The translations under genes and the position numbers were made by a program. Shown in pieces: positions 1 through 64,000 of a stretch of DNA of 64,000 nt. The notes beneath the pieces are model-generated. The model had not been told where the DNA came from and did not search any database. It saw only the letters and a program-made list of their open reading frames with translations. Source of the DNA: Lachnospiraceae bacterium (GTDB lineage Bacteria; Bacillota; Clostridia; Lachnospirales; Lachnospiraceae); contig JAFUVF010000042.1 of assembly GCA_017483735.1 (NCBI GenBank), forward strand, positions 1 through 64,000. The letters run 5' to 3'. The number at the start of each line of letters is the position of its first letter. Within the stretch, counting starts at the first letter, position 1.

Positions 1-1329
1 GACAGGACGTTAGGGCTATGGGCGGTGCTTATTTCCACGGCGGTCAATATTACGGGAGATATCCTGTGTGCCACGGTCCTTCACACGGGTTTATTCGGGC
101 TGGCACTGGTCACATCCATCAGTAATATTGTTATGTTTGCGGTGATCCTGTGCCATTACAGACCGGGAAGGATCAACCTGCTTCGGTTTGTACCCACCAA
201 TTTCAGGATCAGAGACGTGGGAACGCTTATTGCAAGGGGAATCCCCAATGCGATCCTGATCGCCTCGGGAATGGTACGCGGGATCGTTATGAATAAAACC
301 CTTTTGCATGTGTCGGATGATATTCATGTTGCGGCGGTCTCTGTCATGTCTTCGGTGAATATTTTGCAGGCAAGTCTGTTATCGGGCTTCTTTGCCGCAG
401 TTTCGATGATAAGCGGGGTTGTGGCAGGAGAGGATGATAAGAAAGGTCTTGCATCCGTCATGCGGAATTGTATGAAGGTTGGAGCAGGTCTTTCTGTGTT
501 CCTGGTATTGTTTGCAGTCGTATTCGCCGATATGTTACCGCGTATATTCATCCGTGACGAACAGGTAACCGCGATTACAGCGCTTGCGCTGAGGATCACG
601 GTTCTAAGCGTCCCCTTTCAGATATTGTCCGGCGTGATCTGCGGAATGTATCAGGGGCTTAAGTATACGAGGCTTTCCAGTATTGAATATATCATGAGGG
701 ATATCGTGATACCTTCCGTTTGTTTTATTGTTTTTGGACTGTCATTCGGGGCAGTCGGGATGTTTGCGGGAATGACAGTTGCCTATGCGATCTCACTTGC
801 GTTTATCATCCTGTATCCGCTTATCAGGATGAGAAAAACCTCCTTGCAGTTGCCATATAAGCTGATGCTGCTTAAGGACAGTGATATTATCTATACTTCT
901 TATGAAGGCTCGGCAGGTACGCTTGAGGAGGTATCGGCCTTATCGGAGGGTGCAAGACAATATTGCCTTCAAGAGAATTGTACGAAGCGGATGTCACTCA
1001 CAACATCGCTTGCGATAGAGGAAATGTGCAAGAACGCACTTGTCCATAATCTTGCGGAGGGCAGGAAGCACAGCATGGATGTTATTCTGAGAAGGAAGGA
1101 TGATAAGCAGTGGTTATTGCGGATACGCGACGATTACAGGCTGTTTGATCCGGCTGAGTGGCTCAAAGCGCATGAGGAGGAGACCCGCAAGGATCCGGCG
1201 CAGAACATTGGTATAAAAATGATATTCGATCTGGCAGAGGATGTGATGTATACGCAGCTTATGCAGATGAATAATCTGAGCATTACTTTTTCAGAAAAAC
1301 AGGAGGGAAAAGACATTGAAAGAAATTGA
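1..1329 (+). CDS. MATE-family efflux transporter fused to RsbW-like ATPase domain (5' end outside window)
   Basis: The frame is open at the first base, so the N-terminal part of the protein lies upstream. Roughly the first 290 visible residues are hydrophobic helices of MATE/polysaccharide-exporter type. The last ~130 residues are a GHKL ATPase of the RsbW/SpoIIAB (HATPase_c_2) kind: an N-box LAIEEMCKNALVHN, a G1-like LRIRDDYRLFDP and a G2-like NIGIKMIFDL. MATE proteins use an ion gradient to expel small molecules; RsbW-type ATPases bind or phosphorylate STAS proteins. A cytoplasmic C-terminal ATPase therefore suggests a switchable exporter, which is inference. Two more fusions of this type occur at 9079 and 54603. 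The next gene starts inside its 3' end, so the two are translationally coupled. Confidence 0.85.
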   Translation, partial: DRTLGLWAVLISTAVNITGDILCATVLHTGLFGLALVTSISNIVMFAVILCHYRPGRINLLRFVPTNFRIRDVGTLIARGIPNAILIASGMVRGIVMNKTLLHVSDDIHVAAVSVMSSVNILQASLLSGFFAAVSMISGVVAGEDDKKGLASVMRNCMKVGAGLSVFLVLFAVVFADMLPRIFIRDEQVTAITALALRITVLSVPFQILSGVICGMYQGLKYTRLSSIEYIMRDIVIPSVCFIVFGLSFGAVGMFAGMTVAYAISLAFIILYPLIRMRKTSLQLPYKLMLLKDSDIIYTSYEGSAGTLEEVSALSEGARQYCLQENCTKRMSLTTSLAIEEMCKNALVHNLAEGRKHSMDVILRRKDDKQWLLRIRDDYRLFDPAEWLKAHEEETRKDPAQNIGIKMIFDLAEDVMYTQLMQMNNLSITFSEKQEGKDIERN

Positions 1330-2206
1330 CATTTCGTCCTGCCCGGTTATCGGCAGAGGCGGAGCGGGAACGGTATACAGGCTGGATGAGGATAAAATCG
1401 TAAAGGTATATCATCCCGATATGAAGCTTGAGAGTGTACAAAGGGAGCGGGAGCTCGCGAGGGCAGCTATAGTAAGTGGAATACCATCCGTAATCCCCTA
1501 TGATACGGTTAGATGCGGCGAAAGCTACGGAATCGTGTTTGAGATGATCGCATCGGATACCCTGGGACACGCCTTCGCTGGTCACCCCGATAAAACGGAG
1601 GAATATGTAGACCGATATGTAGCTTTTGTCAAAGAGCTTCATTCTGTTCATCTGAAAACGGGCAGCTTCGAGGATTTAAAGACTGTGCTCCACAGAGCCG
1701 TTCCGAGATTGTCAGACTGCTTAGGAGAGGCTGAGCTTGAACTGCTTAACAGCCTGATTGACAGCATTCCGGATGGGGATTCCCTGATACACGGAGACCT
1801 TCATCCCGGGAATATCATGGTGCAGGATGATACCTTACTGCTGATCGACTTAGACAGTGCTTCAAGGGGAGCAAAGGTGTGGGAGCTTGCGGCGCTGTTT
1901 CGCAATCTTATTGTCGGACCAAAGAATATACCGCAGATCGTTGAAATGTCCATGGGTATTCCCGTTGAAATGGTTTCGGATATCGGGCACAGGTTCTTTA
2001 AACGCTATTTTGGAATTCAGAGTGAGGAAGAGCTGCAGGGAGTTTTTGGAAGGCTGCTTCCCATATACGCTTTTAATACGATCCTGAATGCCGCAGTATC
2101 CGGAGAAACCACTGGTTCTGTTTATGATCATATCCCGGAGATGGTGCAGGGGGCGATAATCCCGCATGAGCAGGCAATCCGGCAAGGGTTGCGCGAATTA
2201 TCATGA
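1316..2206 (+). CDS. APH/choline-kinase-fold phosphotransferase
   Basis: This is a 296-residue protein-kinase-like phosphotransferase. A glycine-rich loop GRGGAGTVY lies at residues 13-21, with Lys30 as probable ATP-binding lysine. The catalytic loop HGDLHPGN is at 159-166 (Asp161) and the metal-binding IDLD at 177-180. This is the aminoglycoside phosphotransferase/TIGR02172-like group, whose members phosphorylate small molecules or are uncharacterised. The start is TTG, chosen because AGGAGG sits 8 bases upstream. It overlaps the MATE fusion by 14 bases and so probably belongs to the same operon. The substrate cannot be told from sequence; a product of the surrounding cluster or an imported antibiotic are both possible. 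Confidence 0.8.
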   Translation: MKEIDISSCPVIGRGGAGTVYRLDEDKIVKVYHPDMKLESVQRERELARAAIVSGIPSVIPYDTVRCGESYGIVFEMIASDTLGHAFAGHPDKTEEYVDRYVAFVKELHSVHLKTGSFEDLKTVLHRAVPRLSDCLGEAELELLNSLIDSIPDGDSLIHGDLHPGNIMVQDDTLLLIDLDSASRGAKVWELAALFRNLIVGPKNIPQIVEMSMGIPVEMVSDIGHRFFKRYFGIQSEEELQGVFGRLLPIYAFNTILNAAVSGETTGSVYDHIPEMVQGAIIPHEQAIRQGLRELS

Positions 2207-2233
2207 GTTCCGGAGAATACACCAATAGTTGTT

Positions 2234-2262
2234 TTGCAAAAATCCAGGCTGCAACGTATAAA
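2234..2262 (+). promoter_or_regulatory. sigma-A type promoter before the STAS remnant
   Basis: TTGCAA (2234-2239) and TATAAA (2257-2262) are separated by 17 bases. It lies in the gap after the kinase gene and would drive the truncated STAS frame and the ABC exporter behind it. Read by eye only. Confidence 0.5.
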
Positions 2263-2330
2263 CCTATGTATTACGGTTCCTGTTGTTTCCGATGAGTATG
2301 GTTACTATGTTTTCAAAAGGAGGCTATCAA

Positions 2331-2456
2331 ATGCTAAACATCAGCAAAGAAACAAACGGAACCAGTCTTGTTGTTACTCTGGAGGGACGACTTGACACAA
2401 CTACAGCATTTTCGGAATACCGGTCTGCTGATTCAGAGGCAGAATTAATAAGATAA
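2331..2456 (+). pseudogene. Truncated STAS-domain anti-sigma-factor antagonist
   Basis: The 41-codon frame starts MLNISKETNGTSLVVTLEGR and continues LDTTTA, a clear first beta strands/helix of a SpoIIAA/RsbV-like STAS domain. A perfect AAAGGAGG lies 6 bases before the ATG and a good promoter lies upstream. After LDTTTA the sequence no longer resembles the family and stops; the segment with the phosphorylatable serine of normal ~100-residue members is gone. This is most likely a deletion relic. It matters because RsbW-like ATPases, of which this island has several, normally have STAS partners. Confidence 0.7.
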
Positions 2457-2478
2457 AGAATCGTGAAGGGAAAGGGTT

Positions 2479-4677
2479 ATGTATGCGGAAAATCAGATCA
2501 GGGTATCAAAAGCTTCAGAAATCACTGAGGCAGTGAAATTTGTTGAAAGCAGTTTTGCATCGTCACCGGATCATTCCAAGACACGGATACTGGCGCTTAT
2601 ATGTGAGGAACTGCTACAGCGTCTGTTGATCCTGGGATTTAAGGAGATCCGCATTTCTTTGAAGGGTCTTCTGTTTAAATATATAGTGATAAGCACAGCT
2701 GGGGAGCGAATGGATCCATGGGCGGCCGCTTTTTGGCAGCCCGGCCACTCTGAGACCGGTTCGGAGACAGAAACGGAAGGAGCAGGGGATCGGGACTGCG
2801 AGGACAGGGTGGGTGCCCAGATCAGTGCATGTCTGTTAGAGAGGTATGCGGACAATTTCAGCTTTCGATATCAGAATGGCATTAATATATACAAGGTGTT
2901 TAAGAGCGATGCTTCAATAGATCTGTCCGGTGAAATATACGGCTATTATAAAGATGCCGACCCTGACAAGCCGCATAAACCAACGGATGTTCTTTGGCAG
3001 GTCGTGCGTAATCACAGTGGCTTTTTGGCGCTGTCTATTTCGATACTGATCCTCAGGCATCTCGCTGCCCTTATGCTTCCCGTGTTTGTATCGAATATCA
3101 TAAATACAGTTACGGAATCGTCTTCTTTCTTTATCCGGCCGCTTATCGCAAACATTCTGCTGTCTGTCGTCGCCTTAACCGTAAATCTCGCCTGCTTTGC
3201 GCTGGACATCCACATGTACCGCCGGTTTGCTAGGGCTATGGAGACAGGCTTCAGAATGGCGCTGGTCCAGAAGTTGCAGGTCCTTTCCATTGATTATCAT
3301 ACAAGGTCACAGTCAGGCGTGGTGCTCTCCAAGGTGGCTTCCGATGTACAGTTTGTAGAAATGCTGATCTACGACCGGTTCACGGAGATTTTGTTTCTGT
3401 GCGAGGACGTGCTGTTCATCATCATAGTGGCTACTGTGAAATTCCCTCCGATGCTGGTATTTTATATCGTGATCATTCCCGCGATCATCTTTCTGCTGCG
3501 CCGCTTCTCGGGATCCCTTAAGGACAGCCGAGCCAATATGCGCAGGCAAAACGAGCAGGTGAGTTCCTCCATCAATGAGATGCTTTCGATGGAGAGCCTG
3601 ACCCGTGCCCATGGCCTTCAGAAGACAGAATACAGGAGTATCCTGAAGAAAGTCCGCAGTGCACAGCGGGCTTCCATGCTCTATGACCGGCAGACCGTAA
3701 GCGTCAACAACTTTTCCTATGGCGGCTTCCAAGGCTTGAGGCTTCTTTCCTTAAGCTTTACCGCATGGCTTACCGCGGCAGGCTATATCGATGTCGGTAC
3801 ATTGGTGCTGTTTCAGTCTATATTTGATCTGATAGTTAATAATGTGCAGCGAATGTCGGACGCGGTGCCCCTTATTACCCAGGGGTATGACAGTCTTGTG
3901 AGCATAAACGAGATCCTGTATGCGGCTGATATCGAGAAGAATGGTACCATGCTTTTGAAAAACCCGGTACGTGGGGAGATCGAGTTTAAGAATGTTTCGT
4001 TTGGCTATGAGAAAGATAAGGAGCCGGTCCTTAGAAACGTAAGCTTCAGGGTGCCCGCAGGCGGCAGTGCCGCCCTGATCGGAAAGTCAGGTGGAGGAAA
4101 AACTACGATTTTAAATCTTCTTCTTGGGTTGTATAATGTTGAAGGCGGGGAGATCCTCATCGACGGCATTAATCTATGTGAGCTTGAAAAAACCGCATAT
4201 CGCAGAAACATCGCTGTCGTACCACAGAATACGGTCCTGTTTTCCGGCACTTTGTGGGATAATCTGGTATATGGGCTGGATTTTGTCAGCCCTGAAAGGG
4301 TCGTGGATGTCATACGCCGGGTCGGCCTATTAGATCTGCTAGAAACGCTTCCGGACGGTCTTAACAGCCGGATCCGCGAAAATGGAGGCAATCTGTCCGG
4401 AGGACAGCGGCAGCGCATCTCCATAGCCCGGGCGCTTCTCAGAGATCCGAAGATCGTACTGCTTGACGAGGCCACCAGCGCCCTGGACAGTGCCAGCGAA
4501 AAGCAGGTACAGGAAGCCGTCGATGCGATGATGGGAAGCTGTACCGTGATCATGGTGGCTCATCGTCTGGGCACTCTGCGATGTGCGGATTCAATCTACA
4601 GGATCGATAACGGAACACTCAGCCGTTATGAAAACTATGAACTGGCTATACGGGATGTGGAGGCCGAAGCGACATGA
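2479..4677 (+). CDS. ABC exporter (permease-ATPase) with a diverged N-terminal regulatory region
   Basis: This is a 732-residue half-transporter. Residues ~175-465 form the six-helix export membrane domain; ~485-720 form the ATPase with Walker A GKSGGGKT (~535), signature LSGGQ (~639), Walker B IVLLDEATSALD and an H-loop VAHRLGT. Such proteins dimerise and export peptides, lipids or small molecules. The first ~150 residues are unusual. KTRILALICEELLQRLLILGF and a following RISLKGLLFKYIVIS strand recall the N-box region of the RsbW-like ATPases fused to the MATE genes here, but the Asn of the N-box and the glycine motifs are missing. It is possibly an inactive version that only binds a partner. 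It forms a tight operon with the HD gene (4-base overlap). Confidence 0.85.
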   Translation: MYAENQIRVSKASEITEAVKFVESSFASSPDHSKTRILALICEELLQRLLILGFKEIRISLKGLLFKYIVISTAGERMDPWAAAFWQPGHSETGSETETEGAGDRDCEDRVGAQISACLLERYADNFSFRYQNGINIYKVFKSDASIDLSGEIYGYYKDADPDKPHKPTDVLWQVVRNHSGFLALSISILILRHLAALMLPVFVSNIINTVTESSSFFIRPLIANILLSVVALTVNLACFALDIHMYRRFARAMETGFRMALVQKLQVLSIDYHTRSQSGVVLSKVASDVQFVEMLIYDRFTEILFLCEDVLFIIIVATVKFPPMLVFYIVIIPAIIFLLRRFSGSLKDSRANMRRQNEQVSSSINEMLSMESLTRAHGLQKTEYRSILKKVRSAQRASMLYDRQTVSVNNFSYGGFQGLRLLSLSFTAWLTAAGYIDVGTLVLFQSIFDLIVNNVQRMSDAVPLITQGYDSLVSINEILYAADIEKNGTMLLKNPVRGEIEFKNVSFGYEKDKEPVLRNVSFRVPAGGSAALIGKSGGGKTTILNLLLGLYNVEGGEILIDGINLCELEKTAYRRNIAVVPQNTVLFSGTLWDNLVYGLDFVSPERVVDVIRRVGLLDLLETLPDGLNSRIRENGGNLSGGQRQRISIARALLRDPKIVLLDEATSALDSASEKQVQEAVDAMMGSCTVIMVAHRLGTLRCADSIYRIDNGTLSRYENYELAIRDVEAEAT

Positions 4678-5474
4678 TCGACAGGAAAACTGCTGAAAAC
4701 GCATTTTACACATACACCTCACATTATGATCCGGACAACAGCATGATCCGGCATAAGATCGCGCATACCCTGCGGGTCGCGGACAACTGCGAGAGGATAT
4801 CGCAAAGCCTATGCCTGGAAACCGAGCTTGTTGATCTCGCATGGTTTATCGGGCTGCTCCATGATATAGGACGTTTCGAACAGGTACGCAGATATCAGAC
4901 TTTTATTGATTCCGTTTCAGTGGATCATGCCGAATTTGGGGCGGATCTTTTGTTTAAGGAAAACCTTATAAGAGAATTTCCCATTAAAGACCTGACGGCA
5001 GAATTATTAAGTATTTTGGAGACAGCCATAAGACTCCACAATAAACTGAATCTGCCGGAGGAGCTTGATGAACGGACAAGACTTATCTGCAATATCATAA
5101 GGGACGCTGACAAGGCGGATATCTTTCGGGTGATCGCGGAGCTTCCCTTTGAAGAACGTATCGGATCGAGCAGAAATCTGTTTACGGAGGCGGATGAGGC
5201 GAGCGATGAAGTGATGGAATGCGTGCGGGAGCACCGCTGCGTGCCGAGGGATATCCGAAAAACACGATTTGAAGGACATATCTCCCATTGCTGCATGGCC
5301 TTTGAGGTGGTGTTTGAAGAGAGCAGGCAGATCATCCGGGAACAGGGCTTCTTAGATCATCTGCTGCGTGAATATGATGATAGTGGAAAACCTCTGTGGA
5401 ATGAAATGGAACGGGCTCAGCTTGGGATTTTGAGGAAAGAAATTGAGGCAGCCTGGAAAGGAGATATCTTATGA
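4674..5474 (+). CDS. HD-domain phosphohydrolase
   Basis: This is a 266-residue soluble protein with the metal-binding histidines of an HD domain: His27 and His31 in RHKIAHTLRV, His63-Asp64 in LLHDIGRF, and a later Asp in IIRDADKADIF. HD proteins hydrolyse phosphate esters, often nucleotides. The ATG overlaps the stop of the ABC gene (ATGA) and its own stop overlaps the next start, so it is translated within the operon. Its substrate is unknown; breakdown of an activated intermediate or a nucleotide signal are possibilities. Confidence 0.8.
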   Translation: MIDRKTAENAFYTYTSHYDPDNSMIRHKIAHTLRVADNCERISQSLCLETELVDLAWFIGLLHDIGRFEQVRRYQTFIDSVSVDHAEFGADLLFKENLIREFPIKDLTAELLSILETAIRLHNKLNLPEELDERTRLICNIIRDADKADIFRVIAELPFEERIGSSRNLFTEADEASDEVMECVREHRCVPRDIRKTRFEGHISHCCMAFEVVFEESRQIIREQGFLDHLLREYDDSGKPLWNEMERAQLGILRKEIEAAWKGDIL

Positions 5475-6412
5475 TTCTGGCATTATATGGCGCGGGGGCG
5501 ATGGGCCGCGAATTTAAGCAGATCGCAGATGAAAGCAGAGAATGGTCCGGGATTGTATTCATTGACGATAATACCCAGGCAGAACGGCTGTCTGGCTGCC
5601 CGGTATACAGATTCCAGATATTTCGGGAGCGCTGCACACCGGATCAGGTGCGCTTTATCGTATCGATCGGGGAACCGAGATACCGGCTAGAAGCCTTTGA
5701 GCGGATGACCCGGGCCGGGTATACTCCTGGCGTGCTGATCCACAGCTCTGCACATGTCAGTCCGGATGTCGTGGTGGGAGAGGGAACGGTGATCTGTCAG
5801 GACGTCTTTATCGGTTCTCTTTCTAAGATCGGCAGGAACTGTTACCTGTCACGCAATGCATCTGTCGGGCATGATGCGGTTGTAGGCGACCATACGCGAT
5901 TGGGAGTCAATTCCTTTATCGGCGGGCATACCGTGATCGGAACCAACGCTTTTATCGGGGCGGGCGCCCTGTTAAAGGATCGCATAAATATCGGAGCATA
6001 CAGTATTGTGGCATTAGGCGCCGCGGTATTTGAGGATGTACCCGACAATGCCACAGTTATCGGGAATCCGGCCAGGCTTTCCGGAGAAAGCACCGGATCA
6101 GCTGTTTACGGTAATAACAGTTCGTTTAAGCCTCTGCAGGATAAAGAGGCAGGGGACGCTTCAGGCTTGAGCCTTCAGGAACGATACTGGGAGGTATTCG
6201 CAGGCTGCTTCGAAGGCGTGGACTTCAATCCGGTCACATTCAGATACCATGACGGCGGGTGGGATTCCGTGACGCATATGACGCTTATCAGTCAGCTGGA
6301 GGAGGCCTTTCATGTCTCGATCAGAGGGCGAGAGGTGATGAGGATCAGATCTTACGCCGATGGCCTTGAACTGATCCGGAAAAAATTGGAAACAGCTTCT
6401 GATACGGTATGA
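5471..6412 (+). CDS. NeuD/PglD-like acyltransferase fused to an acyl carrier domain
   Basis: Residues 1-80 form a small Rossmann-like PglD_N domain (ALYGAGAMGRE). Residues ~90-205 are hexapeptide repeats of a left-handed beta helix with a probable catalytic His134 (SVGHDAVVGD). NeuD/PglD enzymes transfer acetyl from acetyl-CoA to amino or hydroxyl groups of sugars. The C-terminal ~80 residues look like an acyl carrier protein: helix, then GGWDSVTHM with Ser266 where phosphopantetheine would attach, then SQLEEAF. The joining of a sugar acyltransferase to its own carrier is unusual and suggests it uses a tethered acyl group. A GGAG ribosome site (AAAGGAG) precedes the ATG. The next gene is an AMP-forming ligase that could load the carrier. 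Confidence 0.8.
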   Translation: MILALYGAGAMGREFKQIADESREWSGIVFIDDNTQAERLSGCPVYRFQIFRERCTPDQVRFIVSIGEPRYRLEAFERMTRAGYTPGVLIHSSAHVSPDVVVGEGTVICQDVFIGSLSKIGRNCYLSRNASVGHDAVVGDHTRLGVNSFIGGHTVIGTNAFIGAGALLKDRINIGAYSIVALGAAVFEDVPDNATVIGNPARLSGESTGSAVYGNNSSFKPLQDKEAGDASGLSLQERYWEVFAGCFEGVDFNPVTFRYHDGGWDSVTHMTLISQLEEAFHVSIRGREVMRIRSYADGLELIRKKLETASDTV

Positions 6413-6498
6413 AAAAATGAGGAAATGATCCGGTCAGAGATGATTTCCCTAAGTGCGCCGGTAAAGGCAGATCGACGCAGAAAAGGAGGATTCTTAAC

Positions 6499-7938
6499 AT
6501 GAAAAGGATATGGGATTTCGACGCTTTTGAAGATAAGATCGCTTTTACGGATGATACCGGTGTCAATGTAAGCTATGAGGAACTGGGGTCGCTCCAAAAC
6601 CAGCTGTTTAAGACAGAACCTTCAGGAAAACTGACCATGATGCTTTGTGAAAACAGCATTGGTGCACTTTCAGGATATACTGCGCTGTTAAACAGCGGCC
6701 ATCCGATGATGTTGGTGTCAGCGGCTATACCTGAGGAGGAGCGCCGCAGGATCATGAATACCTATCGTCCCGGACTTGTCTTTTCGCCTCTTACGCTTCG
6801 CAATGACTATCCTCATATGCAGGAGCTTAAGAGGATCGATGAATATGTGCTGCTTGAGACAAACTATTCCGATCTGTATCCGGTTAATCCAAAACTTGGA
6901 CAGATGCTGACAACCTCCGGTTCCACCGGTTCAGTGAAATTCGTCAGACAGTCGTGGGACAATATACGGGTAAATGCCGGGATTCATGTGGATATTCTGG
7001 ATATGACCGACAAAGACCGCACGATCACTGCGCTTCCTATGAACTATACCTACGGGCTTTCAATTATCTGCGCAAGCCTTATGGCCGGCGCCACCATGAT
7101 CGTGACCCGCATGGGGATCATGGACGAGGGCTTCTGGGATCTGTTTGAGAACGAGCATGTGACTTCCTTTCATGGTGTGCCCGGAACTTATGATATGTTG
7201 CGTAAGCTGGATATATTCTGCGAGGATCATCCTGACCTTAAGCTGCTGACCCAGGCCGGAGGAAAGCTTGACCGGGATCTTCACAGCTACCTTGCAAAGT
7301 ACGCTGAGGATTGCAAAAAGCGTTTCATTGTTATGTACGGGCAGTGTGAGGCTACGGCGGCTATAAGCTTTCTGCCTGCCGCTAATGCTCAGGATAAACC
7401 GGGATCTGTGGGCATTGCTGTTCCCGGCGGAGAGATAGGCCTGGTCGATGAAGATGGGAATCCTGTAAAAGAGGCGAATGTTTACGGTGAACTTGTGTAT
7501 CAGGGGGAAAATGTGGCCATGGGCTATGCCGTATGCGGAGAAGATCTGGCAAAGGGGGATGATTGGCATGGTAACCTTCATTCCGGCGACCTTGCCGAAA
7601 TAGATGCGGATGGCTTTCTGTATATAACCGGGAGGCTTAAACGCTTCATAAAGATGTCAGGGCACCGGGTAAGCCTCGACGAGATAGATGAAAGGATCCT
7701 GAATGAAATGAATATTCGCTGCGTCAGTTCGGGCACAGACGACCATCTGGTCATTTTTGTCCTGAGCGATGACGATAAAAGTGCCGTACAGGATTATATA
7801 AGACGGAGGATCAGTGTTGTCCGGCCCTCATTTAAGGTTGTAAAGATCGATGCCTTTCCAACCAATGAAGCCGGGAAGATCCTGTATGGCGCCCTTCGCG
7901 AGATAGCAGAGCATTATCACGGCTATCAGCCGTTTTAG
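6499..7938 (+). CDS. AMP-forming acyl/amino-acid ligase
   Basis: This is a 479-residue stand-alone member of the ANL (adenylate-forming) superfamily. Motifs are TTSGSTGSVK (138-147) for ATP, MYGQCEA for the adenine site, LHSGDLAEID for the ribose-binding Asp, GRLKRFIKMSGHRVSLDEI for the hinge, and NEAGKILYGAL with the late catalytic lysine. It activates a carboxylic acid as acyl-AMP and passes it to a thiol. No carrier domain is attached, so the ACP-like domain at the end of the previous protein is an obvious recipient (inference from context). AAAGGAGG precedes the ATG. The preferred acid is not known. Confidence 0.88.
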   Translation: MKRIWDFDAFEDKIAFTDDTGVNVSYEELGSLQNQLFKTEPSGKLTMMLCENSIGALSGYTALLNSGHPMMLVSAAIPEEERRRIMNTYRPGLVFSPLTLRNDYPHMQELKRIDEYVLLETNYSDLYPVNPKLGQMLTTSGSTGSVKFVRQSWDNIRVNAGIHVDILDMTDKDRTITALPMNYTYGLSIICASLMAGATMIVTRMGIMDEGFWDLFENEHVTSFHGVPGTYDMLRKLDIFCEDHPDLKLLTQAGGKLDRDLHSYLAKYAEDCKKRFIVMYGQCEATAAISFLPAANAQDKPGSVGIAVPGGEIGLVDEDGNPVKEANVYGELVYQGENVAMGYAVCGEDLAKGDDWHGNLHSGDLAEIDADGFLYITGRLKRFIKMSGHRVSLDEIDERILNEMNIRCVSSGTDDHLVIFVLSDDDKSAVQDYIRRRISVVRPSFKVVKIDAFPTNEAGKILYGALREIAEHYHGYQPF

Positions 7939-7967
7939 GTAGATAAACAACAAGGAAGTTGCAAGCC

Positions 7968-8179
7968 ATGGGCAAATATTCTGTTCCGGAAAGCATACGC
8001 AAGCACAAGCCTAAGGGGACTATGGTCAAAGCCCTCAGCAAAGGCTACTATGTATACAACTACTCATCATCCTAAGTGCAGGTCGTCGGGGAGGATGGGA
8101 GCAAGCGCTGGAAAACAAATACAAAATGGGCGCCTGCATCGGGCGCATAACCGAAAAGGACGGCTTTATACCTAAATAA
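7968..8179 (+). mobile_element. Relic of an IS transposase 5' end
   Basis: The 35-codon frame at 7968-8075 reads MGKYSVPESIRKHKPKGTMV then KALSKGYYVYNYSSS, the typical opening of a Firmicutes IS1634/IS4-like transposase. The homology resumes in another frame as KYKMGACIGRITEKDGFIP just before a stop at 8177-8179. The remainder of the transposase is missing and no terminal repeats were found. It is an inactive fragment, but it shows that insertion sequences have visited this island. Confidence 0.65.
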
Positions 8180-8224
8180 CCTGATAGTTGTGATAAGTAA
8201 AAGCATAAAACAGGGAAGGAAGCT

Positions 8225-9082
8225 ATGAATATTGCATACGCCTGTAATCGATATTTTCTGCACCATGCCATGGTAAGCATATATTCATTATTGACAAATG
8301 GCCGAGGAGAGCGGTCTGTCAGGATACTACTCATGGCAGATCCTGATCTTTGCAGAAATGATCTGGCTCCGATATTCCACATGGTTTCCTGTTTTTCAGG
8401 ATGTACGATCTCAGCTGTATGGCCGCAGGAGGGAACAGCTCGGCGCTTTGCTTCGGATGGATCGTGCTGCCTTAGTAAGGAATTGGTTCAGGTTGCCTGT
8501 TATAGACTGTTTATCCCGGATATTCTTATAGAGGAAGAACGCTGTCTGTACCTGGACTGCGATACGGTGATATGTCATCCTCTGACAGAATTATATGATA
8601 CGGAGATGGGGAATACATCTATAGCGGGAGTGACCGACCGGCTGTGTCTTAAAGAGGATCAGATAAGGTGGATGGAGACAGAGAGCGGTATAGCTCCTGG
8701 CTGCTATATAAATTCGGGAGTTATGCTGATGGATCTGGACAGGATGAGGACTTCAGGAAATGCGAAAAGGGCTTTGGAGCTTGCTTATCATAAACCATTC
8801 CCATATATGGATCAGGATGTGCTGAATAGGATCTATCAAAGCGAGATCATGCTCCTTCCTAAACAGTATAATGTATTTCCGGATGACGATCCGCAGGATA
8901 TGAAGACACTCAGGATGCTCCTGCCGGAATCTGCAGAGCTGTTTTCAGATGAAGCATTAACTGCCCCTGCCATTGTCCACTATATAGGCAAAAACAAACC
9001 ATGGATACGAAATGATGTGCACCTGGCACAGTATTGGCGTGAGGCGGAGACCGCCTGTAAGGATTTAAGGGGAAACTTATGA
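8225..9082 (+). CDS. Family 8 glycosyltransferase
   Basis: A 285-residue GT-A fold enzyme. It starts NIAYACNRYFLHHAMVSIYS, typical for GT8, and carries the metal-binding D-C-D at residues 111-113 (LYLDCDTVI), an NSGVMLMDL stretch that shapes the acceptor site, and a late HYIGKNKPW. GT8 retaining enzymes use UDP-glucose or UDP-galactose and act in lipopolysaccharide, glycan or small-molecule glycosylation. GGGAAGG precedes the ATG and the stop overlaps the next MATE start (ATGA), so it may glycosylate the exported compound. The donor and acceptor are not determinable here. Confidence 0.85.
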   Translation: MNIAYACNRYFLHHAMVSIYSLLTNGRGERSVRILLMADPDLCRNDLAPIFHMVSCFSGCTISAVWPQEGTARRFASDGSCCLSKELVQVACYRLFIPDILIEEERCLYLDCDTVICHPLTELYDTEMGNTSIAGVTDRLCLKEDQIRWMETESGIAPGCYINSGVMLMDLDRMRTSGNAKRALELAYHKPFPYMDQDVLNRIYQSEIMLLPKQYNVFPDDDPQDMKTLRMLLPESAELFSDEALTAPAIVHYIGKNKPWIRNDVHLAQYWREAETACKDLRGNL

Positions 9083-10854
9083 ACAAACGTTCCGGAAAGG
9101 GTCTGATACGTGGGGCATTCCTGCGCCTCATGTTTAACAACATATTTATCTTCGTTGCAACCTGCGCCTGTGGCGTCATCGATAATCTTTTCGTAGGGAG
9201 GATACTGGGGCAGGACGCGCTGGCTGCCGTAGGGTTCTTCTCTCCGGTCATGACGGCGGCGGGGCTTTCGTATGTGCTGATCATGGGAGTGCAGGTCCTT
9301 TCCGGGAATTATGTCGGAGAGGGCAAGACCGAACTGGTCAATAAATTGTTTGTCAGCGTCTTTTTCGTACTGCTTGCGGTATTTACCCTGTTCTCAATGA
9401 TATGCATCTTATTTCAGGCACCGCTTGCGGATATCCTTGGAGCCAGGGGTGATGTCGCAGTCCTCTTATGCGATTACATAAAGGGCTATGCTCCGGGCAT
9501 CATTCCCCAGACGCTTGCCGCACTGCTTATGGCGCTGTGTTCCTATAATAATGATCTGAAGCGCTCATATTGTGGTATTGCAGCCATGATCCTCGGAAAT
9601 GTAGCGGGGGATATGTTTTTGGTCGGACCGCTTGGACTTCTTGGCATCGGGATCGCTTCAAGTATCAGCAGCACCGCATCTTTTATGGTTTTGCTGCCCG
9701 GGTTCCTGAAGAAGAATAAGCTTTTTTATTTTGACATATCCCGTGGATCTGATCCCGGACTTGCTGTAAATGCGGCGATCCGAGGTCTTCCAAGCCTGAC
9801 TTTTACAATAGGTGTCATCTTTAAGAATTACTGCTTCAATTATGCGATGAATGGGTACGCAGGAGCCCCTGGCGTAGCTGTTACCGGGATCATGTCAACA
9901 GCATGCGCATTCTTTGGGGCTGTTCCGACTGGCTGTGCAAATGCCTTTTCCGCACTGGCCGGGCTCTATTACGGTGAACAGGACAGGGAGAGTTATCTGG
10001 ACCTGGCAAGAACGGCATTAAAGACCGGCGTTGCCGCCACGACACTATGCACACTTATCGTGATGCTGTTGTCCGGATCCCTGACGGTCTTATTTCTTCC
10101 CGGGGATGCGGCTCTCCATCCCCTTTGCAGGCGTATGTTCCTGCTTGCATTCTCGTTTCTTTTACCCAATGTGATCTATAACATTTTCCTTCAATCCTAC
10201 AGTGCCCAGGGGAAAATGACGTTTATCAACATCATGTCCTTTGCAGAAGTTGCAAGCGTCGGCTTATTTGCCCTGCTCGCGATGAGGTGGCTGGGAACAG
10301 ATGCTGCATGGATCGCCAATGCAGTGATCGATGTCCTTTGTATCTTCGTCCTGATGATCTCCGCCATTGCCGGTAAAAAGACAGTCCGGGTAACGCTTGC
10401 GGCAATGCTTAAGCTCGATGATGAGTTTGGAGCCGATAAAGAGGATGTGATAGAACGATCGATCACTACATTGGATGATGTTGTCAGGGCATCCAGTGAT
10501 GTCGCTGAGTTTTGCAGGGAGAAGAAATATCCCTCGCGTACAGCGTATTATGTAGCTTTAAGCATTGAGGAGATCGCTTCAAACATCTTAAAGTATGGCT
10601 TTCAAAATACGGAAGGGGGTTCTCGAAATGACCGGAGTGCGTATTATACGGATGTCCGCGTGGTTTCAGGGAAAGATTCCCTTACTGTGCGTTTCCGTGA
10701 TAACTGCCGGGAGTTTGACCCGAGAGAGCGGATCAAGCTGTACGTCCCGGAAACGAAAGAATCCCACATAGGGATCCGCATGGTCGCAAAAATCGCAAAA
10801 CAGATCGACTACTATAATAATGCCGGTATAAATACTACGATCGCTACATTTTGA
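9079..10854 (+). CDS. MATE-family transporter fused to RsbW-like ATPase domain
   Basis: This is the complete version (591 residues) of the fusion seen at the start of the window. Residues ~1-440 carry twelve membrane helices of the MATE type with the internal two-fold repeat. Residues ~455-591 form the HATPase_c_2 domain: IEEIASNILKYGF (N-box), FRDNCREFDPRERI (G1-like) and HIGIRMVAKI (G2-like). G1 lacks the usual DxG glycine (DNC), so catalysis may be weak. It overlaps the GT8 gene by 4 bases and is convergent with the NRPS gene, overlapping its end by 11 bases. Export of the cluster product under ATPase-domain control is the working hypothesis. Confidence 0.87.
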   Translation: MNKRSGKGLIRGAFLRLMFNNIFIFVATCACGVIDNLFVGRILGQDALAAVGFFSPVMTAAGLSYVLIMGVQVLSGNYVGEGKTELVNKLFVSVFFVLLAVFTLFSMICILFQAPLADILGARGDVAVLLCDYIKGYAPGIIPQTLAALLMALCSYNNDLKRSYCGIAAMILGNVAGDMFLVGPLGLLGIGIASSISSTASFMVLLPGFLKKNKLFYFDISRGSDPGLAVNAAIRGLPSLTFTIGVIFKNYCFNYAMNGYAGAPGVAVTGIMSTACAFFGAVPTGCANAFSALAGLYYGEQDRESYLDLARTALKTGVAATTLCTLIVMLLSGSLTVLFLPGDAALHPLCRRMFLLAFSFLLPNVIYNIFLQSYSAQGKMTFINIMSFAEVASVGLFALLAMRWLGTDAAWIANAVIDVLCIFVLMISAIAGKKTVRVTLAAMLKLDDEFGADKEDVIERSITTLDDVVRASSDVAEFCREKKYPSRTAYYVALSIEEIASNILKYGFQNTEGGSRNDRSAYYTDVRVVSGKDSLTVRFRDNCREFDPRERIKLYVPETKESHIGIRMVAKIAKQIDYYNNAGINTTIATF

Positions 10855-13800
10855 TCTGCCTGCCGAGAACCATTGCTTCCAGGTTTTCAAAGATCTCCCG
10901 GTGTAATCCTTCCACCTGTGACGCACGGATGCCTTTCTTCTGGCAGCTCAGCTTACAATCAAGCGCACCGTCTTTTTCATCGCTGTCAGAGATGACAGCG
11001 AGAACCACATTATCCGCAGTTTCGGGATATGCATTGTGGAGATCGACATACCTGGGCTCAAAGATGCCTATCCTGGAATCGTTCATATGAACCTGTATGT
11101 TGGATTCAACCCACACTCTTCCGCGGGAGAAGACATCTTCCACCAGATAACTGTACATTGAGTGTGCTATGCCGGAAAGGACCTGCTCCTTGACAGAGAT
11201 CAGCAGCTCGCTGACGGACCCTATAGCATCCATGTGACAACCCACGGGAAGCGTTTTGATGAACATGCCGACTGCGTTCTCTGCTTCCTTCGTCTGACGG
11301 TTATGGAAGGTCCAGAAGGTCAGGATATCCTTTCTTCCAGTATCATGATACATCGCCAGAATGATAGAGGCGATATGCATAACCGAGAGGGAGACGGAAA
11401 GGCGGTCAGCCGCATATCTAAGCTGAAGCTTGCTAAAGCACAGGCGGTGGCTGAACTCGCCGCCTTTTTCATCGCAGGAGGGGCTTTCTTCAAACGGCAT
11501 GACGCACCAGTCATATCTGCCGTATCGGCCTAGCAGATACGCTCTGTCTGCTTCATACTGCCCGGACAACATACGCTTTTCTTCCATGGATAAAAGCGCA
11601 GGGAAGCGGTCGCGTTTCAATCCGACTCCGTGATAGGCATCTACGATGCTCCCTAAGAAAGGACGGAGAGAGAGCCCGTCCGCCAGCAGGTGATGCACAT
11701 CCATGAAGAAGTACAGGTCATTCTTTCCGCGATAGAGCTCCACCCGGCACAGGCTGTGATCCGGCAGAACGTCAAAAGGCCTGATCAGCGTATCCGCAAG
11801 GGCGGCCTCCGTTTCGGGCGTAATATCGAGGACCTCCACATTTGGGATCAGCACCGGATCATATCGTTGGCTTAAGTTGAAGCCGTCATCAAGGGAAAAA
11901 CACATGGCAAATGCGGGATGATGGGCAAGCGCCTTGTTCAGAGCCTCGCAGAAGCGTTCCGGATCCACCGCATTCTTTAGACGCATCAGGAAACGAATGG
12001 AACTGACCGTTGCGCCATGGGGAACCATCTGCTGAACAGCATACAGCTCTCTCTGAACAGGTGTAACCATGTGCGGGCTCAGTAACGCATCCTTTTCAAG
12101 CTGCTCAAAATCCATGACCTGCTGTGCGGCATCCCTCCGCGCCAATTCACTTAATATTTCTGCAGGAGTACGGAAGGTAAAAATGTCTGAATAGGTCAAA
12201 CCCTTAATATCCGCTTCGGACAACAGCTCCATGGCGGACAGGGAATCGCCGGAAAGGTCAAAAAAATCATCCATAAGCCCTACGCTGTGTTCAGGCCGGT
12301 TCAGCACCTTTTCAAATGCCGCACAAAGCTTCACTTCCTGCCCGGATCCGGGCGGGATATAGCCGGCTCCCAGATCATCATCAGAAGGCTCGGGGAGTCT
12401 GCTCCGGTCAAGCTTTCCGTTCGTAGAAACGGGCATTTTTTCAATCCTCATGAGCACATTCGGAACCATGTAATACGGGAGCTTTTCCCTGATGAAGCGT
12501 TTCAGCAGCGACCTGTCGATCACTCCCTCAGAAGTGTAATAACCTGCCAGATACTCGGAGTGAGCCCCCTTTTTCAGCGCGACAGCGGCGCTTTGGATCC
12601 CAGGATATTCTGCCGTCACCGCCTCGATCTCATTCGGCTCGATACGAAACCCATGCAGCTTGATCTGGCTGTCGATCCTGCCGTGGAGCACAATTTCTCC
12701 GGTATCTGTCCATGAGGCAAGATCGCCGGTGTGATACGCGGGGCTGCCTTGATAGGTAAAGAAAGGGCCATCTGGAGCATTTTGGCGGATGTAACCGCGC
12801 GCGACCTGGCTTCCGGAGATGATCAGCTCCCCTTTTTGCCCGACAGGAAGCGTGTTGCCGGATCGGTCCAGGACGTGGTATTGTACGTTGGCTCTCGGAC
12901 TGCCTACTGTGATGACCTCATCGTCGGTAATGACAGATGACGAGCTGATTATGCAGCATTCAGTCGGACCGTAGACATTCATGATAACGCTGTCCTTCCT
13001 CAGCTTGCGTAAGCGGGCATAAAGCTGTTTCGGAAAAGCCTCAGCGCCTATATGGAACAGTCTGAACTGTTTCAGCGCCTCCCTGCTTTCACGAGCAGAA
13101 AGAAGCCCGCAAAGATAGGAAGGAGTGCATGCGATGGCATCGGTGCCTGTCGTAAGCACTATCTCCGCGAACCTGACCGGATCGTGGATCTGCTCGTTCG
13201 TCGCAATGACGACCGTGTTACCATTGCAGAGGGGCACCAATTCTTCCTCAAGCGAAAAATCAAAAGAAAATGGGGCTATGGCAAGGGAAATCCTGCCGGG
13301 ACTGGCAAACTGCATCACATCAATGCTTTTTTCGTTTCGGTGGACGTAATTGGCGATGCTTCTATGCTCGATCAACACCCCTTTTGGCCTTCCTGTTGTC
13401 CCTGAGGTATAGATGCAATATGCCAAATGCGTTTTGGGAACCCGCGGGAGAGAAATCTGCCTGTTCGGCTGATCGCTGTAGATCAGAATATCTTCCACGG
13501 CTAACACCTCATATTCCGTCGGCCTAAGGAACCTTGCTTCCCGGAGCTTTTTTGTGGTAAGCAGCAGCCTGCTTCCGGAATCACTCATGCAATAGTCGAT
13601 GCGTGCGTCGGGATATTCCGGAATAAAGGGCAGAAAGGCGGCACCAGCCTTCAGTACGGCAATCTCTGCCGCATAAGCCATGGCTTCTCTTTCAAATAGG
13701 ACGGAGATAAGCTCATTCATTCCCGATGTTTTTTGGATAAGCACCAGGGCGATCCTGTCAGACAGGGCATCCAATTCACTATAGGTTATAAGCCTGTCGC

Positions 13801-13930
13801 AACTGATCACTGCTGTCTTGTCCGGATGGAGTTGCGCCTGCCTGTGAATCTGCTCATGAACCGGCACGAACGGAAACGGGACCTCAGTTTTATTGAAAGA
13901 CAGAAGCTTTTCAGTATTGGATCGATCCAT
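10844..13930 (-). CDS. Nonribosomal peptide synthetase, A-T-C
   Basis: 1028 residues. Adenylation domain ~20-505: TSGTTGRPKG (~175), FDFS (~223), VYGPTE (~319), YHTGDL (~399), NGKLDR (~504). Carrier domain ~530-600 with Ser563 in DLSGDSL. Condensation domain ~610-1028 with an intact HHLLADG (746-752). There is no thioesterase or reductase, so the last C domain probably releases the product or joins it to an amine carried elsewhere. Hand alignment to GrsA gives a tentative pocket D-F-E-A-F-I-V-I-I-K; Asp235 suggests an alpha-amino acid, the exact residue is unknown. GGAGG lies 6 bases before the ATG. It is transcribed against the rest of the island and needs a phosphopantetheinyl transferase not present in this window. 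Confidence 0.93.
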   Translation of the reverse strand: MDRSNTEKLLSFNKTEVPFPFVPVHEQIHRQAQLHPDKTAVISCDRLITYSELDALSDRIALVLIQKTSGMNELISVLFEREAMAYAAEIAVLKAGAAFLPFIPEYPDARIDYCMSDSGSRLLLTTKKLREARFLRPTEYEVLAVEDILIYSDQPNRQISLPRVPKTHLAYCIYTSGTTGRPKGVLIEHRSIANYVHRNEKSIDVMQFASPGRISLAIAPFSFDFSLEEELVPLCNGNTVVIATNEQIHDPVRFAEIVLTTGTDAIACTPSYLCGLLSARESREALKQFRLFHIGAEAFPKQLYARLRKLRKDSVIMNVYGPTECCIISSSSVITDDEVITVGSPRANVQYHVLDRSGNTLPVGQKGELIISGSQVARGYIRQNAPDGPFFTYQGSPAYHTGDLASWTDTGEIVLHGRIDSQIKLHGFRIEPNEIEAVTAEYPGIQSAAVALKKGAHSEYLAGYYTSEGVIDRSLLKRFIREKLPYYMVPNVLMRIEKMPVSTNGKLDRSRLPEPSDDDLGAGYIPPGSGQEVKLCAAFEKVLNRPEHSVGLMDDFFDLSGDSLSAMELLSEADIKGLTYSDIFTFRTPAEILSELARRDAAQQVMDFEQLEKDALLSPHMVTPVQRELYAVQQMVPHGATVSSIRFLMRLKNAVDPERFCEALNKALAHHPAFAMCFSLDDGFNLSQRYDPVLIPNVEVLDITPETEAALADTLIRPFDVLPDHSLCRVELYRGKNDLYFFMDVHHLLADGLSLRPFLGSIVDAYHGVGLKRDRFPALLSMEEKRMLSGQYEADRAYLLGRYGRYDWCVMPFEESPSCDEKGGEFSHRLCFSKLQLRYAADRLSVSLSVMHIASIILAMYHDTGRKDILTFWTFHNRQTKEAENAVGMFIKTLPVGCHMDAIGSVSELLISVKEQVLSGIAHSMYSYLVEDVFSRGRVWVESNIQVHMNDSRIGIFEPRYVDLHNAYPETADNVVLAVISDSDEKDGALDCKLSCQKKGIRASQVEGLHREIFENLEAMVLGRQIKM

Positions 13931-13969
13931 GGTAAACCTCCATAACCCCGGGAACTATATTTCTATCTG

Positions 13970-13975
13970 ATTATA
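13970..13975 (-). promoter_or_regulatory. Possible -10 element for the NRPS gene
   Basis: TATAAT on the minus strand about 40 bases before the NRPS start. A convincing -35 was not found at the right distance, so this is a weak call. Confidence 0.3.
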
Positions 13976-14016
13976 TCATATTCCATCTTGTTGTTGATCT
14001 ACGTTTTTTCCACTAA

Positions 14017-14163
14017 CACTGGCATTTCTTAATAGAAAACCTTACACGGAAAGCTGCTGAATATGCTCTCAGATTAGAAATACCGCTGGATCTTCCGCCG
14101 TTTCTCAAGGATAAAAATTCTAAAGAAGTCAGAATCCTTTCGGATACCAATTTTCACCTCTAA
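14017..14163 (+). other. Open 48-codon stretch without a start, possible gene relic
   Basis: Between the divergent NRPS and GT2-GH3 genes (a ~500-base gap) one frame is open between two stops and contains a protein-like run including AAEYALRLEIPLDLPPFL. It has no start codon or ribosome site. It may be the end of a decayed gene; I do not recognise the family and it could be chance. Confidence 0.25.
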
Positions 14164-14185
14164 GCTTCCAATCATCCCAGAATGG

Positions 14186-14214
14186 TTGTTTTTTCTCGTC
14201 GGGTATAGTATAAT
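14186..14214 (+). promoter_or_regulatory. Strong promoter of the GT2-GH3 leader
   Basis: TTGTTT (14186-14191) and a consensus TATAAT (14209-14214) are spaced by exactly 17 bases. The predicted RNA start is about 210 bases before the GT2-GH3 ATG, leaving a long leader. Confidence 0.6.
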
Positions 14215-14277
14215 TATTTAGTTATGATGGTACGGCAATGGATTAGAGATAGAGAAATAGAAAAGGACTTGACACCT

Positions 14278-14358
14278 ATGCCTATGCGAAATAGAACTAC
14301 GCTTTTATACATCACAGCACACTGCAAAGCAATAATTCTGCTATATTTAGCTTCATAG
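14278..14358 (+). CDS. Possible 26-residue leader peptide
   Basis: The frame encodes MPMRNRTTLLYITAHCKA followed by IILLYLAS. It lies inside the long leader, with AAAGGA about 10 bases before the ATG, and its stop is 11 bases before the left arm of an intrinsic terminator. Five Leu and three Ile in 26 residues resemble branched-chain leader peptides, but a hydrophobic drug-responsive stalling peptide or chance are also possible. No homologue is known to me. Confidence 0.35.
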   Translation: MPMRNRTTLLYITAHCKAIILLYLAS

Positions 14359-14369
14359 GAAGTTTAAAC

Positions 14370-14413
14370 CGTCGTGCGGGAGAGTTTTATACTCTTTTGC
14401 ATGGCGCTTTTTT
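14370..14413 (+). terminator. Intrinsic terminator inside the GT2-GH3 leader
   Basis: Arms 14370-14384 and 14392-14406 pair over 15 positions (several G-U) around a 7-base loop, followed by C and six T (14408-14413). The gene's GGGAGG site and ATG come directly after. There is no full-length gene between the promoter and this terminator, which makes transcription attenuation likely. Confidence 0.65.
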
Positions 14414-14432
14414 ATAAAGGGAGGAAAAGATT

Positions 14433-17015
14433 ATGTCAGAAAAGCAGTACAAGGTATCGGTTGCGTCTCCGTTTCATAACACTAATCTTGATTTTTTCAG
14501 AAAGTGTATGGATTCGCTTCGTGCTCAGAGCATTGGCTTTAAGAATATCCAATGGGTGATCACGGTTCACAACTCAGAGAAGGAGTATGTGGACGCCGTT
14601 AAGGAGATAGCAGAACAGCATTCCAACATCGAAGTATATGAGCTATACAATGATTACAGGACTGCCTCCAGCCCCAGGAACGAGTGTCTTAAGCACATCC
14701 GCAGCAAGTATGTGTTTTTCCTTGATTCCGATGATTTTCTTTTCCCGGAAGCCCTTGAAAAGCTATATACGGCAATGGAGGAGAATGATGCTGAGGTCGG
14801 CTCCTGCCGTGAGGAATCTATCGAAGGTACAGAAGGGCTCCGATATGTGGATCAGCTCCGACTCAGGTTCCTGTTAGATCAGACGAAACCTCTGATCGTT
14901 CTTCACAGGAATGATCCTGAGATGGCAAATTATCTGGATCCACGTAATCTGACCGTACACAAGATGTATCGGATGAGCCTTCTTAGCGAAAACAATATCA
15001 GCTTCCATGATGAAACGGTCATGGGCGAGGATGTTGTCTTCAATCTCAACTGCGCTAAATACTACAAAACCGTTGTCGTTCTTCCGCAGTACATAGGATA
15101 CGGTTATTTCCTGAATGCGGGTTCCCTGGCGCAGAGCTCTCTGGCGATGAATCCGGAGAAGCTGGGAAGCTATATGAACGACCGGCTGGACTGGATCAGC
15201 ATGGGTGTACAGACCGGTCTGGATGTGTCGAATGTCGCCTGGTCAGGTCTTGCCAGTGTGGCGAAGATTCTGAGTGCTCCGGGACTTCCGGATGAATTCC
15301 GTAAGATGTGGAAGGATAAGTTCATTCCCTATATGGATATGCTTAAACCCTTAAGGCCCAACAAGTTCTATGACGAGCAGAGGACACAGCAGATCATGGG
15401 CTTTGCCCGCATGATCTTTGCAAAAGAGGACAACGGTTCACAGGTGGGAAAAAACTCCGATCTGCTTTGGTCGATCCTTCAGAAGAATGCCGGTACCGAC
15501 ATCGGACGTAACCGGAATTTTGAGACGATCCGTACCTATGAAGCGTACAAGAGCAATGTTCCGCTGACGGAATATGATTTTTACGCACCCCTTATCGAAC
15601 TGACAACCCGCATCGGCGAAACCGACATTTTCTGTGGAGAGCCCCTGATCGGATACTCTCTGAGTTCGGGAACAACTTCGGCTCAGAAACGTATTCCATA
15701 TACGGCGGATCATCTGGTGGCTTATGCCGCCTGTATGAGTGACATCCTGAATGACGGGGAAGCCACCTTTGCCCTGTTAGAGAGCCTGCCGAAGGAAATG
15801 GAATATGTTGATAATACAAGGCTTGACTCCATTATCGGCGCAGCCTTAAGCGTCATACGCATGGAGCTGTCCGAGTGTTCTTATGCCAAGCGCTTCAAGC
15901 AGGGTGTGCTTACAAGCCCCATCGAGCTGTTCTTCCCAAGCGAGACCATAGACCCCCGCTACGCAAGGCTCCTGTTCGCACTTTTGGATCCAGACGTTTC
16001 TCAGATTGTAGCTCCATTCACCTGGACGGTGCTTGATACGCTGCAGTTCCTTGAGAAAAATCATGAACAACTGCTTAAAGACATTGAAAACGGAACCATC
16101 AGTACCGATTCCGGTATTCCCGATACCCTGCGGGAACAGCTTAAATCCAAGCTGATTGCGTCTCCTGAGAGGGCTAAGGAGCTGAGGACGGAATTTGAAA
16201 AGGGCTTTGAGGGTATCATTCCCCGTATCTGGAAAAAATGCAGACGGATTGTTGCCGCAGGTACCGGCGCGTTTGCCATCTACACGCGTAAGCTACGGTT
16301 CTACAGCGGTGAGGTTATCATGAACAATGGCTTCTATGCTGCTTCGGAGGCAGTTATCGGACGCTGTCTGGGTGATGGCTCTGATGAATATGCCCTGATC
16401 ACTGACAATGCCTTCTTTGAGTTCCTGCGCCCCGGAGATCAGGAACCGGTGGATGCAGGGAATATTAAAGAAGGTTCGGAGTATGAGATCATCCTTACCA
16501 ACCTGGCGGGACTGTATCGCTACCGGCTGGGAGATGTGATCCGTGTTCTCCGCAGGGAAAACGGAGTTTTGATCTTTACCTTTGAATACCGTCTGGATAA
16601 CTGCCTGAAAGCGGGCGATGTCACGATCACGGAAAAGATGCTTGAAAAAGCCGTTGAGACATTTGAAACTCAGACGAGGTCGGATATCCGGGATTTCTGC
16701 GCCATGATCGATGAGGATGGAGGCCTGACGGTTTTCGTGGAGCCTTTTGGTGCAGGGCAGCAGCTCCCGGCCTCTGCCAGGAGAGGAGAGCTTATGGAGG
16801 AAGCCCTGTTTGAGCTCTGCTCAGGATACCGTGCTGCGAGGGAACGGGGTGAGATCCCCATGACTAAGGTCAGGCTTCTGGAGCCAGAAACACACCTTCT
16901 GTTTCGTGACCGAAGAATGTTCCTTGAGAAGACTGCGCCGGATCAGATCAAGCCCATTCGCGTACTGGACACGCAGAGAAACAAGGATTTCTTTATGGCT
17001 CTTTCGGAGGAATGA
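14433..17015 (+). CDS. GT2 glycosyltransferase fused to GH3-family acyl-amide synthetase
   Basis: 860 residues with two enzymes. Residues ~5-230 are a family 2 GT-A glycosyltransferase: VSVASPFHNTN start, ASSPRNECL, metal-binding DSDD at 98-101 and a later MGEDVVFN. Residues ~345-860 match the GH3 (plant auxin-responsive) acyl-adenylate family: GYSLSSGTTSAQKRIPYT at ~407-424 binds ATP, and LYRYRLGDVIRVL near 690 is the second hallmark. GH3 enzymes adenylate an acid and couple it to an amino acid through an amide bond. The fusion implies glycosylation and amidation of the same scaffold. GGGAGG precedes the ATG. It is expressed from an attenuated leader and is the last gene of the island. Confidence 0.85.
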   Translation: MSEKQYKVSVASPFHNTNLDFFRKCMDSLRAQSIGFKNIQWVITVHNSEKEYVDAVKEIAEQHSNIEVYELYNDYRTASSPRNECLKHIRSKYVFFLDSDDFLFPEALEKLYTAMEENDAEVGSCREESIEGTEGLRYVDQLRLRFLLDQTKPLIVLHRNDPEMANYLDPRNLTVHKMYRMSLLSENNISFHDETVMGEDVVFNLNCAKYYKTVVVLPQYIGYGYFLNAGSLAQSSLAMNPEKLGSYMNDRLDWISMGVQTGLDVSNVAWSGLASVAKILSAPGLPDEFRKMWKDKFIPYMDMLKPLRPNKFYDEQRTQQIMGFARMIFAKEDNGSQVGKNSDLLWSILQKNAGTDIGRNRNFETIRTYEAYKSNVPLTEYDFYAPLIELTTRIGETDIFCGEPLIGYSLSSGTTSAQKRIPYTADHLVAYAACMSDILNDGEATFALLESLPKEMEYVDNTRLDSIIGAALSVIRMELSECSYAKRFKQGVLTSPIELFFPSETIDPRYARLLFALLDPDVSQIVAPFTWTVLDTLQFLEKNHEQLLKDIENGTISTDSGIPDTLREQLKSKLIASPERAKELRTEFEKGFEGIIPRIWKKCRRIVAAGTGAFAIYTRKLRFYSGEVIMNNGFYAASEAVIGRCLGDGSDEYALITDNAFFEFLRPGDQEPVDAGNIKEGSEYEIILTNLAGLYRYRLGDVIRVLRRENGVLIFTFEYRLDNCLKAGDVTITEKMLEKAVETFETQTRSDIRDFCAMIDEDGGLTVFVEPFGAGQQLPASARRGELMEEALFELCSGYRAARERGEIPMTKVRLLEPETHLLFRDRRMFLEKTAPDQIKPIRVLDTQRNKDFFMALSEE

Positions 17016-17265
17016 TAATACATGGGGCGGATGGCCTGGTGGTCTGTTCTTCCATTTTTTAGGCTGCGAAGTATGAGAAATTAATTGGATATGAATGCTG
17101 TTAAACAATTCATGCGGGGTGTGTCGGGCAAAAGAAAAAATATACCCGTGCGGATGTTGGAATGGTTTTATTATCGCTGCCAACGGTCTTGTGGTATATT
17201 CTTTTCTGTTAGATTGTCTTGCTTGGTCGATGGATTGACTAAGGATTGCCACAGTAGGAGGTTTT

Positions 17266-18000
17266 ATGGCTGAATCAAATGGAATTCCCAAAACAGTAAA
17301 CATGACAACGCAGTGTCCATTCTGCGGAGAAGTGTTTGAATACCCAATGTATCCGGAGATAGTGATTCCGGGAGACCATAAATTAAAAAAGAAGATACTT
17401 AACAAATCCCTGTTCTTTCCGACATGTCCACGCTGTAAGGAGACGAGCAAGCTGAAGCCCAGATGTCTGTATAGGAATGAAACGAAGAAAGAGATGTTTG
17501 TAGTGACTGATGAACAGGGCGATACAGAATTTGAGGTTCTGCTTAAATCAGGTAATATTCATTTCAATGACATCCATACGGATGACGATATTGTGGATTT
17601 TATGAAAGGTATGTACAAGCGCAGGGTTGTCCGCAATGTGGATTCATTTCGGGAGAAGATTCTGCTGTCGGACAACAATTATGATGACAGGATCATAGAA
17701 CTGATGAAGCTGTCTCTTTCGGGGCTTATTGAAAAGGAAAATGGGGAGCCGGTATACCGGATTTTCCTTGAAGATACGGCAGGGAGCAGGATGATGTTCA
17801 CGGCAATACTGGGCAGTCATGCTCCATATGAGTATGTAACGATTGAAACAGCAGCTAATGTGTACAATCAGTACAGGGATAAATACCTTCATAGGCTTGG
17901 GAGACCTGAAGAAGACGAGTACATAGCTACAGACCAGAAATGGGCAAGGAAGTCAGGTCTGTTAAAAGATGAGGATGCAGGGATGATTATCCCGACATAA
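17266..18000 (+). CDS. CpXC zinc-binding domain protein
   Basis: This is a 244-residue soluble protein. The N-terminal part has two Cys pairs, CPFCGE (~13-18) and CPRCKE (~49-54), which is the CpXC layout of a zinc ribbon-like fold. The remainder is helical and does not match a family I know. AGGAGG lies upstream of the ATG. CpXC proteins are common in Clostridia with unknown function. The gene stands directly before the fluoride channel with 20 bases between them, so the two are likely cotranscribed. Confidence 0.75.
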   Translation: MAESNGIPKTVNMTTQCPFCGEVFEYPMYPEIVIPGDHKLKKKILNKSLFFPTCPRCKETSKLKPRCLYRNETKKEMFVVTDEQGDTEFEVLLKSGNIHFNDIHTDDDIVDFMKGMYKRRVVRNVDSFREKILLSDNNYDDRIIELMKLSLSGLIEKENGEPVYRIFLEDTAGSRMMFTAILGSHAPYEYVTIETAANVYNQYRDKYLHRLGRPEEDEYIATDQKWARKSGLLKDEDAGMIIPT

Positions 18001-18020
18001 AGCATTAAGAGGTAGTGAAT

Positions 18021-18392
18021 ATGAATATATTAGCGGTAGGAATCGGCGGATTTGTGGGAGCGGTGCTCCGTTATCTGATCGGACTTGTGCCGATCAAGGA
18101 AGCCACGGTGTTTCCGATAAAGACCTTTATCATCAATATCGTGGGTTGTATTGCAATTGGGATAATAACGGTATTGGCTTCAAAGAACCCGAATATCAAT
18201 CCGAGATGGATTTTGTTTCTGAAGGTTGGAATCTGTGGAGGCTTCACGACATTTTCGACTTTTGCGTTGGAGACCACGGATCTGATGCAGAATGGGCATG
18301 CGGGGATTGCGTTCCTATATGCCGTGATGAGCGTGTTTGTTGGCGTTGCGGTGATCTTCGGAACGGAGATGGCTGGTTTTAAGATTGGGTGA
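18021..18392 (+). CDS. crcB: Fluoride channel CrcB/Fluc
   Basis: A 123-residue four-helix membrane protein. Hallmarks are GGFVGAVLRYLIG at the N-terminus, the pore Asn in FIINIVGCIAIG and GGFTTFSTFALE in helix 3, which supplies the phenylalanines that line the fluoride path. Dual-topology dimers let fluoride leave the cell. The ATG at 18021 is preferred over GTG at 18015 because AGAGG lies at suitable distance. Only one copy is present here, as expected for a homodimeric type. No fluoride riboswitch was found before it. Confidence 0.9.
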   Translation: MNILAVGIGGFVGAVLRYLIGLVPIKEATVFPIKTFIINIVGCIAIGIITVLASKNPNINPRWILFLKVGICGGFTTFSTFALETTDLMQNGHAGIAFLYAVMSVFVGVAVIFGTEMAGFKIG

Positions 18393-18400
18393 GGAAGTTG

Positions 18401-19390
18401 ATGATCACATTAAATGATTATCTTTACCAAGGGAATACGGTATTGAAAATCCTGCACAGCTATAGTGAGGATTTAAGGAATTCCGCTATCGAGACACATA
18501 ACGGAGTTGACCTTGTGCATAGTAATCTTCTGCTGCAGGAAATTGAACTGTTGGAGCATAACGACTTCCTGACTTCCCAGTCCCAGAGGATAAGGGAGTT
18601 CTATAAGTATATGGCGAAGCAATATCCTTTTCTTGCATTTACCTTTAAGGGCAGAATCAAATCGCTTATAAGGCTTGAGGAGAAGATCAACGGGAACATT
18701 GTGGATTATGTATATGATTATTACCGTGATAATCACTCTTATCCGACAGAAGCAGATATAAAGAGCAGGATCGGAAGAGTAAGGGATCTGATCGCATACC
18801 GCATTGTTATATCGCTTCCTAAATGCCATATTAAAGAGGGACAGGATCAAAATGAAGAGGAACTGCGTTATCTATATGAGATAGCGAGTATCCTTCCCGG
18901 ATTTCTTGAAGAAAAGGGCTTCAGCGCTGAGGACAGTGGTAAGCATGGATGGCAGATATCAGACAGGATGGAGATCACCGTACAGTCCTATTACAGAGAT
19001 TATGTGATGAATCCGAGTCCATATGGATACAGGTCTTTGCATATTTCATTTTATGATAATCTGTCCAGAAGTCATGTGGAGCTTCAGCTTCGAACGAAGG
19101 AAATGGATGACTATGCCGAGATTGGTCTTGCGAATCATTCCGGCTATGAGGAAAGGCAGAAAGAAGACCATTCCAGAAGGGATGAGATACCTGAAGGGGA
19201 GAATGTATATTTTGATGAGGCATATGAGAGAGGAATTCTTTTGCAGGAGCTTGATCTTTCAAAGGTGGATGTGAATATGTTCGGTGCGGTAAATAATCAG
19301 CTGGTGAATGATGGCTGCGGCTTTTACAAGGGAAGGTCGATTTTGCCGTATGAACATTTATCGAGATTTCAGAACGATATTATTGACTGA
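18401..19390 (+). CDS. RelA/SpoT-domain nucleotide synthetase
   Basis: 329 residues. The synthetase core is recognisable from RVRDLIAYRIVIS (G-loop region), PYGYRSLHISF and VELQLRTKEMDDYAEIGLANHSGYE. There is no HD hydrolase domain and no TGS/ACT regulatory part, so it resembles a stand-alone synthetase of the alarmone family, longer than RelQ/RelP (~210-250). Such enzymes move pyrophosphate from ATP to GDP/GTP; some relatives are toxins. GAGGAAG precedes the ATG at 18401. It follows crcB with 8 bases between them. Confidence 0.8.
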   Translation: MITLNDYLYQGNTVLKILHSYSEDLRNSAIETHNGVDLVHSNLLLQEIELLEHNDFLTSQSQRIREFYKYMAKQYPFLAFTFKGRIKSLIRLEEKINGNIVDYVYDYYRDNHSYPTEADIKSRIGRVRDLIAYRIVISLPKCHIKEGQDQNEEELRYLYEIASILPGFLEEKGFSAEDSGKHGWQISDRMEITVQSYYRDYVMNPSPYGYRSLHISFYDNLSRSHVELQLRTKEMDDYAEIGLANHSGYEERQKEDHSRRDEIPEGENVYFDEAYERGILLQELDLSKVDVNMFGAVNNQLVNDGCGFYKGRSILPYEHLSRFQNDIID

Positions 19391-19405
19391 AGGAAGTGTG
19401 TTGAG

Positions 19406-19633
19406 ATGACAGAGATAGAGAAACTGGAAGCCGGACTGGAATACTGTTACGATGACCCGGAGGTAGAAGCCCGTAAGGAAAATGCAATCATCAAGTGCAA
19501 GGAGTATAACGCCATAGATGCCACGGATTATGATGCCCAATATGCGAAGCTTAAGGAGATGCTTGGAAGTGTCGGTGAGAAGGTATGGATTGCCAAGACC
19601 TTTAACTGTGATAACGGAAGGAAGAATTGTTGA
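19406..19633 (+). pseudogene. N-terminal fragment of a maltose/galactoside O-acetyltransferase
   Basis: The 75 codons encode the Mac domain of the family: MTEIEKLEAGLEYCYDDPEV, KCKEYNA, LKEMLGSVGEKVWIAKTFNCDNG. Normal proteins continue with a left-handed beta helix of hexapeptide repeats, which is missing; after NCDNG the frame runs into a stop. This is therefore a broken acetyltransferase rather than a real small protein. GAAGG precedes the ATG. Confidence 0.7.
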
Positions 19634-19715
19634 TTGTTTTTGCTATTCTTGGATATTATACTGTAATCACAATAAACAAACAAGTGTTGGATTTATAGAA
19701 AGGAGATCATAGATC

Positions 19716-19877
19716 ATGGCAACAAGCAAGATAATAAAGGCAAATGAGAAGATTGCAGAGGGAGTCACAGAGGGCTTTACAAAAATGAGTGATGGCGTAT
19801 TGAACATGAAGAGAGAATGGCAGCACATAAAGAGAAGATCGGATTGGAGGAAGACTGATGACAAAGAGAGCATTTAA
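19716..19877 (+). pseudogene. Decayed small helical protein gene
   Basis: 53 codons after AAAGGAG. The opening MATSKIIKANEKIAEGVTEG resembles a family of short conserved Lachnospiraceae/Clostridia proteins with repeats around GGYKKIE that end in an EAKARL tail. Here the pattern is lost after about 30 residues, which suggests a frameshift or deletion. Function of the family is unknown to me. Confidence 0.45.
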
Positions 19878-20025
19878 TTCGTGACATTCGTCAAAATTGA
19901 TTTTTTGCTTTTTTTCATTCTGTACTTGACAAACGTACAAAAAAAGGGTTTGACATTCTGGAACATCCTATTGAATAGTGCTGAAATATGTGAAAAAATA
20001 TAGGCAAACAGGCGTAAAGCTAAGG

Positions 20026-20057
20026 AATCAGGCAGGGTTAGTATGCCCTGCCTGATT
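20026..20057 (+). repeat. 12-bp perfect inverted repeat before the amidohydrolase
   Basis: AATCAGGCAGGG (20026-20037) and CCCTGCCTGATT (20046-20057) enclose an 8-base loop. It lies 38 bases before the start codon. Only a broken T stretch (GGCGGTTTTG) follows, so a terminator or attenuator is possible but not clear; it could also be an operator. Confidence 0.5.
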
Positions 20058-20095
20058 CGGCGGTTTTGTTGGATAAAAAATGAAGGGAGAACAAA

Positions 20096-21760
20096 ATGAA
20101 AGCGGACAAGATTATCAAAAACGCAAAAATCTTCACAGCGGATAAGGACAAACCCGAGGCTTCCGCCCTTGTAGTGAAGGACGGCAAGTTCGTCTATGTG
20201 GGCGACGAGGCAGGGATTTCTGCGTATGAGGGAGAGGTCACTGATCTGGGTGGTAAATTCATCATGCCCGGCATTATCGACAGCCATGTCCATATCACCA
20301 CCAGCGTCGGATTCGAGTATCTGGATCTGGGGGTTCCGGTAATGACCTCCAACAAAAAGGATGCCATGGACTTTATTGCGGCTTATGTCAGGGATAACCC
20401 GGGTCTTGCGCGCTACAGATTTATGTTGGAGCGGGCTTCACTGCATGGAGAAAACATTACAAAGGATGAACTCGATGCGATCTGTCCGGACAGCGAGCTC
20501 ATCGTTTTGGAAGGAGAAGTACACAGCAACTGGGTAAACTCCAAGATCCTTGAGCGGCACGGCGTTACCGATGATACACCTGATCCTGTTCCAGGACTCG
20601 CTTATTACGTGCGAAAGGACGGGCATCTGACCGGAAATTCCTATGAGACCGCAAGCTGGCCTTTCCTCTTTGATGGTGTGAATGATCTGACTGACGAGCA
20701 GATCAGTGCGGCAGTACTGCGCTGGCTTGACAGCTCAATAAAATATGGTGTGGGCGCTGTCTTTGATGCCGGTTTTCCGGAGCATAATGGAGTGAACGAA
20801 CGGATATATAAAATTCTGCGCGATCTGGACAAGCAGGGAAAGCTGCCGGTCTACGTTGACGGGTGCTATGTACTCACGCAGCCTGCAAAATTAAAGGAGG
20901 CTCTGGAGGGTGTGAAGCGCTTTCGGAGCGAATTCAACACGGAGCACATGAAGGTACATACACTTAAGATTTTTATGGACGGCACCTTAAAGATTGAGAC
21001 TGCGGCGATGGTAACGCCCTATGAGGATGGAGTGCTGGGAGCCTCAGCCTTTAATGCCAAAGAGGTTGCCGAGATATTAAAGGAGCTCAATAAGGAGGGC
21101 TTGGATTTTCATGTCCATACCGTTGGCGAGGCATCGTCCCGAGTGGTACTGGACGGTGTGGAGCTGGCGAGAAAGGAATTGGGCGCAGACTTCCGTGTGA
21201 AGGTTACCTGTGCTCATCTGTGGGTTCAGGATGATGCGGACATTTCCCGTTTTAAGGAGCTCGGAGTATTTGCCAATTTCTCGCCCTGGTGGCACAGCGG
21301 CAACATAGGCGGCAATCCTATCGAACTTTGGACTTCTTTGATAGGTGAAAAACGTGCGCACGCCATGTATCGCTGCAAGACTATGTGGGATACCGGCGCC
21401 ATCGTGACATGGTCAAGCGATGAGGTCTTTTTCGGTGATTTTAAAAACTGGAGTCCCTACCTTGCCATGGAGGTGGGAATGACACGCTGGATCAATGAAA
21501 AGACAAGAATGGAAGAAGATGCCAGAACCATTGCAGCATTTCCTCCGGAGAGCGAGAGAATGAGTATTGAGGAAATGATACTCGGATATACGATCAACCC
21601 GGCGAAGCAGCTTGGTATTGAGGATAGAAAGGGTTCAATCGAGGCTGGCAAGGATGCGGATTTCCTCGTGTTTGACAACGACCTGTTGACGGCGGAGCAC
21701 GAGGGCTTCAGCTACAACAAGCCGGCGGATGTTTATTTTGCCGGAAAGAAAGTAAATTAA
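20096..21760 (+). CDS. YtcJ-like metal-dependent amidohydrolase, copy 1
   Basis: A 554-residue member of the amidohydrolase superfamily with the two-part layout of a small beta-sandwich and a TIM barrel. The metal site starts with DSHVH (residues ~61-65), continues with HVHTVGE near 340 and ends with a late Asp in WSSDEVFFGDF. YtcJ-type proteins hydrolyse amides or N-formyl groups of unknown compounds. GGGAG precedes the ATG. It has a close paralogue at 23422, with a carboxylesterase between them, forming a likely operon for degradation of a dietary or host compound. The true substrate is unknown. Confidence 0.85.
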   Translation: MKADKIIKNAKIFTADKDKPEASALVVKDGKFVYVGDEAGISAYEGEVTDLGGKFIMPGIIDSHVHITTSVGFEYLDLGVPVMTSNKKDAMDFIAAYVRDNPGLARYRFMLERASLHGENITKDELDAICPDSELIVLEGEVHSNWVNSKILERHGVTDDTPDPVPGLAYYVRKDGHLTGNSYETASWPFLFDGVNDLTDEQISAAVLRWLDSSIKYGVGAVFDAGFPEHNGVNERIYKILRDLDKQGKLPVYVDGCYVLTQPAKLKEALEGVKRFRSEFNTEHMKVHTLKIFMDGTLKIETAAMVTPYEDGVLGASAFNAKEVAEILKELNKEGLDFHVHTVGEASSRVVLDGVELARKELGADFRVKVTCAHLWVQDDADISRFKELGVFANFSPWWHSGNIGGNPIELWTSLIGEKRAHAMYRCKTMWDTGAIVTWSSDEVFFGDFKNWSPYLAMEVGMTRWINEKTRMEEDARTIAAFPPESERMSIEEMILGYTINPAKQLGIEDRKGSIEAGKDADFLVFDNDLLTAEHEGFSYNKPADVYFAGKKVN

Positions 21761-21785
21761 ATTCATCTGAAGGGAGACGGAAAAA

Positions 21786-23387
21786 ATGAGTGAAATGAAT
21801 GTAGGTATCGAGGAAGCAAAGAAAAGAATGCAGGCCTTGTATGGCGAGAACAGGAAGATCACGGACGGTAATTATGACAAGTCGCTGGCGGTCAAATGCA
21901 TCAACGGTACTTTTGTCGGCAAGAAGGCGGATGATGTCATCGCTTTCAAGGGAATCCCGTTTGTCGGTAAGCAGCCGGTGGATGATCTGCGCTGGAAAGC
22001 GCCGGTTGATGTCACCCCGGACGATGGTGTGTACGAGGCGTACTACTTCGGAAAGGTCCCCTGCCAAGTGGGCGGTGTGGCTCAAATGGGTTCCCTTTAT
22101 CCCCAGGGCGAGGACTGTCTGCACTTGAATATATGGAAGGCTGATAAGGATGGTGCCGAGAAGAAGCCTGTCATGGTGTGGATCCACGGTGGTGCATACG
22201 AGATAGGAGGCACGACCGAGCCTCGTGAGGAGGGTACGAGCTTTGTGCATGAGAACCCTGAAATAATACTTGTCACTATCGAGTACAGGCTTAATGCTCT
22301 TGGATTCCTCCGCCTGTCACACCTGCCGGACGGAGCGGATTATCCGGATGCACAGAATCTTGGACTTATGGATCAGATGATGGCTCTTAAGTGGGTCAAC
22401 GAAAACATTGCAGGCTTCGGAGGCGACCCTGACAATGTGACCATCTTCGGACAGTCTGCCGGAGGCGGCTCCGTGTCTCTGCTGCCTTTGGTTGAAGGCT
22501 CACACAAGTATTTTAAGCGCGTGATCGCTCAAAGCGGTTCGCCAGCATTCTGCAGATCCACAGAGCAGTCCATCGAATGTACGAATACTCTGATCGAAGC
22601 ACTTGGCTGCAAAACTGTAGCGGAGCTTAAGAATGTAGATGTTGACAAGATCGTACAGACAGCATCGGCGTTACTTATGATGCCTATTACCACGCCGGAA
22701 CGAGATGGCAAGTTCCTGCCGCTGGAGGGCTTCGATGCGTACGAGAAAGGCGCGGCAAAGGACATCGACATCATGCAGGGCTGCACTAAGGACGAGACGG
22801 CATACTTCTTGGCTGCCGGCGGTTCAGAGATGTTCATACCGTGGGCCGAGAACTGCAAGGCGGAGAAGCTTGCACAGTGCACAGAAGAGGAAAAGGCTCT
22901 GATCGAGAGCTATTTTGAGAACGGACAGGGCGAGGATTACGAGATATTAAGTCGCTTCCTTGATCAGTACTGGTTCAATGCGCCGCTTATCAGGACGGCG
23001 GAGAATCAGGTCAAGGCGGGCGGCAAGACCTATGTTTACTATTTCAGGGTGGAGTCCTCGGTGCCGATGATGAAGAGCGGGCATGCGGTAGAATTATCGG
23101 AGCTGTTCAATCATGCGGAGGAGACATTTGTCACCGGAAGAGAGTTTGATAAAACATTTTCCAAGACTATGAGGAAAATGTGGGTGCAGTTCGCTAAGAC
23201 CGGTAACCCTTCTCTTTCCGCTGAAATTTCGCCTGACGGTAAGGCTAAGGAATGGCCCTTATATGACCTTACGGATAAGTATGTGATGGTCTTTGATGAG
23301 TTTGACATCCGTGCGGAGAAGGAGGCCGCCATGAATATCGTCGATTGGGATAGAACCTACTTTATGACCAAATACTATGTGCGGTAG
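21786..23387 (+). CDS. Type-B carboxylesterase
   Basis: A 533-residue alpha/beta-hydrolase of the carboxylesterase/cholinesterase family. The oxyanion hole HGGAYEIGG is near residue 135, the nucleophile Ser lies in FGQSAGGGS near 225, and the catalytic His is probably in SGHAVELSELF near 430. Such enzymes cleave carboxylic esters. No signal peptide is visible, so it acts in the cytoplasm. GGGAG precedes the ATG. Placement between two amidohydrolases suggests successive ester and amide hydrolysis of one substrate class. Confidence 0.88.
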   Translation: MSEMNVGIEEAKKRMQALYGENRKITDGNYDKSLAVKCINGTFVGKKADDVIAFKGIPFVGKQPVDDLRWKAPVDVTPDDGVYEAYYFGKVPCQVGGVAQMGSLYPQGEDCLHLNIWKADKDGAEKKPVMVWIHGGAYEIGGTTEPREEGTSFVHENPEIILVTIEYRLNALGFLRLSHLPDGADYPDAQNLGLMDQMMALKWVNENIAGFGGDPDNVTIFGQSAGGGSVSLLPLVEGSHKYFKRVIAQSGSPAFCRSTEQSIECTNTLIEALGCKTVAELKNVDVDKIVQTASALLMMPITTPERDGKFLPLEGFDAYEKGAAKDIDIMQGCTKDETAYFLAAGGSEMFIPWAENCKAEKLAQCTEEEKALIESYFENGQGEDYEILSRFLDQYWFNAPLIRTAENQVKAGGKTYVYYFRVESSVPMMKSGHAVELSELFNHAEETFVTGREFDKTFSKTMRKMWVQFAKTGNPSLSAEISPDGKAKEWPLYDLTDKYVMVFDEFDIRAEKEAAMNIVDWDRTYFMTKYYVR

Positions 23388-23421
23388 AGAGGGGGTATCC
23401 TTATTGAAAGGAGAGAAGAAG

Positions 23422-25083
23422 ATGAAAGCAGACAAGATTATCAAAAACGCAAAAATCTTCACAGCGGACAAGGATAAGCCCGAGGCGACCGCCCTTGCAG
23501 TGAAGGACGGCAAGTTCGTCTATGTGGGCGACGAAGCAGGGCTTTCTGCGTATGAGGGAGAGGTCACGGATCTTGGTGGCAAGTTCATCATGCCCGGCAT
23601 CATCGACAGCCATGTGCATGTGATCACAAGCATCGGTTTTGAGTATGCAGACCTGGGTGTTCACTTTGAGTGCGACGGCAAGCAGGGTGCCCTTGAATTC
23701 ATGGCGGACTATATCCACAAGAATCCCGGTCTGAACCGTTACAGGTTTATGCTGGATAAAAAGTTCCTGAATGGAGAAATTCTCACCAAGGAGGATCTCG
23801 ACGCAATCTGCCCGGACAGCGAGCTGGTTATTCTGGAAGCCGAGTGCCACAGCAACTGGGTAAACTCCAAGGTTCTTGAAATGCATGGAATTACCGATGA
23901 TACACCTGATCCCGTGCCGGGACTGAGCTATTATGTCCGCATCGACGGGCACGTGACAGGTAACGCTTTTGAATCTGCGAGCTGGCCCTTCCTGTTCGAC
24001 GGTGTGGAGCTGACGTACGAGAAGATCGAAGCACCGCTCCTGCGTTTGATTGACTATTGTGTGAATACAGGTGTGAGCGTTCTTTTTGACGCAGGTTTCC
24101 CAGAGCATGAACAGATTCATGAGCGCATTTACCAGCAGCTTCGCACGATGGATCAGCAGGGTAGGCTGCCAATATATATTGACGGCTGCTATATGCTTAC
24201 CAACCCACGGAAGACAGATGAGGCTCTCAAAGAGCTCAAGCGTTTCAACCGGGAGTTTAATACGGAGCACATAAAGGTCCATACCCTGAAGATTCTGATG
24301 GACGGCACCCTGAAGATACACACTGCGGCTATGGTCACACCCTATGTGGACACCCATGAGACGGGCTTTACCACCTTTGATGCGGAGGGAATCGCTGAGA
24401 TTCTGAAGCAGCTCAACGAGATGGGAATGGATCTGCATATACATACTGTCGGCGAACGTGCGTCACGCATTGTCCTGGATGGCGTGGAGCTGGCCCGGAA
24501 GGCGCTGGGAGACAAGTACTGCGTGAAGGTTACCTGCGCACATCTGGAGATTCAGGATGATGCTGATCTTTCTCGCTTTGCAGAGCTTGGTGTGATTGCA
24601 AATTTCACACCAAAGTGGCACGGAGGCACAGGCGATACGGTTGAGGATTGGATTCCATTTTTTGGTGAGGAACGTGCGGCCTCAAAAATGTACCGCTGCA
24701 AGACGATCTGGGACTCGGGCGCACTCGTGACATGGTCAAGTGATGAGGTTTTTTACGGTGATTTTTCGCCATGGAATCCCTTCTTGGGCATGGAAATCGG
24801 CATGACGCGCTGGATCAATGAAAAGACTCAGGCAGACGATTTCGACAGAACCGTTGCGGCATATCCTCCTGATAGTGAGCGTATGGGTATTGAAGAAATG
24901 ATTCTGGGATATACCATCAATGGCGCAAAGCAGCTTGGCATTGAGGATAAAAAGGGATCCATCACGGCCGGCAAGGATGCGGACTTTCTGGTGTTCGACA
25001 ACGACCTGCTTACGGCAGAGCACGAGGGCTTCAGCTACAACAAGCCGGCGGACGTATACATTTGCGGGAAAAAGATGAATTGA
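23422..25083 (+). CDS. YtcJ-like metal-dependent amidohydrolase, copy 2
   Basis: 553 residues, the paralogue of the gene at 20096. The same metal motifs are present: DSHVH, HIHTVGE and WSSDEVFYGDF. The first ~200 bases and the last ~100 bases are nearly identical to copy 1, whereas the middle differs much more (for example in the loops around residues 220 and 330), which points to substrate divergence. The ATG at 23422 is chosen because GGAGAG sits directly upstream; an in-frame ATG at 23377 lies inside the esterase end. A terminator follows. Confidence 0.85.
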   Translation: MKADKIIKNAKIFTADKDKPEATALAVKDGKFVYVGDEAGLSAYEGEVTDLGGKFIMPGIIDSHVHVITSIGFEYADLGVHFECDGKQGALEFMADYIHKNPGLNRYRFMLDKKFLNGEILTKEDLDAICPDSELVILEAECHSNWVNSKVLEMHGITDDTPDPVPGLSYYVRIDGHVTGNAFESASWPFLFDGVELTYEKIEAPLLRLIDYCVNTGVSVLFDAGFPEHEQIHERIYQQLRTMDQQGRLPIYIDGCYMLTNPRKTDEALKELKRFNREFNTEHIKVHTLKILMDGTLKIHTAAMVTPYVDTHETGFTTFDAEGIAEILKQLNEMGMDLHIHTVGERASRIVLDGVELARKALGDKYCVKVTCAHLEIQDDADLSRFAELGVIANFTPKWHGGTGDTVEDWIPFFGEERAASKMYRCKTIWDSGALVTWSSDEVFYGDFSPWNPFLGMEIGMTRWINEKTQADDFDRTVAAYPPDSERMGIEEMILGYTINGAKQLGIEDKKGSITAGKDADFLVFDNDLLTAEHEGFSYNKPADVYICGKKMN

Positions 25084-25115
25084 CATATTTTTATCTTTGA
25101 CAGATTTTTTGAGAT

Positions 25116-25155
25116 GATGCACACCCTTGAAAACATAAAAGGGTGTGCATCGTTT
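25116..25155 (+). terminator. Intrinsic terminator after amidohydrolase copy 2
   Basis: Perfect 13-bp stem GATGCACACCCTT (25116-25128) with AAGGGTGTGCATC (25139-25151), 10-base loop, then GTTTT. It ends the amidohydrolase-esterase operon. Confidence 0.75.
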
Positions 25156-25192
25156 TGCTGGGAGCCTGGGAGCCCTGGGGGCAAAAAAATTA

Positions 25193-25221
25193 TTTACAAG
25201 CCCAAATACTTGCGTTATTAT
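25193..25221 (+). promoter_or_regulatory. Promoter of argG
   Basis: TTTACA (25193-25198) and TATTAT (25216-25221) are separated by 17 bases, about 43 bases before the argG start. No clear ARG box was recognised by eye. Confidence 0.5.
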
Positions 25222-25263
25222 TAGATTTGATTAAAAACTAATGCCCAATTGGAGGAAAATATA

Positions 25264-26502
25264 ATGAGCAAAGAAAAAGTAATTCTGGCATATTCCGGAG
25301 GTCTCGACACTACGGCGATAATCCCCTGGCTTAAGGAGAATTTCGATTATGAGGTAATATGTGTCTGTGTGGACTGCGGACAGGCGGAGGAGCTTGACGG
25401 TCTCGAGGAGAGGGCAAAATCCTGCGGCGCAGAAAAGCTCTATATAGAGAATGTGGTTGACGAATTCTGTGATGAGTACATAGTTCCCTGTGTGCAGGCG
25501 GGCGCAGTATATGAGAACAAATATCTTCTCGGCACTTCCATGGCTCGTCCTCTTATCGCAAAGAAGCTTGTGGAGATTGCGAGGAAGGAGAACGCAAGCG
25601 CAATCTGCCATGGCGCCACCGGAAAGGGCAATGACCAGATACGCTTTGAACTTGGAATTAAGGCGCTGGCTCCGGATATCAAGATAATTGCCGCATGGAG
25701 AAACGAAAAGTGGACAATGGATTCCAGAGAGTCAGAGATAGAATATTGCAAGGCTCATGGCATCAACCTTCCCTTCTCGGCGGATTCCTCATACAGCCGG
25801 GACAGAAATATATGGCACATAAGCCATGAGGGATTGGAGCTGGAGGATCCTGCAAACGAGCCCAACTATGACCATCTGCTTGTACTTGGCGTGACGCCCG
25901 AAAAGGCACCAGACACCCCTGAATATGTGACAATTACCTTTGAAAAGGGCGTTCCCAAGGCCATGAATGGCAAGGCACTTAAGGTTTCTGAGATAATAGA
26001 GGAGCTCAACAAGCTCGGCGGAAAGCATGGCATAGGAATCATTGATATCGTTGAAAACCGTGTTGTCGGTATGAAGTCCAGAGGCGTATATGAGACTCCC
26101 GGTGGAACAATCCTTATGGAGGCTCACAAGCAGCTAGAGGAGCTTATCCTTGACAGGGATACCTATGAGATAAAGAAGTTTATCGGCGGAAATTTTGCTT
26201 CTCTCGTATATGAAGGAAAGTGGTTTACCCCTCTTCGTCAGGCGGAGCAAGCCTTCGTCGAGGAGACGGAAAAGTTTGTGACAGGAGAGGTTAAGTTCAA
26301 GCTCTACAAGGGCAATATCATAAAGGCGGGAACCACATCCCCTTACAGCCTCTACAATGAGAGCATTGCATCCTTTACCACGGGCGACCTCTACGACCAT
26401 CATGATGCGGAGGGCTTTATCAATCTCTTCGGACTTTCCGCAAAGGTAAGAGCAATGAAGATGCAGCAGAACAAGCATGACCCGGCGGAGCTTCTTGAAT
26501 AA
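25264..26502 (+). CDS. argG: Argininosuccinate synthase
   Basis: 412 residues, full family length. It starts with the ATP-binding loop [11 protein letters not shown] (residues ~9-19) and contains [12 protein letters not shown] near 120, the citrulline/aspartate site. It joins citrulline and aspartate with ATP to argininosuccinate, the penultimate step of arginine synthesis. TTGGAGG lies 8 bases before the chosen ATG. The stop overlaps the LytTR regulator by one base. argH is not adjacent; other arg genes follow at 30243. Confidence 0.97.
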
Positions 26503-27203
26503 TGCATATTGCAGTCTGTGATGACAACGGAGCCGACAGAAAGCAGCTTGAAAGGCTGCTTTCCCGTGAGTCGGATAAAAGAATGGAGACTACGGGAAAT
26601 CTGTATGTCACATCATACGGAAATCCCGAGTCCCTGCTTCAAAATCCTCGTCAGTTTGACGTGTTCTTTATTGATGTGTGCAAAACCGTGGGAAGCAGCG
26701 GTCTTCTCGTTGTAAAAGCCCTTGTCGAAATGGGGATACAGGCTTCGTATGTGATGTGCTGCTCCGATGTCAACTACAGAGAGCAGGATTTCCCGGAAGG
26801 GACTTATTTTCTGGACAAACCGATTCTTGTAAAAGAGCTTTCGGATATTCTGGATGTGACATATGCAAAGCTTGAAGGCGCCAAAAGCCAGATAGAGCTT
26901 CGCACCAAGAAGGAAACCATCTATGTTCACGAAGAGGATATAATGTATGCCTATGAAAAGGGCTTAAGTCTCTTTGTGAGGCTTACTGACGAAAGAGAGC
27001 TTGAAATATCATCCTCAGCCTCCAACTTCTTTACAGAAGTGGAAACCTATCCCGCATTTCTTATGCCCAATACAAAAACCGTGATAAATTGCAGATATAT
27101 AGAAAAAATCGGCGTATTTAATGTCACTATGTCTGACAAAAGGGCTTTCAGGATATACGGCGATTGCAAGGAATACGCCAAAAGAACATTAAAAACACTT
27201 TAG
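26502..27203 (+). CDS. LytTR-family response regulator
   Basis: 233 residues. The receiver domain has the acidic pair in AVCDDN, the probable phosphoacceptor Asp in VFFIDV (~62) and Lys in FLDKP (~108). The C-terminal LytTR DNA-binding domain (~125-233) shows RTKKETIYVHEEDIMYAYEKG and the final NCRYIEKI stretch. These factors bind direct repeats and often respond to peptide signals. No histidine kinase is beside it. One base of overlap with argG indicates coupled translation, an odd pairing for a biosynthetic gene. Its end is only 2 bases from the convergent neighbour. Confidence 0.85.
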   Translation: MHIAVCDDNGADRKQLERLLSRESDKRMETTGNLYVTSYGNPESLLQNPRQFDVFFIDVCKTVGSSGLLVVKALVEMGIQASYVMCCSDVNYREQDFPEGTYFLDKPILVKELSDILDVTYAKLEGAKSQIELRTKKETIYVHEEDIMYAYEKGLSLFVRLTDERELEISSSASNFFTEVETYPAFLMPNTKTVINCRYIEKIGVFNVTMSDKRAFRIYGDCKEYAKRTLKTL

Positions 27204-27205
27204 CG

Positions 27206-27589
27206 TCAAAAGCTGTTTTCGTCTATCTCCATCTCCTGAACCTCCGCTATTTTCTCAAAGAGATTGTAGAGACCGTCCTGAGAGAGTACTCCACGCTTCA
27301 TATCCGCCGGAAGCTCCACGTTTTCATCCGCCTCATAATCACTCTGCCAGAAGGTGTCGTAATATTCTTCAAGAGCGCTTATATCAGCGCCTACAGCTTC
27401 AAAACCGCTTTGAGCCTTTTTGAGGAGTATTCTTGTGGCGTCAAGCCGCCCGAAGGATTCGTTCTCATATATATCCGCCGACGCCTTGTTGTACTTTTTT
27501 ATAACTCTTTTAAGCATTGTAACCGCTTCGCTTACCCTGTTGAAGCGCTCTTCCATTTCAAGGATGCGGTCTATCCTTTTGTCAATCAT
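27206..27589 (-). CDS. DUF4298 family protein
   Basis: 127 residues, soluble and mainly helical, with the family pattern RILEMEERFNRV at the start, EYYDTFWQSDYEADE and RGVLSQDGLYNL near the end. The role of DUF4298 is unknown. GGGGG lies 5 bases before the ATG. It probably has its own promoter between it and the glycosylase gene. Confidence 0.75.
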   Translation of the reverse strand: MIDKRIDRILEMEERFNRVSEAVTMLKRVIKKYNKASADIYENESFGRLDATRILLKKAQSGFEAVGADISALEEYYDTFWQSDYEADENVELPADMKRGVLSQDGLYNLFEKIAEVQEMEIDENSF

Positions 27590-27613
27590 AATGCCCCCTT
27601 AAGCTAATCTTCA

Positions 27614-27641
27614 ATGATAATATTGTATTATTTTACGCCAA
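27614..27641 (-). promoter_or_regulatory. Possible promoter of the DUF4298 gene
   Basis: On the minus strand TTGGCG (27636-27641) and TATCAT (27614-27619) with a 16-base spacer, about 25 bases before the start codon. Weak match. Confidence 0.35.
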
Positions 27642-27666
27642 CTCTTTTTTTTGATAATTTCGGCTT

Positions 27667-28446
27667 CTAATGCTTCAAATCATAGTAGAACATATACTGC
27701 TGAACGATTCCTGCGACACCCTTATATCTTTCGAAATCAAAGCCATCAGGATAATGCTCGGATAATATCTTTTTGATATGCGTATCTATGGGGAAAGCAT
27801 CTATATTATGTAAACCAAAGAGCGAAATGCAGTTTGCCACCTTTACGCCAATTCCCTTAAATCCGATAAGGGTTTCATATGCCTCTTTATAATCCATACT
27901 TCTCAGATTTTCAGGAAATTCAGGATGCGCCTTTGCGTATGCGCACATTTCCCTCAAAAATACGTCACGATAGCCAAGCCCCAGCGAAGTATCGTCAAAA
28001 ACCTTTAAATCAATCTCTTCTGCGGAGGGAAAATGCGTCCCTTTCGCACATCTTATGCAGAGCTTTTCAACGCTTCCACGTATGCGCTTGATATTGTTGT
28101 TCTGGGATATCATAAAGGTAAGCACCATCTCCCAGAGCTCCTGCCTCAATATCCTTATACCGCTTCCGAAGCTGTAGGCAGCCTTCAAATACTCATCCTC
28201 CGAGGACATTATAAGCTTCCCTATGCCGGCATAATCCGTGTCCATATCAAAATAATCATACCAGATTTCCTTCCATTCAGTTTCATCACAGGACAGTTCA
28301 AATTCGTTGCCCTTCTGTCCTGCGGTAAGAACCCTTCCGAAGGCTTCAATCTCATATTTTCCTTCATCAAGCCTCCTCCAGCGGAAGCACTGACCGCTTT
28401 CCGCAATTTGGTCAAGATTCAGATTGTCTGCCTTTGTTTTATACAT
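27667..28446 (-). CDS. ogg: 8-oxoguanine DNA glycosylase (OGG1 type)
   Basis: 259 residues. The N-terminal OGG domain contains SGQCFRWRR; the helix-hairpin-helix-GPD part has LIGFKGIGVKVANCISLFG with the catalytic Lys in GVKVAN and the conserved Asp in FPIDTHIKKIL. The enzyme excises oxidised guanine from DNA and nicks the abasic site. AGGA lies upstream of the ATG, inside the end of the preceding minus-strand gene, with which it overlaps by 28 bases and is probably cotranscribed. Confidence 0.92.
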   Translation of the reverse strand: MYKTKADNLNLDQIAESGQCFRWRRLDEGKYEIEAFGRVLTAGQKGNEFELSCDETEWKEIWYDYFDMDTDYAGIGKLIMSSEDEYLKAAYSFGSGIRILRQELWEMVLTFMISQNNNIKRIRGSVEKLCIRCAKGTHFPSAEEIDLKVFDDTSLGLGYRDVFLREMCAYAKAHPEFPENLRSMDYKEAYETLIGFKGIGVKVANCISLFGLHNIDAFPIDTHIKKILSEHYPDGFDFERYKGVAGIVQQYMFYYDLKH

Positions 28447-29285
28447 TTATAAAATTCCTTTTCAAAATCCGTTCCATTAACTTTAGCTTCATTATCTGTC
28501 GCAATATATATCACGTTCTGCTTGTCCTTTTTGTCCCTACAGGGAAGCACCGGAAATGACCTCACGCATTTAAAAAATCTTTCCAAGACCTTCTCTGTGA
28601 CAATTCCTGCCATTGAGTGGTATCCCTCTATACCTGTTATCAGATTTATCATATATACTCCGTTTGCGCTCAAATGCGCCTTTATGTTCTCCACTGCCCT
28701 CGGAGTGAGCATATCCTGATTTGGAGTTTCCCCGTGGAACGCATCATTTATTATGATATCGTATTTCTTGCCGGGGCGTGAAATGAACTTCACTGCATCG
28801 CCTATTATTATGTTAAGCCTCTTATGCTTAATAAGTCCATAATCCTCTATGAGGTCTTTGAGGTAAAAATAATCGAGAGCGTAGTCCAGCATCTCTTCAT
28901 ACAGCTCCACCACATCCATATTGAGTGACTCGTAATGACTCATCACATACTTGGGAAACGAAAAGCCCCCTCCGCCAATCAGAAGAATGTCCTTAATGTC
29001 GTCATTCCTCTCCTTTGCCTCTTTGACAAAATATTCAAGGGAATTTGAAAGCGCCCTCATATATTTGAAATAAAGCTCATTCCTCTTTTCCTCTTCGACA
29101 TAGCTTGCGGATTCCTGTGCCCTGTCCACCAATAAGAGCCTTACCCATTCTCCCTCATCCTCCCTGTACATATCAACGATATCCACAAGTCCGAAGGAGG
29201 TTTTGAATTTTTTCTTAAGCGGAGTATACGACATAACAGTATATATATTAGCATAATTCTTTTGTTTTTTAAACAATGATGTCAT
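28419..29285 (-). CDS. Spermidine-synthase-like methyltransferase-fold protein
   Basis: 288 residues. The Rossmann core has ILLIGGGGFSFPKYV (cofactor loop), DVVELYEEM (acidic residue binding ribose), IIIGDAVKFI and IIINDAFHG, the hallmark order of the SpeE-like family. The catalytic Asp of true spermidine synthases appears as NDAFHG, so polyamine transfer is possible, but many such stand-alone proteins are of unknown function. No clear ribosome site supports the first ATG; a second ATG at residue 18 is an alternative. It overlaps ogg. Confidence 0.75.
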   Translation of the reverse strand: MTSLFKKQKNYANIYTVMSYTPLKKKFKTSFGLVDIVDMYREDEGEWVRLLLVDRAQESASYVEEEKRNELYFKYMRALSNSLEYFVKEAKERNDDIKDILLIGGGGFSFPKYVMSHYESLNMDVVELYEEMLDYALDYFYLKDLIEDYGLIKHKRLNIIIGDAVKFISRPGKKYDIIINDAFHGETPNQDMLTPRAVENIKAHLSANGVYMINLITGIEGYHSMAGIVTEKVLERFFKCVRSFPVLPCRDKKDKQNVIYIATDNEAKVNGTDFEKEFYKCIKQRQTI

Positions 29286-29335
29286 ATCTGATGCGTTTTC
29301 GAAAAATATTGCTAAAAATCATAGTTTTGTGCTAT

Positions 29336-29341
29336 TATAAT
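29336..29341 (+). promoter_or_regulatory. Probable -10 element before the DUF6033-like gene
   Basis: Consensus TATAAT 60 bases before the start codon; the -35 position carries only TAAAAA. The gap is also the divergent start region of the minus-strand spermidine-synthase-like gene. Confidence 0.35.
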
Positions 29342-29400
29342 ATAGTAATATTGTTTGTGAAACGGATTTCACAAAATTCAGGCCAAAGGAGGGCAGAGCT

Positions 29401-30078
29401 ATGGGTATAAATATCAATTCGGCTTACGGGCAGTTCTGGAATAATGCCGTCGGAAGTTTACCTCAGGGCGTAAACGCCAAAAACACCAAAAAGTCCGGCA
29501 AGACCGCAAAATCCGATAATTCAGACAAGACCGCCAAGGCATCAAAATCAGAAAAGACCGACAAGAGTGAAGCGGAGAAGAAGCTTTCTAAGAAGGCTCA
29601 GGATTATCTCAAAAAGCTTCGTGAGAAGTACGGAGATTTGGATTTTTCCGTTGCGGATGACGCAAAGAGTGCTCAGGGCGCGGCCAGACATTCCGACAAG
29701 GAGTATTCCGTTATCTTTTCTTCGGATGAGCTTGAGAAAATGGCGGATGATGACGAATATGCACAGGGCAAGCTTGAAGCCATACAGTCGGTTATCGATA
29801 TGTCCGACAGGATTAACGAGGAATTCGGCTTTGGCAATTCCGAGGATGGGACAGCAAAGGACAGCTTAGTGAAAAATCTTCTGTTTTCATTCGATGATGA
29901 CGGAAATATGTCGGTATTTGCAAGGCTGCAGAAGAGCCTTGGCGACGGCTTTATAAAGAATGCTTCGGTTACGGCGAGCTCGGCGGATGATCTTTTTGAG
30001 CAGGTAAAAAATTTCGACTGGGAGAGCGTAAAGGCCGAAAAGAGGCAGGGAAGCGCAGGATTCAGCGTGGATGTATAA
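29401..30078 (+). CDS. DUF6033-like protein with Lys/Ser-rich N-terminal linker
   Basis: 225 residues, soluble, no signal peptide. Residues ~25-60 are a low-complexity Lys/Ser/Asp stretch with repeated SDKTAK-like units. Then come KLSKKAQDYLKKLREKYGDLDF and YSVIFSSDELEKMADD, which match a Lachnospiraceae-specific family of unknown function. AAAGGAGGG lies before the ATG. It is monocistronic between its own promoter and a hairpin terminator. The strong ribosome site suggests it is well expressed. Confidence 0.6.
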   Translation: MGININSAYGQFWNNAVGSLPQGVNAKNTKKSGKTAKSDNSDKTAKASKSEKTDKSEAEKKLSKKAQDYLKKLREKYGDLDFSVADDAKSAQGAARHSDKEYSVIFSSDELEKMADDDEYAQGKLEAIQSVIDMSDRINEEFGFGNSEDGTAKDSLVKNLLFSFDDDGNMSVFARLQKSLGDGFIKNASVTASSADDLFEQVKNFDWESVKAEKRQGSAGFSVDV

Positions 30079-30113
30079 GTTATCCTGACAATGGGCTGCA
30101 AAGGCATATTGTG

Positions 30114-30142
30114 AATACCCTCAGAGCAATCTGGGGGTATTT
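30114..30142 (+). terminator. Hairpin terminator with GCAA tetraloop before argC
   Basis: Arms 30114-30125 and 30130-30141 pair over 12 positions (one G-U) around a GCAA loop. Only three T follow directly. It separates the DUF6033-like gene from the argC promoter. Confidence 0.55.
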
Positions 30143-30165
30143 ATATGGTCAGAGTCATTTTTTTG

Positions 30166-30193
30166 TTGAATTTTGCTTAAAATGTGTTATGCT
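30166..30193 (+). promoter_or_regulatory. Promoter of the argC operon
   Basis: TTGAAT (30166-30171) and TATGCT (30188-30193) with a 16-base spacer, about 50 bases before argC. Confidence 0.5.
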
Positions 30194-30242
30194 AAAGTAG
30201 TTATTTTTTATTGTTTTATTTGATGATAAGGATATACATAAT

Positions 30243-31301
30243 ATGATAAAAGCAGGAATAATCGGCGCTACGGGATACGCCGGCGCAGAGATTGCAAGAA
30301 TACTCCTGAATCACAGGGATGTCGAGATAAAGTGGTTTGGCTCGAAAAGCTATATTGACCAAAAGTACAAGGATGTATACGGGAATATGTTCGAGCTTGT
30401 CGAGGATGTCTGTAAAGACGACAACCTAAGTGAGCTTGCGGATATGGTGGATGTCATATTTACCGCAACTCCGCAGGGCTTTTTGGCAGGCGTGCTCAAC
30501 GAGGAGCTGCTTTCAAAGGTTAAGATAATCGACCTTTCCGCCGATTTCAGACTAAAGGATGTAAGCGTATACGAAAAATGGTATAAGATAGAGCACAAGG
30601 CGCCTCAATTTATAGAGGAAGCGGTATACGGGCTCTGTGAGATAAACAGGAATAAGATTACGGAGAAGACAAGGCTTGTCGCAAATCCCGGCTGCTACAC
30701 CACATGCTCCATACTTACCGCATATCCCTTGGTAAAGGAGGGGCTTATCGACGTATCGACCCTTATCGTGGACGCTAAGAGCGGCACCAGCGGAGCGGGC
30801 AGAAGCGCCAAGCTTCCCAATCTCTTCTGCGAGGTAAATGAAAATATCAAGGCATACGGCGTTGCAAGCCACAGACACACTCCGGAGATAGAGGAGCAGC
30901 TTTCCTATGCGGGCAATTGTGATGTGGTAATCAACTTCACGCCTCATCTGGTTCCCATGAACAGAGGCATTCTTGCTACGGAATACGCAAACCTAAAAAA
31001 AAGACCTGACGGCATGCTTCCATCGTATGAGGATATAAAGGCGGTCTATGATAAATATTACGGCAGGGAAAAATTCGTGCGCATCCTCGATAAGGGAATA
31101 CTCCCCGAGACAAAATGGGTCGAGGGCAGCAATTATGTGGATATAAATTTCGTCATTGATGAGAGAACCGGACGTATAATAATGATGGGCGCTCTGGACA
31201 ATCTCGTAAAGGGCGCAGCAGGGCAGGCGGTTCAGAATATGAACCTTTTGCTTGGGCTCCCCGAGGATGAGGGGCTTAGGCTGGTGCCGGTATTTCCTTA
31301 A
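30243..31301 (+). CDS. argC: N-acetyl-gamma-glutamyl-phosphate reductase
   Basis: 352 residues. The NADP-binding start IIGATGYAGAEIARIL and the active-site ANPGCYTTCSILT with the catalytic Cys (~149) are diagnostic. It reduces N-acetylglutamyl-5-phosphate to the semialdehyde, the third step of arginine synthesis. The GTSGAGR stretch and the late HRHTPEIEEQL are also conserved. It is first gene of argC-GNAT-argJ-argB-argD, with short gaps of 12-50 bases. Confidence 0.96.
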   Translation: MIKAGIIGATGYAGAEIARILLNHRDVEIKWFGSKSYIDQKYKDVYGNMFELVEDVCKDDNLSELADMVDVIFTATPQGFLAGVLNEELLSKVKIIDLSADFRLKDVSVYEKWYKIEHKAPQFIEEAVYGLCEINRNKITEKTRLVANPGCYTTCSILTAYPLVKEGLIDVSTLIVDAKSGTSGAGRSAKLPNLFCEVNENIKAYGVASHRHTPEIEEQLSYAGNCDVVINFTPHLVPMNRGILATEYANLKKRPDGMLPSYEDIKAVYDKYYGREKFVRILDKGILPETKWVEGSNYVDINFVIDERTGRIIMMGALDNLVKGAAGQAVQNMNLLLGLPEDEGLRLVPVFP

Positions 31302-31319
31302 AAAGGATTTGGAGTTTAA

Positions 31320-31781
31320 ATGAGCAAAGAATACAGAATCCGTGCGATGAAGGAAACGGATTACGACGGGCTTAAGGCTCTGTGGATGACAATAAAGGGC
31401 TTCGGAATAAGAAGCATAGACGATTCAAGGGATGGCGTAATGCGGTTTCTTGCACGCAATCCCGGCACAAGTGTCGTTGCGGTAAATGATGCGGATGAGA
31501 TCGTGGGGGGAATACTCTGCGGACATGACGGAAGGCGGGGGTGTCTCTATCATGTGTGCGTGAGGGAGGATTACAGGCGTCTCGGCATCGGCAAGGCTAT
31601 GGTCGTATATTGTATGAATGCCTTAAAGAGCGAAAAGATAAACAAGGTGTCCCTGATTGCATTCACGAAAAATGATGTGGGGAACGCCTTTTGGAACTGT
31701 ATAGGCTGGACAAAGAGAGAGGATTTGAACTATTACGATTTCACGTTGAATGAGGAAAATATCACGGCATTCAACAAGTGA
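31320..31781 (+). CDS. GNAT-family N-acetyltransferase
   Basis: 153 residues with the acetyl-CoA loop VREDYRRLGIGKAMV (~82-96) and a late AFWNCIGW, typical for the RimI/YpeA-like GNAT fold. Its position between argC and argJ suggests a link to arginine synthesis; short GNATs can act as glutamate N-acetyltransferases in some bacteria, but since argJ is present that role may be redundant. GGAG precedes the ATG. Function assignment beyond GNAT is inference. Confidence 0.8.
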   Translation: MSKEYRIRAMKETDYDGLKALWMTIKGFGIRSIDDSRDGVMRFLARNPGTSVVAVNDADEIVGGILCGHDGRRGCLYHVCVREDYRRLGIGKAMVVYCMNALKSEKINKVSLIAFTKNDVGNAFWNCIGWTKREDLNYYDFTLNEENITAFNK

Positions 31782-31830
31782 TGTTATGTAAACCAAGGCG
31801 CCCTTATATTCAGGCGCATTCAGGAGGAAT

Positions 31831-33060
31831 ATGAGCTACAGACAGATAGACGGCGGAGTAACCGCAGCAAAGGGCTTCGAGGCAGCAGGCACGGAAGCCG
31901 GAATCAAATATGAGAACCGAAAGGATATGGCAATCGTATACAGCACGTCGCCCTGTGTGTGTGCAGGAACCTTTACAAGCAATGTGGTAAAGGCGGCGCC
32001 CGTGGTATGGGATATGGATATTGTGGATAATTCCGAGTATGCGCAGGCAGTCATAGTGAATACAGGAATAGCCAATGCCTGCACCGGGAAAGAGGGTCTG
32101 GACTATTGCATACGGACCGCAGAGAGAGCGGGAGAGCTTTTGGGTATTCCTAGGAACGCCGTGTTTGTAGGCTCCACAGGAGTAATAGGGGCACAGCTGC
32201 CGATAGACAGGATTGTTGCAGGGGTGGAAAAGTTAGTAAAGGCAAAGGCTCACACAAGGGAAGCCGGAACCGAGGCATCCAGGGCAATAATGACCACGGA
32301 TACAATAAACAAAGAGGTGGCGGTTGAAGTTACGATTGGCGGAAAGACTGTCACAATCGGTGCAATGAGCAAGGGAAGCGGCATGATTCATCCCAATATG
32401 TGCACGATGCTAGGCTATATCTGCACCGACATAAATATCTCAAAGGAGATGCTCACAAAGGCCATAAAGGCTGATGTGAAGGATTCCTTTAATATGATAT
32501 CCGTGGACGGCGATACCTCCACAAACGACACCCTTTTGATAATGGCAAACGGACTTGCGGAGAATGAAAGGATTACCGCAGAGGGGGCGGATTATGAGGC
32601 CTTCACTGAGGCGCTTAATTTCGTTACCACATACCTTGCGAAGAAGATGGCAGGGGACGGCGAGGGTGCCACCGCACTTTTTGAGTGCAGGGTAATAAAT
32701 GCGGATACAAAGGAGAATGCAAGAATATTGGCTAAATCCGTAATCTGCTCATCTCTCACAAAGGCGGCGATATTTGGACATGATGCAAACTGGGGACGAA
32801 TACTCTGCGCCCTTGGATATTCGGGGGTAAAATTCGACCCCGAAGGGCTTGACCTCTATTTCGTGGACGGAGACAGACGCATGTTTATCTACGGAGACGG
32901 CAAGGGGCAGGACTACAGCGAGGAGGAGGCTACGGCAATCCTTTCTAAGGAGCATGTGACAGCCCTTGTGGATATGCATATGGGATATGAAAAAGCCACG
33001 GCATGGGGCTGTGATCTGAGCTATGATTATGTGAAAATAAATGCGGATTACCGCTCATAA
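31831..33060 (+). CDS. argJ: Glutamate N-acetyltransferase / amino-acid acetyltransferase ArgJ
   Basis: 409 residues. The self-cleavage site lies in [17 protein letters not shown], where the chain splits before Thr and this Thr becomes the nucleophile; here Cys replaces the usual Ala before it. ArgJ moves the acetyl group from N-acetylornithine to glutamate, recycling it, and some forms also use acetyl-CoA. AGGAGG lies before the ATG. A TTATGTAAACC motif stands in the 49-base gap upstream. Confidence 0.95.
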
Positions 33061-33074
33061 CGACAGGAGATAAA

Positions 33075-34001
33075 ATGTCAAACACACCTAAGAACATGGA
33101 TGAAATAATGAAAAAGGCAGAGGTCCTGATAGAGGCTCTGCCATACATACAGCGGTTTAACAGAAAGATAATCGTTGTGAAATACGGCGGAAGCGCCATG
33201 GCAAACGAGGAGCTTCAAAGGAATGTCATAAAGGACGTGACGCTTCTTAAGCTTGTAGGCTTCAAGCCCATAATCGTCCACGGAGGCGGCAAGGAAATCA
33301 GCAAATGGGTCGGGAAGGTTGGGAAGGAAGCCGAGTTTGTAAACGGACTTCGAGTGACCGATTCAGAGACCATGGAAATAGCGGAAATGGTATTGAACCG
33401 TGTAAACAAAAACCTTGTGAAGATGGTGCAGGAGCTTGGAGTAAAGGCCTGCGGCGTGTCCGGTAAGGACGGAGGTTTGCTCCATGTGGAGAAAAAGTAT
33501 TCCGACGGCAAGGACATAGGATATGTGGGAGAGGTCACAAGCGTGGAGCCGAAGCTTCTCTATGACCTTTTGGAAAACGATTTTCTTCCCATAGTTGCGC
33601 CCACGGGAACAGATGACAATTTCGATACCTACAATATAAACGCTGATGATGCCGCATGCGTCATAGCAAAGGCTGTGGGTGCGGACAAGCTTGTATTCCT
33701 CACGGATGTGGAGGGGCTTTACAGGGATTTTGAGGACAAGTCCTCCTTCATATCCAGGATTACGGTATCCGAGGCTAATAAGCTCATAGACGGAGGGATT
33801 ATCGGAGGCGGAATGCTGCCGAAGCTAAAGAACTGCACCGATGCCGTTGAGAGCGGGGTACACAGGGTGCATATATTGGACGGAAGAGTGCCCCACTGCC
33901 TGCTTCTTGAAATCTTTACAAGCGAAGGCATAGGAACCATGTTTATGGGGGATGAGGATAATCTCGCAACAGGAGTAAAACGGGATAAATTTTGCAAATA
34001 A
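33075..34001 (+). CDS. argB: Acetylglutamate kinase
   Basis: 308 residues of the amino-acid kinase fold: [11 protein letters not shown] near the start binds phosphate, [11 protein letters not shown] binds acetylglutamate, and [12 protein letters not shown] and [12 protein letters not shown] are conserved ATP-site parts. It phosphorylates N-acetylglutamate. ACAGGAGA lies before the ATG. The N-terminal extension with YIQRFNRK is typical of arginine-sensitive hexameric forms, so feedback inhibition by arginine is likely. Confidence 0.96.
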
Positions 34002-34013
34002 GAGGAAATTGAA

Positions 34014-35210
34014 ATGACAATGCAGGAATACATAGACGCTGCGGAGAGCGCCTTACTTCACACCTACAACCGCTACCAGATTGTCCTTGAAAAGGGCGAG
34101 GGCGTGCATTTATATGATATGAACGGCAAGGAATATCTGGACTTTGTGGCGGGGATTGCCGTTTTTGCATTAGGCTACGGCAATAAGCGATACAATGACG
34201 CACTTAAGGATCAGATAGACAAGATAATACACACATCAAATTATTATTACAATGTGCCTGCAATAGAGGCTGCAAAGCGCATAAAGGAAGTCTCCGGAAT
34301 GGATCGGGTGTTTTTTACCAATTCCGGCGCAGAGGCAGTGGAGGGTGCAATAAAGGCGGCGAGAAAATATGCCTGCAACAAGGAAGGACACACGGATCAT
34401 GAAATCATAGCAATGGAGCATTCCTTCCACGGAAGAACCTTCGGAGCGCTGTCTGTTACGGGAAATTCCCATTACCGTGAGGCGTTTGAGCCCATGATAG
34501 GAAATATCAGATTTGCAAGCTTAAACGATTTTGAATCCGTATTAAAGAATGTAAATGACAAAACCTGTGCGATAATTATGGAGACAGTTCAGGGAGAGGG
34601 AGGACTTACGCCCGCTACGGAGGACTTTTTGAAGCAGGTAAGAAGGCTCTGTGATGAAAAAGATATACTCTTAATTCTCGATGAGATACAATGCGGTATG
34701 GGACGCACGGGATATATGTATGCATGGCAGAGATTCGGCGTGAAGCCGGATATTATGACCACGGCGAAGGCTCTGGGCTGCGGCGTGCCTGTGGGAGCAT
34801 TCCTTATGACGGAGAAGGTGGGGGCAAATTCCCTTGTGGCAGGGGATCACGGTACTACCTACGGAGGGAACCCTCTGGCGTGCAGGGCGGTGTGGACTGT
34901 GCTTGATATCTTCAAGGATGAAAAGATATTGGATAATGTAAATGAGGTGGCTTCGTACCTTTCGGATAAGCTTGATGAGCTTAAGGACAGATACGATTTT
35001 ATAGAGGAGAAAAGGGGTGTCGGGCTTATGCAGGGGCTCAAATTCAATCGTCCCGTAGCTCCCGTCATAAACAAATGCCTCGAGAAGGGACTTATCGTTA
35101 TCAATGCAGGCGCAGATATTATGCGGTTTGTGCCTCCGCTTGTAATCACAAGGGCGGATGTGGACAAGATGGCGGATATCTTAAACAGAAGCATAGAAGA
35201 GAGCTTCTGA
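34014..35210 (+). CDS. argD: Acetylornithine aminotransferase
   Basis: 398 residues, class III PLP-dependent aminotransferase. Landmarks are FFTNSGAEAVEGAIKAAR (PLP phosphate), HSFHGRTFGALS, ILDEIQCGMGRTG and TTAKALGCGVPVGA with the PLP lysine (~246). It makes N-acetylornithine with glutamate as donor. AGAGGAA precedes the ATG. It ends the arg run; argF/argH are not here. Confidence 0.95.
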   Translation: MTMQEYIDAAESALLHTYNRYQIVLEKGEGVHLYDMNGKEYLDFVAGIAVFALGYGNKRYNDALKDQIDKIIHTSNYYYNVPAIEAAKRIKEVSGMDRVFFTNSGAEAVEGAIKAARKYACNKEGHTDHEIIAMEHSFHGRTFGALSVTGNSHYREAFEPMIGNIRFASLNDFESVLKNVNDKTCAIIMETVQGEGGLTPATEDFLKQVRRLCDEKDILLILDEIQCGMGRTGYMYAWQRFGVKPDIMTTAKALGCGVPVGAFLMTEKVGANSLVAGDHGTTYGGNPLACRAVWTVLDIFKDEKILDNVNEVASYLSDKLDELKDRYDFIEEKRGVGLMQGLKFNRPVAPVINKCLEKGLIVINAGADIMRFVPPLVITRADVDKMADILNRSIEESF

Positions 35211-35226
35211 TACTGGATAAGGATTT

Positions 35227-36675
35227 ATGAATTTGGAAAAAAAACTTGTTGCCATAGCGTTTGTGGCGCTTATGACAATTTTGACAATATTCGGAAGCAA
35301 AATGGAATTAAAAAAGCCCGAGGAGCAGGAAAGCATTCTGCCCTCGTGGACGGAGGATACGGACACCATTCACATATGGTATTCGGATGAGAGTCTCACG
35401 GACTATCTGACCGCAGCCGCCACCGCATTTTCTGATGCGGAGGGGGTGCATGTGATTCCGAGGCTTGTTTCCCAGAGCGAATATCTCGAAAATATCTACA
35501 GGGAATCAATAGAGGACGGTGTGCTGCCGGATTGCTATATCCTAAGCAATGACCAATTGGAAAAGGCTTATCTTACGGGGCTTGCCGTGGAGGTTTTGGA
35601 TCCTTCGGGCATATGCAACGAGCAGAGCTTCTCAAAGGGTGCCATAAGCGCAGTTTCGTACCATGGACGTATTATAGGGTATCCCATGTCCTACGAGACC
35701 TCGGCGCTTCTCTACAACAGGGACTATCTGAGGGAATGGGCACGTCAGCAGCTTATAAAGGAAGCTACCACGGGAGAAGAGGTATTTACTCAGGATGAGA
35801 ATGGGGAGGCTGAATCGGTTACTACCACGAATACCGGAGTTGAAGCCTTTGAACCCGAGGATGCGGATATAGAAAGGTATCTGTCGGAGAATTTTCCCCA
35901 TACGATGAATGACATATTGAACGTAGCGGACGGCTTTGATGCCCCGGAGGGCGTCGAGGGCGTTATGAAATGGGCGGTAAAGGATATCTTCTACAACTAT
36001 TGGTTTGTGGGAAACTATATGATTGTGGGCGGCGATGCCGGGGATGACGGGAACAATATCGATATTACAAATGATGAGACGGTACAGTGTCTGGAATTCT
36101 ATGAGTCGTTAAACCAGTTCTTTTCCATAGAGGCGGACTCGGTAAACTATGAGTCCGTTATAAAGGACTTTGAAGATGGTAAAATAATATTTACCATAGG
36201 CACCACGGATGTGATAAGTCGTCTGGAGGAGGCGGAGAGAGAGGGAATACTTACGTATGATTACGGGATAGCGAGAATCCCCGAAATATCGGATGAGCTT
36301 AAGAGCCGTTCCCTGTCCGTCACAAATGCGGTGGTTGTAAACGGATATTCCAAGGAGATAAGTCTTGCCAACCGTTTTGCCACGTTTATAGTGAGTGATT
36401 ATGCGGGAGAGCTCTACGACTGGACAGGCAAGGTTCCGGCGAATCCCTATGTCTATCCCTATGCGGACAACGGAAGGGACGAGGGCAGAATTTCCGCCGG
36501 GGATTCTGCACAATTTGTGACATTTTCCGAGGAATATGCGGATAGTATTCCCCTGCCCAAGATGATGAAAACCGGGAATTTCTGGGTAAATTTGGAAATT
36601 CTGTTTTCAAAGGTATGGAAGGGTGCTGATGTGTCCGAACAGCTTTCGGAGCTTTCAGAGGCAATAGGGGCTTGA
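35227..36675 (+). CDS. Membrane-anchored extracellular solute-binding-like protein
   Basis: 482 residues. Residues ~4-22 form a single hydrophobic anchor (VAIAFVALMTILTIFGS) without a lipobox Cys. The rest has the features of a family 1 solute-binding protein: IHIWYSDESLTDYLTAAATAFSD at the N-terminus, EYLENIYRE, and GRIIGYPMSYETSALLYNRDY. Such proteins capture sugars or peptides outside the cell. No permease genes follow, so it may serve another transporter or be a sensor. It starts 16 bases after argD. Confidence 0.7.
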   Translation: MNLEKKLVAIAFVALMTILTIFGSKMELKKPEEQESILPSWTEDTDTIHIWYSDESLTDYLTAAATAFSDAEGVHVIPRLVSQSEYLENIYRESIEDGVLPDCYILSNDQLEKAYLTGLAVEVLDPSGICNEQSFSKGAISAVSYHGRIIGYPMSYETSALLYNRDYLREWARQQLIKEATTGEEVFTQDENGEAESVTTTNTGVEAFEPEDADIERYLSENFPHTMNDILNVADGFDAPEGVEGVMKWAVKDIFYNYWFVGNYMIVGGDAGDDGNNIDITNDETVQCLEFYESLNQFFSIEADSVNYESVIKDFEDGKIIFTIGTTDVISRLEEAEREGILTYDYGIARIPEISDELKSRSLSVTNAVVVNGYSKEISLANRFATFIVSDYAGELYDWTGKVPANPYVYPYADNGRDEGRISAGDSAQFVTFSEEYADSIPLPKMMKTGNFWVNLEILFSKVWKGADVSEQLSELSEAIGA

Positions 36676-36700
36676 AAAAATCAGTTTTTTGGAATAATAT
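36672..36700 (+). promoter_or_regulatory. Promoter of the comEA-like gene
   Basis: TTGAAA (36672-36677, overlapping the previous stop) and TAATAT (36695-36700) separated by 17 bases. Transcription would start about 43 bases before the start codon. Confidence 0.5.
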
Positions 36701-36724
36701 GTATATACGGACATAGAGAGGCTG

Positions 36725-36745
36725 CCTCCTTTATTTTAAAGGAGG
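36725..36745 (+). promoter_or_regulatory. Hairpin covering the comEA ribosome-binding site
   Basis: CCTCCTTTA (36725-36733), loop TTT, TAAAGGAGG (36737-36745): a perfect 9-bp stem whose right arm is the whole Shine-Dalgarno sequence, 4 bases before the ATG. Folding would block ribosome access. Confidence 0.6.
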
Positions 36746-36749
36746 TTCT

Positions 36750-37367
36750 ATGAAAAGAAATATTACAATTATTCTGTTTTCAATTCTGTCTGTATGCGCT
36801 ATCCTTCTCGGGGGCTGCGGCGCACCGGACAGAGCAATTACTTTTACAACCGATGAAGGGAAGCTGTCCGAAGGCGCAGAGACCAAAAATGAGATTGGTT
36901 TGCCTGTGGAGAATTCCGTAAATGAAAACGGGAAAGCGGTGCAGGGGCATATTTATGTATATGTGTGCGGTGCCGTGGAGAATCCCGGAGTTTATGAGCT
37001 TGAGGCCGGCAGCAGGGTCATAGAGGCTTTGAGTGCGGCAGGTGGATTTGCCAGGGATGCGGACGAGAATTATGTAAACCTTGCGGCAGAGCTTACTGAC
37101 GGGCAGAAGCTTGAATTTCCAACGGTTGATGAGGCGAGGGATGCCCGCAATATGGAGGAAGAGGAGAAAAGCAGTCTCGTAAATATCAATACGGCAGATA
37201 TTTCGAGGCTTATGACTCTTACCGGAATCGGGGAATCCAGAGCGAAGGACATAATCGCCTACAGGGATAAGAACGGAGGCTTTTCGGCAAAGGAAGACAT
37301 AATGAAGGTCTCCGGCATAAAACAGAATACATATGATAAGATTGCAGATATGATAACAGTTGATTAG
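36750..37367 (+). CDS. comEA: ComEA-like DNA-binding lipoprotein (SLBB + helix-hairpin-helix)
   Basis: 205 residues. The N-terminus has a lipoprotein signal with LLGGC (Cys ~25). Residues ~70-120 form an SLBB domain (YVCGAVENPGVYEL, AAGGF), and ~140-205 hold two helix-hairpin-helix motifs (VNINTADISRLMTLTGIGESRAKDII). ComEA binds incoming double-stranded DNA at the cell surface during transformation. Lipid anchoring replaces the membrane helix of the Bacillus protein. Translation is probably controlled by the hairpin at its ribosome site. comEC lies 3.2 kb downstream. Confidence 0.85.
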   Translation: MKRNITIILFSILSVCAILLGGCGAPDRAITFTTDEGKLSEGAETKNEIGLPVENSVNENGKAVQGHIYVYVCGAVENPGVYELEAGSRVIEALSAAGGFARDADENYVNLAAELTDGQKLEFPTVDEARDARNMEEEEKSSLVNINTADISRLMTLTGIGESRAKDIIAYRDKNGGFSAKEDIMKVSGIKQNTYDKIADMITVD

Positions 37368-37394
37368 ATGACTTGAATATTTGAGGATGTGGAA

Positions 37395-38087
37395 ATGGCT
37401 AAGCGCATTTTGGTAGTAGATGATGAGAAGCTTATTTTAAAGGGCATCAGATTTTCTCTGGAGCAGGACGGCTACGAGGTGGACTGTGCCTATGACGGCG
37501 AGGAGGCGTTAAATTACGCAAGGGATAACAAATACGATATTATCCTCCTTGACGTTATGCTGCCCAAATTCACAGGTTTTGAGGTATGCCAGCAGATAAG
37601 GGAGTTTTCGGATGTTCCCATACTTATGCTTACCGCCAAGGGCGACGATATGGACAAGATACTGGGACTTGACTACGGTGCGGATGATTATATCACAAAG
37701 CCCTTTAATATACTTGAAGTTAAAGCCCGTATAAAGGCGATAATGCGCCGCATTGACAAAAAGGAGGCCTCTTCCGTCAGGGAGAATGTGTTGGAAAGCG
37801 GCGATTTGAGGCTGGAGCTCGACGGTCACAGAGTCTATATCGAGGGAAATGAGATAAGCCTTACCTTCAAGGAATTCGAGGTGTTGGAGCTTCTTATGCG
37901 CACTCCGAACAAGGTCTACAGCAGGGAGGAGCTTTTGGAGCTGATATGGGGGAAGGATTATCCCGGAGATGTGAGAACCGTTGATGTGCATATCAGAAGG
38001 CTTCGGGAGAAGATTGAAAAGAGTCCTTCCGAGCCCAGATACGTCCATACGAAATGGGGCGTAGGCTATTATTTTTTGAATTCGTAG
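37395..38087 (+). CDS. OmpR-family response regulator
   Basis: 230 residues. The receiver domain has VVDDEK, the phosphoacceptor in IILLDVMLPKF (~52) and KPFN (~101); the C-terminal winged helix has RTPNKVYSREELLELIWG and TVDVHIRRLREKIE, typical for OmpR/PhoB/WalR. GAGG lies 8 bases before the ATG at 37395. It is paired with the kinase that follows after 6 bases. The targets are not known; the neighbouring competence and GerMN genes are candidates. Confidence 0.9.
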   Translation: MAKRILVVDDEKLILKGIRFSLEQDGYEVDCAYDGEEALNYARDNKYDIILLDVMLPKFTGFEVCQQIREFSDVPILMLTAKGDDMDKILGLDYGADDYITKPFNILEVKARIKAIMRRIDKKEASSVRENVLESGDLRLELDGHRVYIEGNEISLTFKEFEVLELLMRTPNKVYSREELLELIWGKDYPGDVRTVDVHIRRLREKIEKSPSEPRYVHTKWGVGYYFLNS

Positions 38088-38093
38088 CATTTT

Positions 38094-39593
38094 ATGAAGA
38101 ATAGATTCTTACGCATTGCAGATAGCTTCAAAGAGTATCTTGCGGCACGGAGCCTAAGGATGCGTATTTTCGTTCTGCTTCTTTTGGCAGGGATTCTTCC
38201 CGGGATACTGATGCGCCACGCCATAATAGTGAACTACGAGGACAGAGCAGTATCACAGCGCATTGCCACGGTTACCAATCAGCTTCGCATTCTTTCGAAT
38301 CATCTCGTTTCAAACAAGTATTTTACCTACTACCGCTCCAACGAGCAGCAGCATGTTTCCTCCAGAGAGGTCATAAATGCCGAGCTTGAAATGCTCTCAA
38401 ATCTGTACGAGGGCAGGGTTATGATAATTGACGGTAATTTTAAGGTCATAAAGGATACCTACGGGCTTTCCGAGGGCAAGACCATGATATCCGAGGAGGT
38501 TATCAAATGCTTTCAGGGAAGCAATACCTCACATTATGATCCGGAGCACGGCTATATAGAGATGACGGTTCCCATTTCGGACACCACTCTGAATGCGGTG
38601 GATGATAGTGTTATTTATGGAGTTATGCTGACCAGTATTTCCAACGACAGCATCCTTGCCACAATGGAGGTGCTAAACCGCCAGTCAATGACTATTGAAA
38701 TATTGATGATAATGGTAATCTTCGGTGTGGCTCTTGTTTTTTCGGGACTTCTGATACGTCCCTTCGACAAGGTTACAAAGGCTGTAAACGAGGTAAAGGC
38801 AGGATATTCAAACGAGATAATTTCTGTGCCCGACTATGCGGAGACTGTGCATATAGTGGATGCCTTCAATGAGCTTTTGCGGAGAATGAAGGTTTTGGAC
38901 GATTCCCGCACGGATTTTGTGGCAAATGTCTCCCATGAGCTAAAGACACCAATGACATCCATAAAGGTGCTGGCGGATTCGCTCATAGCGCAGGGAGATG
39001 CGCCGGCAGAGCTGTATAAGGAATTTATGGAGGACATAGTTTCTGAGATAGATCGTGAGAATAAGATAATAACAGACCTTCTGGCACTGGTTAAGATGGA
39101 CAAAAAGGTGCAGGATATGAATATAGTATCCATATCCATAAATGACCTTACGGAGCTTATACTTAAGCGCCTGCGCCCCATTGCGAGAAAGAAGGATGTG
39201 GAGATTGTCTTTGAGAGTCTGCGTCAGATAACGGCAGAGGTGGACGAGGTAAAGATGACACTTATAATCACAAATCTCGTGGAGAACGCCATTAAATACA
39301 ACAGGGAGCATGGGCTTGTGAAGGTGCAGCTGGATGCGGATCATCAGAATTTCATTCTCAAGGTAAATGATTCGGGCATAGGCATACCCGAGGAGGAGCT
39401 TCCCAATATTTACGAGAGATTCTACAGGGTGGACAAATCCCATTCCAGAGAGATAGGCGGTACCGGACTGGGGCTCTCCATCGCAAAAAATGCGGTAATA
39501 ATGCACAGAGGAACCATTGACGTAAAGAGTGTCATTGATGAAGGTACGGAATTTACGGTAACGATACCCCTCAATTTCAGGGCGGCGGAATGA
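38094..39593 (+). CDS. Sensor histidine kinase
   Basis: 499 residues. A first membrane helix at ~22-40, an extracellular ~150-residue sensor part, a second helix at ~205-225 (IMVIFGVALVFSGLLI), a HAMP linker, then the phosphorylation helix NVSHELKTPMTS (~278), N-box LVENAIKYN, G1 DSGIGIPEEELP and G2 GTGLGLSIAK. This WalK/PhoR-like layout pairs with the regulator just upstream. The ribosome site is weak, so translation may depend on coupling. Confidence 0.92.
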   Translation: MKNRFLRIADSFKEYLAARSLRMRIFVLLLLAGILPGILMRHAIIVNYEDRAVSQRIATVTNQLRILSNHLVSNKYFTYYRSNEQQHVSSREVINAELEMLSNLYEGRVMIIDGNFKVIKDTYGLSEGKTMISEEVIKCFQGSNTSHYDPEHGYIEMTVPISDTTLNAVDDSVIYGVMLTSISNDSILATMEVLNRQSMTIEILMIMVIFGVALVFSGLLIRPFDKVTKAVNEVKAGYSNEIISVPDYAETVHIVDAFNELLRRMKVLDDSRTDFVANVSHELKTPMTSIKVLADSLIAQGDAPAELYKEFMEDIVSEIDRENKIITDLLALVKMDKKVQDMNIVSISINDLTELILKRLRPIARKKDVEIVFESLRQITAEVDEVKMTLIITNLVENAIKYNREHGLVKVQLDADHQNFILKVNDSGIGIPEEELPNIYERFYRVDKSHSREIGGTGLGLSIAKNAVIMHRGTIDVKSVIDEGTEFTVTIPLNFRAAE

Positions 39594-39600
39594 GAAGGCT

Positions 39601-40527
39601 ATGGATATCAGGACAAAGATAAAGAGCTTTAATATAATACTCTGCATTTTGGGGCTTTTGCTGGCTGTTTCCGCCTGTGGCAGGGCTGAAACGGTATCCG
39701 GCGACGGCTTTATGCTATACTATGTGGCAAACAGCCTCACAAAGACTGAGAGCAGAGAATATGAGCTTAAGAATCAGGACACGGAGGGGGAGATAAACGA
39801 GGTAATATCCGCACTTTCCACCAAATCCGAGGACATATCCTATGTGGCGCCTTTTTCGTTTTTTACGCTGCAGGGAGTGGAGTATAATGACAGAAGGCTT
39901 AATCTCGATATGGACAATGCCTATTACGATATGGCAGCCACAACGGAGGTGCTTGTCAGAGCCTGCATAGTAAAGAGTCTTGTGCAGATAGACGGCGTGG
40001 ATTATGTGTCCTTTACTGTGGAGGGAGAACAGCTTTATGACAATTCCGGTACACCTGTGGGGCTTATGAGTGCAGACACCTTTATAAACAACGACGGGAA
40101 CGAGATAAATACCTACGAGCTTACAAGAGTAAAGCTGTATTTTGCAAATGAAGACGGGGATAAGCTTATTGCGGCGTTCAGGGAGAAATACTATTCCACC
40201 AACACACCTTTGGAGAGATTTGTGGTGGATGAGCTCATATCCGGTCCGTCGGGGCAGGTTCCCGGACTATATCCCACAATAAATCCTGCCGCCAAGGTTG
40301 CGAGCGTGTCCACAAGGGATGGTGTATGTTATGTAAACCTAAACATTGACACAACCCTGTCTGCGGGCAATGTTTCAACAGAGCTTTCCGTATATTCCAT
40401 CGTAAATTCTCTTGCGGAGCTGCCGGATGTAAACAAGGTACAAATACTGATAAACGGAGAAATACCATCCACATTCTCAAATACCTACGAGAGAAATCTC
40501 GACAATGTGACAACATTGGATCAATAA
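39601..40527 (+). CDS. GerMN-domain lipoprotein
   Basis: 308 residues. The signal peptide ends in a lipobox LAVSAC (Cys ~26). The C-terminal half, FREKYYSTNTPLERFVVDELISG and VNLNIDTTLSAGNV up to VQILINGE, is a GerMN domain as found in the sporulation/germination protein GerM. GerM acts at the outside of the membrane in spore formation; lipoproteins with one GerMN domain also occur in non-spore contexts. It follows the histidine kinase with 7 bases between and may be its output or sensor partner. Confidence 0.8.
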   Translation: MDIRTKIKSFNIILCILGLLLAVSACGRAETVSGDGFMLYYVANSLTKTESREYELKNQDTEGEINEVISALSTKSEDISYVAPFSFFTLQGVEYNDRRLNLDMDNAYYDMAATTEVLVRACIVKSLVQIDGVDYVSFTVEGEQLYDNSGTPVGLMSADTFINNDGNEINTYELTRVKLYFANEDGDKLIAAFREKYYSTNTPLERFVVDELISGPSGQVPGLYPTINPAAKVASVSTRDGVCYVNLNIDTTLSAGNVSTELSVYSIVNSLAELPDVNKVQILINGEIPSTFSNTYERNLDNVTTLDQ

Positions 40528-40571
40528 GTCTAATTATGTAAACCTAATCAAAACCTGTTCAGGGAGTGTTC

Positions 40572-42812
40572 ATGATAAAGAGACCGCTTTTTATTTTCTG
40601 CGGGCTTATTGTCGTCTTTATTTCACTGCTTTATACTCTGAAAAATGGCACAAGTCCTGCGGAATACATCCCGCAGGATGAGGAGCTTTTGATTGAGGCA
40701 AAAGTCGGGTCAAGAGATGACAATAGCCTGATACTCAAAGACATATATATTAAGGCTTCCGAAGAAAAGGAGATTAAGCCGGAGTGTAAATTAAAAATTA
40801 AATATAAGAATATTTCGGAGGGAGGTATCCCGCCCATAGGCAGCAGAGTGCTCATAAGGGGCATATATTATCCGTATTCGGCTTCCTTTAATCCCGGGGA
40901 GTTCGATACAAGAAAATATTATGAGAGCCTTAACATAGGAGGGAGCCTCACAAATGTGGAAATATTGTCGATTTCTGATAAGTATTCCGTCATCGGGGAA
41001 TCTCTTTTTTCGGTAAGACAGAAGCTGGAAGAAAGGCTGTACAGCATATTCCCAGAAAAGGAGGCATCCATAATGAGCGCAATCCTTCTGGGAGATAAAG
41101 GAAATCTTGATGAGGATACAAAGGAGCTGTATCAGAAAAACGGAATAATACACATATTGTCCATATCCGGGCTTCATATCACGCTCATAGGCATGGGCAT
41201 ATACAAGCTCCTTAAGAAGACCGGACTTTCAAGAAGAGCCTCTGCGGTATCCGGCTGCCTTGCGCTTTTAGTCTACGGGCTCTTAGTGGGGTTTCCGGTA
41301 TCCGTCATTAGAGCTGTGGGAATGTATATCATAAGAATGGGCGGAGATATAATACTTAGAACCTATGATATGCTCACCGCAACCGGAATTATGGCGGTGA
41401 TTGTGCTTTTGATAAATCCGGGATATATAGGAAATACGGGCTTTCTCCTGTCCTTCCTCTCAGTAATGGGAGTGGGTTATGTGCTGTATACCTTTGAATT
41501 TGAGGATGATGAGGAGAAGGGAGATTTAAAATACGAGGAAAATGAGAAAGCCGCAATCATAAAGGAGAAGTTTAAAGGCACTGCTGAGGGATTATTAAAG
41601 GCTGTGAGGGCAAGCCTCTGTATAAGCGTAACGACGCTTCCTGTTATGCTTGCCTCATATTACGAGGTGCCGGTATATTCCATGTTTCTGAATGCGCTCA
41701 TTCTGCCCCTTATGGGGGTACTTGTGGTAACAGGCTTTGGGGCAATGTTCGTTCCGGGTATGGGAAGCTTAGGCACGGCGGATGTGATAATTCTATTCTA
41801 TTATGAGAAGTTATGTAAACTGTTTGAGAGCCTTCCTCATTCGATGTGGAATCCGGGATGTCCGAAGCCATGGAGGATTGCTCTGTATTATATTATACTT
41901 ACAGCCTTTGTGGAGCTATATAAATACGGGATAAAGAAAAATAAAAGGATTAAATTTAAACATAAGCAGCTTTTATCCCTTATAATAATCCTGCTTCCCG
42001 TTGTCTTTTTGATTCCTGCGCACAAAGCTGCAGGTCTTAGCTTTCTCTATGTCGGACAGGGGAACGGAGTTGTATTGGAGACGGAGTCCGGAAGGACATA
42101 TATATTTGACTTTGGCTCCACAAGCAGGGACGAGGTGGGAAGGTATGTATTAAAGCCCTATCTTAAGTATAAGGGGATAGGCTATGTGGATGCAGTGTTC
42201 ATATCCCATACGGATGCAGACCATATGAACGGAATTGAGGAGCTTCTTGCAAACAGAGAAGCGTGGGGCATAGGAGTGGGAGCAGTTGTTGCGGCGGAGG
42301 CTCAAAGGGAGCTCTTTTCGGAGTTTTCAGATAAATACGAGGCAAGGGTGGTTTACATAAAACAAGGTTCGTCATTTGCGGACAGAGGCATACGCATTAC
42401 CTGTCTTCATCCTGCACCGGATTTCCCCGTGGATGATATAAATGCTGCCTCGGAGTGCTTTCTTATAGAGAGCGATAACGGAGTAAAAATACTTCTTACG
42501 GGGGACGTGCAGGCATTGGGAGAGGAAGCGCTGATAAGCGAAATTAAAAGAAGGGGCATATCCGATATAACTCTTTTGCAATGCCCGCATCACGGCTCAA
42601 AAAATTCCACGACTAAGGAGCTCTTAAGTCTCATAGAGCCAAAGGCGACGGTAATATCCTGCGGCCTAAAAAACAGGTATTCCCATCCGCACGCAGAGCT
42701 TTTGGAGCGACTTAAGGAATCGGAAACCGAAGTATTCCGCACGGATATTCAGGGCGCAATACTTACGGAATTTGATGGAGAGGGTATTAAGCTAAGGAGT
42801 TATCTAAAGTAA
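40572..42812 (+). CDS. comEC: DNA-uptake channel ComEC/Rec2
   Basis: 746 residues. N-terminal helices frame an OB-like soluble part (~30-140); the competence membrane domain follows with IIHILSISGLHITLIGMGIYKLL (~190-215). The C-terminal metallo-beta-lactamase domain has VGQGNGVVLE, FISHTDADHMNG as metal site and LLTGDVQALGEE. ComEC forms the channel by which single-stranded DNA enters and its hydrolase part may degrade the other strand. AGGGAG lies before the ATG at 40572. Its end overlaps the convergent regulator gene by 26 bases. Confidence 0.95.
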   Translation: MIKRPLFIFCGLIVVFISLLYTLKNGTSPAEYIPQDEELLIEAKVGSRDDNSLILKDIYIKASEEKEIKPECKLKIKYKNISEGGIPPIGSRVLIRGIYYPYSASFNPGEFDTRKYYESLNIGGSLTNVEILSISDKYSVIGESLFSVRQKLEERLYSIFPEKEASIMSAILLGDKGNLDEDTKELYQKNGIIHILSISGLHITLIGMGIYKLLKKTGLSRRASAVSGCLALLVYGLLVGFPVSVIRAVGMYIIRMGGDIILRTYDMLTATGIMAVIVLLINPGYIGNTGFLLSFLSVMGVGYVLYTFEFEDDEEKGDLKYEENEKAAIIKEKFKGTAEGLLKAVRASLCISVTTLPVMLASYYEVPVYSMFLNALILPLMGVLVVTGFGAMFVPGMGSLGTADVIILFYYEKLCKLFESLPHSMWNPGCPKPWRIALYYIILTAFVELYKYGIKKNKRIKFKHKQLLSLIIILLPVVFLIPAHKAAGLSFLYVGQGNGVVLETESGRTYIFDFGSTSRDEVGRYVLKPYLKYKGIGYVDAVFISHTDADHMNGIEELLANREAWGIGVGAVVAAEAQRELFSEFSDKYEARVVYIKQGSSFADRGIRITCLHPAPDFPVDDINAASECFLIESDNGVKILLTGDVQALGEEALISEIKRRGISDITLLQCPHHGSKNSTTKELLSLIEPKATVISCGLKNRYSHPHAELLERLKESETEVFRTDIQGAILTEFDGEGIKLRSYLK

Positions 42813-43602
42813 AATGCAGATGCCCTTTTGTAATCTCCGCCCAGCTGTATTGCTCCATATATTCGCCCCTGAAGGAATTGACTGCGGACATATCGCCCTC
42901 GAGCATGCGGTAATAGTCGCAGTCAATGCGCTCCGTGCGGATGGCGAGAGTTCTGTTTTTGCGGATAATTATATCCTCCATCCCGATTTCGCAGAGAGTG
43001 TTTTTCAAGTCGCCTATGAGATTTCTGAGGTTTTGCTTTGCATGCATCATATCTGATTGAATCCTGCCTTCATAGAGCGTATTGATAATCTCCTCCGCAT
43101 CGCAGGCGGCGCCTCTTCTGTCGATGAGCCATGCCATAAGCTCCTTGGTTTTCCTGCGTGAAAAGTACAGGGGCTCATTTTTCCAGAATACTTCAAAGTT
43201 TCCAAAGCACCGCACATTGAGCTTTTTGTTTTCCTCGGGAATATATGGCAGCGCATTTGAAAGCTCCTCACGTATGCGCTCTGCGTCCACGGGCTTCATG
43301 ACATATCCGTGGACATGCAGGCGGTATGCGTCCACGGCGTAGTCATCATAGCCTGTGACGAATATTATTTTGGTGTCCGGCAGGAGGTTTTTTAATTCTA
43401 CTGCAAGCGCCAAGCCGTCAAGCCCGGGCATCTGTATGTCGGTAAATATCACGGAAGGGTTAAGCTTCCTCTCCCTGATGGCTTTGACGGCCTCACTTCC
43501 CAGTGAGAAATCCATTATATCCGCATCAGGCGCAGCCTCCGTGACTGCCCTGTGCAGAAGCTTCAGCATCTTCGGTTCGTCATCTATAGCAAATATTGTC
43601 AT
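42787..43602 (-). CDS. Response regulator with SARP/BTAD-type output domain
   Basis: 271 residues. Receiver: AIDDEP, phosphoacceptor Asp in VIFTDIQMPGLDG (~55), Lys in VMKPVD (~103). Output: RCFGNFEVFWKNEPLYFSRRK, then KELMAWLIDRRGAACDAEEI, the winged helix of SARP-like regulators, followed by a short bacterial activation-type region. Such two-part regulators are common in Clostridia. AAAGGAG lies before the start. It is in an operon with the kinase that precedes it in transcription. Confidence 0.85.
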   Translation of the reverse strand: MTIFAIDDEPKMLKLLHRAVTEAAPDADIMDFSLGSEAVKAIRERKLNPSVIFTDIQMPGLDGLALAVELKNLLPDTKIIFVTGYDDYAVDAYRLHVHGYVMKPVDAERIREELSNALPYIPEENKKLNVRCFGNFEVFWKNEPLYFSRRKTKELMAWLIDRRGAACDAEEIINTLYEGRIQSDMMHAKQNLRNLIGDLKNTLCEIGMEDIIIRKNRTLAIRTERIDCDYYRMLEGDMSAVNSFRGEYMEQYSWAEITKGHLHFTLDNSLA

Positions 43603-43604
43603 AA

Positions 43605-44897
43605 TTATGACTCCTTTTCTCTTGGCAGGATTATTGTCGCTTTTGTGCCCCTTCCCTGTAGGGCTTCAAGCTCAAGGCTTCCCTTGCATATCTGCATAAG
43701 CCTCTCACGAACATTTTGCAGTCCGATGTGATAATGCTCATCATCAGCAAGCATTTCCGGGGAAAAACCGGGACCGTCATCAATCACGGACACCTCTATG
43801 TGGTCGGGATATTCCCTGGTGGAAATAAGTATGCTTCCTCTTCCGTCGGCATTTCCTCTTACTCCGTGACGCACCGCATTCTCCGCCAAGGGCTCCAGAG
43901 TAAGTGTGGGAATTTTGAATTCTTTGACAGTAATGTCATAATCCACCTGCAGGGCATCCTCAAAGCGCAGCTTTTCAAGCTCAAGATATATTTTTGTATG
44001 GGAGAGCTCCTTTTCAAAGGGAATGGAATCCGAGGCGGAGATAGAACTCATATTTCCTCTTAGATAGCGTGAAAATGTTACGGTAGCTTCCTTTGCCTTC
44101 TTTGGGTCGCTCTCGCACAGCTCTTCTATGGCTCCCAGCGCATTATATAGAAAATGCGGCTTTATCTGGCTTAACATAATCTGAACTCTCTGACCGTCCT
44201 TAAGTTCCCTTTCATGTCTGCGCACAAACTGCAGATGCAGCCATATATAAAAGAATACACAGCTGCTGACAATACTTATCGTCAGAAAGGTTACCGGCTG
44301 TTCGCTCAATCCCACATTACCGTCCATAATGACAGCCATGATGATAAAGAGGGTATTTGCTATCGGTATCAGCATTTCAAGCTTTTTTACCGCTCTGTAT
44401 TTGCGGATAGTCAGATACAGCAAATATAAAAGCAATACCATACTGGCATAAAGGCAGAAGCCGCCGAGCACCCCTCTGTGAAATGTGTTGTCATAGGATA
44501 TATAGAAAGCAATATGGGAAAAGAGCGCTGTCATATAAACTGATGTATTTGCCGCTATCAGAATTAAGACCGGTGCCAATTTGCACTCAGGGCTCACAAT
44601 ACATATGAGAGGAACGAGGATAGCGGGGCGGATACAATAGCCGTAAATTGAGACAATTGTTCTTAAATATGGCATGGGCATTACGGAGGTCAGAAAGTAT
44701 TCCGCATAGTTCTGCACTATGAGGCTTAGCACCAAATGTACAAGCACAGACATTATTTTTTTCTGCCGCCTGTCTATATAGGAATCTATGAGTACGGCAA
44801 AGGAAAGCCCCAGAAGCTGGAGCAGCAGGGGGATAATCATCGTCAGATGATTGACCAAAGTCTGATTTGCCAATCCTTTGAAAAGACCTTTTAACAT
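43605..44897 (-). CDS. LytS-type sensor histidine kinase
   Basis: 430 residues. Six or seven membrane helices occupy ~10-225. The His-kinase part has IKPHFLYNALGAIEELCESD (phosphorylation His ~250), N-box PLAENAVRHGVRG and G1 VIDDGPGFSPEM, the HPK8/LytS pattern. The membrane part has no large extracellular domain, so it probably senses a membrane event or small peptide. GGAG precedes the start and its stop is 2 bases before the regulator start. It follows a membrane protein gene on the same strand. Confidence 0.88.
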   Translation of the reverse strand: MLKGLFKGLANQTLVNHLTMIIPLLLQLLGLSFAVLIDSYIDRRQKKIMSVLVHLVLSLIVQNYAEYFLTSVMPMPYLRTIVSIYGYCIRPAILVPLICIVSPECKLAPVLILIAANTSVYMTALFSHIAFYISYDNTFHRGVLGGFCLYASMVLLLYLLYLTIRKYRAVKKLEMLIPIANTLFIIMAVIMDGNVGLSEQPVTFLTISIVSSCVFFYIWLHLQFVRRHERELKDGQRVQIMLSQIKPHFLYNALGAIEELCESDPKKAKEATVTFSRYLRGNMSSISASDSIPFEKELSHTKIYLELEKLRFEDALQVDYDITVKEFKIPTLTLEPLAENAVRHGVRGNADGRGSILISTREYPDHIEVSVIDDGPGFSPEMLADDEHYHIGLQNVRERLMQICKGSLELEALQGRGTKATIILPREKES

Positions 44898-44941
44898 ATA
44901 TGTCTCCGCAGTATCCCAAATTGCCGTGAGGTTATTAAGGC

Positions 44942-45601
44942 TTATTCCTCCTCCTGTATTGTTTCAGCCACTTCCTTTTCTATCTCGGAGTACAGCCGGT
45001 TGACGTCATTTTCCGTGTAATTCGGAGCTTCATAGCGCTCGGAAAAAATGACCTTGATGCTTGCAAGCCGCCCGGCTAATCTCCGATCCCGGCGCAGATC
45101 ATGCCCGGTCAGGAAGATATAGTCGCACAAAGTATCACCCATAAACCAGAACAGGATAAAAAACACTTCACGCGGTTCATCCGCCAGGGCTTTTGTAAGC
45201 CACAGCAATATACCTGCAATGAGCAGACCGAAAAACATAAAGCTGAAGGTTTGAATATGCCGTTTCTCCTCCTTTTCCACCATGCCGAGATCATAGGCAA
45301 AATCATCCAGAATGGTATCCTCAATGGTCTGTTTCTCCTTCTGTGACAAGCAGTCCCCAATGATGTTTAATACGAGCGGGCACTCGGACGGCGTTACCTC
45401 AGCGGCCGATTTGAGATAATCAGTGAATTCGGTATTCAAGGTCTCGCACCCATCGACGCTGTATGTGCTGATAACATCGCTGTAGTCGGAAATCCGGCAG
45501 GGGATTGTTGCAATCCCATTCCTGACATAATCCCGTCTTACCCGATTATCAAGATGTCCCCTTCTTGCTTCAAACAGTTTTACGATGTTACGTGTAATCA
45601 T
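44942..45601 (-). CDS. Uncharacterised two-helix membrane protein
   Basis: 219 residues. Two closely spaced membrane helices (TFSFMFFGLLIAGILLWL and a REVFFILFWFMGDTLCDYIFL stretch, ~120-165) sit between soluble charged ends; the C-terminus is rich in Glu. The N-terminal ~110 residues resemble no family I can name. AAAGGACG lies before the ATG. It is the first gene of the minus-strand run before the LytS-type kinase, with 44 bases between them, and could be a cofactor of that system (inference). Confidence 0.6.
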   Translation of the reverse strand: MITRNIVKLFEARRGHLDNRVRRDYVRNGIATIPCRISDYSDVISTYSVDGCETLNTEFTDYLKSAAEVTPSECPLVLNIIGDCLSQKEKQTIEDTILDDFAYDLGMVEKEEKRHIQTFSFMFFGLLIAGILLWLTKALADEPREVFFILFWFMGDTLCDYIFLTGHDLRRDRRLAGRLASIKVIFSERYEAPNYTENDVNRLYSEIEKEVAETIQEEE

Positions 45602-45804
45602 ATTTTTATTGCGTCCTTTCCTGTGCTTCAGTATGCCAAAAGATACACTTAATATACATTATGAATTCCAATTATTGCAAGAGGGTTTTCCAAAGTATCA
45701 AACCAAAAGTTTGACATTCAGGAAAAAACTCTTGTGCAACGGAGAATAAACAGCTAAAATAAGCAATATCTATACATAAAAATAATCGGAGATATTTGCG
45801 GAAA

Positions 45805-48693
45805 ATGAAACCAAAATTTTTGAAGACAAAGATAGCAATGTATGTGGCATTTATAGTGCTGACAGGTTTATTTGCCAAACTGTCATTTGATATCTGCGCC
45901 GACAATTTTGTTGACAGGCTCAGACCGCAGATTGTACGTGCAATGGGCAAGGTATCGGAGATTCTTCCCCTTATGGAGGAGAATGAGCAGGCGGTTCGTG
46001 ACATATATGACAATATGGAAGAAAACAGTCAGAGCATCGGAGACCACATTGCGGAGGAACCGCTGAATACGGCAGATGGCAAAGCAGAGGGCGCAGAGAA
46101 AAGCGAAACAAATGCAGATGAGCTGATTGAACATACGCTGTCCTGGCTGAACCGCGTGACAAAACTGAGAGTAGGGCGTGAAGGGCAGGTAATCGTGGTA
46201 TCAAAGAAGGATTATTCCATCCTTGCGCATCCCAAAGAAGAATTTGTCGGACAGACACTTCATATGGCAGGTGCTTCGAAGGCTGATGTCACGAAAATAG
46301 CCGACCTTGAGGAACTTAGAGACAAAATTACCGAGGAAGATATCCCGGTGGGATTCCATATATTTTACCCGTCATCGATATTTTCCCTGAGTTTTGAACA
46401 GATACTAGATGCGCTTGACGCAGGTATGATCGGTTCTGTTTTTTCATACAGGGACACATATATCCTGTGCGGCGTAACCCTATCGGAAGGTCTCGCAGAT
46501 GTGGTCGTGCGCTGCTTCTTTTCAACCTTGATTTTCTTTGTGATTTCATGGGTAATCATTCTTTATATCGGCTTTGCCCTTAACTGGCACAAGGACGAAA
46601 AAGAGGTGTTTGGCAGGAAGCTTATTTCGTGCTGCGCATTGGGAACTTTGATATTATTCTTATTCAACTGGTATTATCAGACCATTATGGATGTGACCGG
46701 TGATATTGATGCCGTGAACGGCTATGCCAAAATGTCCGCAGATACCATGAATGCTTATGACGGCTACCGTAAGGAGCTGTCGGATTGGCTGGATCAGCAG
46801 TACCTTAATAAATGCCTGGCTGCAGCGGAAATGGTAAAGGCAAAGGGAAAAGAAAGCATTACCAGGCAGGATTTGGCGAAATATGCCGGAGAGCTTGGTG
46901 TTGAATATATTTATGTATTTGATGAAAACGGGAAGGTCCTTGTCACAAACTCTCCCTATGATCATTTCAAAATAAGCGACAATGAAGAGGATTCTTCCTA
47001 TGCCTTCAATGCTCTTTTGGAGGGCAGGAAGTATTTGATTCAGGATGTTCGGGAGAATGAAATAAGCGGAGAGAAAATGCAGAATATCGGCGTAAGCATA
47101 AGGAGTGAGGACGACCTTGCCGACGGCTTCGTACAGATTGGGGTAAGAGCCGATGACAGGGAGAGGATTTTAAGTCCGATTAATGTGCTGATGGTGTTGG
47201 AGGATGTAGTAATCGGACTGCCGGATTACGCAGTTGCCATTGATAAGGACAGCATGAAGATTGTTGCTACCACCGAACTTGGGTATGAAGGCACAAGCAT
47301 TGAGAATCTGGGATTGGATGCCGAAGATATTAAAGGCCGTTTCAATACGGAATGCTTAATTGGAGGTATGACATACTATTCGGGAATCGGTGAGACAGCG
47401 AAGCTGTACCTTATGCCTCTGGTACAGAGTACGGATAGCTCAATCGCTTTTGCTGCGGCATTGAAGATGGCGCTGCTTGGTGTGATAGCGTACCTGTTTC
47501 TTGCGTTTATTGCATTTTTCGGATATGGGAAAGTACCTGTTGTCAAGGAGTCTGAAGGGTGCGAAGGAGCCGTAGCTTCATCCGAAGAGAATGAGGAGAA
47601 TAAAGGAGAGAAGGAAGAAAAACAGGGGATTATCAGTCATTGGAAGGCTTTCTTTAAGGGCAGGGAGAATTCGGATAGTAATTTTGAACGGCGTTGGAGG
47701 AATCAAAGCTTTGTTCCCGTAGAGGCACAGACGCCTGAAAAGCGGATAGGCGGGGTTATATACCTGCTGCTTTTGGTATTTTCTTCCGTATTTATACTTT
47801 TTGAGATATTTTTAATCAGCACCGGGATAAAATCAGAGAATCTGACCGGCTTTTCATACGTGCTTATGGGCAATTGGGACAGGGGCGTTAATCTGTTTTC
47901 ATTATCCTACTGCCTGTTTCTGCTATGCGTATTGTATGTATTTCGGGTGCTCATCAATCAGATACTATACCGCATTGCCAGAATGTCGGATTTGCAGCAG
48001 GAAACAATTCTGCTTCTCATCCGTAATGCATTAAGATATACCTGTGCCATTATATTCTTGTATCTGGGACTTGCAAAATTCGGCATAGACACAAGGACCC
48101 TCTGGGCTTCGGCCGGTGTGCTTTCCCTGATGGTCGGCTTCGGCGCAAAGGATCTGGTCAGTGATATTATCGCCGGGATGTTTATCATCTTTGACGGCAC
48201 GCTTAAGGTCGGGGATTTTGTTGCAGTAGGAAATTGGTACGGAACCGTACAGAAGATAGGCATCCGCTCTACCAGAATTGAATATTTCTCGGAGACTAAA
48301 ATCTTCAACAATTCCTCACTTCGTGATATCAAGAATTTCTGGGGTAAGGAGGCGCGTGAGGTTATCAAGATGCCAATCCCTTACGAGGCGGATCTTCTGG
48401 AGATTGAAAAGCTTCTGGAAAAAGAACTGCCGCTTATGACAGAGAGGATTCCGGGAATAAAAACGCCTCCGTATTATCAGGGCATCGATTCATTTGAGGA
48501 CAGCTGTATCCTGCTGAGAATAGCTATCTACCCTGATTCCTGGGAGAAAGGGAAAGCGGCTCGTGCTTTATACAGGGAGATGAAGCTGCTCTTTGACCGT
48601 GAACATATCAGCATCCCATATAATCATGTGGTTGTAAAAAATTACGATGAGAAGGAAGGCACCTACGTGTTTGGCGACAGGGAAGATCTGTAA
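45805..48693 (+). CDS. MscS-type mechanosensitive channel with extracellular Cache-like sensors
   Basis: About 962 residues, far longer than the ~280 of basic MscS. N-terminal signal helix, then a first extracellular part (~25-230) with a Cache-like core ELIEHTLSWLNRV and GQVIVVSKKDYSILAHPKE; a second membrane helix near 240; a second Cache-like part (~310-540) with VEYIYVFDENGKVLVTNSPYD; helices at ~555, ~650 and ~700-740; then the MscS pore and beta domain (SAGVLSLMVGFGAKDLVSDIIAGM, VGDFVAVGNWYGTVQKIGIR). It suggests a channel opened or tuned by a bound ligand. The TTG at 45796 is an alternative start. Confidence 0.85.
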   Translation: MKPKFLKTKIAMYVAFIVLTGLFAKLSFDICADNFVDRLRPQIVRAMGKVSEILPLMEENEQAVRDIYDNMEENSQSIGDHIAEEPLNTADGKAEGAEKSETNADELIEHTLSWLNRVTKLRVGREGQVIVVSKKDYSILAHPKEEFVGQTLHMAGASKADVTKIADLEELRDKITEEDIPVGFHIFYPSSIFSLSFEQILDALDAGMIGSVFSYRDTYILCGVTLSEGLADVVVRCFFSTLIFFVISWVIILYIGFALNWHKDEKEVFGRKLISCCALGTLILFLFNWYYQTIMDVTGDIDAVNGYAKMSADTMNAYDGYRKELSDWLDQQYLNKCLAAAEMVKAKGKESITRQDLAKYAGELGVEYIYVFDENGKVLVTNSPYDHFKISDNEEDSSYAFNALLEGRKYLIQDVRENEISGEKMQNIGVSIRSEDDLADGFVQIGVRADDRERILSPINVLMVLEDVVIGLPDYAVAIDKDSMKIVATTELGYEGTSIENLGLDAEDIKGRFNTECLIGGMTYYSGIGETAKLYLMPLVQSTDSSIAFAAALKMALLGVIAYLFLAFIAFFGYGKVPVVKESEGCEGAVASSEENEENKGEKEEKQGIISHWKAFFKGRENSDSNFERRWRNQSFVPVEAQTPEKRIGGVIYLLLLVFSSVFILFEIFLISTGIKSENLTGFSYVLMGNWDRGVNLFSLSYCLFLLCVLYVFRVLINQILYRIARMSDLQQETILLLIRNALRYTCAIIFLYLGLAKFGIDTRTLWASAGVLSLMVGFGAKDLVSDIIAGMFIIFDGTLKVGDFVAVGNWYGTVQKIGIRSTRIEYFSETKIFNNSSLRDIKNFWGKEAREVIKMPIPYEADLLEIEKLLEKELPLMTERIPGIKTPPYYQGIDSFEDSCILLRIAIYPDSWEKGKAARALYREMKLLFDREHISIPYNHVVVKNYDEKEGTYVFGDREDL

Positions 48694-48744
48694 ATCATGG
48701 CAGAAAGCGGTAACACTTTTTTCTTTTTTTGAGGAGGAATAAAT

Positions 48745-49377
48745 ATGAACGTATATGATTTTGACAAAACAATTTTTCCGGGTGATTGTGCGATAGGTTT
48801 TTGCTTTTGGTGCATGAACCGTCATCCCAAGCTCTATTTTACTTTTTTTCCGAAAGCAGTCATAAACCTGATTCGGCGAAAGCTTGGCAAAATGCCGGAG
48901 TATTTGATGCAGCGCAAGTTTTTCGGATACTTAACGCAGGTCGATGATTTTGATGAACAGATTGAGCGTTATTGGGATAAAAATGAGAAAAAAATCTCCG
49001 CATGGTATCTGGCGCAGAAGAAACCGGATGACCTTATCATCAGCGCATCGCCAACCTGCATTATAGAACCGATAGCAAAAAGGCTTGACGTGAACTTTAT
49101 GGCTACGGAATTTGACCGTGAATACGGAGTGTTCGTCAATAATATGATGTATGCAAAGGAGAAGGCAAAGTACATCATTGATCACGGTTTTCCTCTGATT
49201 GAGAATTTCTACTCCGATTCTCTTGCTGACACACCGCTCGCCCTGTGCGCCGAAAAGGCACATCTGGTAATCAATAATGCCAGTACCGTGATTGACTGGC
49301 CGAAGCTTGATGACGAAATCAGGGATGAGGTTAAAGAGAAGATTGACACCGGTTGGAACATTCACCTGAAAGAGTGA
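48745..49377 (+). CDS. HAD-IB family phosphatase
   Basis: 210 residues. Motif I is YDFDKTIFPGD near the start (nucleophile Asp), motif II is IISASPTCI (~92), and motif III/IV are Lys and the NFYSDSLADTP stretch. This is the phosphoserine-phosphatase-like subgroup, which dephosphorylates small metabolites. GAGGAGG lies before the ATG. It is followed by a sugar-kinase-like gene after 6 bases, an interesting kinase/phosphatase pair. Confidence 0.85.
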   Translation: MNVYDFDKTIFPGDCAIGFCFWCMNRHPKLYFTFFPKAVINLIRRKLGKMPEYLMQRKFFGYLTQVDDFDEQIERYWDKNEKKISAWYLAQKKPDDLIISASPTCIIEPIAKRLDVNFMATEFDREYGVFVNNMMYAKEKAKYIIDHGFPLIENFYSDSLADTPLALCAEKAHLVINNASTVIDWPKLDDEIRDEVKEKIDTGWNIHLKE

Positions 49378-49383
49378 GAGCAA

Positions 49384-50973
49384 GTGTATATCATTATTTA
49401 CGACTTTGGAACCAGCAACGTGAAAACGTGTCTTTTTAAGATTGACTCTGCGATACAGCTTGTGGCAAGCGCCGTAGCGAGGTATGGTCTTTACATTTCC
49501 GAGGATGGAGGAGCGGAACAGGATACGGAGGAATGGTGGGAGGCATTGCGCCTGACCACCCATGAGCTGTTTGCAAAATCGGAGGTTAAGCCGGAGGAGA
49601 TTGAAGGGTTGGCATTCTGCTCACAGATGCAGGGAGCGGTATTTGTGGATGAGGACGGGAATGCCTTGAGACATCCGATGAACTATCTGGATCAGAAGGG
49701 CACTAAAGAGTATAAGGAATGCATGGGAACCGGTTTTATCAAGGTTTCCGGCTGCAGTCTTTACAAGCTTGTGCGGAATCTGATCGTGAATTACGCCGCA
49801 TCCACCAGTGCCAAGGATCCGGTCTGGAAGTACAAATGGGTGGAAAACAACGAGCCGGATGTTTTCAGGAGAATCCATAAATGGCTGGATGTCGGAGATT
49901 ATCTTGTTTCACGCTGTACGGGCAGAATCGTCAGAACTGCGGATTCCGCATTCGCAACCTTCCTGTATGATACACGCAAGGGCAGAGAAGGCTGGAATAA
50001 GGGGCTTCTGAAAATGTACAAGGTAAACCCTGAACATATGCCGGAGATTATTGATTGCACGGATATGGCAGGAAGACTGACGAAGAAGGCCGCATCAGAG
50101 CTGGGCTTGATAGAAGGGATTCCTGTTTTCGGAGGAGGCGGGGATACGAGCTTTGTCAATATCGGTGCGGGATGTGTAGATCCAGGAGATACGCATATCT
50201 ATGTCGGGACATCGGGATGGGTGTCAACATTTCTGGATTATCAGACGGTTGATCTAAAGGCAATGATTACCGGTGTGCTGTCGGCACGAAAGGGGTATTT
50301 CAATTATTACGCAGAGCTGGAAACGGCCGGCAAGTGCTTTGAATGGGTCATGGAGCATCTTGCATTGGATGAGATAGGAGTTTATCTGGAGCAGACTAAA
50401 ATTACGGATATAGAAAGCAGATATTTAAGTCTTTATGATTATCTTTCGGAGGAGGTCAGCAAGGCTCCTCCGGGTGCAAACGGTGTGATTTTTACTCCAT
50501 GGCTGCATGGGAACCGTTGCCCTTTTGAGGATTCAAAGGCAGGAGGGATGTTCTTCAACTTAAGGATTGAAAACGGAAAGCGGGATATGATCCGGGCGGT
50601 TCTTGAGGGTATTTGTTATCATCTGCGGTGGCTCTTGGAAAGCGAAATGCGTAAGGTAAAGACCTCCGAAACCATCCGTTTTGTCGGAGGGGGGGCGCTG
50701 TCGCCGGTTACCTGCCAGATGTTGGCTGATATTACCGGCAGAAGGATAGAGACTGTAAATAATACGCAGGAGGTTGGCGCAATCGGCACTGCGCTTGTTG
50801 TAGCAGCAGGAATCAGAGGAGATGATGTGTTCAAGCTTTCACGCCAGCTTGTCAAAGCCGCTCATGTCTATGTTCCCGACTCCGGAAACAAAGAGATATA
50901 TGAGAGAAATTACAGAGTATTTAAAAGGCTCTATAAGAATAATGCCTTGAGCTTTAACGAGCTGAACGGTTGA
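49384..50973 (+). CDS. FGGY-family carbohydrate kinase (xylulokinase-like)
   Basis: 529 residues. The start IIIYDFGTSNVKTCLF is the phosphate loop; GLAFCSQMQGAVFVDEDG, the catalytic-region VGDYLVSRCTG, HIYVGTSGWVS and RFVGGGALSPVTCQMLADITGR are typical of FGGY kinases. They phosphorylate sugars or related polyols; relatives include xylulokinase and the AI-2 kinase LsrK. The exact substrate is unknown. The start is GTG with GAGAG upstream. It overlaps nothing but ends inside the leader of the nucleosidase gene. Confidence 0.82.
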   Translation: MYIIIYDFGTSNVKTCLFKIDSAIQLVASAVARYGLYISEDGGAEQDTEEWWEALRLTTHELFAKSEVKPEEIEGLAFCSQMQGAVFVDEDGNALRHPMNYLDQKGTKEYKECMGTGFIKVSGCSLYKLVRNLIVNYAASTSAKDPVWKYKWVENNEPDVFRRIHKWLDVGDYLVSRCTGRIVRTADSAFATFLYDTRKGREGWNKGLLKMYKVNPEHMPEIIDCTDMAGRLTKKAASELGLIEGIPVFGGGGDTSFVNIGAGCVDPGDTHIYVGTSGWVSTFLDYQTVDLKAMITGVLSARKGYFNYYAELETAGKCFEWVMEHLALDEIGVYLEQTKITDIESRYLSLYDYLSEEVSKAPPGANGVIFTPWLHGNRCPFEDSKAGGMFFNLRIENGKRDMIRAVLEGICYHLRWLLESEMRKVKTSETIRFVGGGALSPVTCQMLADITGRRIETVNNTQEVGAIGTALVVAAGIRGDDVFKLSRQLVKAAHVYVPDSGNKEIYERNYRVFKRLYKNNALSFNELNG

Positions 50974-51005
50974 AGTTGATGAAAATGAGAGAAGAGGAGC
51001 GTTTT

Positions 51006-51788
51006 ATGAAAAAGAAAAAAATTTCTACAATTATCATTCTGACAGTGCTTGTATGCATCCTGCTTGCCGGCTGCGGACAAAGAGAGGTACCGCAGGCAAT
51101 AGGGATTATCGGCGCAATGGATGAAGAAGTCAGTCTGTTAAAGGAAGCAGCTGATATTAAAAGCACAACCAAGATTGCGGGCATGGAGTTCTGCGAGGGT
51201 ACTATTGAAGGAAAGAATGTTGTAATAGTACAATGCGGAATGGGTAAGGTTAATGCAGGAATATGCGCAAACACACTGATTAATAATTTTAACTGCACCA
51301 AAATTATTAACACAGGAGTTGCAGGTTCTCTTGATAATCAGATAGATATCGGCGACATTGTCGTATCGGTTGATGCTGTGCAGCACGATTTTACCGTAGA
51401 GGCAATCGGATTTGCGAAGGGAGAAATTCCCTATACAGGGCTGTATGCATTCCCGGCAGATGAGGCTATGCGTGCGGCAGCAGTAGATGCGGTACGGGAA
51501 GCAGCCCCGGAAATTCAAGTTTTTGAAGGAAGAATTTGTTCAGGAGATCAGTTTATTTCTGAAAGGGAACAGAAGGACACAATCATTTCCAATTTCGGCG
51601 GTCTATGCTGTGAGATGGAAGGCGCTGCTATCGCACAGGCGTGCTATTTGAACAACACACCGTTTGTGGTGCTTCGCGCTATTTCAGACAAGGCGGATGG
51701 ATTACACAACGTCGAATATGAAACCTTTAAGGAGGAAGCAGCTGCCAATTGTGCAAAGAGCGTTTTGGCAATGATTAAAAAACTATAA
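51006..51788 (+). CDS. mtnN: Lipoprotein 5'-methylthioadenosine/S-adenosylhomocysteine nucleosidase
   Basis: 260 residues. The start KKKKISTIIILTVLVCILLAGC is a lipoprotein signal with LLAGC; the mature part is the complete nucleosidase: IGIIGAMDEEVSLL, VIVQCGMGKVNAGI, FEGRICSGDQFIS, VEMEGAAIAQ-like CEMEGAAIAQ and LRAISDKAD with the catalytic Asp. It splits MTA/SAH into adenine and the ribosyl thioether. Such enzymes are nearly always cytoplasmic; here a surface anchor is encoded. GAGGAG lies before the ATG at 51006. The NRPS gene follows after 46 bases. Confidence 0.88.
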   Translation: MKKKKISTIIILTVLVCILLAGCGQREVPQAIGIIGAMDEEVSLLKEAADIKSTTKIAGMEFCEGTIEGKNVVIVQCGMGKVNAGICANTLINNFNCTKIINTGVAGSLDNQIDIGDIVVSVDAVQHDFTVEAIGFAKGEIPYTGLYAFPADEAMRAAAVDAVREAAPEIQVFEGRICSGDQFISEREQKDTIISNFGGLCCEMEGAAIAQACYLNNTPFVVLRAISDKADGLHNVEYETFKEEAAANCAKSVLAMIKKL

Positions 51789-51834
51789 TAGGTAAAGTCC
51801 TGGAAAAACTGAAGCTTGATAGGAGGATAAAAGC

Positions 51835-52782
51835 ATGGACACATTCAGAACGGCTTTTGAAGCAAATGTACTCAAATTCAGAGACAAATATGCGATAAAG
51901 GATCCGGAGTCAGGACAGAGTCTGACCTATGAGGAGCTTGACATAAAGGCCAGGAAAATAGCCGCAAAGCTTCGGAATGACGGCGTAAATAAGTCTGATG
52001 CAGTGGCAATCGTACTGCCGCACAGTATAGAGTTTATTGCATCCATGCTTGCGGTCGCAAAGCTCGGCGCAGCATTCGCACCGTTAAATGCGGCATATCC
52101 TCCGGACAGGCTTGAATATATTTACAATGACTGCAGGGCGAAGGTGGTAATCACGCCGGATTATCTAAAGGATACGGCGGACTGCACGCCAATTTCCGGG
52201 AGCGTATCCATCACACCAGAGGATTCGGCAGTTTTGGTCTATACCTCCGGTTCCACGGGAAATCCCAAGGGTGTGATGATGAAGCATGTCTGTGTCGTAA
52301 ACTGCGTCTATCCGCATCCTGTAAACGAGCACTACTATGTAATCAAAAACCAGGTCAAGGCGATACTTGCCGTAACGACAGTATCCTTTGATATGTCCTT
52401 TCAGGAAACGGCAGGAGCGCTCTTAAACGGTAAGACTTTGGTGTTTGCAAACGAGGAGGAATTAAACGACCCGAGGAAGCTGACGGCTCTGTTTGAGCAG
52501 ACCGGGGCGAATTGCTTTGATGCAACGCCTTCAAGGCTTATGCAATATATGGAGTATGCTCCTTTCAGAGAGGCGCTTTCTAAGTGCTGTCTTGTGATGG
52601 CAGGGGGAGAGGGAGTTCCCCAGACCCTGCTTGAAAACCTGCAAAAGGTTCTCCCGCCCAATGCGCATATTGAAAACACATATGGACCGACGGAGACTAC
52701 AATGGCATGCAACGGCGCAAAAGTTTATCACATATTCAGGCAGAAGAGTGTACCGCTCCGGCGACTATGCAAAGTGGGATAA
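51835..52782 (+). pseudogene. 5' part of a disrupted A-T-R synthetase: N-terminal adenylation domain
   Basis: 315 codons after AGGAGG. The first ~295 encode the large N-terminal subdomain of an amino-acid-activating A domain: VLVYTSGSTGNPKGV (~137), FDMSFQE (~183), NTYGPTET (~284). After ACNGA (about 52720) the frame loses homology and stops at 52782. The continuation is in another frame and about 75 residues (the A6 region up to YRSGD) are missing, so a deletion with frameshift has broken the gene. Hand alignment to GrsA gives a tentative pocket D-M-Q-D-V-A-T-M-A-K; no amino acid can be named safely. A sequencing or assembly error is the main alternative. Confidence 0.8.
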
Positions 52783-54583
52783 TGATGGAAATGTGCTGAT
52801 TCTCGGACGTATGGACAATCAGGTAAAGCTCCGGGGACTTAGGATAGAGCTTTCAGAGATTGAGGGGCTGATGGAGGAGCAGGACGGAATCATAAGGGCA
52901 GTTGCCGCCGTCAGGAGGTTAAACGGACAGGATAATCTCTGCGCATGGTTTACCGCAAAAAAAGAAATTGACTTACATGCCCTTAAGGACGCTCTTTCAA
53001 AGAAGCTTACCCATTATATGGTTCCTGCTGCGCTTATGCAGGTTGATGCCATACCCATAACCTTAAACGGCAAAACGGACTTAAAGGCACTGCCTGAGCC
53101 CGCCACAATGGAGCAGGGAGGCTACGAGCCGCCCGCAAACGAGCTTGAGCGCTTTTTCTGCTCTCTTTTTGAAAAGGTGCTAAAGCTTGACAGAGTCGGC
53201 GCATTGGATGATTTCTTCGCCATCGGGGGCACAAGCCTTGCGGCAACCAGTATAATGATTGAAGCGACGGATGCAGGATATAAGCTTAAATACAGTGACG
53301 TGTTTAAATACAAAACACCAAGAGAGCTTGCCTCCATTTTCTCAAATGAGGAGGAGGTACCGGCTAAAACGCTTGGAACCCTTAGCTTTGACAGAAGAGA
53401 TTACACAAAGATCAATGAGGTCTTATCAAAGAACACCATATCCTCCTTCCAGACCGGAAATAAACGGGAGATCGGGAATATACTGCTTACCGGTGCGACA
53501 GGCTATATGGGTATCCATGTGCTTGCGGAGTACCTGCGGACGGAAGAAGGAAAAGCATACTGCCTTGTGAGAAAGGGCAGATTTGACAGTGCCCAAAAGC
53601 GGCTCAAAAATATGCTGTTCTACTATTTCGGCGACGAGTTTGCAAATGATAGCAAAAGAATTGAGGCTGTCGACGGCGATGTGACGGATTATGCTGCCTT
53701 TGAGGCGCTTAGGAAGCTCCCTGTCGACACGGTATTCAACTGCGCCGCCAACGTAAAGCATTTTTCAAGTGGAACTGACATTGAGGATATCAATGTGGGC
53801 GGAGCGCTCAACTGCATCCGTTTCTGCGAGGAAACGGGCGCACGCCTCATTCATTTCTCCACGACCTCAGTGGCGGGAGCGTTGATTGTTTCAAGTCCTT
53901 CGGAGATTCGTGCGCTTGACGAAAAGAGCCTTTATTTCGGACAGGTGCTTGAAAATCAATATACATCCTCAAAGATGCAGGCGGAGATTGAGGTGCTTTC
54001 TGCTGTGGCGGATAAGGAACTGTATGCCAAGGTTATCCGTGTGGGAACTCTTGCGGCTAGGGAATCGGACGGAGAATTCCAGATTAACTTCCTAAGCAAC
54101 AGCTCCATGGGAAGATTAAGGAGCTTTGCAATACTTAAGAAATTCCCATATATGATGTTGAACAGTCCTCTCAGGATGGGGCCTATTGATATCAGTGCAA
54201 AGAGCTTTCTGCACCTTTCCAGAACCCCGAAGGAGTGTACTGTTTTCCACGCAATCAACAGCCATGTGATCCCCATGATTGATGTGATACGGATTATGAA
54301 CGAGTGCGGTATGGAGATAGCATTGGTCGAGGACAGGGAGTTTGAACAGGCGCTTTTGGAGGCGGAAAAGGATCCAAGGAAGGCTGCCATCTTCCAGAGC
54401 ATGCTTGCTTATCAGGGAATGAACGGGAATGCAGTGCCGGTACAGGTAAAATGTGAGTATTCGGCGCAGGTACTGGGTCGAATAGGATTTTACTGGAACG
54501 CCACGGACAGAGAGTATATCAGGAAATTTATCGAAGGTTTGTCAGGGCTTGGATTCTTTGACGAAGACAATCTTTATCGATAG
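52721..54583 (+). pseudogene. 3' part of the disrupted synthetase: A C-terminal subdomain, carrier, thioester reductase
   Basis: Homology resumes at FITYSGRRVYRSGDYAKW in the +2 frame, continuing with GRMDNQVKLRGLRIELSEIEGL (A8), LNGKTDLKALP (A10 with the late Lys), a carrier domain with DFFAIGGTSLAA (Ser attaches phosphopantetheine) and a reductase domain beginning ILLTGATGYMGIHVLAEYL with later FHFSTTSV-like IHFSTTSVAG and the Tyr-x3-Lys in QYTSSKMQAE. A-T-R enzymes reduce the loaded amino acid to an aldehyde or alcohol, as in Lys2 and gut Clostridial dipeptide-aldehyde synthetases. No native start was found, so activity would need the upstream part. MATE-ATPase follows after 19 bases. Confidence 0.85.
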
Positions 54584-54602
54584 GGAAGGGTTTAGGTAAG
54601 CT

Positions 54603-56348
54603 ATGGAGAGAACATATAAGCTCGTAAAGGAGAAGTTTTCGGTAAACTTCCTTGCAACCTTGGGAATGGCAAGCAGTATTGCCATCGCATCCATTATAGA
54701 TATGATTATGGTCGGCAATTTCCTGGGAGGTTCGGCGCTTGCGGCACTGAATCTGAACAGTCCGGTCATCTGTATCATCAATGTCGTATTCGGGTTCTTT
54801 GTTTTCGGGGGAAATACACTGGCGGTTACCCTTAAAGCGGAGAGAAATCAAGACGGAGCAAACAGGGCTTTCTCCGTTTCCATTGTGTTTGGAACTCTTG
54901 TTATGGGCATCATCGCATTTTTGGGGATCATTTTCAGGTCTTATGTCGCAGGGATGCTTTGCAGAAATAACGAAGAGCTTCTTCCCTTCGTTATGGGGTA
55001 TCTGGTTCCGCTTCTGATCACGGGAGTATTGGCAATTCCGGTAAACGGAACCTGCGCATATGTGCGGGTGGACGATTTGCAGAGGCTTGCGCTTACGGTT
55101 CCCATCGTAAGTAATATTGTAAATCTTTTGTTCGATTACATTTTTATGGGAATCCTGCATTTGGGAATTGCCGGCGCCGGATGGGCTACAAATGTAGGGT
55201 ATGCGGCCGGAATACTTTGCCTGTCTCAGTATTTTGTGTCAAAGAAGCGAAGCTTCTATTTCTCATTTGGGGGATTGACAGACCTTGGAATGATCAGGGA
55301 AACACTTAAAACGGGACTTGCATCTGCATTGGTGGACGCATGCCTGTTTATTCAGTCGCTTACAATGAACCTTATTATTGTATCCGCATTTGGCGCAATA
55401 GGAGCGCAGGTCGCAGCCGTTGCGCTTTCCGCACAAAACATTGCGGCTATATTCTACAAGGGAACCACCCAGACAATGTTACCTGTAGGAGGCGCTCTGT
55501 ATGGGGAAAAGGATTATACAGGTCTTCGGGAGGTAATGAAATCGGGCTTTGTGATGACGGAAATATTCATGCTTGTGATAGTGGCGCTTCTTGAAATATT
55601 TGCAATACCCTTCGGGATTGTATTCGGCGTATCGTCCCCGGAGGCAAAAGAGCTTGTAGGATATGCATTTCGCTTATATATTCTAAGCTTTCCCTTTGTA
55701 GGTGCAAAGGAGTGTCTTCGCGTCGTCCTGCAGTCTACAAATCGTAAGAATGCGGCATCATGGCTTACGGGATTGTCCGGAACCGTATGCTTTGTACCGG
55801 TAATCTGGGTATTGGCGGTGACTATTCCGATGCTCCTTTGGACATCCTCCGCTATAGCCGCTATTCTTTCAATATGCGGCTGCCTTGTCTGTTTGCGATT
55901 TTTGGCAAAAAAGAAAACAGAAGCAGAGGGGATTCTTATTCCCAAGGCGACAGGGGATGTAAAGACCTTTGAATTTTCCATAAAAAATACTATTGCTGAT
56001 GCAGAGAGCGCATCCGTAAGGATGATCAATCTCTGTCGGGAAAACGGTCTGGAGGAAAGATATGCCAATTATTTCGGCATCGCTGTGGAAGAGATGCGCA
56101 CGAATATTGCCAGATACGCATATAAGGATAAGGAAAGCGCCGCAGACATCTTTTTGGGGATTGATAAAAAGGAGCTGTTGTTACGTATCCGTGACAATGG
56201 CGTAATCTTTAACCCGACTGAATTCGTGGATGACGGCGGTACGGAAATTACCGGACTTAAGTTTCTAAAAATGCTGCCTGTCAAGGCGGAATACAACAGG
56301 GTGCTTGGCTTTAACAATACAATAATCTCGATTGTGCGGGATTTATAG
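54603..56348 (+). CDS. MATE-family transporter fused to RsbW-like ATPase domain
   Basis: 581 residues, the third such fusion in the window. Residues ~1-430 hold twelve MATE helices. Residues ~440-581 are the ATPase: AVEEMRTNIARYAY (N-box), LLRIRDNGVIFNPTEF with an intact DNG in G1, and EITGLKFLKM in the G2 position. Of the three copies its G1 looks closest to an active RsbW kinase. It starts 19 bases after the A-T-R synthetase and is likely its exporter. No STAS partner gene lies in the neighbourhood. Confidence 0.88.
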   Translation: MERTYKLVKEKFSVNFLATLGMASSIAIASIIDMIMVGNFLGGSALAALNLNSPVICIINVVFGFFVFGGNTLAVTLKAERNQDGANRAFSVSIVFGTLVMGIIAFLGIIFRSYVAGMLCRNNEELLPFVMGYLVPLLITGVLAIPVNGTCAYVRVDDLQRLALTVPIVSNIVNLLFDYIFMGILHLGIAGAGWATNVGYAAGILCLSQYFVSKKRSFYFSFGGLTDLGMIRETLKTGLASALVDACLFIQSLTMNLIIVSAFGAIGAQVAAVALSAQNIAAIFYKGTTQTMLPVGGALYGEKDYTGLREVMKSGFVMTEIFMLVIVALLEIFAIPFGIVFGVSSPEAKELVGYAFRLYILSFPFVGAKECLRVVLQSTNRKNAASWLTGLSGTVCFVPVIWVLAVTIPMLLWTSSAIAAILSICGCLVCLRFLAKKKTEAEGILIPKATGDVKTFEFSIKNTIADAESASVRMINLCRENGLEERYANYFGIAVEEMRTNIARYAYKDKESAADIFLGIDKKELLLRIRDNGVIFNPTEFVDDGGTEITGLKFLKMLPVKAEYNRVLGFNNTIISIVRDL

Positions 56349-56389
56349 CCGGCAAGTCATATTTGAGCTGTTTTTGAGCGCTTTTTGTG

Positions 56390-56395
56390 TATAAT
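56390..56395 (+). promoter_or_regulatory. Possible -10 element for the PRPP-synthetase-like gene
   Basis: Consensus TATAAT 64 bases before the start codon; TTGAGC upstream stands 21 bases away, too far for a normal -35. Weak call. Confidence 0.35.
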
Positions 56396-56459
56396 TTATA
56401 TTTGGTAACAAAAACTACACTATATTGCTCGAACGGGCGTTTAGGGGAAGGAATGGGAA

Positions 56460-57566
56460 ATGACAGATATTAAAGGCAAAAATGATTTGGGTATAATAGC
56501 GTTGGAATCGATAGCTCAAATAGGGGACAGGGTAAACAGGGTATTGTCTGAGTGGCGCGGAGGCGGAGATTATCTGATTCCCGTATCCTGTCCACGCTTT
56601 GGAAGCGGCGAGGGTAAGGGAGTAATCGAAGAATCGGTCAGGGATAAGGATATTTACATTATGGTGGATGTGTGCAATAATTCTCTGACATATAAAATGG
56701 ACGGAGCGCCCAACAGGATGTCCCCGGATGACCATTATCAGGATTTGAAGCGTATCATTGCGGCATGCAACGGAGCTGCAGGGAGAATTACCGTAATTAT
56801 GCCGTTTTTGTACGAAGGAAGACAGCACAGAAAGACCCAGAGGGAGTCACTTGACTGTGCGGTAATGCTAAGGGAGTTAGAGCAAATGGGGGTGCATAGC
56901 GTAATTACCTTTGATGCGCATGATGCACGCATGCAGAATGTTCTGCCCCTTAAGGGAATTGAGAATGTATCGCCTGCGCTGCAGTTTACTCAGGCGCTTC
57001 TTGCCGAATACGAGGATATGAGGATTGACGGAGAGCATTTGATGTTTATTGCGCCGGACGAGGGCGCAACAGAGAGAGTGGTTTTTCTCGCATCGCTTTT
57101 TGGCGTGAATATCGGAATGTTCTACAAGCGCAGGGATTATACAAGAATAGTGGATGGGATGAATCCCATTATCGCACATGATTTCTGCGGCGGCTCCGTA
57201 AAAGGAAAGGATTGCATAGTGATTGACGATATGATATCCTCGGGAGGCAGTATAATAGATGTGGCGAAGAAGCTAAAGGAGATGGGAGCAGGCAGGGTTT
57301 TTGTCTTCTCCACATTCGGTCTGTTCACAAAGGGATTTGAAAAAATTGACTGTGCATATAAGGAGGGGCTTTTTGACCGTATTTTTACCACGGACCTCGT
57401 ATACCAAAAGCCGGAGCTTTTGGAGAAGGACTGGTATTTTTCCGTCGGAATGAGCCGATATATAGCGGCTTTGATAGATACCTTAAGCAGGGGAGATTCT
57501 ATCAAGGAGCTCACAAAACCTGCGGGCAGGATTAAGGAAGAGCTTGGAAGGTACAAAAAAGTGTAA
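56460..57566 (+). CDS. Ribose-phosphate pyrophosphokinase-like protein
   Basis: 368 residues. It has the two phosphoribosyltransferase-type domains of PRPP synthetase. The metal/ATP part shows FDAHDARMQN and the ribose-5-phosphate loop VIDDMISSGGSI (~246-257); RQHRKTQRES marks the ATP-binding region. It would make PRPP from ribose-5-phosphate and ATP. Residues in the first ~60 are unlike the standard enzyme and the length is above the usual ~315, so it may be a divergent or specialised form. GGAAGG precedes the ATG; the transporter operon follows after 31 bases. Confidence 0.78.
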   Translation: MTDIKGKNDLGIIALESIAQIGDRVNRVLSEWRGGGDYLIPVSCPRFGSGEGKGVIEESVRDKDIYIMVDVCNNSLTYKMDGAPNRMSPDDHYQDLKRIIAACNGAAGRITVIMPFLYEGRQHRKTQRESLDCAVMLRELEQMGVHSVITFDAHDARMQNVLPLKGIENVSPALQFTQALLAEYEDMRIDGEHLMFIAPDEGATERVVFLASLFGVNIGMFYKRRDYTRIVDGMNPIIAHDFCGGSVKGKDCIVIDDMISSGGSIIDVAKKLKEMGAGRVFVFSTFGLFTKGFEKIDCAYKEGLFDRIFTTDLVYQKPELLEKDWYFSVGMSRYIAALIDTLSRGDSIKELTKPAGRIKEELGRYKKV

Positions 57567-57597
57567 GTATATAATTAACATAAAAGGGAGGATGAAA

Positions 57598-58659
57598 ATG
57601 AAACTTACAAAAAAACTATGTGGATTATTTACTGTCGGAGCGTTGGTTCTGGGGCTTGGCGCCTGCGGAGGGGATGCGTCGGGAGGAGGAAAAGACATAT
57701 CCGTCGTAAACAGCGATGTATCTGGGAAGGTCGTCATATATACTTCGATGTATGAGGATATCATAGAGAATATGGAGAAGCAGCTTGAAAAGGCGTTCCC
57801 GAATGTCGATGTGGAATTTTTCCAGGGAGGCTCGGGTACGATCCAGTCAAAAATCGCCGCAGAGATGGATGCGGGAAAGCTTGGCTGCGATATCTTGATG
57901 GTGGCGGAGCCTTCGTATTCGCTGGAGCTTAAGGAGGCCGGAATACTTCATAAGTACGATTTTTCCGACAAGAGTAAGCTTGTGTTTGATTACGATCCCG
58001 AAGGCTATTGGTATCCTGTACGTGTCTGCAATATGGTGCTTGCATACAATCCTGATAAGTACGACAAATCCGAGGTGCCGCAGTCTATGAAGGCATTTGC
58101 CGAGGACAGGACGATGAAGGGAAAGCTTTCAATGAGTAATCCCCTGACATCGGGAACGGCGTATTCATCTGTCGTAGGACTGCTTGATAAATATGGGGAG
58201 GACTATATAAAGGCGCTCGGCGAGCAGGAAGTAGCGATAGAATCAGGCTCCGTGGCTCTGACAAAGCTGGAGACGGGCGAGTGCAGCGAGATTATGGTGT
58301 TGGAGGAGTCCGTGCTCAAAAAGAGAGAGGAAGAGAACTCGACGCTTGAAGTCATCTATCCCGAGGACGGCTCGATACCGGTGCCTTCGCCTATAATGAT
58401 AGTGGATGATGAGTACAGCGCAAATGCAAACATAGAAGCGGCCGAGGCTGTTGAGGAGTATTTTCTTTCAAAGGAAGGACAGAAGATGATAGTGGACGGC
58501 TGGATGTATGCCGTGCGGACAGATGTGGAGGAAAAGCCCTATGACGGAATAGCGCTCACAGAGCTTTTGAAGAACACCATTCCGGTTGACTGGGAGAAGT
58601 GCTACAGACAGAGAGAGGAAATCCGCACTATGTTTGAAGAGTATGTGACGGTTCAATAG
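57598..58659 (+). CDS. Iron-type ABC transporter substrate-binding lipoprotein
   Basis: 353 residues with a lipobox LGLGAC (Cys ~22). The mature part has VVIYTSMYEDIIENMEKQLEKAF, GSGTIQSKIAAEMDAGKLGCDILMVAEP and GYWYPVRVCNMVLAYNPDKY, typical for the Fe3+/2-aminoethylphosphonate-like group of solute-binding proteins. GGGAGG stands before the ATG at 57598; an ATG 6 bases earlier would be too close to it. It works with the permease and ATPase that follow. Confidence 0.85.
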   Translation: MKLTKKLCGLFTVGALVLGLGACGGDASGGGKDISVVNSDVSGKVVIYTSMYEDIIENMEKQLEKAFPNVDVEFFQGGSGTIQSKIAAEMDAGKLGCDILMVAEPSYSLELKEAGILHKYDFSDKSKLVFDYDPEGYWYPVRVCNMVLAYNPDKYDKSEVPQSMKAFAEDRTMKGKLSMSNPLTSGTAYSSVVGLLDKYGEDYIKALGEQEVAIESGSVALTKLETGECSEIMVLEESVLKKREEENSTLEVIYPEDGSIPVPSPIMIVDDEYSANANIEAAEAVEEYFLSKEGQKMIVDGWMYAVRTDVEEKPYDGIALTELLKNTIPVDWEKCYRQREEIRTMFEEYVTVQ

Positions 58660-58666
58660 AGATAAT

Positions 58667-60361
58667 ATGTTGACGAAGCAAAAAAGTGAAAAATTCACAC
58701 CGGATGTCAAATGGCTTTTCATATTGGGAATAGTGGCGTTTTTACTTGTGTTTCAGGTATTCCCGCTGCTGTATCTGGTGTTTAGAGCATTCTTTGGAGA
58801 GGGACATTTTTCTTTTGACAGCTTTAAGCGGATATATTCATATCCGCTTAATTGGCAATGTCTTAAGAATACTTTGATCACGTCCACATTTACAATGATA
58901 TTCGGCGTATGCATTGCAATACCTCTCGCATGGCTTGTGGGGCGTACAAATCTCCACGGGCGCAGGTTTTTCAGGACGATTTTTGTCACGACTTACATGG
59001 TGCCGCCTTATGTGGGCGCAATGGCGTGGCTCAGACTTCTCAATCCGACGGTTGGCACGTTAAATGTCTTTTTGAAGAATCTGTTAGGACTTAAGAGTAT
59101 GCCATTTAATATCTATTCCGTCGGCGGTCTGATATGGGTGCTCACTACATTTTACTATCCCTATGCTTTCATTACCATATCACGGGCAATGGAGAATATG
59201 GATCCATCGCTTGAAGAATCGTCACGCATTTCAGGTGCGTCGCCCCTAAAGACCCTTTTTAATGTCACTCTTAAGCTTATGCTGCCATCCATTGTAGCGG
59301 CGGCATTGCTTGTGTTTGTGGCGGCGGCATCCTGCTATGGGATACCCTCGATAATAGGAGCACCTGGTAAGATTTATACGGTTACCACACGCATTGTGGA
59401 CTATGTGTATGTAGGCTCCAAGGAGGGACTTTCCGATGCAACCTCCCTTGCGGTATTTTTGATGGCGCTTGCCTTTCTCATACTCTATATTTCAGAGTTT
59501 GCGGTGGGGAAAAGAGACTATATCACGGTTTCCGGCAAGTCCGTTCGTCCCGCCACAGTGGATTTGGGAAAATGGCGCATCCCACTGACAATTTTGGTTT
59601 CAATCTTTGCGTTTATCATAGTGGGTCTTCCGTTTGCAACGGTTTTTGCGACCTCATTTACCGTAAATATGGGTAAATCAATTTTTGCCAAAGGAAATTT
59701 TACGTTGAAATATTGGGGGATAATCACTTCACGCCGCACGATAATCAAGTCGAGCCTAAACAGTGTTGCGGCTGCGGCGCTTGCGGCGACATTCGGGATT
59801 ATAGTGTGTATTATTATGGCATATCTTCTTAAGCGCACCAGGGCACGGGGGAGGCAGATACCGGATTTTCTCATTACCGTGGGCTCGGGTACGCCGAGTG
59901 TGGTAATAGCGCTTGCGCTTATCATGACGATGTCCGGACGCTTCGGCATAAGCATATATAATACCATGGCGATAATGATTATTGCGTATATGATTAAATA
60001 TATGCTGATGGGCATGCGCACGGTTGTCTCGGGTCTGTCACAGCTAAGCCTGGATTTGGAGGAGGCGGCGCAGATCTGCGGAGCAGGGTGGCTTAGGCGG
60101 CTAAAGGATGTGCTGCTTCCCCTTGTACTTCCGTCCGTGGTTGCAGGGTGGTTTTTGATTTTTATGCCGTGCTTTTATGAGCTTACAATGTCGAATCTCC
60201 TCTATTCCGACAAGACAAAGACGCTCGGCGTAGAGCTGTATTTGTACCAGACATATCACAGTCAGCAGACTGCAGCCGCACTTGCGGGAGGAATACTTAT
60301 CGTTGTAACGATATTGAATTTGGCGTTATACAAGCTGACTAAGGGAAAGTTTTCAATATAG
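58667..60361 (+). CDS. ABC transporter permease (FbpB type)
   Basis: 564 residues, a double-length permease with about twelve helices and two EAA-like loops (EESSRISGASPLKTLFNV near 185 and EEAAQICGAGWLRRLKDV near 465), the usual form for iron-type importers with one subunit instead of two. It is coded 7 bases after the binding protein and needs the ATPase following it. The ribosome site is weak, so translation probably couples to the previous gene. Confidence 0.9.
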   Translation: MLTKQKSEKFTPDVKWLFILGIVAFLLVFQVFPLLYLVFRAFFGEGHFSFDSFKRIYSYPLNWQCLKNTLITSTFTMIFGVCIAIPLAWLVGRTNLHGRRFFRTIFVTTYMVPPYVGAMAWLRLLNPTVGTLNVFLKNLLGLKSMPFNIYSVGGLIWVLTTFYYPYAFITISRAMENMDPSLEESSRISGASPLKTLFNVTLKLMLPSIVAAALLVFVAAASCYGIPSIIGAPGKIYTVTTRIVDYVYVGSKEGLSDATSLAVFLMALAFLILYISEFAVGKRDYITVSGKSVRPATVDLGKWRIPLTILVSIFAFIIVGLPFATVFATSFTVNMGKSIFAKGNFTLKYWGIITSRRTIIKSSLNSVAAAALAATFGIIVCIIMAYLLKRTRARGRQIPDFLITVGSGTPSVVIALALIMTMSGRFGISIYNTMAIMIIAYMIKYMLMGMRTVVSGLSQLSLDLEEAAQICGAGWLRRLKDVLLPLVLPSVVAGWFLIFMPCFYELTMSNLLYSDKTKTLGVELYLYQTYHSQQTAAALAGGILIVVTILNLALYKLTKGKFSI

Positions 60362-60372
60362 GAGGAAAGTAA

Positions 60373-61263
60373 ATGTCCACAATCCGGATAGAGCATATAA
60401 CGAAGAAATTCGGCGATAATGTCATAATCAGGGATTTTTGTGCGGAATTTGAGGACGGAAAGTTTATAACGTTTTTGGGCGCTTCCGGCTGCGGTAAAAC
60501 CACAATGTTAAGGATGCTTGCAGGCTTCGAGAAGCCGGATAGCGGTGAAATACATATCGGAGACAGACTCGTAAGCGGGGAGGGCGTTTTTGTGCCTCCC
60601 GAAAAGAGGGGAATCGGTATGGTATTTCAGTCCTATGCGGTATGGCCGCATTTGAACGTGTTTGACAATGTGGCGTATCCGCTTAAGCTTATGAAAATAC
60701 CGAATGATGAGATACGAAAAAGGGTTATGGAGACACTTGATATCGTGCACATTGCGGAGTATGCAAAGCGCATGCCTTCGGAATTGTCCGGAGGGCAGCA
60801 GCAGAGAGTTGCGTTGGGGAGGGCGCTTGCCGCAGAGCCCAATTTGCTGCTTTTGGATGAACCCTTATCGAATCTTGATGCGAAGCTTAGAGAGGAGATG
60901 CGCTACGAGATAAAGGAGATACATAAGCGTCTCAAAATTACCGTTGTCTATGTGACGCATGACCAGAGCGAGGCGATGACCATGTCGGATGTCATATATG
61001 TGATAAACGAAGGTGCAATAGAGCAGGCAGGAAGTCCGGTTGAGATATACGGCAATCCTAAGCAGGGCTTTGTCTCGGAATTTTTGGGCAGGATAAATCT
61101 CCTTTCGGGGGAAGCCTGCGACGGCAAATTGAAGCTGTGCGATACGGAGAGCTCTATGGAGTGCGATGCGAGGTTTAGCGGAAAAACAATGGTTGCAATC
61201 CGTCCCGATGACATATATGCTATATCGGAGGATGGGAGATTTGTGCAGATATGCTCAAAATAA
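60373..61263 (+). CDS. ABC transporter ATP-binding protein (FbpC type)
   Basis: 296 residues. Walker A GASGCGKTTML (~36), Q-loop MVFQSYAVWPH, signature LSGGQQQRVALGRAL (~135), Walker B LLLLDEPLSNLDAKL and H-loop VTHDQSEAM. The C-terminal ~60 residues are a short TOBE-like regulatory part. This matches the PotA/FbpC group. AGGAGG precedes the ATG. The last 13 bases overlap holA. Confidence 0.93.
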   Translation: MSTIRIEHITKKFGDNVIIRDFCAEFEDGKFITFLGASGCGKTTMLRMLAGFEKPDSGEIHIGDRLVSGEGVFVPPEKRGIGMVFQSYAVWPHLNVFDNVAYPLKLMKIPNDEIRKRVMETLDIVHIAEYAKRMPSELSGGQQQRVALGRALAAEPNLLLLDEPLSNLDAKLREEMRYEIKEIHKRLKITVVYVTHDQSEAMTMSDVIYVINEGAIEQAGSPVEIYGNPKQGFVSEFLGRINLLSGEACDGKLKLCDTESSMECDARFSGKTMVAIRPDDIYAISEDGRFVQICSK

Positions 61264-62237
61264 ACTCTGATATAAAAAACAATAATCTGAAGCAGATGTA
61301 TCTGATCTACGGCGATGAGCAGTATTTAAAGCGTCAATACACGAAAAAGCTAAAGGATGCCCTCGCCGGCAGTGATGAGATGAATGTGCATATCTATGAC
61401 GGAAAGGATACGAAGGAAAAAACAGGGGAGATAATAGACCTTGCAGAGACTATGCCTTTTTTGGCGGAGAGGCGTGTGTTTCTCATAAGCAATTCAGGAC
61501 TTTTCAAGGCAGGGGGAGATGCTCTCTCCGAGTATCTGAGCGAGGCAAACGGCACTGCGTTCTTTGTATTTACCGAGAGTGAGGTTGACAAGAGGACAAA
61601 GCTGTTTAAGACGGTATCCTCCAAGGGATACTCCGCAGAGTTTAAGCAGCCTGCAAAAAAGGATATAGAAAAGTGGCTCCTGCAAAAGATAAAAAAAGAG
61701 AATATGAATATCTCGGAGTCCACAATGAAGCTGTTTTTGGATTATACCGGCTCCGATATGGACAATATGGATTCGGAGCTTGACAAGCTCATATGCTACT
61801 GCATGGGAAGGGAGATAATTACCTCTGAGGATGTGGAGGCAATATGTACAAGGGGGCTGTCGAGCCGCATCTTTGAGATGATAGATTTTATGAGTACCGG
61901 AAAGACTACGGAAGCCCTTGCGCTCTACTACGACCTTCTGGCGCTCAAGGAGCCGGAGCAGAGAATCCGCTACAATATCGCAAGGCATATGAATCAGCTT
62001 TTGCTTGCAAAGGATATGAGGGTGCGGGGATATGACAACAAAAAGATATCCGAGGGCTCAGGGATTCCTGAATTTTATGTGGGAAAATATCTTGCGCAGG
62101 CATCAAAATTCAAGAGTGAGGACTTAAAGAGAGCCGTAAAAAATTGTGTAGAGGCGGATGAAGCCGTCAAAAACGGCAGAATATCCGACAGGCTCTCCGT
62201 GGAGCTTCTCATAGTTTCGGCATTATCGGACAAATAG
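61251..62237 (+). CDS. holA: DNA polymerase III subunit delta
   Basis: 328 residues. [18 protein letters not shown] at the start, then [27 protein letters not shown] and the AAA-like lid, with the C-terminal helical collar [20 protein letters not shown]. HolA is the clamp-loader subunit that opens the beta clamp. Its ATG overlaps the ABC gene by 13 bases, a chance coupling of housekeeping and transport. Family usual length ~340. Confidence 0.9.
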
Positions 62238-62240
62238 ATA

Positions 62241-62269
62241 TTGTATTTTTGCTTTTCTTGTGCTACTAT
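62241..62269 (+). promoter_or_regulatory. Promoter of mscL
   Basis: TTGTAT (62241-62246) and TACTAT (62264-62269) with a 17-base spacer, 36 bases before the mscL start. Confidence 0.45.
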
Positions 62270-62304
62270 ATATTGCGAAATATTTAATACAAATGGAGGT
62301 CATT

Positions 62305-62781
62305 ATGGAGGACAAAAAGAGCGTAGTAGCCGAATTTAAAGAGTTTATAATGAGAGGAAATGTCATGGATCTGGCAGTCGGTGTCATCATCGGCGGAGCC
62401 TTTCAGGCAATCATAAACTCCCTTGTAAACGATATCATTATGCCTGTCATTACAGTGATAACTGGCGGAATCGATTTTACAAACTGGTTCATATCTTTAG
62501 ACGGAACAAAGTATTCCTCCCTTGCTGCGGCGCAGGAGGCAGGAGCATCCACTCTTAACTATGGTGTGTTCATCACTGCGGTTATAAACTTCCTTTTGAT
62601 GGCGACAGTTATATTCTGCATCATAAAGGCTATGAACAAGGCGGCGGCAAAGGCAGCGGCGCTTAAGAAGGAGGAGAAGAAGATAGAGGCTCCCACCACA
62701 AAGAAGTGCAAGTTCTGTAAGTCGGAAATCGACATTGAGGCCACGAGATGTCCCCACTGCACATCACAGATTATTGAGTAA
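62305..62781 (+). CDS. mscL: Large-conductance mechanosensitive channel with C-terminal zinc ribbon
   Basis: 158 residues. Residues ~1-110 are Msc[39 protein letters not shown] (helix 1 lining the pore), GGIDFTNWF periplasmic loop, helix 2 [16 protein letters not shown]. The tail [19 protein letters not shown] (residues ~133-151) is a four-Cys zinc ribbon instead of the usual simple helix bundle. MscL opens under extreme membrane tension to protect from osmotic shock. AATGGAGG lies before the ATG. The ribbon may bind a partner or aid assembly. Confidence 0.92.
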
Positions 62782-62791
62782 CGAATACTAT

Positions 62792-63844
62792 ATGACAGGA
62801 TTTAAAGCAAAGCAGCCGGTCATTGTGGCGATGCTCGCACTTGCGGGTATGCTACTTGCCGGCTGCGGCAGTAATGTGAATAAGACAAAGGAAGCCTACA
62901 CAGCCGTGGAGGCTCTGGATTACAATACCGCACTTTCGCTGTTTGATGAGGCGGAGAGTGAGGGCGAGAACATACGCCTCATCAACAGGGGCAGAGGCAT
63001 CGCATATCTCGGGCTAACAAAATATGACGATGCCGTAAGCTGTTTTGAGAGCGTGCTTAAGAGCGGTAACGGGTTTGTGACAGGCTTTGATGTGGATACC
63101 GCCTTCTATATGGCGACTGCCTATATGAAGGACAAGCAGTACGACAAGGCGGCAGAGGTTTATAATGCTATAGCGGACATCAAAAGCGATTCTGCGGATG
63201 CATTGCTGCTGCGGGGAACCGCAATGTTGGCCGGAGGGGACTATACCTCGGCAAAGGCGGACTTTGACACCGTCATAAATATGGACAAAAGGAATTATGA
63301 CCGCATCATAGATATCTGCCAGATACTTGATTACTACGGGTATGGAAGCCCGGCAAACGAATATCTGCATGCTGCCATGGACGCCGACAACGGTTCAATG
63401 CAGGCTTATGACAAGGGACGCATTTATTATTACCTTGGCGATTACCAGCAGGCGGCGCTTCTCTTTGAGCAGAACAGGGACAAGGGCGGCGCAGCAAACG
63501 CAATATATCTGGGAAAGGCATACGAAGCCATCGGCGAGTACAATTATGCCACAAATGTATACAGCAGCTATCTCGCAAAGAGCGGGGATGACGCAGCGGT
63601 CTACAATCAGCTGGGGCTGTGCAATATGCTGAAAAACGATTATGAGGCGGCTCTCGCAGCCTTCCAGTCGGGAATGGCGATCGAGAACAGCGGGCTGACC
63701 CAGACGCTTATGTACAACGAGATAGTGGCATACGAGTATCTCGGGGATTTCGACAAGGCAAAGGTACTTATGAGGACATATATAAGCTCCTATCCTGACG
63801 ATGAAACCGCAAAGAGGGAGAATGATTTCCTGTCAACGAGGTAG
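62792..63844 (+). CDS. TPR-repeat lipoprotein
   Basis: 350 residues. Signal peptide with LLAGC (Cys ~24). The mature part is a row of tetratricopeptide repeats, for example DYNTALSLFDEAE, KYDDAVSCFESVLK, QYDKAAEVYNAIAD, DYTSAKADFDTVIN, DYQQAALLFEQN and DYEAALAAFQSGMA. Such proteins bind other proteins at the cell surface; role unknown. The ATG is chosen because the signal peptide starts there; the ribosome site is weak. It starts 10 bases after mscL. Confidence 0.83.
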   Translation: MTGFKAKQPVIVAMLALAGMLLAGCGSNVNKTKEAYTAVEALDYNTALSLFDEAESEGENIRLINRGRGIAYLGLTKYDDAVSCFESVLKSGNGFVTGFDVDTAFYMATAYMKDKQYDKAAEVYNAIADIKSDSADALLLRGTAMLAGGDYTSAKADFDTVINMDKRNYDRIIDICQILDYYGYGSPANEYLHAAMDADNGSMQAYDKGRIYYYLGDYQQAALLFEQNRDKGGAANAIYLGKAYEAIGEYNYATNVYSSYLAKSGDDAAVYNQLGLCNMLKNDYEAALAAFQSGMAIENSGLTQTLMYNEIVAYEYLGDFDKAKVLMRTYISSYPDDETAKRENDFLSTR

Positions 63845-64000
63845 CTCGCTCTGCCTGCACTCGGGAAACTGGGTATAGGGAAGAAGCCTAAGATATCTTA
63901 AGAGCATCTTCCTTGATCTCGGGGTTAGCTTTTCTGTCAGATCCAAAAGCTGCAGCAGGGTGGTGTCATCAGTAAAACGGCTGTTTAAAAGACTCTCCGG
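63833..64000 (-). CDS. 3' end of an unidentified minus-strand gene
   Basis: The minus strand is open from the window edge to a TGA at 63833-63835, coding 55 residues including TLLQLLDLTEKLTPRSRKML. It is convergent with the TPR gene and overlaps its last 12 bases. The visible part is helical and basic; the family cannot be named from it. Confidence 0.5.
   Translation of the reverse strand, partial: PESLLNSRFTDDTTLLQLLDLTEKLTPRSRKMLLRYLRLLPYTQFPECRQSELPR

Follow-up and report, generated by a model that had tools for sequence, protein, structure and literature searches.

The bacterial GH3 enzyme OlsH, a lyso-ornithine lipid synthetase, joins a fatty acid to ornithine at the expense of ATP and forms N-acyl-ornithine with neither ACP nor CoA (PMC12493201). 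The serine of its motif I is essential, and that of motif II is dispensable (PMC12493201). Another route to amides is known from gut Bacillota, in which the small free-standing NRPS-like proteins OaaA, OaaACP and OaaC perform acid activation and amide formation in a fatty-acid-amide pathway, and the fatty acid amides produced by gut bacteria act on host receptors (PMC13142362).

The window studied here, that is, the whole stretch of 64,000 nucleotides analysed from a Lachnospiraceae bacterium (contig JAFUVF010000042.1 of assembly GCA_017483735.1), carries a gene in which a GH3 domain is fused to a glycosyltransferase. The original prediction, in which a GT2 domain with DSDD is followed by a full GH3 domain at 14433-17015, was exact in its coordinates, and Pfam, the motifs, the AlphaFold2 model and Foldseek agree with it. 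The ORF is complete, with an ATG start and GGAGG ahead of the start codon, and the GH3 domain, spanning aa 342-858, is complete as well. The gene and its protein have the following features:

14433..17015, + strand: GT2-GH3 fusion gene, 860 aa (ORF, Pfam, AlphaFold2)
14420..14424, + strand: Shine-Dalgarno-like GGAGG, 8 nt upstream of the ATG (sequence)
14433..15422, + strand: GT2 half of GT-A fold, aa 1-330, RmlT/TarP/TarS-like (Pfam, Foldseek, phmmer)
14724..14735, + strand: DSDD, aa 98-101, within FLDSDD (aa 96-101), the nucleotide-sugar/metal motif (alignment of relatives)
15027..15032, + strand: E199-D200, D200 being the presumed catalytic base (alignment with RmlT)
15423..15458, + strand: low-confidence (flexible) linker, aa 331-342 (AlphaFold2 model)
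15456..16973, + strand: GH3 half, with the GH3 N-terminal domain at aa 342-628, GH3_M at 653-720 and GH3_C at 736-847 (Pfam)
15663..15677, + strand: GH3 motif I (ATP loop) SSGTT, aa 411-415 (motif alignment)
16335..16349, + strand: GH3 motif II YAASE, aa 635-639 (motif alignment)
16509..16535, + strand: GH3 motif III GLYRYRLGD, aa 693-701 (motif alignment)
16950..16952, + strand: K840 in DQIKP, aligned to the conserved C-terminal Lys (NQYK) of plant GH3 (profile alignment)

All Pfam matches (Glycos_transf_2 at aa 9-139, E 8.5e-18; the GH3 N-terminal domain, E 4.9e-55; GH3_M, E 1e-14; GH3_C, E 3e-7) are above cut-off, and Pfam revealed no carrier protein or condensation domain inside the protein. 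The AlphaFold2 model of the full protein, built from a 34-row alignment, has a mean pLDDT of 88.6 and a pTM of 0.83, with values below 50 confined to the linker and one short loop. Structure comparison assigned a fold to each half: the glycosyltransferase half has the fold of RmlT, TarP and TarS (Foldseek E about 1e-17; phmmer 3.5e-20), and the GH3 half matches plant GH3 structures (Foldseek, 6avh, TM 0.80-0.81 by target length). D200 is aligned with D198 of RmlT, the residue mutated in PDB 8bz8. The three GH3 nucleotide-binding motifs (SSGTxxxxK, xxSSE and YRxxD) occur as SSGTTSAQK, YAASE and YRYRLGD, K840 corresponds to the C-terminal lysine (NQxKxxR), and these motifs are those given for plant GH3s in the OlsH paper (PMC12493201). 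A profile of intact bacterial GH3s was aligned with the plant enzymes over nearly the full length, which placed the QxKP lysine on the NQYK lysine. As judged by these alignments, the window protein retains every catalytic signature in both halves.

We think it on balance probable, from these sequence features, that both halves are active and serve one pathway, the protein being a bifunctional glycosyltransferase and carrier-independent amide synthetase. The N-terminal, inverting GT-A half would transfer a sugar from a nucleotide-sugar to an acceptor, and the C-terminal GH3 half would convert a carboxylic acid and ATP into an acyl-AMP and pass the acyl group directly to an amine, so that the amide would arise with neither CoA nor a carrier protein. 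The likeliest product would be a glycosylated acyl-amide, namely an exported small lipo- or peptido-conjugate or a decorated envelope glycan. That both reactions take place and share a target molecule, which substrates they use and which of them comes first are all inferred. Should the activities be borne out, a single enzyme would produce glycosylated acyl-amides independently of the NRPS carrier machinery in common bacteria of the ruminant gut.

Relatives of the glycosyltransferase half were found at 80 named loci (GT-only alignment, about 85,000 species genomes), a count representing a lower bound, one nine-residue pattern having been used. The domain order was expected to recur in other genomes, and homologues proved far from always split: single GT2-GH3 ORFs, some clipped by contig ends, make up 71 of these 80 loci, and the sole true split pair is G587, in which the halves are adjacent genes with a 6-nt gap. 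Two further loci considered as split pairs were rejected, since a single in-frame stop separates the halves of L092 and a frameshift those of L165. The fusion occurs in Lachnospiraceae, Ruminococcus-type Clostridia, Selenomonadaceae, Prevotellaceae, Synergistaceae and Coriobacteria, i.e., in the phyla Bacillota, Bacteroidota, Synergistota and Actinomycetota, and nearly all genomes bearing it come from rumen or other gut samples; isolate genomes with the fusion include Butyrivibrio YAB3001, Oribacterium C9 and Prevotella tf2-5. Some copies are placed across phyla (e.g., one from Synergistaceae is nested in the Selenomonad clade), which points to horizontal transfer or to wrongly binned contigs.

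Within the taxonomic family of the window, this glycosyltransferase subfamily is rare: of 397 genomes sampled, 7 have a match better than 1e-87. More fusions were recovered from samples of the order and the family. About 400 sampled genomes of the phylum yielded no member at E<1e-40 outside the window’s own genome, a single-sequence search of genome contigs with the whole protein gave no match, no full-length match was found in plasmid records, and no full-length fusion was among the best matches in a viral structure library.

In the GH3 tree, the domains fused or linked to this glycosyltransferase group as a single clade with 100/100 support, separate from 24 free-standing GH3s from the same order. 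The main grouping of that tree, window,(G638b,(G246,G698)), is found again in the GT tree. By both trees, the GT2-GH3 proteins are one family, inherited mostly vertically within the family. The window, L098 and L089 form a fully supported group that is intact at all four GH3 sites. In this clade, both halves have dN/dS values of 0.07-0.14 in comparisons with unsaturated dS, the ratios being rough because dS is high; on these rates, both halves are under purifying selection. The window and L089 are 73% identical in the GH3 half and 59% in the GT half, and it can be argued from this difference, together with the low dN/dS, that GH3 catalysis matters in the window lineage. By its GT half the window protein groups beside L098, and by its GH3 half it stands nearer to L089, the C-terminus being almost identical; this conflict possibly reflects recombination between domains.

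Outside the window clade, most GH3 halves are degenerate. All four sites are retained by about 15 of the GT2-linked GH3s (window, L098, L089, G638b, L093, L103, L110, L119, L125, L131, L136, L145, L159, L160 and, apart from its in-frame stop, L092) and have been lost by about 60 of 76. The ATP loop is gone from the decayed copies, usually together with motif III and the lysine, and about 25 of them, including all Prevotella and Coriobacterial copies, are also devoid of the GH3 C-terminal domain. All of the free-standing GH3s (24/24) still have the lysine as well as the remaining motifs, with minor differences. The state changed between intact and degenerate at least six times on well-supported branches of the GT tree, and these changes are probably losses, because the regain of four sites is unlikely. 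As far as its residues indicate, the GH3 domain of most relatives cannot form acyl-AMP by the known mechanism; in these proteins it more probably serves for binding or as a scaffold, or else as an acyltransferase supplied in another way. The fold may outlast the sites: the model of a Prevotella copy with a decayed GH3 has a pLDDT of 90.2, and its best matches are plant GH3s. One doubt raised with the original prediction, that the GH3 half might lack ATP- and acyl-binding residues, is thus dispelled for the window and its clade and justified for most other relatives.

The glycosyltransferase half is far better preserved, D98, D100, D101 and E199 being invariant in 86 of 86 sequences and D200 being present in 80 of 86, the window included. 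In five Selenomonad fusions (L136, L139, L145, L149 and L160), D200 is replaced by G, and their GH3 motifs are intact or nearly so. Since these relatives lose the GT base instead, the two activities are separable, and since most relatives stay fused after the loss of GH3 catalysis, being fused is not in itself a sign of amide synthesis. Within the family, the GH3s on a conserved glycosyltransferase form a natural series, some intact and some decayed, in which the route from GH3 enzyme to pseudoenzyme and the residual role of the decayed domain are directly testable.

The fusion gene of the window is preceded by the following genes, those of the MATE-HATPase, A-PCP-C, A, APH and ABC types all lying within 14 kb upstream:

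10844..13930, - strand: A-PCP-C mini-NRPS, 1028 aa, its C domain with HHLLADG; the divergent neighbour (Pfam)
9079..10854, + strand: MATE exporter fused to HATPase_c_2, 591 aa, of a type recurring near GT2-GH3 genes (Pfam, clustering)
6499..7938, + strand: free-standing AMP-binding enzyme (Pfam)
5471..6412, + strand: hexapeptide acyltransferase of PglD type, its C-terminus weakly matching a carrier protein (DSVTHM) (Pfam)
2479..4677, + strand: ABC exporter (Pfam, neighbour clustering)
1316..2206, + strand: APH-like kinase (TIGR02172-like), of a type recurring near GT2-GH3 genes (Pfam, NCBIfam, clustering)

Neighbours were clustered over 92 loci, with counts slightly high because some contigs are present twice. 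Condensation-like proteins of 435 aa lie near 28 of these loci, APH-like kinases with or without STAS near 24, MATE proteins, often with HATPase_c_2, near 23, A-PCP(-C) proteins near 23, ABC exporters near 22 and carboxylesterases near 11; OafA-like acyltransferases also recur. In the surroundings of 20 ordinary GT2 genes from the same family, the condensation-like, APH, MATE and ABC types were each found at 0/20 and A-PCP at 1/20, a comparison which is supportive only, as the neighbour profiles were built from GT2-GH3 loci and are biased in their favour. The condensation-like proteins match NRPS C domains with a probability of 70% (E 4e-5) and are probably their distant relatives. They neighbour 0 of 14 loci with intact GH3 vs 22 of 54 with degenerate GH3 (Fisher p 0.003); corrected for the tree, five independent pairs remain, 2-3 of them informative and all in the same direction (p >=0.25). 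The loss of GH3 catalysis where condensation-like proteins are present is therefore suggestive only.

L098, the closest relative, has no NRPS, MATE, APH or ABC neighbours of the recurrent types, so the window neighbours may not be partners, and the adjacent NRPS lies on the strand opposite to the fusion. L093 and L103 adjoin envelope-glycan genes (polysaccharide pyruvyl transferase and PGA_cap). Several other arrangements were observed. MATE-HATPase_c_2 fusions (the window gene and L124:6877-8631) are often clustered with STAS or STAS-APH proteins, and the attachment of a MATE protein to the anti-sigma-type kinase domain HATPase_c_2 possibly represents partner-switching control of the exporter. 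An AMP-binding enzyme (L106:12630-14618) has a weak C-terminal HATPase_c_2 match. Downstream in the window, at 20096-25083, a carboxylesterase is flanked by two Amidohydro_3 enzymes, all on the + strand.

The glycosyltransferase is also found with partners other than GH3. In Butyrivibrio MC2013 (L033/L102; L033:5191-7500), a condensation domain replaces GH3 on this GT2 type, and another contig of the window’s genome (G000:C3, L169:7808-11872) encodes a 1354-aa A-PCP-C-GT2 protein. Since its partners comprise GH3, a condensation domain and A-PCP-C, amide-forming modules are recurrent companions of this GT family. The claim that the enzyme lies outside NRPS logic stands in one respect, because the GH3 half should need no carrier protein, and fails in another, because relatives of the GT half are repeatedly beside or fused to NRPS A-PCP-C or condensation domains. 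Next to the 1354-aa protein are an A-PCP-C protein of 1539 aa and a second GT2, and all four GT2s of the extended subfamily in the window’s genome are beside or within NRPS genes. A more distant GT2 of this type (L164:7034-9259) is fused to a GT-B (EryCIII-like) domain.

Several other explanations should be weighed against a bifunctional enzyme. Misassembly, or two genes read through as one, has nothing found in its favour and a practically negligible chance: many independent assemblies, those of isolates included, carry the identical arrangement, and we regard chance and misassembly as excluded because the fused frame is open at 71/80 loci and dN/dS in the window clade is low. It is unlikely that the halves are both active on unrelated molecules and that fusion provides co-expression or co-localisation only. 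The flexible linker of the model, the G587 split pair and the degeneration of either half in different relatives, which marks them as separable, would suit such an arrangement, but the fusion is kept in 71/80 relatives and four phyla, and the repeated choice of amide formers (GH3, C, A-PCP-C) as GT partners suggests a shared pathway.

The other alternatives concern the activity of one half. A hand-over of the GH3 acyl-AMP to a carrier protein or CoA in place of a free amine (e.g., to the PglD-PCP protein or the neighbouring A-PCP-C NRPS) seems improbable, since characterised GH3s, i.e., those of plants and OlsH, form amides directly, and intact relatives besides the window are without C-like or A-PCP neighbours; the NRPS-like neighbours of the window and many relatives, and the position of GH3 within the adenylate-forming fold, speak for it. 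There is a small chance that the GH3 half has no catalytic activity and serves the glycosyltransferase as a binding module, which seems to be its role in most relatives. The missing sites of about 60/76 GT2-linked GH3s, the absence of the C-terminal domain from about 25 and the survival of the fold in the Prevotella model fit this role; however, the window and its two nearest relatives are intact at the four catalytic sites, and GH3 is conserved better than GT between the window and L089. An inactive or docking GT half, which would leave essentially a GH3 enzyme, has in its favour the five Selenomonad fusions with G at D200 and is very improbable given the acidic residues kept by the window and nearly all sequences. 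A bifunctional enzyme with carrier-independent amide synthesis remains our preferred reading. A broader proposal is doubtful, though worth stating: GT2-GH3 may found a large, undescribed bifunctional glycosyltransferase/amide synthetase family of herbivore-gut bacteria, exchangeable with NRPS modules, the adenylating half of which would have become, several times over, a scaffold or acyl-handling domain that does not use ATP, as amide formation passed to condensation-type enzymes.

Both domains belong to known families; what is new is their recurrent arrangement with repeated pseudoenzyme decay. The literature searched, which covered few subscription journals, held no description of the GT2-GH3 fusion, its spread or its repeated decay, and no NCBIfam model covers the fusion. 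The notion of GH3 as a plant speciality has to be abandoned, since GH3s are common in bacteria, as seen from the 24 free-standing ones analysed here, a second one in the window’s genome and OlsH (PMC12493201).

Among the described systems, plant GH3 acyl acid amido synthetases (JAR1/GH3.11, GH3.12, GH3.15 and OsGH3-8) share with the window protein the fold, the ATP loop, xSE, YRxGD and the C-terminal Lys, but have about 25% identity to its GH3 half and are without a glycosyltransferase. OlsH also has no GT domain, unlike the window fusion, which scores 42.8 bits against the OlsH NCBIfam equivalog, below the cut-off of 620, and the Pfam scan detected no OlsI hydrolase or OlsG methyltransferase genes among the close neighbours of the window gene. 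The wall-teichoic-acid glycosyltransferases RmlT, TarP and TarS have the GT-A fold, the LDxDD motif and the base position in common with the window GT half at about 22% identity, whereas their own C-terminal domain is absent from the window protein, in which aa 342-858 are GH3. Finally, genes analogous to OaaA/OaaACP/OaaC adjoin many GT2-GH3s, but the Oaa pathway uses an ACP and a condensation enzyme, and GH3 would need neither.
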